42,041 nt of DNA from Desulfobacteraceae bacterium (GTDB lineage: Bacteria > Desulfobacterota > Desulfobacteria > Desulfobacterales > SKZT01), in the NCBI GenBank assembly GCA_011389745.1, contig JAABTQ010000029.1, positions 1 to 42,041 of the forward strand. The letters are read 5' to 3'. Each line of letters opens with the position of its first letter. Position 1 is the first letter of the stretch. Below are positions 1 through 42,041 of the stretch, one piece after another. The notes under the pieces were generated by a model, which was given only the letters and a program-made list of their open reading frames with translations, had not been told where the DNA came from and searched no databases. Both the position numbers and the translations under genes were made by a program.

Positions 1-56
1 GCATCATTGCCTTCATCGGCTACAGGCAATTGAAGAAGTTGATGGGTAACACATGA
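1..56 (+). CDS. YqjE-like membrane protein, 3' end only
   Basis: Only the last 17 codons and the TGA (54-56) lie in the window; the reading frame begins at base 3 and the protein ends in KKLMGNT. The DNA from 1 to 77 is identical to 8257-8333, the end of the complete YqjE-like gene at 7956-8312, so this is the tail of a second copy. The family (Phage_holin_3_6 / DUF1469) consists of small inner-membrane proteins often encoded beside YqjD/ElaB-type proteins, as here. The rest of the gene lies upstream of the window. Confidence 0.8.
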   Translation, partial: IIAFIGYRQLKKLMGNT

Positions 57-86
57 CAGAGGAAACACTGGAAAGGAGGACTGAAA

Positions 87-491
87 ATGTCTGAAAGAGA
101 GCATTTAAGTAACGAAAAGGAAGCGGATGTCGAACGCAGTTCCGAAGATATACGCCGGAATATAGCCAAAGAAAAAGAGAATATTTCCCAGAAAGTCGAC
201 CAAATCAGCGAGCGGATAAAAGAGAAGCTCGATTGGCGCGAATATGTGAAGGAATCTCCATACCTTGCGATAGGGGTTGCTGCCGGCCTTGGTTATATCG
301 GCTCAATGGTATTGATACCACGCACCACTCCAATGGAACGAATCATGGATTCCATTGCCGGGGAAGTTCGTGGCTCACTCGGTGGCCTGATTCCCGGAGC
401 CGCCGGCCCCCCCGGCCTGATCAAAATGTCCCTGCTGGGTGTTACCACGAAGGTTGCCGCCGGGTGGTTAAAGAATGCAGTTTCGAGATAA
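87..491 (+). CDS. Small DUF3618/YqjD-like membrane-anchored protein
   Basis: 134 residues. Residues 1-50 are charged and helical, probably coiled coil. They are followed by a DWREYVKESPYLAIGVAAG stretch (about 49-67) and a glycine-rich hydrophobic segment to about residue 78. A second moderately hydrophobic glycine-rich region lies at 92-128. The arrangement of a helical arm, a short SPYLAIGVAAG-type anchor and a Gly-rich membrane segment resembles the DUF3618 and ElaB/YqjD families, whose members tether to the inner membrane and are stress or stationary-phase associated; the exact function is unknown. A strong AAAGGAGG at 73-79 lies 7 nt before the ATG. It sits between the YqjE-like tail and the YqjD-like gene at 535, probably in one operon. 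This gene is missing from the duplicated locus near 8334. Confidence 0.75.
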   Translation: MSEREHLSNEKEADVERSSEDIRRNIAKEKENISQKVDQISERIKEKLDWREYVKESPYLAIGVAAGLGYIGSMVLIPRTTPMERIMDSIAGEVRGSLGGLIPGAAGPPGLIKMSLLGVTTKVAAGWLKNAVSR

Positions 492-534
492 GGACTATAT
501 ATCATCAATGTTTAAATTTTACCAGGAGGATAAC

Positions 535-885
535 ATGACTATAGATAAGAAAAAATACTGGGCCCCTGAACAGAAAATTGGAAAAGAGTCCGGCAGCGAT
601 AGTACTGCTGATCAGACAATGTATGAACGAGGTGCGGAAGCATACGGGCAAGCGGAGCAGGCGGTAAGTGATGCATATGATAAAACGTCTGAGAAGGTAA
701 GTGAAACATATGAGAAGGCTAAGGTTTATAGTAGTGATAATCCGGGCAAAACCATTCTTATCGCATTAGGGATAGGAGTAGGCTTGGGCCTTCTTCTGGG
801 CGCAAGCACTCATCGCTCGGGCAGCCGGTTTGCGCAACCTGTGGTTCATGCACTGTCCGACATTGCATCAGAGTTATTCGGTTAA
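535..885 (+). CDS. YqjD/ElaB (DUF883)-like membrane-anchored protein
   Basis: 116 residues from the ATG at 535, chosen because AGGAGG (524-529) lies 5 nt upstream; an in-frame ATG at 475 overlaps the previous gene and has no good site. Residues 1-65 are hydrophilic with helical segments rich in Ala, Glu and Lys (YERGAEAYGQAEQAVSDAY). Residues about 68-90 hold a DNPGKTILIALGIGVGLGLL membrane anchor. The C-terminal tail is short. This is the layout of ElaB/YqjD/DUF883 proteins, inner-membrane proteins reported to bind ribosomes in stationary phase in E. coli. About the first 60 codons are close in sequence to the start of the fusion gene at 8374, which has lost this anchor. Confidence 0.75.
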   Translation: MTIDKKKYWAPEQKIGKESGSDSTADQTMYERGAEAYGQAEQAVSDAYDKTSEKVSETYEKAKVYSSDNPGKTILIALGIGVGLGLLLGASTHRSGSRFAQPVVHALSDIASELFG

Positions 886-1063
886 GGCGGTCTGTTATGA
901 GGCTACCCACTTGTTGTATCAGGGTTGGGTATGTGTATTTACCTTGGGCAACACGGTTCGCTCCATCAAGGCACCCTGTTTTTTTTAAAGTCATTTCGGG
1001 TTATACAAAAACCCTTGTAATCCAGGGGGCGGACCTTCATACCAACACTAAAGGAGAAGAAAT

Positions 1064-1516
1064 ATGAATGAATTTTTTAAGATGCTCAAAAAAGACCATG
1101 AGGAAGTAAAGGGAATTCTAGGAAAGCTTAAAGAAACCAAAGAGAAAGAATCGAGTAAGCGGGAAGATTTATTCCAAAAGCTCAGGGAAGAGCTGGTGCC
1201 TCACATGAAGGCCGAAGAAAGTGCTTTCTATCCGCCTCTAATGGAGAAGAAAGAGGCCCGCGAAGATGCTATGGAGGGAATAGAGGAGCATCATGTGAGT
1301 GAACTGGTCTTAAAAGAACTTGAAAAAATGCCGAAGGATGAGGATAAATGGGGAGCCAAGGTGGGTGTGTTTAAGGAGCTCGTGGAGCACCATATCAAGG
1401 ACGAGGAAAGTAAGCTGTTTAAAAGCGCGGAAAAGGCTTTGGACGCGGACGAATTTAAAAAAATCATGAAACAGTTTGAACAGGACAAGGACAAAAACAA
1501 AAAGAAATTGAAGTAA
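1064..1516 (+). CDS. Hemerythrin-like HHE domain protein
   Basis: 150 residues, all helical and very rich in Lys and Glu. Candidate di-iron ligands follow the HHE pattern: His12 (DHEEV), His47/Glu51 (HMKAE), His76/His77 (EEHH) and His110/Glu114 (HHIKDE). Hemerythrin-like proteins bind O2 or NO, or store iron, in the cytoplasm; in anaerobes they are often linked to oxygen sensing or scavenging. An AAAGGAG-type site precedes the ATG and a strong terminator follows, so the gene may be a single unit. It lies directly before the catalase gene, consistent with a shared role in oxidant defence. The lysine-rich tail (DKDKNKKKLK) is probably disordered. The fold assignment is firm; the ligand (O2, NO or iron) cannot be decided. 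Confidence 0.85.
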   Translation: MNEFFKMLKKDHEEVKGILGKLKETKEKESSKREDLFQKLREELVPHMKAEESAFYPPLMEKKEAREDAMEGIEEHHVSELVLKELEKMPKDEDKWGAKVGVFKELVEHHIKDEESKLFKSAEKALDADEFKKIMKQFEQDKDKNKKKLK

Positions 1517-1535
1517 ACACAACGTCAATGAGGAG

Positions 1536-1572
1536 AAGAGGCCCCGTCTAGTTTCGTGAGGGCCTCTTTTTT
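1536..1572 (+). terminator. Rho-independent terminator after the hemerythrin gene
   Basis: A 9-bp perfect stem (AAGAGGCCC at 1536-1544 with GGGCCTCTT at 1560-1568) runs into a T-rich tract. It separates the hemerythrin gene from the catalase gene, whose ribosome site follows at once at about 1576, so part of the hairpin may also lie in the catalase leader. Confidence 0.85.
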
Positions 1573-1589
1573 CCTTAAGGAGAACGATC

Positions 1590-3707
1590 ATGAGCAAAGA
1601 TAAGATTAAGAGGAATTTGGGAAAAGGTAAGCAGGAAAAAGGGTCTGCTTCAAAGGGAGACACACAAGAAGTGGCTGCCGGAGGTGAAGTGCACCAGATC
1701 GCCGGAGGAGAGCACCCGGCGCTCACTACGAACCAGGGTGTGCCAATTTCAGATAATCAAAACTCTCTCAAAGCCAATCCGCGCGGCCCGACGCTGCTGG
1801 AGGATTTCATCCTTCGCGAAAAAATCACGCATTTCGACCACGAACGTATTCCCGAGCGTATCGTTCACGCGCGCGGGACGGGCGCGCATGGGTTCTTCGA
1901 GCTGACCGAGTCGTTGAAGCAGTACACCACCGCCAGGATACTCACGGAGGTCGGGGAGAAGACGCCCGTGTTTACGCGTATGTCGAACGTCGCCGGCGGC
2001 GCGGGCTCGATCGACACCCCGCGTGACGTACGCGGCTTTGCCGTCAAGTTTTATACCAAGGAAGGCAACTGGGACCTGGTCGGCAACAACATCCCGGTCT
2101 TCTTCATCCAGGATGCCATCAAGTTCCCCGACCTCGTCCATGCCGTAAAAATGGAGCCCGACCGCGGCTTTCCGCAAGCAGCAAGCGCCCACGACACCTT
2201 CTGGGATTACATTTCTCTCACCCCTGAATCGATGCATATGGTGATGTGGATCATGTCCGATCGCACCATTCCGCGTTCGTTAAGGATGATCGAAGGCTTC
2301 GGTGTGCATAGTTTCCGGTTGATTAACGACTCAGGAGAATCAACTTTCGTCAAATTCCACTGGCGTCCCAAGCTCGGCCTGCAGTCCACCATCTGGGACG
2401 AAACCGTTAAAATTTCCGGCGCTGATCCGGACTTCCACCGCCGCGACATGTTCGAAGCCATAAAATCGGGCAGTTTCCCGGAGTGGGAATTTGCGGTCCA
2501 GCTCTTTACGCAGGAGGAAGCGGACAATTTTCCGTTCGATCATCTCGACCCGACCAAGCTGATTCCTGAAGAACTGGTGCCCTTGAAAGTGATCGGCCGC
2601 ATGGTGCTGGATCGCTGGCCGGAAAACTTTTTCGCGGAAACCGAACAGGTTGCTTACTGCCCCGGTAATATTGTGCCGGGCATCGATTTCTCCAACGATC
2701 CACTTTTGCAAGGCCGCTTGTTCTCCTATATCGACACGCAGTTGTCTCGCCTGGGTACGCCCAATTTCCATCAGATCCCGATCAACGCGCCCAAGTGCCC
2801 GTTCGGCAACCTTCAACGCGACGCACAGATGCAGATGGCGCCACAGGCGGGCCGTGTTAACTATGAACCCAATTCCCTGTCTGAAAACTCACCACGCGAA
2901 ACGCCGGTCAAGGGCTTTAAATCCGCCGGAATTACCGAAACCGGAGACAAAAGCCGCATCCGTGCCGAGAGTTTCGCCGACCACTACAGCCAGGCGCGGC
3001 AGTTCTATATCAGCCAGACCGCCTATGAACAGGCGCATCTTGCTTCAGCTTTAGTGTTTGAGCTTTCCAAGGTCGATCATGTTCACGTGCGGGAGGCGAT
3101 GGTTGGGCACCTGCGACATATCGATGAAGACCTTGCCGGGCGGGTTGCCAAGGGGCTTGCCTTGGAGAAGATGCCGGATGCGCCTGAGGCCGCAGCTCCA
3201 GTTCAGGAGTTGGAACCTTCGCCTGCATTGCAGCTCATCGGCAAAATGAAAGACACCCTCATGGGACGCATGGTCGGCATCCTGATCGCGGATGGATCAG
3301 AAGGCGACGTGATCAAAAAGATTCGAAAGGCCGCAGCCGATGCGGGCGCCGCCGTGAAGATCGTCGCACCCAAAGTTGGTGGTGCAAAACTTGCGGATGG
3401 GTCGATGCTGCCGGCTGACGGACAATTGGCGGGTATGCCTTCTGTGCTATTCGATGCTGTTGCAGTCATCCTCTCCGAGGAAGGTGCAAAAGCACTGTCG
3501 AAAGAAAGCGCCGCGATCGATTTTGTGCGCGATGCGTTCGGCCATCTCAAGGCAATCGCCGTCGACAAGGGCGGTCAGGCGCTATTGAAAACAGCGAACG
3601 TTGGACAAGATGCGGGCGTCGTGGATGCCAACGACAAAGAGGCATTTATTGCCGCGGCCAAGACACGCCAATGGGACCGGGAAAAGTTGGTGCGAATATT
3701 GGCCTGA
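1590..3707 (+). CDS. katE: Large-subunit (clade 2) monofunctional heme catalase
   Basis: 705 residues, the usual size of HPII-type catalases (about 700-750). It breaks down H2O2 to water and O2 in the cytoplasm. Visible motifs are the distal His93 in [12 protein letters not shown], Asn166 in GNNIPVFF, and the proximal heme-ligand Tyr380 in RLFSYIDTQ, with Arg376 four residues before it. After the catalase core (about 60-560) comes the extra flavodoxin/DJ-1-like domain of large catalases (about 572-700, starting at [12 protein letters not shown]). The first 45 residues are a low-complexity extension, as in KatE. An AAGGAG site precedes the ATG. Its GC-rich third positions in the core contrast with the AT-richer small genes around it, which may point to a different history. 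Confidence 0.95.
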
Positions 3708-3855
3708 CCGCTGGTTCCGTAAAGCTCCGGCGAATGTCCATACCGTCCAATTAAAAAAGTTTCTAAAAGTTGATACCTGTAGGTGCGGATGAATCCACAC
3801 CTGCAAGTTACCGGTTTTAAGACTTTTAATTAGACGCCAATAGGCTTTCGCCGGA

Positions 3856-4377
3856 ATGTCTAGAAAAACTAAAACATCAAGTAAAACAAACGCATATATA
3901 AATTCTATGAATATTATCGATAAGCAACGGGTAAAAAAACGACTGGACCGACTGGCCTGGTACCTGGATAATTCAATTCCACTGCCGGGATTGAATTTCC
4001 GAGTCGGAATTGACCCTCTGGTCGGGCTTATTCCAGGGATTGGCGACACCATCGGCGCGATCATGTCCAGCTATATACTTTCCGAAGCCGCCCGTCTCGG
4101 AGCACCCAAGACCATTTTGCTGAAAATGGCATTTAACATCGCCGTTGATGCCTTAGCAGGGGCGGTGCCAATTTTGGGAGATCTCTTTGATTTCGGCTGG
4201 AAAGCAAATCAGCGCAACGCGAAGATATTAGGGGGTTACCTGGACGATCCGCGTGAAACTGTGGCTAGCAGCCGCCTGTTTGCATGGGTTCTGATTGGGT
4301 CGCTCATTGGACTCTTTATATTAGTCGGCCTGATTGGTTATCTGCTGGTTTATGCACTCTGGAACAGCAGACAATAA
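3856..4377 (+). CDS. DUF4112 membrane protein
   Basis: 173 residues from the ATG at 3856. Met18 (3907) is an equally plausible start; neither has a clear ribosome site. The core (about 24-130) shows the DUF4112 signature: RLDRLAWYLDNSIPLPG, then FRVGIDPLVGLIPGIGDTIG and AVPILGDLFDFGWKANQRN. A strongly hydrophobic helix at about 147-168 is a membrane segment. The biochemical role of the family is unknown; members are common in environmental bacteria and often sit near other envelope-stress genes, as here. It is followed after 5 bp by a miniature element. Confidence 0.85.
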   Translation: MSRKTKTSSKTNAYINSMNIIDKQRVKKRLDRLAWYLDNSIPLPGLNFRVGIDPLVGLIPGIGDTIGAIMSSYILSEAARLGAPKTILLKMAFNIAVDALAGAVPILGDLFDFGWKANQRNAKILGGYLDDPRETVASSRLFAWVLIGSLIGLFILVGLIGYLLVYALWNSRQ

Positions 4378-4382
4378 TACTT

Positions 4383-4487
4383 AGTGCCTGAACGAAAAGT
4401 TTCTAATTCCTCTCCCATCGGGGGAGGGTCAGGGTGGAACCCTCCCCCAGCCCCTCCCAGTGGGAGGGGAGTTTTCGTTCAAGCACT
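4383..4487. mobile_element. MITE-like element, family 1, copy 1 (105 bp)
   Basis: The ends are inverted repeats AGTGCCTGAACGAAAA and TTTTCGTTCAAGCACT (one mismatch). The element is flanked by a 4-bp direct repeat ACTT (4379-4382 and 4488-4491), the expected footprint of transposase-driven insertion. The interior is GC-rich and palindromic (gggaggg / ccctccc). There is no coding capacity. It lies directly upstream of the Pmp3 gene, whose AGGAGG starts 13 bp after the element. Confidence 0.8.
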
Positions 4488-4516
4488 ACTTAAGAACTTT
4501 AGGAGGAAATGAACTC

Positions 4517-4675
4517 ATGGATCTGGTAAGAATAATTATAGCGATACTGCTCCCCCCTTTAGGCGTTTTTCTTCAGGTAGGCTTTCGCGGCGCTTTCTGG
4601 CTGAATATTCTTCTGACTCTTTTAGGCTACATTCCCGGCATCGTGCACGCGGTCTGGATCATTGCCAAACGCTGA
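4517..4675 (+). CDS. Pmp3/YqaE family small membrane peptide, copy 1
   Basis: 52 residues (MDLVRIIIAILLPPLGVFLQ to WIIAKR). It has two membrane helices with the family signatures LLPPLGVFLQVG and LGYIPGIVHAVWII. Pmp3/YqaE (UPF0057) proteins are proteolipids of the plasma membrane linked to membrane potential, cation and stress tolerance. The ATG at 4517 is supported by AGGAGG at 4501-4506. It differs from copy 2 (16885-17043) by one residue, Arg24 here against Gly24 there. Its upstream region is occupied by a miniature element, so its native promoter may have been displaced. Confidence 0.9.
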   Translation: MDLVRIIIAILLPPLGVFLQVGFRGAFWLNILLTLLGYIPGIVHAVWIIAKR

Positions 4676-4686
4676 GTAAAGTAGTC

Positions 4687-4746
4687 CTTAAGTTGAGGGA
4701 TTCCGATGACATATAACCGTCGTACCGGCTTTCGCCGGTATGACGT
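4687..4746. repeat. REP-like palindrome (ACCGGC...GCCGGT)
   Basis: The hairpin ACCGGCTTTCGCCGGT is at 4724-4739. The left flank (about 4687-4722) is close to the reverse complement of 10694-10731, so the repeated unit is larger than the hairpin. Related palindromes lie near 10470, 10630, 10680, 24847 and 27473-27546. Confidence 0.7.
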
Positions 4747-4823
4747 TGGAAGATTTATAAAATGAAATCGCTCAAATTAGGCAGTACATTTCAGAGAAGA
4801 GATGGAGAAAAAAAGACGTAGCC

Positions 4824-6044
4824 ATGAACAACATCCCGAAAAACCCAAAAAAAGGGATGAAGGAGCATTCCATTGCTTTCTATGTTATCCTGGCGGCGGC
4901 CCTGGTTACTTTTATCCAAACATTCACCTTGCTGTCTCCCATTCTGTTGTCATTTATACTCATTATGCTGATTACGCTCTCAGTCAACCCTGCGGTTTCA
5001 TGGATGCGGTCTCTGACGGGTAGCAGAAAAGGTGCGACGGCGGTAGTCACTACAACCATAATGGTGGGCGTAGTATTGACGGGCTGGGCTTTCGTCGGGA
5101 CAATGAAGAAATCATACATAAACTTATCCAAAGAGCTGCCCGTTTACTGGGAACGTCTCCAGAAACCTCTGATCAAAATAGAGCAAAAAGCATTGCTCTC
5201 CGAGGAAAAACTCCAGGCGGAAGTCACCACTGAAATGAGAAACGCAGCGGCAGCGGAAGGCAAACCCCAACCTGACGTGCAAACTACCGAGCCGGCTCCG
5301 CCCATCTCCCCGGATGAGTCGGGATCCATTCGGACCCGGTTGAGCGAAATGTTACACGGCTTGATAGGCAGCTTCACGGCTATGGCGTTCAACGGGGCTC
5401 AGATGTTGGTCGTTTTAGTGACGGTTCTCTTCGGAGTGATATTTACCCTGATGGATCCCCGTCCGATCATCAGGAGTATATTTTTAATAGTACCCGAACG
5501 CCACCACGACCGGACTCTGATTATCATGCAACGCATTGGAAAGTTCGTCCCGTGGTGGGCAGGGGCAACGCTGGCGGGAATGGTGGCGGTTGGTCTGCTT
5601 GTGTTTCTGTTCATGTGGCCGATCTTTGAATTTATGGACGCCCTTTTTCTCGGGTTGATCGCCGGCGTCATGGCAGCTGTTCCTTTTGTGGGCCCGGTTC
5701 TCAGCGTTGTGCCCGCGCTCTTGCTCGCTGTCGGCATAGGAGGCATGACCCCGCTGTGGGTTTTGCTGGCCTACATTGTTGTCCAGGCTTTGGAAGGCAA
5801 TGTGATTCAACCTTTAGTGATGGCGCAAGGCATAAAATTGCACCCGATCGCTTTGATATTTTCGATGCTACTGTGTGTGGCGGCCTTTGGCGTACTAGGT
5901 GTTCTGGTTGCAGCCCCTTTGGCTACCATTGCGAATATTCTGCACGATGAACTTTATCGCAAGCGTTTTATTCCCACGGTAACAGATGGTGACCTGGACG
6001 ATCTGGCCCGAAAGGCACTCAACGAAAAATACACCTCCAAGTGA
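4824..6044 (+). CDS. AI-2E family (PerM/YdiK-type) permease
   Basis: 406 residues. After a short basic N-terminus there are two or three membrane helices (about 17-92). A hydrophilic, helical extracytoplasmic segment (about 95-185, with a Pro/Glu-rich stretch) follows, then at least five more helices (about 188-380). Family features are the WWAGATLAGMVAVGLL segment and the PFVGPVLSVVPALLLAV, QALEGNVIQPLVMAQGIKLHP and FGVLGVLVAAPLATI motifs near the C-terminus. Family members include TqsA, YdiK and Na+/H+ antiporter homologues; the substrate cannot be read from sequence. No neighbour indicates quorum sensing, so a general solute or ion role is as likely as AI-2 export. The ATG at 4824 is the first good in-frame start. 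Confidence 0.85.
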   Translation: MNNIPKNPKKGMKEHSIAFYVILAAALVTFIQTFTLLSPILLSFILIMLITLSVNPAVSWMRSLTGSRKGATAVVTTTIMVGVVLTGWAFVGTMKKSYINLSKELPVYWERLQKPLIKIEQKALLSEEKLQAEVTTEMRNAAAAEGKPQPDVQTTEPAPPISPDESGSIRTRLSEMLHGLIGSFTAMAFNGAQMLVVLVTVLFGVIFTLMDPRPIIRSIFLIVPERHHDRTLIIMQRIGKFVPWWAGATLAGMVAVGLLVFLFMWPIFEFMDALFLGLIAGVMAAVPFVGPVLSVVPALLLAVGIGGMTPLWVLLAYIVVQALEGNVIQPLVMAQGIKLHPIALIFSMLLCVAAFGVLGVLVAAPLATIANILHDELYRKRFIPTVTDGDLDDLARKALNEKYTSK

Positions 6045-6123
6045 TCCCGGAAAGCGATGAAAACCAGGATCTCATCTTTCACTTTAGCTGAAGGTTTGTC
6101 CAGCATCTCAACAATACAAAAAC

Positions 6124-6281
6124 GGTCATATTTGACAATAGGGTTAAATATAACCCTTTTTATGTTGAAATTTATGACGGTTCCATAAATACTTTTTGAA
6201 CTGATTATAATGATTATGGTGAAAAATCAAATAGATAAATTACATGTCCCAGAGTGTTGGAGACCTGGCACAAAAATTGAA
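6124..6281 (+). promoter_or_regulatory. Sigma-54-type promoter region P1 with upstream dyads
   Basis: TGGCAC (6266-6271), five A, then TTGAA (6277-6281) matches the -24/-12 consensus TGGCAC-N5-TTGCW except at one position. About 142 bp upstream is GGTCATATTTGACA (6124), followed by the perfect dyad GGGTTA-AATA-TAACCC. The same arrangement recurs at 16475-16623 and 22371-22519. The first gene downstream is the GAF protein at 6804, more than 500 bp away across two repeat elements. Confidence 0.65.
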
Positions 6282-6330
6282 TATTTAAAATTAGAATAAT
6301 CAACACGCGATCACAAAAAGCCCGGCATTC

Positions 6331-6519
6331 TAGTAACTCCTCAAAAGTCCCCCTTTGAAAAAGGGGGATTTAGGGGGATTTTTAAAAGGGCATCAGTTTG
6401 TCAAATCCCCCCCGGCCCCCCTTTTTTAAAGGGGGGAGAAGTTACTTGGCGGCTTTTCAAAGGGGGTAAGCAGTTAATTTTCGGTTTGGGCACGGCGTAG
6501 CCGGGTGGAGCCTTCTAAG
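6331..6519. repeat. Family 2 palindromic repeat, copy A
   Basis: The core runs from AGTAACT (6332) to AGTTACTT (6440-6447), with internal hairpins of C and G runs around CTTTGAAAAAG and a TTTGTCAAATCC joint. It is followed by a TTTGGGC...GTGGAG tail ending at the next element. The same unit occurs at least eight more times in the window, whole or in part. Confidence 0.8.
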
Positions 6520-6520
6520 T

Positions 6521-6652
6521 AGTGCTTGAACGAAAAGTCCGTATTTCCCTCTCCCATAGGGGAAGGGTCAGGGTGGGGGTTAATAATATCAGTAACTTAT
6601 CTTTCCCTCTCCCAGCCCCTCCCAGTGGGAGGGGAGTTTTCGTTCAAGCACT
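6521..6652. mobile_element. MITE-like element, family 1, copy 2 (132 bp)
   Basis: Its terminal inverted repeats AGTGCTTGAACGAAAA and TTTTCGTTCAAGCACT are perfect over 16 bp. It is flanked by the 4-bp duplication AAGT (6517-6520 and 6653-6656), the complement of the ACTT flanking copy 1. The interior resembles copy 1 plus about 27 bp. It lies immediately after family 2 copy A, in the leader between promoter P1 and the GAF gene. Confidence 0.85.
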
Positions 6653-6803
6653 AAGTAACAAGGTTCCGTCACACCGGCGAAGACCCATTGGCGCCAAGTT
6701 AGGGGTCTGTCAAGCATCGTTTCATGGCTCGGGAATAATCCTGATCATGTCATTGTAGGGAGCGACTCGCCTTGGTTCAATGTGAAGAAAGAGAGACGGT
6801 GCA

Positions 6804-7565
6804 ATGAGTATAGTTCCATCTGCGGAAGCAAAGCTTAATGCGGTAATACGGGCGGCACGTGCAATTCTGGAAAAGCAGAACTTCACCGACGCAGCACGTG
6901 CGATCTTTGATCGCTGTCGAGAGATGACTGGTGCGGCCTCGGGCTATGTTGCGCTTTTGAACGAGAAAGGAGAGGAAAACGAGGTTCTGTTCCTTGAGGC
7001 CGGCGGACTGCCGTGCACGGTTGATCCAGAACTGCCCATGCCAATTCGGGGACTGCGGGCTATAGCTTATGAGACACAGCGCGCCGCGTACAACAACGAT
7101 TTTATGAACAGCAATTGGGTGGAGTACATGCCGGAAGGGCATGTCCTCCTACGAAACGTCATGTTTGCGCCTTTGAACCTTGAAGGGAAGACTGTGGGTA
7201 TACTTGGTCTTGCCAACAAGCAGTCAGATTTCACGGATGAAGATGCTGAGATCGCGACCGTCTTTGGAGAACTGGCAGCAATCGCACTGGCTAACAGCCG
7301 GTACCTGGACCTGCTCAGAGAGAAGAATAACGCACTGGAACATGCGTTGTCCGAGATCAAGACCCTTCGTTCCATCTTACCCATGTGCTCTCATTGCAGG
7401 AAGGTGCGTGACGACGAAGGAGTATGGTCACGATTCGAAACTTATGTTACGCAGCATACGGGAACCCATTTCAGCCATGGGCTTTGCCCCGACTGCATCC
7501 GGAAACTGTATCCGGAGGAGGCTGAGGAGATCATAGAACAACTGAATGCACCCGATAAGGGTTAA
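6804..7565 (+). CDS. GAF domain sensor protein with C-terminal four-Cys motif
   Basis: 253 residues. Residues about 10-165 form a GAF domain (ARAIFDRCREMTGAASGYVA; VMFAPLNLEGKTVGILGLAN; FTDEDAEIATVFGELAAIAL). A short coiled coil (168-190) links it to a C-terminal module with Cys195/Cys198 (LPMCSHCRKVRDD) and Cys228/Cys231 (HGLCPDCIRKLYPE), with His223 and His225 between the pairs, a likely zinc-type site. This Cys module is common at the ends of deltaproteobacterial GAF, PAS and receiver proteins. No output enzyme domain is present, so it may sense a small molecule and act through a partner. It is the first gene after promoter region P1. Confidence 0.85.
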   Translation: MSIVPSAEAKLNAVIRAARAILEKQNFTDAARAIFDRCREMTGAASGYVALLNEKGEENEVLFLEAGGLPCTVDPELPMPIRGLRAIAYETQRAAYNNDFMNSNWVEYMPEGHVLLRNVMFAPLNLEGKTVGILGLANKQSDFTDEDAEIATVFGELAAIALANSRYLDLLREKNNALEHALSEIKTLRSILPMCSHCRKVRDDEGVWSRFETYVTQHTGTHFSHGLCPDCIRKLYPEEAEEIIEQLNAPDKG

Positions 7566-7627
7566 CCGCGCCGCAACGCTCTGCGCGCAACCCTCGCGGG
7601 TGATTCAGAGCATTTAAAGAAAATGAT

Positions 7628-7834
7628 ATGAAGAATGGCACAGAAATTGTCTTAATAGTCATATTGGCTGTGCTGCTTGTCGGTGTCCTGCCCACATGGC
7701 CCCACAGTTCGAACTGGGGGCTATTTCCCAGCGGCGGAATCGGCTTGGCCATTCTGATCATATCAGGCGGGTATAAGAAGTTTATTGCTATCCGGAACAC
7801 TGAGCAGAGAAATGAAGAATTGGACAACGGATAA
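7628..7834 (+). CDS. DUF3309-like small membrane protein
   Basis: 68 residues. A hydrophobic helix (7-23) is followed by the family signature LPTWPHSSNWGLFPSGGIGL (22-41) and a second helix (38-47), then a charged tail. This matches DUF3309, tiny two-helix membrane peptides of unknown function often found in stress-gene neighbourhoods. It lies 62 bp after the GAF gene. No strong ribosome site is visible before the ATG; the start is fixed by the short upstream region and the conserved N-terminal helix. The 68-residue length is slightly longer than typical family members because of the polar C-terminus. Confidence 0.75.
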   Translation: MKNGTEIVLIVILAVLLVGVLPTWPHSSNWGLFPSGGIGLAILIISGGYKKFIAIRNTEQRNEELDNG

Positions 7835-7955
7835 GACTGTAGAAACCTCGGCAGAGTCCCGGAATTCGAAAAAGTTAACCGGCTTCGAAATGTCAAACCA
7901 TTATTGCTGATAAGATACAAAATTTTTAGGACGCAGGTAAGGAGGTGGTTTTTCA

Positions 7956-8312
7956 ATGAGCAATAAAGTGGAAAAAAAGGACACTATAAAAAAACGAGAC
8001 TCCTTCAGTGAACTCTTAGGACAGCTTGCCGACAACTCAGCCACTTTGGTTCGCGACGAAATTGAGCTGGTGATCCAGGGAATTCGCGAAAAGATGAGGG
8101 CCGGCCGCAGTGGAGTCCTAACAGTCTGTATTGGAGTGGGCATCGGTTTTGTCGCCTTCATGTGTCTTTGCGCTGCATTGATCGTTGGGCTCACTTCTTA
8201 TATGACCCTGATTATGGCGTCCCTTGTCACTGGAGCTGCGCTTGCTTTAGTTGGCGGCATCATTGCCTTCATCGGCTACAGGCAATTGAAGAAGTTGATG
8301 GGTAACACATGA
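7956..8312 (+). CDS. YqjE-like inner-membrane protein (Phage_holin_3_6 / DUF1469)
   Basis: 118 residues. An amphipathic N-terminal region (15-50, SFSELLGQLADNSATLVRDEIELV) is followed by two membrane helices (about 53-78 and 82-107) and a basic tail. This is the typical layout of the YqjE family, small membrane proteins encoded with YqjD in many bacteria; their role is unknown, and the phage-holin name is historical. GGAGG lies 11 nt before the ATG. The last 56 bp are identical to the gene tail at 1-56, showing that this locus is duplicated. Confidence 0.85.
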   Translation: MSNKVEKKDTIKKRDSFSELLGQLADNSATLVRDEIELVIQGIREKMRAGRSGVLTVCIGVGIGFVAFMCLCAALIVGLTSYMTLIMASLVTGAALALVGGIIAFIGYRQLKKLMGNT

Positions 8313-8373
8313 CAGAGGAAACACTGGAAAGGACTATATAACCATCAATGTTTAAATTTACCAGGAGGATAAC

Positions 8374-8949
8374 ATGAATATGGAAAAGAATAAATACGAG
8401 GCCCCTGAACAGAAAAGTGAAAAAGAGTCCGGCAGCAATAGTAATGCTGATCAGACAATTTATGAACGAGGTGCAGAGGCTTACAGGCAAGCAAAGCAGG
8501 TGGTAAGTGACGCTTATGAAAAAACGTCTGAGAAGGTACGTGAAACATATGAACAAAAGGAGTCATTTATGAAAACAAATGAAAAGTCAGTGGCTATGTA
8601 CGGTGTCGTTCCGGCATCGGAGATCATCGGTGAAGCGGTGGTCAATCCCGAGGGTGAAAGTGTGGGCAAGATCCTGGAACTGGTGATCGATGCCGGAAAG
8701 AACCGCGTGGTCTACGCAGTGCTCTCATTCGGCGGCTTCATGGGCATGCGCAACAAGCTGTTCGCCATTCCATGGGAAGCTTTCGAATTCTCCGAAACCG
8801 AAACAAAACTCATTCTCAATGTGGACAGGGAGAAGCTGGAAGCCGCTCCAGGGTTTGAGAAGGGCGATAAATGGCCGGATTTCAAGGACACACTATGGGG
8901 AGAAAGCATCTACAACTACTACAACTATGCCCCTCCCTGGAAGCCGTAG
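8374..8949 (+). CDS. Fusion: YqjD-like N-terminus joined to PRC-barrel protein
   Basis: 191 residues. Residues 1-60 are the N-terminal half of a YqjD/DUF883-like protein, closely matching residues 1-60 of the gene at 535. At GAAACATATGA the match stops and the frame runs into a PRC-barrel protein (about 66-191: YGVVPASEIIGEAVVNPEGE, VGKILELVIDAGKNRVVYAV, NKLFAIPWEAF). The membrane anchor of the first part is lost. AGGAGG precedes the ATG at 8374. Met66 (8569) has its own AAAAGGAG 6 nt upstream, so the PRC-barrel protein could also be made alone at about 126 residues. PRC-barrel proteins of this type are small, often stress-induced and of unknown partner. Confidence 0.8.
   Translation: MNMEKNKYEAPEQKSEKESGSNSNADQTIYERGAEAYRQAKQVVSDAYEKTSEKVRETYEQKESFMKTNEKSVAMYGVVPASEIIGEAVVNPEGESVGKILELVIDAGKNRVVYAVLSFGGFMGMRNKLFAIPWEAFEFSETETKLILNVDREKLEAAPGFEKGDKWPDFKDTLWGESIYNYYNYAPPWKP
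8555..8562 (+). promoter_or_regulatory. Internal ribosome binding site for the PRC-barrel part
   Basis: AAAAGGAG lies 6 nt before the in-frame ATG at 8569 inside the fusion gene. It looks like the original start signal of a free-standing PRC-barrel gene that was retained when the upstream YqjD-like gene was fused in frame. Confidence 0.65.
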
Positions 8950-8953
8950 AGAC

Positions 8954-10348
8954 ATGATCAGGACAATCACTGATAAAAAAACCTTAATACACCACCTGGC
9001 GACCAAATTGCGTCGACAGGCGGAGGAAAGAGCCGACAAGATCACTGAAAGCCTGGAAGTATTGTCGCCCGCAGAAATTCGACAGACACTTCACGAACTG
9101 CAAGTGCATCAGATTGAGTTGGAGATGCAGAACGAGGAACTGCTTGCGGCGCAGGAGGCATTGGACGCATTGCGGGCACGGTATTTCGACCTTTACAACC
9201 TGGCGCCGGTCGGCTATTGCACTCTTAATGAACAACTGCTTGTTCTGGAAGCCAACCTCACCGCTGCAACCCTTCTTGGCACGGACAGGAGCACACTGGT
9301 TATGCAGCCGCTTAGCCGATTCATACACAAAGAGGACCAGGACATTTACTACCTGTGCAACAAAAGACTCCTTGAGACCGATTCGGCAAGCTCGGGGGAA
9401 GGCGATGAATCGTGGACATGTGAACTGCGTATGGTAAAAATGGACGGAACACTATTCTGGGTCCGGCTGGAAACAGTCGCTGGGATAGATACTGACGGCG
9501 CACCCGTGAGGCGTCTCCTGATTAGCGACATTAACGATAAAAAGAGGGTAGAGGCGGAAACGGCCGAACTGGAGGCCCAGAACCGACAGCTCCAGAAGGC
9601 GGAAAGTCTTGGCCGCATGGCCGGCGCCATTGCACACCATTTCAACAACCAGCTCCAGGTTGTGACAGGAAACCTCGAGCTGGCTATCATGAACCTCCCT
9701 CCGGGATCAGATACGATTCATAACCTCACTGACGCCATTAAAGCATCCAACAGAGCGACTGAAGTGAGCAGTCTGATGTTGACCTACCTGGGACACAGTC
9801 GCGGAAAGCACAAACCCATAGATTTTTCCGAAATTTGCCGCCGAAGCCTGGTTCTGCTTCAGGCCGCTTTCCCGGATAGACCTCTGCTTAGAACCGATTT
9901 TCCATCGTCAGGTCCTGTCATTCTTGCGAACGAAGGCCAGATCATGCAGGTGCTGACCAACCTGGTCACCAATGGATGGGAATCCGCGGATGGTAACAGA
10001 CCAGACATCGGCCTGACCATCAAAACAGTTTCTCAGGCCGAAATTCTTGCCTTAAAGTCTTTTCCCATCGACTGGCAGGCTCGGGACATTGCCTACGCCT
10101 GCCTGGAAGTTTCGGATGCGGGCAGCGGAATCCCTGAAAAAGATATCGAGAAGATCTTTGATCCGTTTTTCTCCACCAAGTTCACCGGTCGTGGTCTGGG
10201 CCTGCCCGCGGTTCTTGGGATTTTACGGGCACACCAGGGAGTGGTCACGGTGGAAAGTAAACTGAACCAGGGAAGTATCTTTCGGGTCTTTTTTCCAATG
10301 TCGGCTGAAGAAGTCTCCCGGCACCCGGACAAAATTTTGGAACCATGA
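8954..10348 (+). CDS. PAS domain sensor histidine kinase
   Basis: 464 residues from the ATG at 8954, 4 nt after the stop of the PRC-barrel fusion. An upstream extension of the frame only overlaps that gene, and there is no strong ribosome site, so coupling is likely. Residues 10-75 are helical, with a HELQVHQIELEMQNEEL segment. A PAS domain follows at about 76-195. Then come a HisKA-type dimer region with His228 (AIAHHFNNQLQ), an N box (LTNLVTNGWESA), a G1 box (VSDAGSGIPEKDIEKIFDPFF) and a G2 box (GRGLGLPAVLGILRAHQG). It is soluble, with no membrane helix. The N-terminal and PAS module closely resembles that of the sigma-54 activator at 14468. No receiver-domain partner is encoded nearby. Confidence 0.9.
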   Translation: MIRTITDKKTLIHHLATKLRRQAEERADKITESLEVLSPAEIRQTLHELQVHQIELEMQNEELLAAQEALDALRARYFDLYNLAPVGYCTLNEQLLVLEANLTAATLLGTDRSTLVMQPLSRFIHKEDQDIYYLCNKRLLETDSASSGEGDESWTCELRMVKMDGTLFWVRLETVAGIDTDGAPVRRLLISDINDKKRVEAETAELEAQNRQLQKAESLGRMAGAIAHHFNNQLQVVTGNLELAIMNLPPGSDTIHNLTDAIKASNRATEVSSLMLTYLGHSRGKHKPIDFSEICRRSLVLLQAAFPDRPLLRTDFPSSGPVILANEGQIMQVLTNLVTNGWESADGNRPDIGLTIKTVSQAEILALKSFPIDWQARDIAYACLEVSDAGSGIPEKDIEKIFDPFFSTKFTGRGLGLPAVLGILRAHQGVVTVESKLNQGSIFRVFFPMSAEEVSRHPDKILEP

Positions 10349-10406
10349 AGTTTTTCATCTATGTGATGAGAATATTCAGGCCAAATTGATCGGTTCCACT
10401 TTGGGG

Positions 10407-10478
10407 GAAGCTCCTACCGTCATACCTGGGAAAGCTTCTATCGTCATACTTGGAGAAGCTCCTACCGTCATACCGGCG
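10407..10478. repeat. Three tandem 24-bp repeats
   Basis: The unit GAAGCTCCTACCGTCATACC plus 4 bp is repeated at 10407, 10431 and 10455 with a few changes. The third unit runs into a REP-like palindrome with ACCGGCGAAGGCCGGT. Nothing indicates coding. Confidence 0.7.
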
Positions 10479-10509
10479 AAGGCCGGTATCCAGTTCGGCG
10501 ATTATAACT

Positions 10510-10624
10510 AGTGTTTGAACGAAACTCCCCTCTCAGTTTGTCAAATCCCCCCCGGCCCCCCTTTTTCAAAGGGGGGAGCAGTTACTTATTGGTTTGGGCT
10601 CGGCATGCCGAGTGGGATGCTTCT
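10510..10624. repeat. Family 1 end joined to family 2 half, copy B
   Basis: AGTGTTTGAACGAAACT (from 10510) is the left end of a family 1 element. After about 20 bp it is replaced by the second half of a family 2 repeat, from CAGTTTGTCAAATCC through AGTTACTT to the TTTGGGCTCGGCATGCCGAG tail. This is a recombined remnant of both families. Confidence 0.7.
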
Positions 10625-10627
10625 AAC

Positions 10628-10731
10628 GTCATACCGGCGAAGGCCGGTTCCAGATTGTTGGTTTCACCTACTGGATCCGGCCTGCGCCGGAATGACGGTT
10701 ATATGTCATCGGAATCACTCAACTCAAGGTT
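10628..10731. repeat. REP-like palindrome pair
   Basis: Two GC-rich imperfect palindromes (CATACCGGCGAAGGCCGGTT and GGATCCGGCCTGCGCCGGAA) are in tandem. The right part (about 10694-10731) is nearly the reverse complement of 4687-4722. Confidence 0.65.
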
Positions 10732-11275
10732 ATAAAGACTTAACACCGAGGGTATCATTCAGGGTTGGGATTGGGAGATTTCAGGCATATATCAATACGA
10801 TTTCTCATTCCTACGATAGGCTTTATTTTGTTAACTCGCACCCGTGCGATGCGTGGGAACTATAAAAACAAACACCCGCCAATCATCCAAAGAAAATCAC
10901 AGCAATTCTAATTTCGAAGAGGTCAATTAATCAATATTTTATGGCAACGACCTGGATATGGAAAACAAAATCAAGCCCTACTATGGTTTAATTGGATCAG
11001 GCCTGATATGTCTTGCGCTTTCAGCGCATAAAATGATGTAAAAATTTGGATTTCGACGTTTTTGATAGAATCATAAATACGTCACCGAATTTATGACCCA
11101 GACCTCTAAGGTCAAAATTAGAATTACTGGAAAATCAACTTTACAATCCCCATATAAATTTGGTATTTTCTTTTTGAGCATATGAGTAAAAGAACCAGTT
11201 CAACCTAATTGCTTTCGGCACTGGTTTTTGACTAAAATCAGGTTTTTGCCATGCGGTTCCAGGTCCTTTAATTTA
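10732..11275. other. AT-rich non-coding stretch with a possible cut-off reading frame
   Basis: No convincing gene is seen. An ATG at 10958 opens a 27-codon frame (MENKIKPYYGLIGSGLICLA...) that looks like the start of a small membrane protein. At about 11000 it runs into CTGATATGTCTTGCGC, a sequence also at the edge of the palindromic repeat at 27952-27967, and stops at 11041. It lacks a ribosome site, so it is at best a remnant. Confidence 0.4.
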
Positions 11276-11353
11276 TCAGGTGTCAGGCCTGGCCCTGGGC
11301 AGGGTGAAACGCCTTTAAGAACACTGATCACTGAACACTGAACACTGACACCT
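11276..11353. repeat. TCAGGTGTCAGG repeat with ACACTGA tandem units
   Basis: About 52 bp (11276-11327) closely match 27377-27428. They are followed by three or four short units of ACACTGA/CACTGA up to the leader of the CheB/CheR gene. The second occurrence at 27361-27438 forms a long hairpin. Confidence 0.6.
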
Positions 11354-11378
11354 CACTTGAGAGGATAAGACAGGCACC

Positions 11379-14300
11379 ATGGCCACAAGGAAAAAAGATA
11401 ACACAAAATCGAAAAAACCGGGTGATGCCATGGAAGTCGAGACGCCGGAGAAGGCCGTCGGGGCAGTTGAAAACGGCAAGGCTCAGGATGTGGTCAGTGA
11501 TACCGATCCCGGTTTTCCCATCGTCGGTATCGGAGCCTCCGCCGGGGGACTGGCGGCTTTCGAGGCTTTCTTTTCCGGCATGCCCGCCGACATTGATCCC
11601 GGCATGGCTTTTGTCCTGGTGCAACACCTGGCCCCGGACCACAAAAGCATCCTGACAGAACTCGTCCAGCGCTATACCCGCATGGAGGTCTTCGAGGTCG
11701 AGGACGGGATGGCTGTGCGTCCCAACTGCGCCTACATTATCCCGCCGGGGCGGGACATGGCTTTCCTGGGCGGCGCTCTCCAACTGCTGGAGCCTTCCGC
11801 TCCCAGAGGCCGGCGGATGCCCATCGACTTTTTTTTCCGGTCCCTGGCCCGGGACCAGCTCGATCGGGCCATCGGCATCGTGCTTTCAGGCACCGGCAGT
11901 GACGGCACTATGGGCATACGCGCCATCAAGGGCAATGGCGGAATGGTTATGGTCCAGAACCCGGCTTTAACCGAATACGACGGCATGCCGCGCAGCGCTC
12001 TTGCTACCGGCATGGTGGATTATGAGCTTGCGCCGGCCGAGATGCCCGCCCAGCTCATCGCCTATGCAGCCCACGCTTTCGACAAGCCGCGAAGGCCTGT
12101 CACCGAAAAGCCGCCTAAAGCCGAAAATGCTCTGAAGAAGATATTTATGCTGTTGCGAGCCCATACCGGGCACGACTTCAGCCAATACAAACCGAACACT
12201 GTCCATCGCCGTATCGAGAGGCGCATGGCCATTCACCAGATCGAAACAATTGACGAATATGTCAGGTATTTGCAGCAGACGCCGGCAGAAGTGGAAGCCC
12301 TCTTTCGCGATATGCTGATCGGGGTCACCAACTTCTTTCGCGACCCCGAGGCTTTCAGGGCCGTCCAGGAGAAGATCATACCAGGACTCTTTACCGGAAA
12401 ATCCCCCAACAGCATGATCCGTGTGTGGTCGGCGGGATGCTCCACCGGCGAGGAAGCCTATTCCCTTGCCATTGTCCTGGCAGAGCATCAGGAATCAATG
12501 AAACAAAGCTTCAATGTTCAGATATTTGCCTCCGACATTGACAGCCAATCGATTGCCACGGCCCGTGCCGGCCTCTATCCGGCCAGTATCGCCGCGGATA
12601 TCTCACCTGAACATCTGAAACGCTACTTTTCTGAGGAACCTGACGGAAGTTTTTTCCGCATCCATAAACACATCCGTGACATGGTGGTCTTTTCGGAGCA
12701 CAATGTGATCAAGGATCCGCCGTTTTCCAAACTCGATTTGATCAGTTGTCGTAATCTACTAATCTATGTAAACTCAGAATTGCAGAAAAAGATCATTCCT
12801 CTCTTTCATTACGCCCTGAAACCCGGCGGGTTTCTTTTCCTGGGAACCTCCGAGACCGTGGGAGAGTTCGGCAGTCAGTTTACCACCCTGGACCGCAAAT
12901 CGAAGTTGTACCAACGAAGGGACGATTTTCACCGTACAGATCCACGTGGATTTCTGCCTCCCATGATGGGGGTGGATGAACCGCGCCCGCAAGCTTTCCA
13001 TAAGACGGCCCGTCCTGGTAAACCCTCGCTGCGCGAGCTGACCGAACAGTCGTTGATGCAGCATATTGTTTCGGTAGCAGCACTTATCAACGCCAACGGC
13101 GACATCCTTTATCTCCACGGTCGCACCGGTTTGTATCTGGAACCGGCCCCGGGCGATGCCGGTGTCAGCAATATACTGAAAATGGCCCGGGAAGGATTGC
13201 GGCGCGATCTGGTCACAGCCCTGCACAGGGCGGTGGCAAGCCAAAAGGTGGTGCGCTGCCCAAATCTGCGCGTCAAAAACAATGGTGACTTCACAACGGT
13301 CAATCTGACTGTCTGCACCGTGCCTGCCGAGGCAGCGTCAGACTCTGCGGGGAGTTCCGAGGCACCCCTGTTTTTGGTCATTCTGGAGCAGCCTGCAACC
13401 ATTCAACCAGGTGAAGGCAATTCGACCGTACTTTCCAGGGCTCCTGAAATCTCTGGGGAGGCAGGCGACGAAGCAAATGCCCTCATTGTCTCACTCCAGC
13501 AGGAGTTACGGGCCAAGGAAGAATACCTGCAGACCACCAATGAGGAGCTGGAGACCGCCAACGAAGAACTCAGGTCTTCCAATGAGGAATTGCAGTCGGT
13601 GAACGAAGAATTGCAGTCCACCAACGAAGAGTTGGAAACCTCCAAGGAGGAGCTGCAATCGGTGAATGAGGAACTGTTCACGGTCAATGCCGAACTGCAG
13701 ACCAAGGTTGCCGACCTCACCCGGGCCAACAACGATATGAACAACCTGCTGGCCGGCACCGGTATTGCCACCGTCTTTGTGGATCACAGTTTGCGAATCC
13801 TTCGCTTCACCCCTGCCGCCACCAGGATCATCAACCTGATCCAGAGCGATGTCGGGCGGCCCGTGGGCCACATTCTTTCCAACCTGACGGGTTACGGCAC
13901 GCTGCTGGAGGACACTCAGGAGGTGCTGGACACACTGACGCCCAAAGAGGTGGAAGTGCAGATCAGGGCAGGGGACTGGTACACGATGCGAATCCTTCCC
14001 TACCGGACACTCGATAACGTGATTGAGGGGGCAGTGATCACCTTTGTGAATATCAGCGCAGCAAAGCGGGTCCGGAAAGCGCTTCACGAGGCGCATTTCC
14101 GGGTGACCGAGCTGATTGTCGCCACAGTGCGTGAACCGCTGCTGGTGCTGGGTCCCGATTTGCGAATCATCCTGGCCAACCGCCCGTTTTACAGCACCTT
14201 CCGGATGGCACCGGACAGCGCTGTTGGACGATTGCTATATGATCTGGGCGACCGCCGGTGGGATATCCCGGAATTGCGAAAGCTTCTGGAAAAGATTCTG

Positions 14301-14471
14301 CCCACAGATCCGGAGTTCAACGATTATGAAATATCCCACGAATTTGAACATATCGGGTTGCGCACCTTGAGACTCAATGCCCGCATAGTCAGCGAGGAAG
14401 GACAGTCAGAGTTTATTCTGCTGGCGATTGAGGATATCACCGAACAGAAAAATGAAGAGGGTTCGCTATGA
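11379..14471 (+). CDS. CheB/CheR fusion with PAS domains
   Basis: 1030 residues. A CheB methylesterase domain (about 46-235) has the triad Ser54 (GIGASAGG), His83 (VQHLAPDH) and Asp175 (SGTGSDG), with no receiver in front. A CheR methyltransferase domain (about 245-510) has the SAM-binding WSAGCSTGEEAYSLAI motif (from about 349). Residues about 708-775 are a long coiled coil of repeated (T/S)NEEL units. Two PAS regions follow (about 785-890 and 905-1025). CheB and CheR remove and add methyl groups on chemoreceptor glutamates; free-standing fusions such as this are usually signalling proteins outside flagellar chemotaxis, and no chemoreceptor is nearby. Its stop overlaps the start of the sigma-54 activator by 4 nt (ATGA), so the two are translationally coupled. 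Confidence 0.95.
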   Translation: MATRKKDNTKSKKPGDAMEVETPEKAVGAVENGKAQDVVSDTDPGFPIVGIGASAGGLAAFEAFFSGMPADIDPGMAFVLVQHLAPDHKSILTELVQRYTRMEVFEVEDGMAVRPNCAYIIPPGRDMAFLGGALQLLEPSAPRGRRMPIDFFFRSLARDQLDRAIGIVLSGTGSDGTMGIRAIKGNGGMVMVQNPALTEYDGMPRSALATGMVDYELAPAEMPAQLIAYAAHAFDKPRRPVTEKPPKAENALKKIFMLLRAHTGHDFSQYKPNTVHRRIERRMAIHQIETIDEYVRYLQQTPAEVEALFRDMLIGVTNFFRDPEAFRAVQEKIIPGLFTGKSPNSMIRVWSAGCSTGEEAYSLAIVLAEHQESMKQSFNVQIFASDIDSQSIATARAGLYPASIAADISPEHLKRYFSEEPDGSFFRIHKHIRDMVVFSEHNVIKDPPFSKLDLISCRNLLIYVNSELQKKIIPLFHYALKPGGFLFLGTSETVGEFGSQFTTLDRKSKLYQRRDDFHRTDPRGFLPPMMGVDEPRPQAFHKTARPGKPSLRELTEQSLMQHIVSVAALINANGDILYLHGRTGLYLEPAPGDAGVSNILKMAREGLRRDLVTALHRAVASQKVVRCPNLRVKNNGDFTTVNLTVCTVPAEAASDSAGSSEAPLFLVILEQPATIQPGEGNSTVLSRAPEISGEAGDEANALIVSLQQELRAKEEYLQTTNEELETANEELRSSNEELQSVNEELQSTNEELETSKEELQSVNEELFTVNAELQTKVADLTRANNDMNNLLAGTGIATVFVDHSLRILRFTPAATRIINLIQSDVGRPVGHILSNLTGYGTLLEDTQEVLDTLTPKEVEVQIRAGDWYTMRILPYRTLDNVIEGAVITFVNISAAKRVRKALHEAHFRVTELIVATVREPLLVLGPDLRIILANRPFYSTFRMAPDSAVGRLLYDLGDRRWDIPELRKLLEKILPTDPEFNDYEISHEFEHIGLRTLRLNARIVSEEGQSEFILLAIEDITEQKNEEGSL

Positions 14472-16087
14472 GCAACAAAGGTAAAATACCCGGTTCCGCT
14501 GCCGACCCTTTAAAAGGCTCAGGGCAGGATCTGCGCAAACGGGCCGAAGAAAAAGCCAGGCAAAATTGTGCTCAGGTGCAAAAAGACCTTATGGCCCTGT
14601 CGCCCGAAGAGAGCCGCCGGAAGATTCACGAGCTTCGGGTTCACCAAATCGAACTGGAGATGCAAAATGAAGAGTTGCGCCGGACCCAAACGGAGCTGGA
14701 TGCTTCCAGGGAGCGTTATTTCAATCTCTACGACCTTGCACCGGTGGGCTATTGCACCGTCTCCGAAAAGGGGCTGATACTGGAAGCCAACCTCAGCGCC
14801 GCCACATTGTTAAATGTGGCCCGAGGTAAGCTGGTCAGGCAGCCGTTCACCCGATTTATCCTGAAGGAGCACCAGGACATCCACTACCTTCACCGCAAAC
14901 ACCTTTTTGAAACCGGCGAGCCGCAGACATATGAGTTACAGATGGTGAAACAGGATAAAACGTCATTCTGGGTGCGTCTGGATACCACCGCCGCAAAGGA
15001 TACTGACGGCACGCCGGTGTGCCGTGTCGTGATCATCGACATCACCGAACATAAGCGGGTGGAAGAGGTGGAAAACGCAATTTCCGAAATAAAAAGGAAC
15101 AAAGACCTGCTGGAAATTGAAAGAGGCTATCTGCAAGATGAAATTAAACTGTTATACAACCATGAGAACATTATCGGTCAAAGCGACGGACTCAAATATG
15201 TGCTTTATAAAGTTGAACAAATTGCCGCTACTGATACTAATGTATTGGTTCTCGGCGAAACCGGAACCGGCAAGGAGCTGGTTGTCCGGGCTATTCACAG
15301 CAATAGCTTGCGAAAAAATCGAACCCTGGTGAAAGTAAATTGCGCCGCACTTCCACCAAACCTAATTGAAAGCGAATTGTTCGGTCATGAAAAAGGCAGT
15401 TTCACAAGTTCTCAAGCCAGATTCCTTGGGCGATTTGAGGTTGCAAACGGCGGCACCCTTTTTCTGGATGAAATTGGAGAATTGCCCCTGGATCTGCAGG
15501 CAAAGCTGCTCAGGGTGGTGGAGGATGGAGAATTTGAGCGGTTGGGCAGTACCGACACCATCAAAGTTGACACACGCATTGTTGTCGCAACAAATCGTAA
15601 TCTGGAGGAGGAAGTCCGCAATGGCCGTTTCCGTGAAGATCTCTGGTATCGGATAAATATTTTTCCGATTACCATGCCGCCCCTTCGGGACCGCATGGAT
15701 GACATTGCGCTTCTTGTGGATTTTTACGTCAAAAAGATTTCCAAAAGACTGGGTAAGACCATTGAAATCATTCCGAAAAGCGTCATGAGCACTTTACAGA
15801 ATTATCACTGGCCTGGAAATGTGAGGGAGTTACAAAACGTCCTTGAACGTGCGGTGCTAAACTCGTCAGGTCCTACGTTGCATCTGCTTGATGGACTCAA
15901 AAAGCCGTCCATGGATTTATATGCAAGCAAAAAAACCCTGGAAGAAGTTGAGCGGGACTATATTGTAAAGACACTTGAACGGACCGAATGGAAAGTCGGC
16001 GGAAAAGACAGCGCGTCTGAAATATTAGGACTCAACCGCAGCACCCTGCGCGCTCGTATGCGCAAGCTCGACATCAGAAAACCGTAA
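14468..16087 (+). CDS. PAS-containing sigma-54-dependent transcriptional activator
   Basis: 539 residues. Residues 20-83 are helical (HELRVHQIELEMQNEELRR). A PAS domain spans about 84-197 and a coiled coil 198-230. The AAA+ domain (about 233-465) has Walker A GETGTGKE (263-270) and Walker B LFLDEIG (331-337). The Fis-type helix-turn-helix is at about 492-536 (DSASEILGLNRSTLRARMRK). The sigma-54-contacting loop is GSFTSS (310-315) in place of the usual GAFTGA; Phe and Thr are kept, but Ala2, Gly5 and Ala6 are Ser. There is no receiver domain, so activity is probably controlled through the PAS domain or by a partner such as the co-translated CheB/CheR. A promoter region of the type it would act on starts about 390 bp downstream. 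Confidence 0.93.
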   Translation: MSNKGKIPGSAADPLKGSGQDLRKRAEEKARQNCAQVQKDLMALSPEESRRKIHELRVHQIELEMQNEELRRTQTELDASRERYFNLYDLAPVGYCTVSEKGLILEANLSAATLLNVARGKLVRQPFTRFILKEHQDIHYLHRKHLFETGEPQTYELQMVKQDKTSFWVRLDTTAAKDTDGTPVCRVVIIDITEHKRVEEVENAISEIKRNKDLLEIERGYLQDEIKLLYNHENIIGQSDGLKYVLYKVEQIAATDTNVLVLGETGTGKELVVRAIHSNSLRKNRTLVKVNCAALPPNLIESELFGHEKGSFTSSQARFLGRFEVANGGTLFLDEIGELPLDLQAKLLRVVEDGEFERLGSTDTIKVDTRIVVATNRNLEEEVRNGRFREDLWYRINIFPITMPPLRDRMDDIALLVDFYVKKISKRLGKTIEIIPKSVMSTLQNYHWPGNVRELQNVLERAVLNSSGPTLHLLDGLKKPSMDLYASKKTLEEVERDYIVKTLERTEWKVGGKDSASEILGLNRSTLRARMRKLDIRKP

Positions 16088-16155
16088 ATTATCCGTTTGG
16101 CCACGGCCATATCCGGGTGCCCAAACCTATAAATAACCCAGTAACCTGACGAGAT

Positions 16156-16205
16156 CTCCTTTTAAAATCCCCCTAAATCCCCCTTTTTCAAAGGGGGACT
16201 TTTGG
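16156..16205. repeat. Family 2 repeat, partial copy C
   Basis: About 50 bp matching the AAAATCCCCCTAAATCCCCC half of the family 2 element in reverse orientation, ending at GGGGGACTTTTGG. No intact ends are seen. Confidence 0.7.
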
Positions 16206-16243
16206 TTTCGGGCAGGAGAAGCATCTCTGAGAACAATTAAACC

Positions 16244-16435
16244 TTTTCCCCGGTTGTCGTCATTCTGAGGAGGTCAACCATATCAGTTTGTCAGCCGGTA
16301 TAAATTACCGGCCGAAGAAGAATCTTTGCTTCCTTAGTCACTTTCTAACTTTTCCCCCGGTTGTTGTCATTCTGAGGAGGTCAACCATATCAGTTTGTCA
16401 GCCGGCACCAAGTTCCCGACCGACGAAGAATCTTT
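16244..16435. repeat. Two direct repeats of about 85 bp
   Basis: Copies at 16244-16328 and 16350-16435 share GTCATTCTGAGGAGGTCAAC, CATATCAGTTTGTCAGCCGG and GAAGAATCTTT, with a few differences. No coding signs are seen. They lie between the activator gene and promoter region P2. Confidence 0.8.
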
Positions 16436-16474
16436 CTCTTTTGCAAGCACAGTGTTTTCATTTGTCGCTTTCCA

Positions 16475-16623
16475 GGTCATATATGACCATAGGGTTATAT
16501 CCGACCCTTTTTATATAATAACTCAGGACAGTTTCATGAATGCTTATTGAACTGAATATCATTCAATATCAAGAGGATAGGGGACTTATCGCAGAGTGCC
16601 GGCAAACTGGCACATAAATTGAA
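16475..16623 (+). promoter_or_regulatory. Sigma-54-type promoter region P2 with perfect palindrome
   Basis: TGGCAC (16608-16613), ATAAA, then TTGAA (16619-16623) matches the -24/-12 element. At 133 bp upstream is the perfect 14-bp palindrome GGTCATATATGACC (16475-16488), followed by GGGTTATATCCGACCC and the shared CATGAATGCTTATTGAACTG-like block. It lies just downstream of the sigma-54 activator gene and upstream of Pmp3 copy 2. Confidence 0.7.
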
Positions 16624-16712
16624 GGACTAAAGTTTAGAAAGATCAGGACGCACTTCGCCTGGCATCCATCAAAGTAAAGCGTGTTTGGCAAGTAAACCGA
16701 TCTACCAGTTAA

Positions 16713-16863
16713 AAGCCTCCCACTCGGCATGCCGAGCCCAAACCAATAAGTAACTGCTCCCCCCTTTGAAAAAGGGGGGCCGGGGGGGATTTGACAAGCT
16801 GATGCCGTTTTAAAAATCTCCCTAAATCCCCCTTTTTCAAAGTGGGACTTGTGAGAGTTACTT
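16713..16863. repeat. Family 2 palindromic repeat, copy D (reverse)
   Basis: The core is AAGTAACT (16748-16755) to AGTTACTT (16856-16863), preceded by the tail AGCCTCCCACTCGGCATGCC. It lies in the leader between promoter P2 and the Pmp3 gene. Confidence 0.85.
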
Positions 16864-16884
16864 GAAATTACAAGGAGATGACAT

Positions 16885-17043
16885 ATGGATCTGGTAAGAA
16901 TTATAATTGCGATACTGCTTCCCCCTTTAGGCGTCTTTCTTCAGGTGGGCTTTGGCGGTGCTTTCTGGTTGAATATTCTTCTGACCCTTTTAGGCTACAT
17001 TCCCGGCATCGTTCATGCGGTCTGGATTATTGCCAAACGCTAA
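16885..17043 (+). CDS. Pmp3/YqaE family small membrane peptide, copy 2
   Basis: 52 residues, identical to copy 1 at 4517-4675 except Gly24 for Arg24. It has two membrane helices with LLPPLGVFLQVG and LGYIPGIVHAVWII. AAGGAG lies 7 nt before the ATG at 16885. Pmp3/YqaE proteins sit in the plasma membrane and are linked to membrane-potential, salt or cation stress. It is the first gene after promoter region P2, with family 2 copy D in its leader. It is too short for common ORF length cut-offs but clearly real from the conserved sequence and the paralog. Confidence 0.92.
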   Translation: MDLVRIIIAILLPPLGVFLQVGFGGAFWLNILLTLLGYIPGIVHAVWIIAKR

Positions 17044-17051
17044 AAGCGACA

Positions 17052-17174
17052 ATGGTTATAAGGTTTAATGGGAACAAACAATTCCCATTGATTTACGAAT
17101 TAAATGAAGATGAACAAAGAACATTAAAAGAAATATTAGCTGAGGGTCACAATGCCGCAAACCAGTCAAGTTAG
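17052..17174 (+). CDS. Possible 40-residue protein, unrecognised
   Basis: An ATG at 17052 opens a 40-codon frame ([20 protein letters not shown]...). No family was recognised and no ribosome site is visible. It starts 8 bp after Pmp3 copy 2 and overlaps the first codons of the ATPase by 23 bp. It may be a real short gene, or leftover sequence at the rearrangement that truncated the ATPase N-terminus. Confidence 0.3.
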
Positions 17175-19260
17175 TAAATGCGATAAAGCAATGTCTTACT
17201 TTTGCAGCGACCACTGTCTGCAGAGGTTATTATCGCCGCATACCATAGCTACTCCCGCAATGGTGTCTCAGTTTAAGGGCGTCTACACCTGCCCGATGTG
17301 CCCGGAGATCGAGCAGGACGAACCAGGCGATCGCCCAAAGTGCAGCATAACACTGGAACCGAAAAACCTGACAGCTGACACTGATGCTGCAAAAGACGCC
17401 GAGATTCGAGACATGACCATGCGCCTCTGGATTGCCACCGCACTGACGTTGCCGGTGGTTATGCTGGCAATGGCTTACCTGATCCCGGGGCCGGCCAGGC
17501 AATCATGGGTGGATAGTCAGATCTCTCGCTGGCTGCAATTTGCGCTTACGACACCCGTGGTCCTTTGGGCGGGTTGGCCGTTCTTCCGTTATGGCTGGCG
17601 CTCTGTTGTGACTCGTCATTTGAACATGTTCACTCTGATTTCTATTGGTGTGGGCGCAGCTTTCCTTTTTAGCACCGTGGCAATTCTCATGCCCGATTTG
17701 TTCCCCCACTCGATGCAACACGAAGGCAAGGTCGCCATTTACTTTGAGACCGCAGCAGTAATCATTGTGCTGGTGCTTTTAGGTCAGGTGTTCGAACTTC
17801 GGGCCTGCAATCGAGAATGCATGGCCATCAAAGCGTTGCTTAACCTTTTACCGCTTATGGCGCGACAAGTCACAGCAGGAGGCGATCAGGAAGTTCCGCT
17901 GGATCGGGTGAAAGTCGGCGATCAACTGCGTATTGTTCCAGGTGACAAGGTGCCTGTAGACGGCCTGGTGGTCCAGGGTCACTCCAGTGTGGAAGAGTCC
18001 ATGATAAACGGTGAACCGTTCCCGGTGGAAAAGACCGTCGGTGACAAGGTGATGGGGGGCACCGTCAATGGTTCCGGCAGTTTCATCATGCGTGCAGAGC
18101 GGGTCGGCAGCAGGACGGTTCTCGGGCAGATGGTCAACATGCTTGCGGAAGCCCAGCGAAGCCGTGCGCCTATTCAAAACCTTGCCGACAAGGTCACAAC
18201 CATCTTCGTGCCGGTGGTGCTGGTGCTTTCGGTGCTCACTTTTGTCCTCTGGATATGGCTTGGGTCGGAACCAAAGCTAGCCCACGCCATCGTCAATGCC
18301 ATGGCGGTCCTCATCATTGCCTGCCCTTGCGCTCTCAGTCTGGCGGCGCCAATGTCCATCATGGTCGGGGTCGGACGCGGTGCACAGGAAGGTGTATTGG
18401 TGAAAAACGCTGAGGTGCTCGAACGGCTGGAGAAGGTCACCATGATCGTCATGGACAAGACAGGCATTCTCAAGGAGGGCAAACCCAAGCTCATAGATGT
18501 CCTATCCATCGGTGGTTTTGAAACGACGGAAATTTTGCGTCTTGCCGCCTCACTGGAGCAGAGTAGTGAACACCCTTTCGCTGAAGCGATCGTGCAGGGT
18601 GCAAGGGACCAGGGAATCGATTTAGCGGCTGTTAAAGACTGTCGTTCTGTGAAAGGGGTCGGTCTTCTCGGTTCTGTTGAGAATCGTGCGGTGATGATCG
18701 GCACACCGGATTTCCTGCGCAATGAAAAGATTGCCGGCCTGGAGCAGCTCGAAGCTTCGGCCGTGAAGCTTCAGGAACAGGGGAAGACCGCAATCTTTGT
18801 TGCCATCGATGGGAAACCTTCGGGAATTCTCACCGTAGCTGACCCGATCAAATCCACCACACCCGATGCCATCATTGAGCTCCGCTCTTTAGGGTTGGAA
18901 TTTGTAATGCTCAATGGTAACGGCAACAGCGAAACACCCGACCTCAGCGAAGCGGAAATCCGCATTGCCATGGGTACCGGCACGGATGTGGCGATGGAAA
19001 GCGCGGGCATCACCCTCGTGAGAGGCGATCTGCGCGGCATTGTACAGGCTGTCCGCCTCAGTCGTGCCACAATGCGAAACATCCGGCAGAACCTGGTATT
19101 CGTTTTTTTTTATAGCGCATTGGGTATTCCGGTGGCAGCCGGTGTGCTTTACCCGTTCTTTGGCCTCCTGCTCAGCCCGATCATTGCCGGCGCCGCCATG
19201 AGCCTGAGTTCGGTCACGGTCATCAGCAATGCTTGGCGCCTGCGAAAAGTGAGGCTTTGA
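17152..19260 (+). CDS. P1B-type metal ATPase, degenerate and probably inactive
   Basis: 702 residues, in the CopA-like family that exports Cu or related metals using ATP. Preserved: CPC (391-393) in the metal path, the phosphorylation site Asp435 (MDKTG), SEHPFAEA (472-479) and the C-terminal AMGTGTDVA. Altered: the actuator TGE is NGE (286-288) and DKTGT is DKTGI. The TGDN and GDGxNDAP hinge motifs are absent; at about 586-598 the sequence reads [13 protein letters not shown], with roughly 50 residues missing against the family. The N-terminus is the remnant of a YHS domain ([11 protein letters not shown]) plus a heavy-metal-binding motif with Cys/His changes (CPMCP, GDRPKC). The frame is open throughout, so this is either a decaying gene or a repurposed membrane protein. 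Confidence 0.85.
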
Positions 19261-19346
19261 TTTATTCGCAAAACATGAAAACAAAATAAGCGATGCCTGC
19301 CGCACATTGAAAAACCACGAAGGCATCAATACAGGATAAGGTTTTT

Positions 19347-19985
19347 ATGAAAATTGGAATCTTCAAGATGACGACCCTGACTTTGCTTCTGACCTGTTCG
19401 TGTGCGACGATGTTGACCGGGTGCCGGTCTGATCAGGGAATCGATGGGTCATCGGATGGCGTTGTTACTATCCCCCATGGGTATATGGCCCGTCTGGAGC
19501 AGGTGCATGACGGTCGGATGATCGGGTTCGGACCTTTCGTGGGCTATTATTTTCGGCCGGAAAACCCTATGGATCTGACCCGGTTGAGATTTGTATGTTT
19601 CAACGAAAACCGTTTCTACAGTTCGGACATGCCTGATGGTGCCAAACTATATGAAGGTATGGCGGTGCGGGTCACCTTGCCCCAGGCCGATATTACCATT
19701 CCCGCAAAGGACAGGATTAATCCGGTATTTTTTCAGGAAGCGCCCGAGGCCTGGCTCAAAACGCGGCCGGAGCCCCAGGACGACTTTGTGCATTTTCACT
19801 CCTGTTACGACGGTACGGGACCGGTGCTGACCGGATATTGGATTCGCCATGTGGCGGTCTCAGTTTTTACCTATGATATGGGGGGACGGATTGAGAAAAA
19901 TGGCCCGCTATATCACCGGGTCCGCAAAGGGCCCGACAGGGCTTTTGCCAGGATCATTGAATTCGACCGGGGACCTGAAAAATAG
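19347..19985 (+). CDS. Putative lipoprotein of unknown function
   Basis: 212 residues with a signal peptide ending in the lipobox LTGC (Cys26), so probably a lipid-anchored periplasmic protein. The mature part is mixed alpha/beta with several aromatic-rich stretches (GFGPFVGYYFRPENP; FVHFHSCYDGTGPVLTGYWI). Mature Cys residues are at about 84 and 154. No family was recognised. It sits between the ATPase and the rhodanese gene, with about 130 bp to the latter including a repeat remnant, so operon membership is unclear. Confidence 0.7.
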   Translation: MKIGIFKMTTLTLLLTCSCATMLTGCRSDQGIDGSSDGVVTIPHGYMARLEQVHDGRMIGFGPFVGYYFRPENPMDLTRLRFVCFNENRFYSSDMPDGAKLYEGMAVRVTLPQADITIPAKDRINPVFFQEAPEAWLKTRPEPQDDFVHFHSCYDGTGPVLTGYWIRHVAVSVFTYDMGGRIEKNGPLYHRVRKGPDRAFARIIEFDRGPEK

Positions 19986-20036
19986 GAATCCGCCCAACCC
20001 CCCGTTTTTTAAAGAAGGGTGAGGGGGGTCAAAGGC
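19986..20036. repeat. Degenerate family 2 repeat remnant
   Basis: CCCCCCGTTTTTTAAAG followed by a G-rich GTGAGGGGGGTCAAAGGCAT resembles the middle of the family 2 element. No ends are recognisable. Confidence 0.4.
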
Positions 20037-20114
20037 ATTAGCACCGATTGATGTTCCATATCATAGCAAACTTTTTTTATCGTTCACTATAAAAATTGAA
20101 AGGACGGAAAAGAC

Positions 20115-21221
20115 ATGAGATCCGACAAATTGATCCGTTATGTGGCGATTTCCGTGATTTTGATGCTCAGCGTCTACTGGTCTGCGTCCTCGGCGATCAG
20201 CAGCGGCGCCGGCGAAGAATATCCCAACGCCGGCTTCCTGGCTACCGCCGATTGGCTGAAATCTCACAAGGAGGATGTGTCCCTTGTGATCGTGGACGTT
20301 CGAATAGACAAATACGTCGAGGGAAAGCTAATCCCCGGCGCCATCCGTATGCCCTGGACGCAGTTCCAATACGACAACTTTGCTGATAGCATAGGCGGGT
20401 TGTTCGTGGGTATTGAGCGTGCACAACAAATTCTGGGCGAGCACGGCATCGCCCGGAACGACACCGTGGTGCTTTATGATTCGGTGAAACGGGACGGGGG
20501 TGCCACCAGTTCCTACATTTTCTGGGTTCTTGATCTACTGGGCCACAAGAATATGAAGGTACTGGAGCGGGGAATCGACAGCTGGATCGATATCGGTGGA
20601 GAGACGGTGCCTACAGCCCGCACGCCCAAGGCGGTCCTTTACCAGGCACCGTCGGGAGAGATCAACCTTCGTAAATGGGCGAAGGCCGAGTATATGATGG
20701 GACGGCTCGGTGATCCCTATTATCAGATCCTGGATGTCCGGTCACGGGATGAATATTTAGGCGAAGCGCCCAATACCGGGCTGGACGGCACGGTGCTCAA
20801 GCTGGGACATGTCCCGACCGCAACCAACAACGACTACACCCTCAATTGGACCACCCCCGACATCAAGGCGATCAAAACTTATGCGGCGTTGCAGGAACTC
20901 TACAGAGGCCTTGACCCCGGCAGGGCCGTAATTACCTACTGCCATTCGGCCCGACGCGGATCATTCGGATATTTTATCCTCCGGCTTATGGGTTTCGAGG
21001 ACGTGATGCTCTATGAGCCCTCCTGGATGGAATGGGGCAATAAACGCTTTTACTACCCTGTTGAAACTGCGGAAAACGTCCTAAAAGGCGAGACCCTGCC
21101 AGGGACGTCCACACCTGCCGCTCTCAACAGTCGGGAAAAGACAACCCGGCAAAGCGGCACAGCCGCTGAATCCGGAGGCGATCGCGGTTCCAAAAGCGGT
21201 TACGTCTCCTGTGGAGGATAA
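20115..21221 (+). CDS. Exported two-domain rhodanese (sulfurtransferase)
   Basis: 368 residues. A hydrophobic N-terminal segment (9-28) is a signal peptide or anchor, placing the protein in the periplasm or at the membrane. There are two rhodanese domains, about 38-165 and 185-318. The second carries the catalytic Cys276 in TYCHSARRGS; the first has Asp122 at the matching place (YDSVKRDGG) and is inactive, as is usual for this fold. Thiosulfate or persulfide is the likely substrate. After residue 325 there is a low-complexity tail ending in SGYVSCGG, with Cys366 near the very end. A ribosome site GGAGG for the next gene overlaps the stop region. The downstream YeeE/YedE pair suggests it works on imported sulfur compounds. 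Confidence 0.88.
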   Translation: MRSDKLIRYVAISVILMLSVYWSASSAISSGAGEEYPNAGFLATADWLKSHKEDVSLVIVDVRIDKYVEGKLIPGAIRMPWTQFQYDNFADSIGGLFVGIERAQQILGEHGIARNDTVVLYDSVKRDGGATSSYIFWVLDLLGHKNMKVLERGIDSWIDIGGETVPTARTPKAVLYQAPSGEINLRKWAKAEYMMGRLGDPYYQILDVRSRDEYLGEAPNTGLDGTVLKLGHVPTATNNDYTLNWTTPDIKAIKTYAALQELYRGLDPGRAVITYCHSARRGSFGYFILRLMGFEDVMLYEPSWMEWGNKRFYYPVETAENVLKGETLPGTSTPAALNSREKTTRQSGTAAESGGDRGSKSGYVSCGG

Positions 21222-21226
21222 ACCAC

Positions 21227-21769
21227 ATGGACTACAAGAACAAACAGTGCATCCCCTATTGGAAATGGGTCCCGACTGCGTTTGCCTTGTCGGGCATCAT
21301 CGTCTTTATTTTTGCCACCTACGGGCCACCAGCCTCGTCCAGCGGCTTTGTCAGCACCCTAAAAGGCTTTATTGAGTGGGCAGCACCGGAATACATAGCG
21401 GCCAAAGCCCACTACAAAGCCATTCCAGGCCCCGGCTCGTGGCTCTTTGCCTTTGTTCTGGGCATGGCAATCGGCGGTTTTATCGCTGGAAGGACATCCA
21501 AAGAAATTCCGGTATTCGATGTGCCGCCAATCTGGAAAAAGCGGTTCGGCGACAGCCGGGCAAAAAGATACACGGCCACTTTTTTTGGAGGATTCCTGAT
21601 CCTTTTCGCATCGCGGCTGGCCGGCGGATGTACCCTGGGCCTTTTCATTTCCGGATCGACACAATTGGCCATCAGCGGCCTATATTTCGGCGTCGTCATC
21701 TTTGTCGTGGCCATGCTCACCGCCCGACTGATCTTCGGAAATATCGAAAAACAGGAGGATAACCAATGA
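21227..21769 (+). CDS. YeeE/YedE (DUF395) sulfur transporter, first half
   Basis: 180 residues with about four membrane helices. The family signature RLAGGCTLGLFISGSTQLA (130-148) includes Cys135. YeeE/YedE proteins such as TsuA take up thiosulfate or related sulfur compounds, handing the sulfur over through conserved Cys residues. Single-chain homologues have two such halves; here they are two genes, this one and the next, overlapping by 4 nt. The start is 5 bp after the rhodanese stop, with GGAGG just upstream, so the three genes are one translational unit. Confidence 0.88.
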   Translation: MDYKNKQCIPYWKWVPTAFALSGIIVFIFATYGPPASSSGFVSTLKGFIEWAAPEYIAAKAHYKAIPGPGSWLFAFVLGMAIGGFIAGRTSKEIPVFDVPPIWKKRFGDSRAKRYTATFFGGFLILFASRLAGGCTLGLFISGSTQLAISGLYFGVVIFVVAMLTARLIFGNIEKQEDNQ

Positions 21770-22302
21770 CAACTATCTGGCTGGGACTCTTTTCGGGTAT
21801 CGCCTTCGGTTTTGTGATCCAGCGCATCGGCGCCACCGACGCCCATCGAATGGCCCGATCGCACCTGATGCTGGACGCGGATATCCCTCGCTTCATGGTA
21901 CTGACGGTTGCCTTGTCCGCCGTGGGACTCTTCGGGCTCCAGTCGGTCGGTGTGGGGCGCACCCTGCCCCTGCCAACCAGCATCGTTGCCACGGGTCTGG
22001 CCGCAGTGATTTTCGGCATCGGGTGGGGGCTGACCGGGTACTGCCCCGGCACAGCTTGGGCGGCTGCCGGCGAGGGAAGAATGGATGCGGTCTTCGCGCT
22101 GTTGGGCGGACTGGCCGGTACGGCCCTTTTCGCCCAGTTGCACGAGACGCTGATTCCCATTTTATACGATCCCACCAATGTGGGACAACTCACCCTGACG
22201 GATCTGTTCGGCAATCAAGCCTTAGCCGTCGCGGTGTTGGCCGTCGGTTTAGGGCTGTGTACCTGGGGCATCGGAAAGCTTTGGGGGCCGGGTAGAAAAT
22301 GA
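21766..22302 (+). CDS. YeeE/YedE (DUF395) sulfur transporter, second half
   Basis: 178 residues with about four or five membrane helices. The signature GIGWGLTGYCPGTAWAAAGE (84-103) carries Cys93. The ATG overlaps the TGA of the previous half (ATGA), which favours making equal amounts of the two subunits. Together they probably form a thiosulfate-type sulfur importer that delivers to, or receives from, the rhodanese encoded upstream. No TusA-like carrier gene is seen next to it. Non-coding DNA with promoter P3 follows. Confidence 0.88.
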   Translation: MTTIWLGLFSGIAFGFVIQRIGATDAHRMARSHLMLDADIPRFMVLTVALSAVGLFGLQSVGVGRTLPLPTSIVATGLAAVIFGIGWGLTGYCPGTAWAAAGEGRMDAVFALLGGLAGTALFAQLHETLIPILYDPTNVGQLTLTDLFGNQALAVAVLAVGLGLCTWGIGKLWGPGRK

Positions 22303-22370
22303 CATTTTGAATCTCGCGGCACGCGGTCAAGGAAAAATCCAGGCCCGAAAAACCAGAAAGCCCAAAAAGA

Positions 22371-22519
22371 GGTCATATATAATCATGAGGTTAAATCCGA
22401 CCCTTTTTAAATGGTAAATTATGAGAGTTTCATAAGTGCTTTTTTAAATGAATATCATTAAAAAACAAGATGATAGATGATATAGCGCTACGTGTTGAAA
22501 GCCTGGCACAAAAATTGAA
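22371..22519 (+). promoter_or_regulatory. Sigma-54-type promoter region P3
   Basis: TGGCAC (22504-22509), AAAAA, then TTGAA (22515-22519) is the -24/-12 element. GGTCATATAT (22371) lies 133 bp upstream, the same distance as in P2, followed by GGTTAAATCCGACCC. Just after the promoter, CAACACACGATC and AAAGCCCGG also match P1, so the leader is shared as well. It precedes the BON/CsbD gene group. Confidence 0.7.
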
Positions 22520-22567
22520 TATATTTTACAATTACCAACACACGATCTTAAAGCCCGGTATGCCTCA

Positions 22568-22726
22568 AAGTAACTCCTCTAAAGTCGCCCTTTGAAAAAG
22601 GGGGATTCAGGGGGATTTTTAAAATGGCTTCGGTTTGTCAAATCCCCCCCGGCCCCCCCTTTTCAAAGGGGCGAGCAGTTACTTGTCGGTTTGGGCTCGG
22701 CACGACGAGTGGGATGCTTCTAAGTA
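22568..22726. repeat. Family 2 palindromic repeat, copy F
   Basis: Core AAGTAACT (22568-22575) to AGTTACTT (about 22677-22684), then the TTTGGGCTCGGCACGACGAG tail ending in TTCTAAGTA. It lies in the leader between P3 and the BON gene. Confidence 0.85.
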
Positions 22727-22813
22727 ATTATTTAAGCCCTAATTAATGAATCGCCCGAAAAGGTATTTCGGGAACTACAAAAAAATCACAACAAAAAAAG
22801 GATACAAAGTAAC

Positions 22814-23602
22814 ATGAAAACAGAAAGATATCGTTTACCAATGATAGTAGTCATAGTGGCCTCTATGTTTTTAATCAATGTCAGTCTGTTTGCATCCGAT
22901 ATGGATGACCGGATCGAATCATCTGCAAAAGAGTCTTATGTGTTCAAAACCTATCTCAGCGACGATGACATTATAATCCGGTCTGAGGATGGCATTGTTA
23001 CCCTGACCGGGACTATTTCCGAAGAAGCCCACAAACAATTGGCCGCAGAGACTGTTGCAAACATGCCCGGAGTTAAAAGTGTGAACAACAAGCTGGAATT
23101 AAAAAGCGAGGCCCCTGCTCAATACTCGGATGCGTGGCTCATGACGAAAGTGAAAACCAGCCTACTGTTCCATCACAGCGTGAGCGGTATCAAAACCGAG
23201 GTTTCAGCTGAAAATGGTATCGTAACTCTTCGCGGCGAAGCCACCAGCCAGGCCCAAAAGGATCTGGCGACCAAATATGCTCAGGACGTGGAAGGCGTCA
23301 AAGAGGTTCAAAATGAGATGACGGTAGTAACCGTTGCAATGAAGCCGGATGAAAAAACAATTGGAGAAAAGACCGACGAAATGACAGAATGGATCGATGA
23401 CGCATCCATCACTGCCCTGGTCAAGACGGCATTGTTGCATCATCGCTCCACCAGCGGCCTCAATACCACTGTTGAGACGGAAGAAGGGGTGGTCATATTG
23501 AGTGGCCAGGTGAAAAATGCGGCTGAAAAAGACCTGGCCACCGAACTCGTGAGCGATGTTAACGGTGTCAAGAAGGTGGTCAACAACATGACCGTCGAGT
23601 AA
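22814..23602 (+). CDS. Periplasmic protein with three BON domains (OsmY-like)
   Basis: 262 residues. A signal peptide (about 1-27, ending near FAS) is followed by three BON domains at about 32-98, 104-174 and 194-262, each with the pattern of an alpha helix, an (E)GIVTLxG strand, a second helix and a VxxVxNxM strand. BON domains bind phospholipid or other envelope surfaces; OsmY, with two, is a periplasmic osmotic-stress protein. AAAAAGGA lies before the ATG. It is the first gene downstream of promoter region P3 and is followed by CsbD and another BON gene, a typical envelope-stress set. Confidence 0.9.
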   Translation: MKTERYRLPMIVVIVASMFLINVSLFASDMDDRIESSAKESYVFKTYLSDDDIIIRSEDGIVTLTGTISEEAHKQLAAETVANMPGVKSVNNKLELKSEAPAQYSDAWLMTKVKTSLLFHHSVSGIKTEVSAENGIVTLRGEATSQAQKDLATKYAQDVEGVKEVQNEMTVVTVAMKPDEKTIGEKTDEMTEWIDDASITALVKTALLHHRSTSGLNTTVETEEGVVILSGQVKNAAEKDLATELVSDVNGVKKVVNNMTVE

Positions 23603-23633
23603 ACCCCGATCCAAAATCAACAGGAGGAACACC

Positions 23634-23813
23634 ATGAAATCAAGCACAAAAGACAAAGCAAAAGGCAAGATGCACCAGGTGAAAGGTAAGATCAAGGAGA
23701 CCGTTGGAAACGTGGTCGGTAACAAGGACCTGGAAGCCGAGGGCAAAGGCGAAAATTTTGAAGGGAAAGTTCAGGAGAAGGTTGGGGACGCCAAGAAGGT
23801 TGCGGGAAAATAG
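23634..23813 (+). CDS. CsbD family small stress protein
   Basis: 59 residues, very rich in Lys, Gly and Glu. The family pattern is KDKAKGKMHQVKGKIKETVG (6-25), then NKDLEAEGKGENFEGKVQEK (30-49). CsbD proteins are small soluble proteins induced as part of the general stress response in many bacteria; their molecular role is unknown. AGGAGG (23622-23627) lies 6 nt before the ATG, and the start is 31 bp after the BON gene, so they are probably co-transcribed. Confidence 0.92.
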   Translation: MKSSTKDKAKGKMHQVKGKIKETVGNVVGNKDLEAEGKGENFEGKVQEKVGDAKKVAGK

Positions 23814-23895
23814 AGAGGTTATTCTCGTTCCGAGGCGCAGCCCTGCGAACGAGAAGAAAAGAACTTTTGGAATAGACAATATATAAGGGGGAATT

Positions 23896-24210
23896 ATGAA
23901 AAAAGCGGATTTTGTCAAACATTTTATTATCGGACTTGTTTTGGTTGTATTCATGGTCGGCTGTTCCGGCAGCCGACATAAGGCAAGCACCGGGGAGTAT
24001 ATTGATGATTCAGTCATTACCACCAAGGTAAAGGCGGAAATATTCAATGATCCGTTGCTCAAGGTATTCCAGATCAATGTCGAAACTTTCAAAGGAGTTG
24101 TGCAGTTGAGCGGATTTGTGAATTCCGAACAGGCCTCTACCAGAGCTTCGAAAGTAGCGAGGTCAGTGAAGGGTGTCACTGAAGTTAAAAATAGCCTCAT
24201 CATAAAATGA
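23896..24210 (+). CDS. BON domain lipoprotein
   Basis: 104 residues. The signal peptide has a lipobox MVGC (Cys23), so a lipid-anchored periplasmic protein is likely. A single BON domain follows (about 36-104: DDSVITTKVKAEIF, GVVQLSGFVNS, VKGVTEVKNSL). AAGGGGG lies before the ATG at 23896. It lies 82 bp after CsbD and probably belongs to the P3 gene group. Short BON lipoproteins of this type help maintain the envelope; the target is unknown. Confidence 0.88.
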   Translation: MKKADFVKHFIIGLVLVVFMVGCSGSRHKASTGEYIDDSVITTKVKAEIFNDPLLKVFQINVETFKGVVQLSGFVNSEQASTRASKVARSVKGVTEVKNSLIIK

Positions 24211-24305
24211 ACTGACTGAAAATGATTTGTTTTTATTGCATCATGTCCCTCGGATAAAATGGCACAGATATTAACGAACCATTTAATGAAAGGACTCAGA
24301 ATCCA

Positions 24306-24494
24306 ATGGGTGAAAGTTTAAAATATAAAAAAGATCTTGAATCTATGCTCCAAAAGTGGAACGCGGAGTATGACAAATTGGAGGAGATTCAAGTAGCCGG
24401 CGAGGGGGGCCTGAAAGAACTCAAACAGAGTTTGGACAAAAAATGGACTGCCTTTGAACAAATCTTCGATCAGGCCAGGAATAGATTCAGGTAA
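24306..24494 (+). CDS. Small coiled-coil protein
   Basis: 62 residues, almost entirely helical with a heptad-like pattern (LKYKKDLESMLQKWNAEYDK; LKELKQSLDKKWTAFEQIFD) and a central Gly-rich break (GEGG, 33-36). No precise family was recognised; it resembles small coiled-coil stress proteins found next to BON and CsbD genes. AAAGGA lies about 12 nt before the ATG. A poor TGGCAC-type sequence at 24260 is noted separately and not counted as a promoter. Confidence 0.6.
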   Translation: MGESLKYKKDLESMLQKWNAEYDKLEEIQVAGEGGLKELKQSLDKKWTAFEQIFDQARNRFR

Positions 24495-24621
24495 AGTTTA
24501 CTCAACCAAAAACCGAACAGGAGGAAAACCACAAAAATTTATACACTTGTATTGATTTTATTCATCACCCCTTCGGGGTATTTACCAAGGATGCAACTTA
24601 ACAAAATGAAAGGAAAATGAA

Positions 24622-24771
24622 ATGTTGTGGACAATTGCAATAATACTGGGAGTCCTGTGGCTGTTAGGGTTTGTAAGCAGTTACACGATGGGAGGCTTTA
24701 TCCATATCCTGCTGGTGCTTGCCGTTATCGTAGTAGTGATCAATCTCATTCAGGGACGGAGAGTCACGTAA
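24622..24771 (+). CDS. lmo0937-type small membrane peptide
   Basis: 49 residues: MLWTIAIILGVLWLLGFVSS, then YTMGGFIHILLVLAVIVVVI and a short NLIQGRRVT end. Two membrane helices joined by a Gly-Gly turn, with the WLLGF and GGFIHILLVLA motifs, are characteristic of the lmo0937 / DUF5670 peptide family of unknown function, common in stress-gene clusters. AAAGGA lies before the ATG at 24622. It is below common ORF length cut-offs but the family match is clear. Confidence 0.88.
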   Translation: MLWTIAIILGVLWLLGFVSSYTMGGFIHILLVLAVIVVVINLIQGRRVT

Positions 24772-25092
24772 TCAGCGGAATATCAAAAGCCAAATCAACA
24801 ATAACAAGAATTGAATCTTCCCCTTTTGGGGAACACAATACGGCATACCGGCGAAAGCCGGTAGCCGTTTCAATGGCGCTATCGTTGAAATTAAATCAAA
24901 CGTTTCTTCGGAAACGGAAGATTCTTTCTTCGTCGGCCAATGATTGTATATCAAACAACAGAATGTGGTGCCGGCCTCCTCAGAATAAATTCTCTTATAC
25001 ATGGTCAGCATCTTAACTTGCAATGGGCTTTTCCGGCAATGGAGTATAGTTTCCGGAAATATCGCAAAGATTGGGTTTAAAAAGATGATGAA
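24772..25092. other. Non-coding stretch with a REP-like palindrome
   Basis: ACCGGCGAAAGCCGGT is at 24847-24862, and AAACGTTTCTTCGGAAACG-type dyad sequence follows near 24898-24915. No gene is supported here. Confidence 0.6.
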
Positions 25093-25449
25093 ATGAAAAT
25101 GACCATAATCAGAATAACCATGCATGTGTTTCCTGAAAAGCGGAAAGAGGTTTTGCAAACCCTTCTTTCCTTTATCGGGTCGCCAGGAAAAGAGGAAGGA
25201 TGTCTAAGTTATTGTATTCTCAATGAAATCCATAACAAGAACATATTTAACCTGATTTCGGAATGGGAAACCCGCGGGCATGTGGACCTTCATATAAGGT
25301 CTGAAAGATTCAGGGTTTTGCTCGGAACAAAAACGCTTTTATGCGAACCATTGAAAATTCAAATTCTGACGGTCCTGGATTCTGAAGGAATTGAAGCCGT
25401 CAATTCCGTAATGAAAAAAAGACTGCTTTCTCCCTGCATTAATTCGTAA
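25093..25449 (+). CDS. Antibiotic biosynthesis monooxygenase (ABM) fold protein
   Basis: 118 residues. The N-terminal part reads as the ABM/YgiN ferredoxin-like fold: MTIIRITMHVFPEKRKEVLQ, then GCLSYCILNEIHNKNIFNLI, EWETRGHVDLHIRSERFR and a final strand. Members include quinol and polyketide monooxygenases working without cofactors, but also many proteins of unknown role. The C-terminal 25 residues, with Cys115, are extra. It starts 12 bp before the radical SAM gene ends up downstream, a spacing that suggests one operon. Confidence 0.75.
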   Translation: MKMTIIRITMHVFPEKRKEVLQTLLSFIGSPGKEEGCLSYCILNEIHNKNIFNLISEWETRGHVDLHIRSERFRVLLGTKTLLCEPLKIQILTVLDSEGIEAVNSVMKKRLLSPCINS

Positions 25450-25461
25450 AGGAGCCTGCTT

Positions 25462-26940
25462 ATGAACATTCTCCTTATTTATCCAAAATTTCCGGATACC
25501 TTTTGGTCTTTCACATACGCCTTAAGTTTTATCGGAAAGAAAGCGGCCTTCCCGCCGCTTGGGTTGCTCACGGTAGCGTCCCTTTTACCAAAGGAATGGC
25601 CCAAGCGCCTGGTGGACGTTAATGTGGATAGCCTTACGGATAAAGACCTTTTATGGGCGGATATGGCCTTTATAGGGGGTATGGCTGTCCAGCGGAAATC
25701 GGCCAAACAAATAATCGCCCGGTGCAATGCTTCCAGCTTAAAAGTCGTTGCCGGAGGGCCTCTTTTTACTTCTGAACCTGATGAATTCATGGAGGTGGAT
25801 CATCTCGTGCTCGATGAAGCGGAATTGACACTTCCCGCTTTTCTGTCGGATCTGGAAAACGGACAGCCTGAAAGGGTCTACAGGGCTTCCGGTTTCTGCG
25901 ATATTTGCGACACCCCGACGCCTTCGTGGAATCTGGTAAAAATGAAACGATATGCCTCCATGAACATTCAGTTTTCCAGGGGATGTCCTTTTAATTGCGA
26001 ATTCTGCAATGTGACGGCTCTATTCGGTCACCGGTCCCGTGTAAAAACACCGCAACAAGTTATCGCGGAGCTGGACGTTATTTATGCTTCGGGCTGGCGA
26101 AGCAGTATATTTTTTGTTGATGACAATTTTATTGGAAACAAGCATTACCTTAAAACGCACTTGATTCCCGCTCTGATCGAATGGCGAAAAGATAAAAAGG
26201 GCTGTAATTTTTTCACGGAGGCCTCTATTAATCTGGCAGATGACCCTGAACTTCTGGACATGATGGTGACAGCGGGATTCGATTCTGTTTTTATCGGCAT
26301 CGAGTCCCCTGATGAAGTCAGTCTGACGGAATGTCATAAAACCCAGAACAAAAACCGGGACCTGCTTGAAAGTGTCAAAATTATTCACCGTTCAGGGTTG
26401 CAGGTGATGGGCGGATTCATTGTGGGTTTTGACAATGACAGACCCTCTATTTTTCAGCGGCAGATCGATTTCATTCAGGACAGCGGGATCGTCACCGCAA
26501 TGGTTGGAATGCTCCAGGCTCCTCCGGGAACACGTCTCTTTGACCGGCTTCAACGGGAAAGTCGGGTGGTCAATACTTTTTCCGGAGATAACGTTGATGG
26601 AACTACCAATATTATTCCAAAAATGGGCATGGACAGCCTTCTGGACGGGTATCAATCGGTTATGAAACATATTTATTCACCTAAAAATTACTACCAACGG
26701 GTCAGAACCTTGCTTAAAGAATTAAAGGCTCCGGAAATCAAACAGCCGTTAAATTTTCAGCGGTTCCTTTCAATCTTTCGGTCTGCTATAAGGCTCGGGG
26801 TTTTGGGCAAGGAGCGTTTTCATTACTGGCAATTGATATTCTGGACCTTAATTCGCAAGCCAGGTCTGATATCAGTTGCCATTACTCTGTCAATATACGG
26901 CTATCATTACCGTAAAATATGTAAACTATATATCCTTTAG
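25462..26940 (+). CDS. B12-binding domain radical SAM protein
   Basis: 492 residues. Residues 1-135 form a cobalamin-binding-type Rossmann domain (MNILLIYPKFPDTFW; FPPLGLLTVASLLP) that lacks the DxHxxG histidine, as in many base-off B12 radical SAM enzymes. The radical SAM core has Cys175, Cys179 and Cys182 (SRGCPFNCEFCNV) binding a 4Fe-4S cluster. After it comes a DUF4070-like C-terminal region (to about 492) with hydrophobic helical segments. This architecture includes the hopanoid methylase HpnP and related methyltransferases or cyclases, but no hopanoid gene is nearby and the substrate cannot be assigned. The gene follows the ABM-like gene by 12 bp, with AAAGGAG before the ATG. Confidence 0.85.
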   Translation: MNILLIYPKFPDTFWSFTYALSFIGKKAAFPPLGLLTVASLLPKEWPKRLVDVNVDSLTDKDLLWADMAFIGGMAVQRKSAKQIIARCNASSLKVVAGGPLFTSEPDEFMEVDHLVLDEAELTLPAFLSDLENGQPERVYRASGFCDICDTPTPSWNLVKMKRYASMNIQFSRGCPFNCEFCNVTALFGHRSRVKTPQQVIAELDVIYASGWRSSIFFVDDNFIGNKHYLKTHLIPALIEWRKDKKGCNFFTEASINLADDPELLDMMVTAGFDSVFIGIESPDEVSLTECHKTQNKNRDLLESVKIIHRSGLQVMGGFIVGFDNDRPSIFQRQIDFIQDSGIVTAMVGMLQAPPGTRLFDRLQRESRVVNTFSGDNVDGTTNIIPKMGMDSLLDGYQSVMKHIYSPKNYYQRVRTLLKELKAPEIKQPLNFQRFLSIFRSAIRLGVLGKERFHYWQLIFWTLIRKPGLISVAITLSIYGYHYRKICKLYIL

Positions 26941-26994
26941 ATGGTTAACCCTCCATGAAATCATGGACAAAAAACATAATGGAAAGGAAACATC

Positions 26995-27312
26995 ATGACA
27001 ACTTACTTTGAAGACAAAGATATCGACCAATTAATGGCGGAGGCCGATGAAATCATACAACAGATTAATTCTGATTTCATCAAAGAGATGGAAGAAGAGG
27101 ATCGCCTGCAGATTGAAATATACGCTCAAAAACTGAAGAAGCGCAAATCCGAGATAGAGAGCAGGATTAAAAAGGAAGAAATATCAGAAACAGGCTCTGG
27201 TGCCCAAGGAATGCACGAGGCTATCGATGATATTGTGAAGGCCATGAATGGAATGAAAAAATATTTTACTAGTTTTGGTCAACCGCCGATGAATAAAAAG
27301 CCGGCCTCTTAG
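26995..27312 (+). CDS. Small helical protein, unrecognised
   Basis: 105 residues, highly charged, with long helices (about 8-60 and 72-92) that look like coiled coil (AEADEIIQQINSDFIKEMEE). No family was recognised. AAAGGA lies before the ATG, 54 bp after the radical SAM gene. It is cytoplasmic by the absence of a signal peptide or membrane segment. A hairpin repeat at 27361-27438 follows it. Confidence 0.6.
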   Translation: MTTYFEDKDIDQLMAEADEIIQQINSDFIKEMEEEDRLQIEIYAQKLKKRKSEIESRIKKEEISETGSGAQGMHEAIDDIVKAMNGMKKYFTSFGQPPMNKKPAS

Positions 27313-27360
27313 TTGCTTAAAAGTGCTCCACCCGGTTGCCTTGTGTCCAAACCGGTAAAT

Positions 27361-27438
27361 AAAAAAGGTTTCAGTGTTCAGGTGTCAGGCTTGGTCTCGG
27401 GCAGGTGAAATGCCTCTAAGAACGCTGAAACCTTTTTT
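27361..27438. repeat. Long hairpin, possible bidirectional terminator
   Basis: AAAAAAGGTTTCAGTGTTC (27361-27379) pairs with GAACGCTGAAACCTTTTTT (27420-27438) with one mismatch. The 40-nt loop contains the TCAGGTGTCAGG repeat also found at 11276. The A tract and T tract at the two ends would suit termination in either direction after the gene at 26995. Confidence 0.65.
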
Positions 27439-27472
27439 TAGAACTAAAATGAGCGATTTTGTCAGCAGCTAT

Positions 27473-27546
27473 CCGTCATTCCAGCGGAGGCTGGAATCCA
27501 GGATTTTATAACAATTCCGGACTCCGGCCTTCGCCGGAGTGACGGT
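27473..27546. repeat. REP-like palindrome pair
   Basis: CCGTCATTCCAGCGGAGGCT starts the left unit and ACTCCGGCCTTCGCCGGAGT is the right palindrome, ending in GTGACGG. They are in inverted arrangement, as in a two-unit REP element. Confidence 0.7.
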
Positions 27547-27558
27547 ACTTGTTACTTG

Positions 27559-27711
27559 TAAGCCTCCCACTCGGCATGCCGGGCCCAAACCAATAAGTAA
27601 CTGCTCCCCCCTTTGAAAAAGGGGGGCCGGGGGGGATTTGACAAACTGATGCCGTTTTAAAAATCCCCCTAAATCCCCCTTTTTCAAAGGGGGACTTGTG
27701 GGAAGTTACTT
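27559..27711. repeat. Family 2 palindromic repeat, copy G (reverse)
   Basis: Core AAGTAACT (27595-27602) to AGTTACTT (27704-27711), with the AGCCTCCCACTCGGCATGCC tail in front. It is nearly identical to copy D at 16713-16863. Confidence 0.85.
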
Positions 27712-27778
27712 AGAATGCAAAGGATGGCATGGCATGGAATTCACCCCAGCTATGAAAAATGGTTTTTATAGGCCTGAA

Positions 27779-27985
27779 AGGTCGTTACATATCAGCCCAG
27801 GGCAACGCCCTGGGAATGGATAAATAAAGAAAATCAAGCCCTGAAAGGGCGTAACACACGACCATAGGCATCTTGCTGAATGACATTTTATGTCACGCCC
27901 TTTCAGGGCTGCCCTCATTTGGGGGCTCGCTGTCCCAGGGCGTTGCCCTGGGCTGATATGTCTTGCGCCTTCAGCGCGTAACATC
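27779..27985. repeat. Palindromic repeat with perfect 28-bp arms
   Basis: 27788-27815 is the exact reverse complement of 27933-27960 (CATATCAGCCCAGGGC at the left arm start). Each arm contains the CCCAGGGCAACGCCCTGGG palindrome, and inner arms around GCCCTGAAAGGGCGT also pair. The right edge TCTTGCGCCTTCAGCGCGTA recurs, slightly changed, near 11010. No coding is present. Confidence 0.85.
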
Positions 27986-28000
27986 GTATGCATAAAAAGA

Positions 28001-28226
28001 TTTGAGTGTAACCTGTTTGTGTGAAATCCGATTTTTCTGTAGGTGCGAATTCATTCGCACTTAAAATCCGGCACGGATTTACAGAAAATTCCTTAGAGGC
28101 CCCAGCAGCTTTTTCCCTGGGAAACGGGCATAGACTGTATAATGGACAACGTGGTTCACATTGTGCGAATGAATTCGCACCTACAATTGAGCACAAGTCT
28201 TTTCACACAACCAGGTTACACTCAAA
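28001..28226. mobile_element. MITE-like element, family 3, with ~25-bp inverted ends (226 bp)
   Basis: TTTGAGTGTAACCTG (28001-28015) is the exact reverse complement of 28212-28226, and the similarity continues for about 10 more bases with one gap. A second inner pair, GTGCGAATTCATTCGCAC and GTGCGAATGAATTCGCAC, lies inside. There is no coding capacity. Similar inner sequence occurs at about 3776-3806 (TGTAGGTGCGGATGAATCC). Confidence 0.75.
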
Positions 28227-28357
28227 AAATTCGGGCATATATCGGTACGATTTCTCGTTCTTACGCTATGCTTAAGAATGTATAATAGGAGCAAAGAAAA
28301 AAACTGTGGTTTCAGAATTCCACGCGTGCTGCTATATTGAAAAATAGGCAATTCATT

Positions 28358-28855
28358 ATGAAAAAAATCGGAATTATTACAGGCGCAGGGATACTTTTGG
28401 TCATTTTGATCTTCGGATGGTGGGTCTTCAGCCGCCCCGAACGCGGTACAACCGGGTCGGTCAGCACGAATTTTCGCTGGCTTGGGCCCAACGACAAAAT
28501 AGTGATCGACGGTTTCAACGACCCCAAAGTTCAGGGAGTCGCCTGCCATATTTCCCGTGCGCAGACAGGTGGGGTAAAAGGTGAATTGGGCATGGCGGAG
28601 GACACGAGTGATGCCGCCATCGCCTGTCGTCAGATCGGCCCGATCAGGATCATTGGCGAGCTCAAGGACGGCGAGCGTGTTTTTGACGAGCAACGCAGCC
28701 TTGTTTTCAAGAAGCTTCAGGTCGTGCGTTTCTATGACCGCGAGCGCAATGTGCTTGTTTACGTGGCTTATAGTGACCGGATTATCGAGGGTAGCCCAAA
28801 GAACAGCATCAGCACGGTGCCGATCATGGGTTGGCAGACACCGCAGACACCATAG
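28358..28855 (+). CDS. creA: CreA family protein
   Basis: 165 residues from the ATG at 28358; a TTG at 28337 would add 7 residues, and neither has a strong ribosome site. An N-terminal hydrophobic helix (4-24, [15 protein letters not shown]) is a signal anchor. The rest matches CreA (PF05981): [35 protein letters not shown], then [20 protein letters not shown] and [17 protein letters not shown] near the end. CreA proteins are small periplasmic proteins of unknown function, named for the E. coli cre locus. It ends 17 bp before the giant glucan synthase gene, so they are probably co-transcribed. Confidence 0.85.
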
Positions 28856-28872
28856 AAAAGGAAATATAAATA

Positions 28873-31800
28873 ATGATGCACCACGGAGAAACCATTCTCG
28901 CCAAGGTTTTTCGTTTCCCGAAACGTTTTCGCAAGAATTCCCTCGCCCAAAAGAACGTCGGCAACGACATGCCGCTTCGGTCGGAGTTGTTCAGTTCCTC
29001 TCAAATGGAGGAGCACGGAAAGACCGTGGCAGGCTTGCACACCTTGGGTGAGGTTCATGGTGCGGAGAGGCTTTTGACGAGGCTTGCTCAAAACGAGGAA
29101 TTGCTTTTTGATGTCCGCAATCTTTTGACCAGGGCCGTTAAGGCGAACCGCAGGATTATTCCGGCAGCGGAATGGTTGCTCGACAATTTCTATCTTATAG
29201 AGGAACAGATTCTGGCGGCAAAGAACCTTTTACCGAAAGGCTACGCCAGGAAACTTCCGCGTTTGAAAGACGGCCCATCAAAAGGCCTTCCCCGTGTTTA
29301 CGACATTGCGCTGGAGATGATATCCCACAGCGATGGCCGGGTGGATTCGGAGAGCCTCTTCAGGTTCGTTGCCGCCTATCAGACGGTTACAACGTTGCAG
29401 TTGGGAGAATTATGGGCAATTCCCATCATGCTTCGCCTGGCGCTGATTGAGAATCTCAGGCGGATTTCAGCCCGAATTGCCATTGACAGGATTGACCTTG
29501 ACCTGGCCGATTATTGGGCTGACATAATTTCAGAGACGGCGGAAAAGGACCCGAAGAAGTTGATCATCAGGGTTGCCGACATGGCACGATCAAACCCGCC
29601 CATGGTCAGTTCCTTTATTGCGGAGCTTGCCCGTCGTCTCCAGGGCCAGGGCTCCGCTCTTGCACTGCCTCTAGCCTGGATCGAGCAGCAACTCACAGAA
29701 TCCTACCTGACCATCGACCAACTGGTTCAATCGGAGAATCAGCAGCAAGCGGCTGATCAGCTTTCCATAGGCAACAGCATTGGAAGCCTCCGATTCCTGA
29801 GCGACATGGACTGGCGCAAATTCGTGGAAACAATGAGCGCCGTTGAACAAATCCTGCTGGAGGACCCTTCCGGAATCTATGAAAGGATGGATTTTAATAC
29901 CCGTGATCAATACCGTCATATCGTGGAGGAGGTTGCAAAAAAGAGCAGATTCTCCGAAAAGGAGGTGGCCCGTGAAGCGATTGGCCTGGCCCAACAAAAC
30001 ACCGCAGGGAAAAATGGTGGTAACCGGGCTGATCACGTGGGTTTTTACCTCATCGATAAAGGGCTTCCCCAGCTGGAAGAGCGGGTGAGGGTCAGGCCGA
30101 CGGCTATTGACATCATTCAAAGAATCGGTCGCAGGCATTCTTTGTTGTTTTATCTTGGCTCGATTCTTATCCTCGCAGTGATTATTTCTGCCGGTCTGCT
30201 GGCAGAGGTCCGTCCAGCCGGCATGGATGGCCTGCTGCTCTGGATCGTCGGTGTTGTCGTTCTTCTGTCGGTAAGCCAGCTGGCCATAGCTGTGGTCAAT
30301 TTATTTGCGACACGTCTTGCCAAACCGTTTCCGCTGCCACGAATGGATTTTTCCGAAGGAATACCTTCCGAATTATCTGCCATAGTTGTGGTTCCCTCCA
30401 TGCTTTCAAGCACAGAGAATGTTGAAAAGCTGGTGGGTGATCTGGAAGTCCGGTTTCTGGCAAACCGGGACATAAACCTGCGATTTGGCCTGCTGACTGA
30501 CTTTAAGGATGCCCATGAGGAAAAACTCGCCGGGGACGATCCGCTATTATTGCTGGCCCGGCAAAGAATAGAAGAATTGAACGGGAAATACAGGGAAAAC
30601 GGTGATACTTTCTTCCTTTTTCATCGCCCCCGTCAATGGAATCAGCAGGAACGTGTCTGGATGGGCTACGAGAGGAAGCGGGGAAAGCTTGCAGAACTGA
30701 ATTTGCTTCTCCGTGGCGGTTCCGGGAGCGGTTTTTCTCTCATTGTGGGAAATATCAGGGTTTTACAGGAAGTGAAGTATGTCATCACCCTTGACACGGA
30801 CACAGATCTGCCGCGCGATTCGGCATGGCAGCTCGTGGGTGCAATGGCCCATCCCTTAAACCGTCCTCGGTACGATGAGAACAAAGGTCGCATCGTATCC
30901 GGATATGGCATCTTACAACCACGGGTAGCCGTAAGTCTGCCCGGAACGAACAGGTCACGGTATGCCCGTATGTGCAGTGTTGATGCGGGCGTCGATCCCT
31001 ACACCCGTGTTGTCTCTGATGTGTACCAGGACATCTTTGGCGAAGGTTCATACATCGGCAAGGGCATTTATGATGTTGACGCATTCGAGAAGGTGCTCAA
31101 AGACCGTTTCCCGGAGAACCGGATTCTCAGCCATGATCTTATCGAAGGATGCTATGCACGGTCCGGGCTGATTAGCGATGTGCAGTTATACGAAGAGTAC
31201 CCGTTGCATTACAATGCGGACGTAAGCCGTCGGCGGCGCTGGATCCGAGGGGATTGGCAAATTCTGAGATGGATTTTCCCAGGCGTTCCCGGTTCCGATA
31301 GGTATTTTACAAAAAATCCGCTTTCCATATTATCCCGCTGGAAGATATTCGACAACCTTCGGCGCAGCCTATCGCCTATAGCATTATGCATATTTCTCCT
31401 TCTCGGCTGGACCATACTGTGGTCTCCCTGGTTCTGTACTGTGGCGGTTATCGGTATCGTGTTGATTCCTTCCTTGATTAACTCCCTCATGGGTTTTTTC
31501 AATAAATCCAACGAATCACTTATGAGCCAACACCTCACCGGTGCAGTCCGCGCCACCGGCAGATGCTTTGCCCAATCCGTATTTACGCTCGTCTGCCTCC
31601 CTCATGAGGCATTTACCAATGGCACTTCCATGCTGCAAACCTTGTGGCGAATGTTGGTTTCCCGCAGAGGTCTTCTTGAATGGAACCCGTCGGGTGAGGC
31701 CGATCACAAAGGCCGGACGGAACTTGCCGGATATTATCGAAACATGTGGATTGCACCGGTCTTTGCCATGGTGGTAGCAGGTTACCTCGTTTATGCACGA

Positions 31801-34800
31801 CCTTCAGCCCTGCCTGTAGCCCTGCCGGTCCTGGTCCTCTGGTTTGCCTCTCCTTTCATCGCCTGGTGGATCAGCATTCCCATCAGGCCCCGTAGAGCAA
31901 GGCTGGCCGAAGATCAGATTCTTTTTTTGAGAAAGCTTTCCCGAAAAACCTGGGCCTTTTTCGAAAAATTTGTGGGTCCTGAAGATCATTGGCTTCCCCC
32001 GGATAATTATCAGGAAGAGCCTCGGGATGTGGTGGCCCACCGCACGTCGCCTACCAACATGGGGTTTGCACTTCTTTCGAATCTGTCGGCCTGTGACTTC
32101 GGCTATATTTCAGTCGGGCACTTCATGGATCGTACGGCAAATGCCCTCAAAACAATGGAATCGCTGGAGCGTTACCGCGGCCACTTCTACAACTGGTACG
32201 ACACCCAATCCCTCAAGCCGCTCCTGCCCATGTATGTTTCGTCAGTAGACAGCGGAAACCTGGCTGCGAGTCTTATGACATTAAATGCGGGATTGCTCTC
32301 GCTGCCCGACGAAAAGCTGATGGGAAAACGCCTGTTTGACGGTTTTGCCGATACGGCGATGATTCTCATGGATATTGCAAAAGAGAACATACCCTCGAAG
32401 CTTTTGCAATTCACAAAAGACTTACAATTCACGAAGTCTTCCCCAACGGATGGAACAATTTGGACCTTTACACAATCCGTTGAACGGCTGGCAAAGTCCG
32501 CAGAAGAGGTGGTCCGCAGTTTTGAGGCCGCCGGCGACCGCGATGCCATGTGGTGGGCACGGTCCCTTGAGCAGCAGTGCCGTGCTGCCGTTGATGAGCT
32601 GAAATTGCTTGCGCCCTGGGCTCAACTGTCACTTCCGGAGCAGACCATTCATGAGTTCCCTTGTCTCGGTGAGGCCCATACGCTGCGTCGGCTGGCTTTT
32701 CTCGATGATGATGTGGTGCCCCTTATCGGGGAATTGCGACAATGTTGTGTGACATTGGAGGAGAAACAACAGCTTGACAAATTAAAAGGGTTCATCATCG
32801 AGTCGAGCTTCCGTGCGAGGAAAAGAATTGCCCGTCTGGAGGAACTTGCACGCCGATCCGGGGAACTTGCCCATAATATGGATTTTGATTTCCTGTACAG
32901 CAAAATTAGCCATTTTCTTTCCATCGGATACAACGTCAGCGAAGGCCGGAGGGATGGGAGTTACTATGATTTGCTGGCTTCGGAAGCCAGGCTTAGCAGT
33001 TTCGTTGCCATTGCCCAGGGCCAAATTCCTCAGGAAAGCTGGTTTGCGCTGGGACGTCTCCTGACCATTGCAGGGGGAGAACCAATTCTCCTTTCATGGA
33101 GCGGGTCCATGTTTGAATATCTGATGCCGCTGGTGGTGATGCCGACCTATGAACGGACGATTCTTGACCAGAGCTGCAAGGCTGTTGTGGCAAGGCAGAT
33201 AGACTATGGAAAGAAGCGTGGAGTACCATGGGGGATTTCAGAATCGAGCTACAACATGACCGACAGTCATCTCAACTATCAGTACAAGGCCTTTGGGGTG
33301 CCCGGTCTTGGCCTGAAACGAGGGCTCGCCGAAGATCTGGTCATTGCGCCATATGCCTCGGTAATGGCGCTCATGGTATCACCCGAAGAGGCCTGTCGGA
33401 ATCTTGAGGACCTGGCGTCTCATGGTTTTCTGGGTAATTATGGCTTTTATGAAGCCATTGACTACACTCCAATGCACCTGCCACGCGGCCAATCAAGCGC
33501 TTTGGTTCGCTCTTACATGGCCCACCACCAGGGTATGAGCCTTCTGTCCCTCGCCTGTCTGCTGCTGGACCGGCCCATGCAGAAACGGTTCGAGTCGGAC
33601 CCCATGTTTCAGGCAACCGTGCTGTTGCTTCAGGAGCGGTTGCCGAAGGCTACAGCCTTTTACTCACAAACTTCAGAACTATCCGAGGTGCACAAGACTT
33701 CGGAAGCCTTAAAGGAAAAGCCTTTACGTGTCTACACAACCCCTGATACACCCGTACCTGAGGTACAGCTCCTTTCCAACGGAAGATATCATGTCATGGT
33801 CACCAACGCAGGTGGTGGTTACAGTCGCTGGAAAGACCTGGCAGTGACAAGGTGGCGTGAAGACACCACCTGTGACAATTGGGGCACCTTTTGTTATATC
33901 CGGGATATTTCGAGTGGCGTCTTCTGGTCAACAGCGCACCAGCCGACGCTAAAAACATCCGGTCGGTACGAAGCAATATTCTCCGAAGGCCGGGCAGAGT
34001 TCCGCCTCAGAGACGAGGATTTCCTTACCCATACGGAGATCGCTGTTTCACCCGAGGATGATGTTGAGGTGCGCCGGATCACCATTACTAATAGATCGAA
34101 GACTCGCAGAACAATCGATGTTACCAGTTACGCGGAAGTGGTCCTTGCATCACCGGCTTCTGATGCGCAACATCCGGCTTTCAGCAATCTTTTTGTCCAA
34201 ACTGAGATCCTCAGGCAGCAGGGTGCGATCATAGCCACCCGTCGGCCCCGTTTCGCTGACGAGCAGCCGCCATGGATGTTTCACGCAATGGTGACAAGGG
34301 GTGCGGACATAGGTGAAATGTCCTATGAGACTGACCGTTTACAGTTTATCGGCCGGGGTAATACACTTATCGCCCCCGAAGCCATGAGGGGTATCGGTCC
34401 CCTATCCGGCGGTGAAGGACCTGTCCTTGATCCCATCGTGGCCATCCGTTGTCAAATAACCCTTGATCCGGAAACATCGGCAACCGTCAATATCATTACC
34501 GGCGCCGGTGAAAACCGCGATGTTTGTGATGGCCTTGTTGGGAAATACCGGGACCGGTATCTTGCCGACCGCGTTTTCGAGCTGGCATGGACCCATAGTC
34601 AGGTGCTATTGCAACAAATCAATGCGACAGAAGCCGACGCGCAACTTTATGGGCGACTTGCAGCCTCCGTTCTCTATTCAAATTCCGTGCTTCGCGCAGA
34701 ATCAAGCCTTATAATTAAGAACCTGCGGGGACAATCCAGTCTCTGGGGTTACTCTATCTCCGGCGATCTCCCTATCGTTTTGCTTTGGATAGAAGATCGA

Positions 34801-37596
34801 ACGAATATCATGCTGGCACGCCAACTCATTCAGGCCCATGCATACTGGCGATTAAAGGGACTGGCCGTTGACCTGGTGATCTTCAACGAAGATCATGCAG
34901 GCTACCGGCAGGTTCTGCACGACCAGATCATGGGGCTTATTGCTGCCGGCGTAAAGGTCAAAAGGATGGATCGATCCGGTGCTATTTTCGTGAGGAATGC
35001 AGACCAGATTTCGGAAGAAGACCGCATCGTTTTCCAGGCGGTGGCCCGCGCAATCATCAAAGATAGCCGGGGAACGCTTGCAGAACAAATGGATCAGCGT
35101 GGCCGGGTTCAGCCAAGAATCCCAACCCTTGAGCCGACCCGTGTTTTCCGTCCTCTCCCGCCCATGGTTGAGGCTTTGCCCCGCGAAGACCTGATGTTTT
35201 TTAACGGAATTGGAGGGTTTACCCCTGATGGCCGCGAGTACGTCATCTCTACCAGTAGCGATCAGGTAACACCGGCGCCATGGGTCAACGTGTTGGCCAA
35301 CCCTCACTTCGGTGCCATAGTCACGGAAAACGGACCTTCCTATACGTGGAGTGAAAATGCCCACGAATTCCGCCTTACCCCTTGGGATAACGATCCGGTA
35401 ATGGATTCCAGCGGAGAGGCCTTTTACATTCGGGACGAGGAGCGCGGCCATTTCTGGTCTCCCATGCCTCATCCTGCAAGGGGTGCCACTCCCTACGTCA
35501 CCCGGCACGGATTCGGATATACTGTGTTCGAACATACGGAGCGTGGCATCAGCACCGAGGTAAGGGTGTACGTTGCCATGGACGCACCTGTTAAGTTTAC
35601 GGTGCTCAAGGTAAGAAACCGGTGCGGCCGTCCACGGCGGCTTTCCGCGAGTGGATATATGGAATGGGTGCTGGGGGATGTGCGGCCCAAGACAGTAATG
35701 CACGTTACCACCGAGATCGATCCTCAAAGTGGTGCAATCCTTGCGAACAACCCGTACAACTCCGAATTCGGAAGACGGGTTGCCTTCTTTAACGTAGATC
35801 ATGCCACCAGGACGGTAAGCGCTGACAGGACTGAGTTTATTGGTCGCAATGGGAACCTTGCCAAACCCGCCGCCATGACCCGGTTGCGACTTTCCGGAAG
35901 GGTAGGGGCTGCGTTGGATCCCTGTGCAGCCATGCATGTAGCTTTTGACCTTGATGATGGGGAAGATCGGGAGATTGTTTTTACCCTTGGTGCCGGGCAA
36001 GATGCTGATGCTGCTGCATATCTTGCGCGTCGCTTCCGTGACTCCGCGGCAGCACGAAAGGCACTCGAAGTGGTATGGCGCTACTGGAAACACGCCCTCG
36101 GTGCCATCCAGTTGGAAACACCCGACGCATCCGTCAATTTCCTTGCCAATGGCTGGCTCCTTTATCAGACAATCGCTTGCCGGCTCTGGGGCCGGAGCGG
36201 GTATTACCAGTCCGGAGGAGCCTTTGGTTTCCGCGACCAGTTACAGGACACCATGGCCCTTATCCACACTGAGCCGGGCCTTGTGCGTGAGCATCTGCTC
36301 CTATGCGCCGGACGCCAGTTTCCCGAAGGAGATGTCCAGCATTGGTGGCACCCGCCTAATGGAAGGGGGGTTCGTACCAACTGTTCCGATGACTTTCTCT
36401 GGCTTCCGCTGGCAACATGCCGTTACGTCCAAAGTACCGGGGATACCGGGATATTGGACGAATCGATTCATTTCATCGATGGCCGCCCGGTCAATCCCTG
36501 GGAGGAATCCTACTATGACCTTCCCTTGAGATCTGAAGAAACAGCAAGCCTTTATGATCATTGTGTGCGCGCTATCCTGAAAGGTCTCAGGTTCGGTGAA
36601 CACGGCCTTCCCCTCATTGGTTCAGGTGACTGGAATGACGGAATGAACATGGTTGGCCACGAAGGTAAGGGTGAAAGTGTGTGGTTGGCGTTTTTCACGT
36701 GTGAGGTGCTTAGCCGGTTCTCCCGGATTGCAAAGTTTCGCGGCGACATGGATTTTAGCAAAAAATGCGAGACCGAAGTTGAAAATCTTCGCCGGAGTAT
36801 TGAGCAACATGGTTGGGATGGTGAATGGTACCGGCGGGCTTATTTTGATGACGGCACCCCGATCGGCTCGGCTGAAAGCCCGGAGTGCCGTATTGACTCG
36901 ATAGCACAAAGCTGGTCGGTTCTTTCGGGCGTGGGTAATGACAAAAAATCGCGGATGGCAATGGAAGCGGTGGATAAATATTTGGTTCGCCGGGACGACG
37001 CCCTGATCCAGCTTTTGGATCCACCATTTGATAAATCCGGCTTGAATCCGGGTTATATCAAAGGTTACGTCCCAGGTGTGAGAGAAAACGGCGGACAGTA
37101 CACCCACGCTGCAATATGGGCGACCATGGCTTTTGCCGCATTAGGTGACAGACGCCGTGCATGGGAACTTTTCACAATGATCAACCCCATAAACCACGGA
37201 AACACTGCAGAAGAAATTAAAAAATACAAAGTAGAGCCCTACGTTGTCGCGGCGGATGTCTATGCGGTCGAACCGCACACGGGCCGGGGAGGATGGACAT
37301 GGTACACAGGATCTGCTGCATGGATGTACCGCCTGGTCGTGGAATCACTTCTGGGTCTCAGGCTGGAAGAAAACAAGTTGTTTTTCGAACCCTGTCTTCC
37401 TGCCGATTGGGACGGTTATACAATGCATTATCGCTTTCGTGAAACCATCTACCACATAAAAGTCAGGCAACAACAGGCAGGTGAAAACGAAGCAACGATG
37501 GTTACGGTTGATGGGGTGTTGCAACAGGAAATGGCAATAGCGCTTGTTGATGATGGCCAGGAACATACGGTGGAAGTCTGTTTGGGGAACGATTGA
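28873..37596 (+). CDS. NdvB/ChvB-like cyclic beta-1,2-glucan synthase
   Basis: 2907 residues, the size of the large NdvB/ChvB proteins (about 2800-2900). Membrane helices are at about 423-478, 833-875 and 956-1003. Between them is a family-84 glycosyltransferase domain with Asp641/Asp643/Asp645 (LDTDTDLP) and the RRRRWIRGDWQ motif near 785. A glycoamylase-like domain follows (about 1040-1560, including GVPWGISESSYN). Two carbohydrate-binding GT36/GH94-type regions come next, and a GH94 phosphorylase domain closes the protein, with GSGDWNDGMN (Asp2586, Asp2589) and RDQLQDTMAL. In rhizobia such proteins make and size periplasmic cyclic beta-1,2-glucans from UDP-glucose, for osmotic adaptation. 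AAAGGA lies before the ATG at 28873. The length and all four modules appear intact. Confidence 0.93.
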   Translation: MMHHGETILAKVFRFPKRFRKNSLAQKNVGNDMPLRSELFSSSQMEEHGKTVAGLHTLGEVHGAERLLTRLAQNEELLFDVRNLLTRAVKANRRIIPAAEWLLDNFYLIEEQILAAKNLLPKGYARKLPRLKDGPSKGLPRVYDIALEMISHSDGRVDSESLFRFVAAYQTVTTLQLGELWAIPIMLRLALIENLRRISARIAIDRIDLDLADYWADIISETAEKDPKKLIIRVADMARSNPPMVSSFIAELARRLQGQGSALALPLAWIEQQLTESYLTIDQLVQSENQQQAADQLSIGNSIGSLRFLSDMDWRKFVETMSAVEQILLEDPSGIYERMDFNTRDQYRHIVEEVAKKSRFSEKEVAREAIGLAQQNTAGKNGGNRADHVGFYLIDKGLPQLEERVRVRPTAIDIIQRIGRRHSLLFYLGSILILAVIISAGLLAEVRPAGMDGLLLWIVGVVVLLSVSQLAIAVVNLFATRLAKPFPLPRMDFSEGIPSELSAIVVVPSMLSSTENVEKLVGDLEVRFLANRDINLRFGLLTDFKDAHEEKLAGDDPLLLLARQRIEELNGKYRENGDTFFLFHRPRQWNQQERVWMGYERKRGKLAELNLLLRGGSGSGFSLIVGNIRVLQEVKYVITLDTDTDLPRDSAWQLVGAMAHPLNRPRYDENKGRIVSGYGILQPRVAVSLPGTNRSRYARMCSVDAGVDPYTRVVSDVYQDIFGEGSYIGKGIYDVDAFEKVLKDRFPENRILSHDLIEGCYARSGLISDVQLYEEYPLHYNADVSRRRRWIRGDWQILRWIFPGVPGSDRYFTKNPLSILSRWKIFDNLRRSLSPIALCIFLLLGWTILWSPWFCTVAVIGIVLIPSLINSLMGFFNKSNESLMSQHLTGAVRATGRCFAQSVFTLVCLPHEAFTNGTSMLQTLWRMLVSRRGLLEWNPSGEADHKGRTELAGYYRNMWIAPVFAMVVAGYLVYARPSALPVALPVLVLWFASPFIAWWISIPIRPRRARLAEDQILFLRKLSRKTWAFFEKFVGPEDHWLPPDNYQEEPRDVVAHRTSPTNMGFALLSNLSACDFGYISVGHFMDRTANALKTMESLERYRGHFYNWYDTQSLKPLLPMYVSSVDSGNLAASLMTLNAGLLSLPDEKLMGKRLFDGFADTAMILMDIAKENIPSKLLQFTKDLQFTKSSPTDGTIWTFTQSVERLAKSAEEVVRSFEAAGDRDAMWWARSLEQQCRAAVDELKLLAPWAQLSLPEQTIHEFPCLGEAHTLRRLAFLDDDVVPLIGELRQCCVTLEEKQQLDKLKGFIIESSFRARKRIARLEELARRSGELAHNMDFDFLYSKISHFLSIGYNVSEGRRDGSYYDLLASEARLSSFVAIAQGQIPQESWFALGRLLTIAGGEPILLSWSGSMFEYLMPLVVMPTYERTILDQSCKAVVARQIDYGKKRGVPWGISESSYNMTDSHLNYQYKAFGVPGLGLKRGLAEDLVIAPYASVMALMVSPEEACRNLEDLASHGFLGNYGFYEAIDYTPMHLPRGQSSALVRSYMAHHQGMSLLSLACLLLDRPMQKRFESDPMFQATVLLLQERLPKATAFYSQTSELSEVHKTSEALKEKPLRVYTTPDTPVPEVQLLSNGRYHVMVTNAGGGYSRWKDLAVTRWREDTTCDNWGTFCYIRDISSGVFWSTAHQPTLKTSGRYEAIFSEGRAEFRLRDEDFLTHTEIAVSPEDDVEVRRITITNRSKTRRTIDVTSYAEVVLASPASDAQHPAFSNLFVQTEILRQQGAIIATRRPRFADEQPPWMFHAMVTRGADIGEMSYETDRLQFIGRGNTLIAPEAMRGIGPLSGGEGPVLDPIVAIRCQITLDPETSATVNIITGAGENRDVCDGLVGKYRDRYLADRVFELAWTHSQVLLQQINATEADAQLYGRLAASVLYSNSVLRAESSLIIKNLRGQSSLWGYSISGDLPIVLLWIEDRTNIMLARQLIQAHAYWRLKGLAVDLVIFNEDHAGYRQVLHDQIMGLIAAGVKVKRMDRSGAIFVRNADQISEEDRIVFQAVARAIIKDSRGTLAEQMDQRGRVQPRIPTLEPTRVFRPLPPMVEALPREDLMFFNGIGGFTPDGREYVISTSSDQVTPAPWVNVLANPHFGAIVTENGPSYTWSENAHEFRLTPWDNDPVMDSSGEAFYIRDEERGHFWSPMPHPARGATPYVTRHGFGYTVFEHTERGISTEVRVYVAMDAPVKFTVLKVRNRCGRPRRLSASGYMEWVLGDVRPKTVMHVTTEIDPQSGAILANNPYNSEFGRRVAFFNVDHATRTVSADRTEFIGRNGNLAKPAAMTRLRLSGRVGAALDPCAAMHVAFDLDDGEDREIVFTLGAGQDADAAAYLARRFRDSAAARKALEVVWRYWKHALGAIQLETPDASVNFLANGWLLYQTIACRLWGRSGYYQSGGAFGFRDQLQDTMALIHTEPGLVREHLLLCAGRQFPEGDVQHWWHPPNGRGVRTNCSDDFLWLPLATCRYVQSTGDTGILDESIHFIDGRPVNPWEESYYDLPLRSEETASLYDHCVRAILKGLRFGEHGLPLIGSGDWNDGMNMVGHEGKGESVWLAFFTCEVLSRFSRIAKFRGDMDFSKKCETEVENLRRSIEQHGWDGEWYRRAYFDDGTPIGSAESPECRIDSIAQSWSVLSGVGNDKKSRMAMEAVDKYLVRRDDALIQLLDPPFDKSGLNPGYIKGYVPGVRENGGQYTHAAIWATMAFAALGDRRRAWELFTMINPINHGNTAEEIKKYKVEPYVVAADVYAVEPHTGRGGWTWYTGSAAWMYRLVVESLLGLRLEENKLFFEPCLPADWDGYTMHYRFRETIYHIKVRQQQAGENEATMVTVDGVLQQEMAIALVDDGQEHTVEVCLGND

Positions 37597-37603
37597 TTAT
37601 GGC

Positions 37604-37639
37604 TTGACATTATGGATGTATGTAATTACGATAATTACA
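37604..37639 (+). promoter_or_regulatory. Promoter with operator-like palindrome
   Basis: TTGACA (37604-37609), 17 bp, then TACGAT (37627-37632) fits a sigma-70 promoter. The -10 lies inside a perfect inverted repeat TGTAATTA-CGA-TAATTACA (37621-37639), the normal position of a repressor operator. The reading frame it would drive (37674) is cut off after ten codons. Confidence 0.65.
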
Positions 37640-37673
37640 AAAATATTTTCATTAAAGTCAAGGAACAATACTT

Positions 37674-37760
37674 ATGGAAAAACAAATACGGGCAAGAGAT
37701 ATTAAAAATCCCCCTAAATCCCCCTTTTGCAAAGGGGGAATTGTGAGGAGTTACTTGTAA
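37674..37760 (+). pseudogene. Gene start truncated by a family 2 repeat
   Basis: AAGGA (37660-37664) lies 9 nt before an ATG that opens MEKQIRARDI. From codon 11 the sequence is family 2 repeat (copy H), and the frame ends in the repeat at 37758-37760, giving 28 codons. The upstream promoter and operator-like dyad are intact, so a regulated gene once began here and its body has been lost. The original product cannot be identified from ten residues. Confidence 0.6.
37702..37756. repeat. Family 2 repeat, half copy H
   Basis: TTAAAAATCCCCCTAAATCC to AGTTACTT (37749-37756): the half of the element that lies on the ACTTGTG side in copies D and G. It sits between the glucan synthase gene and the convergent protease gene. 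Confidence 0.8.
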
Positions 37761-37770
37761 GAAACTATGG

Positions 37771-38949
37771 CTATTGATGGCCGGTGTTTCGGGACGGCCT
37801 CGATTCCTCCAGGATATTCCTGATTTCCAGAAACCGCATAAGACCAGTTTTGGTAATCATGCCTAATAGCTGGTCATTTTCCATCACCAGAAGACGTGCA
37901 ATGTTTTCTGTCAGCATTTTACGCATAGCAATCACCAGGGACGTATCCGGAGAAATAATCATGCTGTCATTAAAAGGCTGCATGATATCGGTAACCCGGG
38001 TTGTGCTTTCATGACTCCGGGCGATATTTTTGACTTCGGCCAGGGAAACGACACCAATGACTTTCCCGTTATCCATGACGGGAAACCCTTTAAATCCGAA
38101 TTTCAGAAAATAATCGGTGACAAGCTCTCCTACCGTCAGGTCAGGCGGAACATTTACCACATCCTCGATCATCACTTCACGCACCTGAACGTCTTCCAGA
38201 GACTGGCGCATTACGACTTCCTGGTAGCCTCCCTCGGCAACTCCCCTTAAAAACATACCGATGAAAATCAGCCAAAGCCCGCCTATCAGCATGCCTGCAA
38301 AAATCTGGATCGCACCGAGCACCATCAGCGCGACTGCAAGTCCTTTTCCAACATCCGAGGCCCATTTAGTGGCCCGTGACAAAGAACCGGTTTTATACCA
38401 AAGTATTGCCCGCAAAATACGCCCGCCGTCCAGAGGGAAACCCGGTAGTAAATTGAAAATTCCCAGAGCTACGTTGATCCATACCAGATATCCCGTAACA
38501 GCCTGGGCCAGGGGAAATTGCAGTCCACCGAGCAGTTTGTGGCAAAACCAGAAAAAAATGGCCAGAACAAAACTGCTCAAGGGGCCCACCACGGCGATTT
38601 TAAATTCAGTGAACGGATTTTTGGATTCTTCAGAAAGTTTGGAGACACCGCCGAATATGAACAGTTTTATTTCCGAAATTTCAATGCCGCATCGTTGCGC
38701 CACCAGCGAGTGGGACATTTCGTGAAACAACACTGAAAAGAAAAAGAGAAGTGTTGCGACCAGTCCTGCCCCCCAGTACATCTGGGCGCTCTGGTCCGGG
38801 AACTGGCGGGGAAAGTAACCGGCCGAAAGACTCCATAAGACCAGGAGAAAAATGATAAACCATGAATAATCGATATTAATCTGAATGCCGGCGACTTTGA
38901 AAAGATTGATACCGGATCCGGGTTTTTTATGTGTGCTATTCGAATTCAC
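37771..38949 (-). CDS. Site-2 protease family (M50) membrane metalloprotease with two CBS domains
   Basis: 392 residues, read from a GTG start (38949-38947) with AAAGGAG just upstream on the minus strand. Membrane helices lie at about 28-45, 62-80, 117-137, 147-168 and 203-232. The zinc site is His76-Glu77-x-x-His80 (LFHEMSHSL) with Asp174 in NLLPGFPLDGGRIL. Two CBS domains (about 256-312 and 322-380) form a cytoplasmic regulatory unit, likely sensing an adenine nucleotide. Such Rip1/FtsH-like S2P proteases cut membrane proteins within the bilayer; the substrate is unknown. It is convergent with the glucan synthase gene. Confidence 0.92.
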   Translation of the reverse strand: MNSNSTHKKPGSGINLFKVAGIQINIDYSWFIIFLLVLWSLSAGYFPRQFPDQSAQMYWGAGLVATLLFFFSVLFHEMSHSLVAQRCGIEISEIKLFIFGGVSKLSEESKNPFTEFKIAVVGPLSSFVLAIFFWFCHKLLGGLQFPLAQAVTGYLVWINVALGIFNLLPGFPLDGGRILRAILWYKTGSLSRATKWASDVGKGLAVALMVLGAIQIFAGMLIGGLWLIFIGMFLRGVAEGGYQEVVMRQSLEDVQVREVMIEDVVNVPPDLTVGELVTDYFLKFGFKGFPVMDNGKVIGVVSLAEVKNIARSHESTTRVTDIMQPFNDSMIISPDTSLVIAMRKMLTENIARLLVMENDQLLGMITKTGLMRFLEIRNILEESRPSRNTGHQ

Positions 38950-39483
38950 TTCAACACTCCTTTTGTCTGTAAGATCACGGTTACAAAAAAATCCGTGTGC
39001 CTGAATTTTTTATCCAAAGTTAATCTCATTTCCACTATTGGAACGGCTACTTTCTGATTTTCTCTAAGTCTCTGCATTTTATACCTCATATTTATTATTT
39101 TTTTTTGTACAATATAGGGTACAAAATATAGTGCATGCAAGTTCTTTTTCAGGACATAAATTGAGTTGATAGCGTTTTTTTTCAGAAGCGAACCTGCAGA
39201 TGCGATATAGTTGAATGACCTGAAACAATATTGCGGTAATCATAACCAGTTGGTGTCCATATTCTGAAATGCTTTTATAAACGACCAGTGGACACGCCAT
39301 GTGATAGGGATCACTAATCACCAGGGCGGTCACTGCAGGATATTTCAGATTTTCACCAAGGGTGCGGAAGTCTTGCTTTTCATCGGACCAAGAGTGCGGA
39401 AGCCTTGCTTTAGTAGCAAGAACGCAAAAGATGGCGTTTGCACAACTGACTTCTCAATTTTTGCTCTTACAATTAACTTTTCA
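38950..39483. other. Non-coding stretch with short repeats
   Basis: AT-rich. AGTGCGGAAG...CTTGCTTT-type units occur twice close together (about 39359-39380 and 39390-39412). A minus-strand open frame at 39079-39333 (84 codons) shows no recognisable family or ribosome site and is not called. No other gene is supported. Confidence 0.5.
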
Positions 39484-39580
39484 CAAGTCCCCCTTTGAAA
39501 AAGGGGGATTTAGGGGGATTTTAAAACGGCATCAGCTTGTCAAATCCCCCCGGCCCCCCTTTTCAAAGGGGGGAGCAGTT
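39484..39580. repeat. Family 2 palindromic repeat, copy I
   Basis: From CAAGTCCCCCTTTGAAAAAG to GGGGGGAGCAGTT, where it runs into a T tract; the terminal AGTTACTT is not complete. It lies just upstream of the ars promoter. Confidence 0.8.
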
Positions 39581-39600
39581 TTTTTTTATTGACACATGGA

Positions 39601-39629
39601 TTGAGTATGTATAAAGTAAATTTTATAAT
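39601..39629 (+). promoter_or_regulatory. Sigma-70-type promoter of the ars operon
   Basis: TTGAGT (39601-39606), 17 bp, then TATAAT (39624-39629). About 97 bp separate it from the arsR ATG, leaving room for an ArsR operator. A further TTGACA at 39589 is less well spaced. Confidence 0.65.
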
Positions 39630-39725
39630 GTTTCGTTATGTGGCAAAGTATAATAAGGTCGATGGGTCACCTGTGAGAAAAAAAATCTGCTTTTTGGGCC
39701 TATGAATCAAAAAAAGGAGAAGGTG

Positions 39726-40148
39726 ATGTATGAAATAATGGCTGTTACCAAGGCCATGGCTGACGAAACCCGCGTTCGGATGCTGGCCGCATTGGAGGGA
39801 CGTGAGTTGTGTGTATGTCAACTCATTGAACTGGTAGAACTGGCACCCTCTACCGTGTCCAAACATCTGTCAATTCTTCGTGGGGCGCGTTTGATCGAAT
39901 CCCGAAAGGATGGACGCTGGATGTATTATCGTCTGGCGCTAGAAGATTCCCCGAAATTGATAAAAGGAGCACTGGCCTGGTTGACAAAATCATTGCATTC
40001 CCAACAGCGGATACTGAACGATCGGCAGCGGCTCGAACAGATTCTAAAAACAGATCCCGAACTATTGTGCCGAAAACAGACGATAGTTCCAGATGATGAC
40101 AGCCGGGAGACTGAGGAGGACTTTATTAAAAGCGTATCATCCGGTTAG
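39726..40148 (+). CDS. arsR: ArsR family arsenite-responsive repressor
   Basis: 140 residues from the ATG at 39726, chosen because GGAG (39716-39719) lies 6 nt upstream; an in-frame ATG at 39702 lacks a site. The winged helix covers about 8-75, with the recognition helix APSTVSKHLSILRGARLIES. The metal motif ELCVCQL (Cys29, Cys31) is the classical As(III)/Sb(III)-binding site in the DNA-binding region of ArsR, so arsenite would release it from DNA. The C-terminal 60 residues are longer than the core family and charged. The next gene is the arsenite exporter, so it most likely represses its own operon. Confidence 0.93.
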   Translation: MYEIMAVTKAMADETRVRMLAALEGRELCVCQLIELVELAPSTVSKHLSILRGARLIESRKDGRWMYYRLALEDSPKLIKGALAWLTKSLHSQQRILNDRQRLEQILKTDPELLCRKQTIVPDDDSRETEEDFIKSVSSG

Positions 40149-40229
40149 ACATGAGTGGGACCGAAATTAGAAGCCTACCATTTGGGAAGATGGGGAAAAA
40201 GACCAATACGAAAAAGGAGTGAATGTAAT

Positions 40230-41426
40230 ATGGGAACGGATATGAGTTTGAACAATGATCGAAAAATGACCAGTGTTTTTGAACGTTATCTGACGCTATG
40301 GGTTTTGCTGTGCATTATTGCAGGAATTCTTCTGGGAAGATTTGCTCCCGGCGTTGCCCATTATCTGGATGGATTAGCCATTTACGTCAACGAGGCGCCG
40401 GTGGTTTCGATTCCGATTGCAGTCTGTTTGTTTTTCATGATGTATCCCATCATGGTTAAAATCGATTTCGCTTCGGTGATCATGGCGGGAAAAAGCGGCA
40501 GGCCCGTATTTTTAACCTTGTTTATCAACTGGTGTATCAAACCCTTTACCATGTATGCTATTGCCATGCTGTTTTTGGGTTATTTGTTCCGTGGCTTTAT
40601 TGGGGTAGAAGCAACCGACCTGGTAAGGATGCCGTTTGGTTTGAACTTGCCGGTTGGTGCAACCCATGGTGCCGGCACGGTTGTGCTGGTGGACGGTATC
40701 AGAATGCTTGAAATTCCCCTGTGGCGAAGCTATCTGGCCGGTTGTATTCTGCTGGGTATTGCCCCCTGCACGGCCATGGTTCTGGTGTGGAGCTTTTTGA
40801 GCCGGGGAAACGACGGCTTAACATTGGTCATGGTTGCCATTAACTCGCTGACCATGCTGGTGCTTTACGGCCTTTTGGGAGGTTTTCTTCTGGGTGTTGG
40901 ACGGCTGCCGGTGCCTTGGCAGGCATTATTGTTGTCCATTGGCATTTATGTGGCTTTGCCCCTGGTGGCGGGATTTTTTTCCCGCAGATGGATTATCGCT
41001 GCCAAAGGTGAATCCTGGTTCAAGGAAAAATTCCTCCATGTGTTGACTCCGGTTACAATTGTTGCTCTTCTGATCACGCTGGTACTGCTCTTTTCCTTCA
41101 AGGGTGAAGTGATTGTCAACAATCCGCTGACCATTTTATGGATCGCCATTCCGTTGTTTATCCAGACGGTTTTCATTTTCGCACTGGGATACGGCCTGGC
41201 CCGGTTGCTAAGACTTCGTTATGAAGACGCTGCCCCAGCGGCCATGATCGGAGCATCCAACCACTTTGAGGTAGCCATTGCCACATCCACTATGCTCTTC
41301 GGGATTTCTTCGGGAGCGGCGCTTGCCACCGTTGTGGGTGTGCTTATCGAAGTGCCCGTGATGCTCATGTTGGTTAAGTTTTGCCTCAATACTCAGCATT
41401 GGTTCGGGGAACTGGAAAAAGTATAA
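40230..41426 (+). CDS. acr3: ACR3 family arsenite efflux transporter
   Basis: 398 residues from the ATG at 40230, supported by GGAG at 40216-40219; an upstream ATG at 40155 would add 25 residues without a site. About ten membrane helices. Family motifs are [20 protein letters not shown] (17-36), [20 protein letters not shown] (59-78) and [12 protein letters not shown] (176-187), with the family's essential Cys180. It exports arsenite using the proton motive force. It is longer than typical ACR3 (about 350), with roughly 40 extra residues at about 124-162 containing [14 protein letters not shown] between two helices. It lies 81 bp after arsR, in one operon. Confidence 0.93.
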
Positions 41427-41503
41427 GTTTTTCAATCGCATTTTCTGGCCAGGGCAAAACCGGTATGTGCTTGAGTATCGGTTTTCAACAAAGGAGGAGG
41501 AAA

Positions 41504-42041
41504 ATGAATGCTGAAGCAACCGTGTTTACGCCCTCATTACCGGTCCCTGACGCCGGACTAAGAAAACTGATCAACCTGGGGGCAAAATCAGATGTCTATC
41601 TGTGCTGGACCTGCGGATCATGCGATAACGAGTGCCCGATCAACATTGCCACCGGTCGGTTGCGTCCGCAAAAGATTGTCAGAATGGCAAATCTGGGAAT
41701 GCTGGATGAACTTTTGCATGAACCAGAGATTTGGCATTGTCTCGGTTGCAGGCGGTGTGCCCAGATTTGCCCAAACTCAGTAAAACCCTCGGCGCTGATT
41801 GCGTACATCCGGCATATCCTGCTGGAAAAAGAAATTGTTTCCATTGAAACATTAAGGTCCTACCAAATGCTTTTCGAACGTTTCCAGCGGGTTCGAAGAC
41901 AAGCGGTGGTCAACTGTATTGAAGGAAGAGACGTTTCAATATCCCCCAGGCAATGGCGTGAATGGATGCGTTCGCCGGTTCCGGAAATTTTAAAGACCAT
42001 CCGCATGAAAATGACCGATTTGGGTTCGGAAAGCTATCGGA
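41504..42041 (+). CDS. HdrC-like 4Fe-4S protein, 3' end beyond the window
   Basis: The first 179 codons are present and the frame is open to the window end. Two CxxCxxCxxxC motifs bind two 4Fe-4S clusters: Cys34/37/40/44 (CWTCGSCDNECP) and Cys79/82/85/89 (CLGCRRCAQICP). This is the layout of the HdrC subunit of heterodisulfide reductase-type complexes and of GlpC, which pass electrons between clusters and a partner thiol/disulfide or quinone subunit. AAAGGAGGAGG lies just before the ATG at 41504. It is 77 bp after acr3 on the same strand, so it appears to belong to the ars operon; a HdrB-like partner may follow beyond the window. Confidence 0.85.
   Translation, partial: MNAEATVFTPSLPVPDAGLRKLINLGAKSDVYLCWTCGSCDNECPINIATGRLRPQKIVRMANLGMLDELLHEPEIWHCLGCRRCAQICPNSVKPSALIAYIRHILLEKEIVSIETLRSYQMLFERFQRVRRQAVVNCIEGRDVSISPRQWREWMRSPVPEILKTIRMKMTDLGSESYR

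Follow-up and report, generated by a model that had tools for sequence, protein, structure and literature searches.

Described Relatives of the Two Parts

In Escherichia coli, the tail-anchored protein YqjD associates with the 30S subunit through its N-terminal part (PMC10746276). Small proteins of a comparable build, in which a helical arm precedes a C-terminal glycine-zipper anchor as in E. coli YqjD and ElaB (DUF883), are encoded by intact gene copies in the window, i.e., the whole stretch of 42,041 nucleotides analyzed here, which is a complete contig (C22) of a 3.6-Mb genome in 80 contigs. As in the E. coli yqjCDEK operon, a YqjD-like gene of this locus adjoins a PF07332 gene, which we take to be of the YqjE type. 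The likeness in sequence stays under all curated cut-offs: the intact copy at 535 reaches 13.9 bits with the DUF883_C model (cut-off 27) and 17.6 bits with the ElaB model (cut-off 139), and the fused protein considered here, which unlike YqjD and ElaB has no anchor, matches neither the DUF883 nor the ElaB models. Since the arm family falls below these cut-offs, one should not ascribe ribosome binding to it.

The second part of the fusion belongs with stand-alone PRC-barrel proteins (PF05239) of about 126 amino acids, such as those of the Desulfobacteraceae MAG SURF_7 (G174) and of G436, a genome placed in another order or class of the phylum; 3htr is a solved relative. The PRC part of the fused protein corresponds to the whole of such a protein, with the same start and the same C-terminal end (WPDF..WGE.IY.YY..PPW), and the difference lies in 65 additional N-terminal residues in frame. 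Fusions of adjacent genes by intergenic deletion, in which co-oriented neighbors lose the first stop codon and the spacer and keep the second start, are a known type of event from which the present case does not differ in principle, although the pairing of arm and PRC barrel is new among the genomes searched, where no other fusion of the two turned up.

The Fused Reading Frame

The fused open reading frame (8374-8949, forward strand) encodes 191 amino acids, of which residues 1-60 form a YqjD-like arm and those from about 61 onward a PRC-barrel protein whose former start is M66. It is preceded by an arm-gene leader (8334-8373) with the Shine-Dalgarno sequence AGGAGG. The arm-derived coding part (8374-8552), which is YqjD2-like and ends before the C-terminal anchor, is 87% identical in nucleotides to the intact gene at 535-885 over 60 codons, or 89% over 224 nt when the leader is included; by alignment count, 45 of the 60 residues are identical (75%), and amino acid identity over residues 1-70 is 66%. 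With an E value of 2.9e-23 in a whole-genome search, this match is far above chance. The common sequence breaks off sharply at 8552, within GAAACATATGA, and homology to the region upstream of PRC genes begins at 8553, which places the joint at 8552-8554. By inspection, no direct repeat or microhomology beyond about 1 nt was seen at the joint.

Directly behind the joint lies AAAAGGAG (8555-8562), the kept Shine-Dalgarno sequence of the former stand-alone PRC gene, whose GGAG ends 6 nt before an ATG at 8569-8571. Both are in frame, the ATG being codon 66 of the fusion, and the former gene (8569-8949) would yield 126 amino acids. These coordinates, the length of the reading frame and the match of the arm had all been given in a first-pass annotation and proved correct when the sequence was read again. 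The predicted RNA structure around the internal start is mild (-10.3 kcal/mol, z -1.2) and forms no clear block, and a scan for sigma-70 promoters and terminators near the fusion gave nothing exceeding background. The internal in-frame start has a Shine-Dalgarno sequence conserved from the stand-alone PRC gene, as in a dual-product gene, and two products from the fused gene are plausible.

In the protein, the PRC domain (PF05239) occupies residues 79-153, with 53 bits against a gathering cut-off of 21.2, and the PRC part gives a profile match to 3htr with an E value of 1.5e-17. The AlphaFold2 model, for which the alignment was restricted to PRC rows, has a mean pLDDT of 74.8 and consists of a disordered start, a helix at 23-68, a weak linker at 68-74, and a PRC barrel from 77. 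The alignment also bears out the earlier statement that the membrane anchor was lost, as the C-terminal glycine-zipper segment of 535 and its relatives has no counterpart in the fusion.

Distribution of the Fusion

Over 700 genomes sampled from the phylum, 72,556 plasmids, and IMG/VR yielded no fused homolog, and searches of relatives and at the level of the class were likewise negative. Two partly overlapping samples, one of 389 genomes from the order and one of 395 from the phylum, gave matches to either half of the fused protein, and a single frame with both halves occurred in the window alone. Two plasmid matches that covered 86-93% of the query were rejected as fusions: the one in Legionella lytica consists of two genes separated by a stop codon, and the one in Microvirga reflects noise in front of a PRC gene that stands alone. 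A literature search for PRC-barrel fusions with an internal start also gave nothing relevant. Among the sampled genomes the fusion is thus restricted to one, suggesting that the fused state is derived; an ancestral or widespread fused form, the finding that was to refute the first-pass reading, did not appear.

The Unfused State in Relatives

In SURF_7, the arm gene and the PRC gene are separate. The former is part of an intact cluster of YqjD1, holin, DUF3618-like, YqjD2, and catalase genes, and the latter stands alone behind a Pmp3-type gene on a different contig. In G436, the order is YqjD1 (440-793), holin (813-1151), DUF3618-like (1204-1599), YqjD2 (1731-2084), and PRC (2476-2859), in which YqjD2 and the stand-alone PRC gene lie on the same strand about 390 bp apart, unfused and collinear with the window. 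Stand-alone PRC genes with a Shine-Dalgarno sequence and start were found in SURF_7, G436, and G400, and these signals align with those of the window, where a stretch of 12 nt at the joint (AACAAAAGGAGT) is common to the window and G400. The ATG at 8569 was thus inherited from a stand-alone gene and is not a chance ATG, in agreement with the earlier reading of a retained start.

For the joint, the best explanation is one deletion of about 550 bp between neighboring genes, which in a gene order of the G436 type would yield the fusion of the window. The earlier proposal of an in-frame fusion by deletion is supported, and relatives keep both genes apart. Against this account stand the occurrence of the fusion in one genome that looks like a short-read assembly, the location of the SURF_7 PRC gene elsewhere in its genome, and the lack of a direct repeat at the joint; as G436 comes from another order or class, its gene order is not proven to be ancestral for the lineage of the window.

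Decay of the Second Operon Copy

The fused gene lies in the second of two copies of a yqjD-yqjE-type operon. Copy 1, with which the contig begins on its left side, is intact and includes the DUF3618/DUF883_C-like gene (87-491, with model scores below the curated cut-offs) and the arm-gene paralog with its C-terminal anchor (535-885, 116 amino acids), after which come hemerythrin and catalase genes. Alignment of copy 2 to the SURF_7 operon shows that YqjD1 is mostly gone, the holin/YqjE gene is whole, the DUF3618-like gene is gone, and the arm gene is fused. The YqjD1 remnant (7810-7945) has a large internal deletion, with relative positions 282-498 of locus L042 missing, and the Phage_holin_3_6 gene (7956-8312, 118 amino acids; PF07332, 62.8 bits) is intact. 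Loss of the DUF3618-like gene by deletion left a joint at AAGGA (8329-8333), a 5-nt match between both ends which falls in the Shine-Dalgarno sequence of the deleted gene. Three deletions within about 750 bp indicate the erosion of a redundant operon copy and not one creative event.

A lineage-restricted fusion within a decaying second copy of this stress operon is therefore our favored reading, and we consider it reasonably probable. The ancestor of copy 2 would have had the order YqjD1, holin/YqjE, DUF3618-like, YqjD2, and PRC-barrel that is still found in G436. One deletion would have taken most of YqjD1 and another the whole DUF3618-like gene, and a third, of the size given above, would have begun at codon 60 of YqjD2 and stopped just short of the Shine-Dalgarno sequence of PRC. 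This third deletion would have cost the arm gene its membrane anchor and stop codon, and PRC the region that in relatives carries its presumed promoter, with PRC then transcribed from the operon of the arm. The earlier description of the locus as gene birth by deletion holds for the deletion, but birth is an overstatement, as the copy is eroding and what is conserved is the long-standing PRC protein.

A related arrangement was seen in G012, a single-contig genome (locus L048), where the pair of DUF3618-like and YqjD2 genes occurs twice (6551-7498 and 17617-18564). The copies, of 948 bp, differ by one mismatch and lie 11,066 bp apart, and the left boundary of the repeat lies in the DUF3618 Shine-Dalgarno sequence, where the window has its AAGGA joint. 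Two equal arm matches had raised the suspicion of an 11-kb tandem duplication, which turned out to be this 948-bp direct repeat.

With regard to the promoter, the intergenic region that separates YqjD2 from PRC in G436 contains the palindrome TGTTGCATGCAACA, followed 121 nt downstream by a sigma-54-like GG-N10-GC site. Such a pair, 113 nt apart, also occurs before PRC in L015 (a Chersky MAG) and before YqjD1 in G471. The pairs lie at L072:2224-2360, L074:2075-2203, and L015:9487-9615, two of them upstream of PRC and one upstream of YqjD1, and possibly represent a shared enhancer-dependent stress regulon. The window lacks the palindrome, and single sigma-54-like matches are frequent by chance (11 in the window). 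If this pair is the promoter of PRC, the deletion would have removed it and brought the gene under the control of the arm's operon.

Constraint and Predicted Products

Constraint on the PRC part is normal. Between the window and SURF_7, dN is 0.115, dS 1.0, and dN/dS 0.12, and the dN to G436 is the same whether PRC is fused (0.169) or stands alone, as in SURF_7 (0.170); no relaxed selection on the fused PRC is visible in these two comparisons, although the fusion may be too young for any relaxation to appear. For the arm pair of 535 and the fused copy, dN/dS is about 0.49, and the fused branch carries seven nonsynonymous and three synonymous changes. The 535 branch is equally nonsynonymous (seven to zero), which argues that the weak constraint on the arm is not peculiar to the fusion.

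It is most likely that the cell makes the 126-residue PRC protein from the ATG at 8569 together with some of the 191-residue protein from the ATG at 8374. The former would carry the conserved function, and the latter would place a cytosolic helix ahead of the barrel.

A variant of the favored reading, which differs from it on the functional side only, regards the arm as passive, i.e., as a 5' leader, translated or untranslated, with the 126-residue PRC protein as the sole relevant product and the open frame as luck, given that about one third of deletions keep the frame. The strong retained Shine-Dalgarno sequence and start, orthologous to those of stand-alone genes, and the contrast between the dN/dS of the arm and that of PRC speak for this variant, whereas the good AGGAGG, start, and open frame that the arm retains, together with the equally nonsynonymous branch of 535, speak against it; we give it slightly less than an even chance.

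Parentage of the Arm

The first-pass annotation regarded 535 as the parent gene, still present 8 kb away, and this part could not be supported. The two arms are about 13% diverged (dS ~0.24), and trees of arm plus leader, in which 535 and the fused arm are the preferred pair (support 64/83), leave it unsettled whether 535, SURF_7, or G264 is nearest to the fused arm, as the pairings fused+SURF_7, 535+G264, 535+SURF_7, and fused+G264 survive with p-AU values of 0.12-0.36. The leader is nearer to SURF_7, to which 8334-8356 is identical (23/23 nt), and 535 differs there. Since an arm gene is already adjacent to PRC in G436, the copy's own yqjD2 upstream of PRC is a simpler source than 535. A direct origin from 535, by duplication and then fusion, would agree with the best identity match (over the 224 nt of arm and leader) and with the preferred tree pair, but the tree support is weak and the arm-PRC neighborhood in G436 needs no such step, so that we regard this origin as rather unlikely. 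More probably, the direct parent was the yqjD2 gene of the second operon copy, and 535 is a close paralog.

Possible Roles of the Longer Protein and Reality of the Joint

The fusion might also be a new functional protein, in which a soluble YqjD-like arm carries the PRC barrel as payload. The modeled helix is intact and passes through the joint, and association of the YqjD N-terminal region with 30S subunits has been reported (PMC10746276), but the arm family shows only a weak relationship to YqjD and ElaB, the fusion occurs in one genome, and the arm is weakly constrained, all of which makes this proposal improbable. A specific form of it, a two-product gene in which the 191-residue protein with its cytosolic arm takes the PRC barrel to ribosomes and the internal start keeps the ancestral free PRC protein, appears quite improbable.

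The assembly deserves attention, as a 77-nt block at 8257-8333 (forward strand) is identical to positions 1-77 at the start of the contig, which probably marks the end of a collapsed repeat at an assembly k-mer of 77, and the genome in its 80 contigs resembles a short-read assembly. The block is exact between the copies, yet the arms differ by 11-14%, and the block differs from SURF_7 by about 14% (63 identities in 73 aligned positions). Identity of the block despite diverged arms indicates a recent exchange or duplication of the sequence that lies upstream of the two copies; probably, a recently duplicated or gene-converted end of the holin/YqjE gene was collapsed at this k-mer. A misjoined contig, with an unreal upstream context of the fusion, is highly improbable, for although an exact repeat of typical de Bruijn k-mer length is suggestive, the joint at 8552 lies in single-copy sequence 219 nt past the block and is unaffected by it, the 77-mer terminates no other contig of the genome, and the flank of copy 2 diverges consistently along its alignment to one SURF_7 operon.

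Significance and Genomic Context

The locus is a clear snapshot of how deletion between neighboring genes creates a fusion reading frame with the old start left in place, with the unfused order kept in a relative. Fusion reading frames can arise as by-products of operon decay, and an annotation of 191 amino acids may then hide a 126-residue product. The fusion raises no new mechanistic question and is a tidy but ordinary bacterial gene fusion.

Dispersed repeats at 6118-6661 (6328-6455 and 6516-6661) have dozens of copies genome-wide, mostly 80-95% identical, and near-identical genes for Pmp3-type small membrane proteins (4517-4675 and 16885-17040; 98% identity in amino acids) represent another duplication nearby. 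The histidine kinase directly after the fused gene (8954-10348) is 57% identical to a second histidine-kinase stretch at 14531-15064. The cassette at 1-10348 is patchy in distribution: a match to P0001 is missing from G001, the other genome of the genus, and from 11 of the 12 genomes of the SURF_7 family. CsbD and DUF3309 genes flank PRC on the Legionella lytica plasmid as well. The cassette looks like a mobile stress island. Elsewhere in the window, an open reading frame of 2907 amino acids extends from 28873 to 37596.
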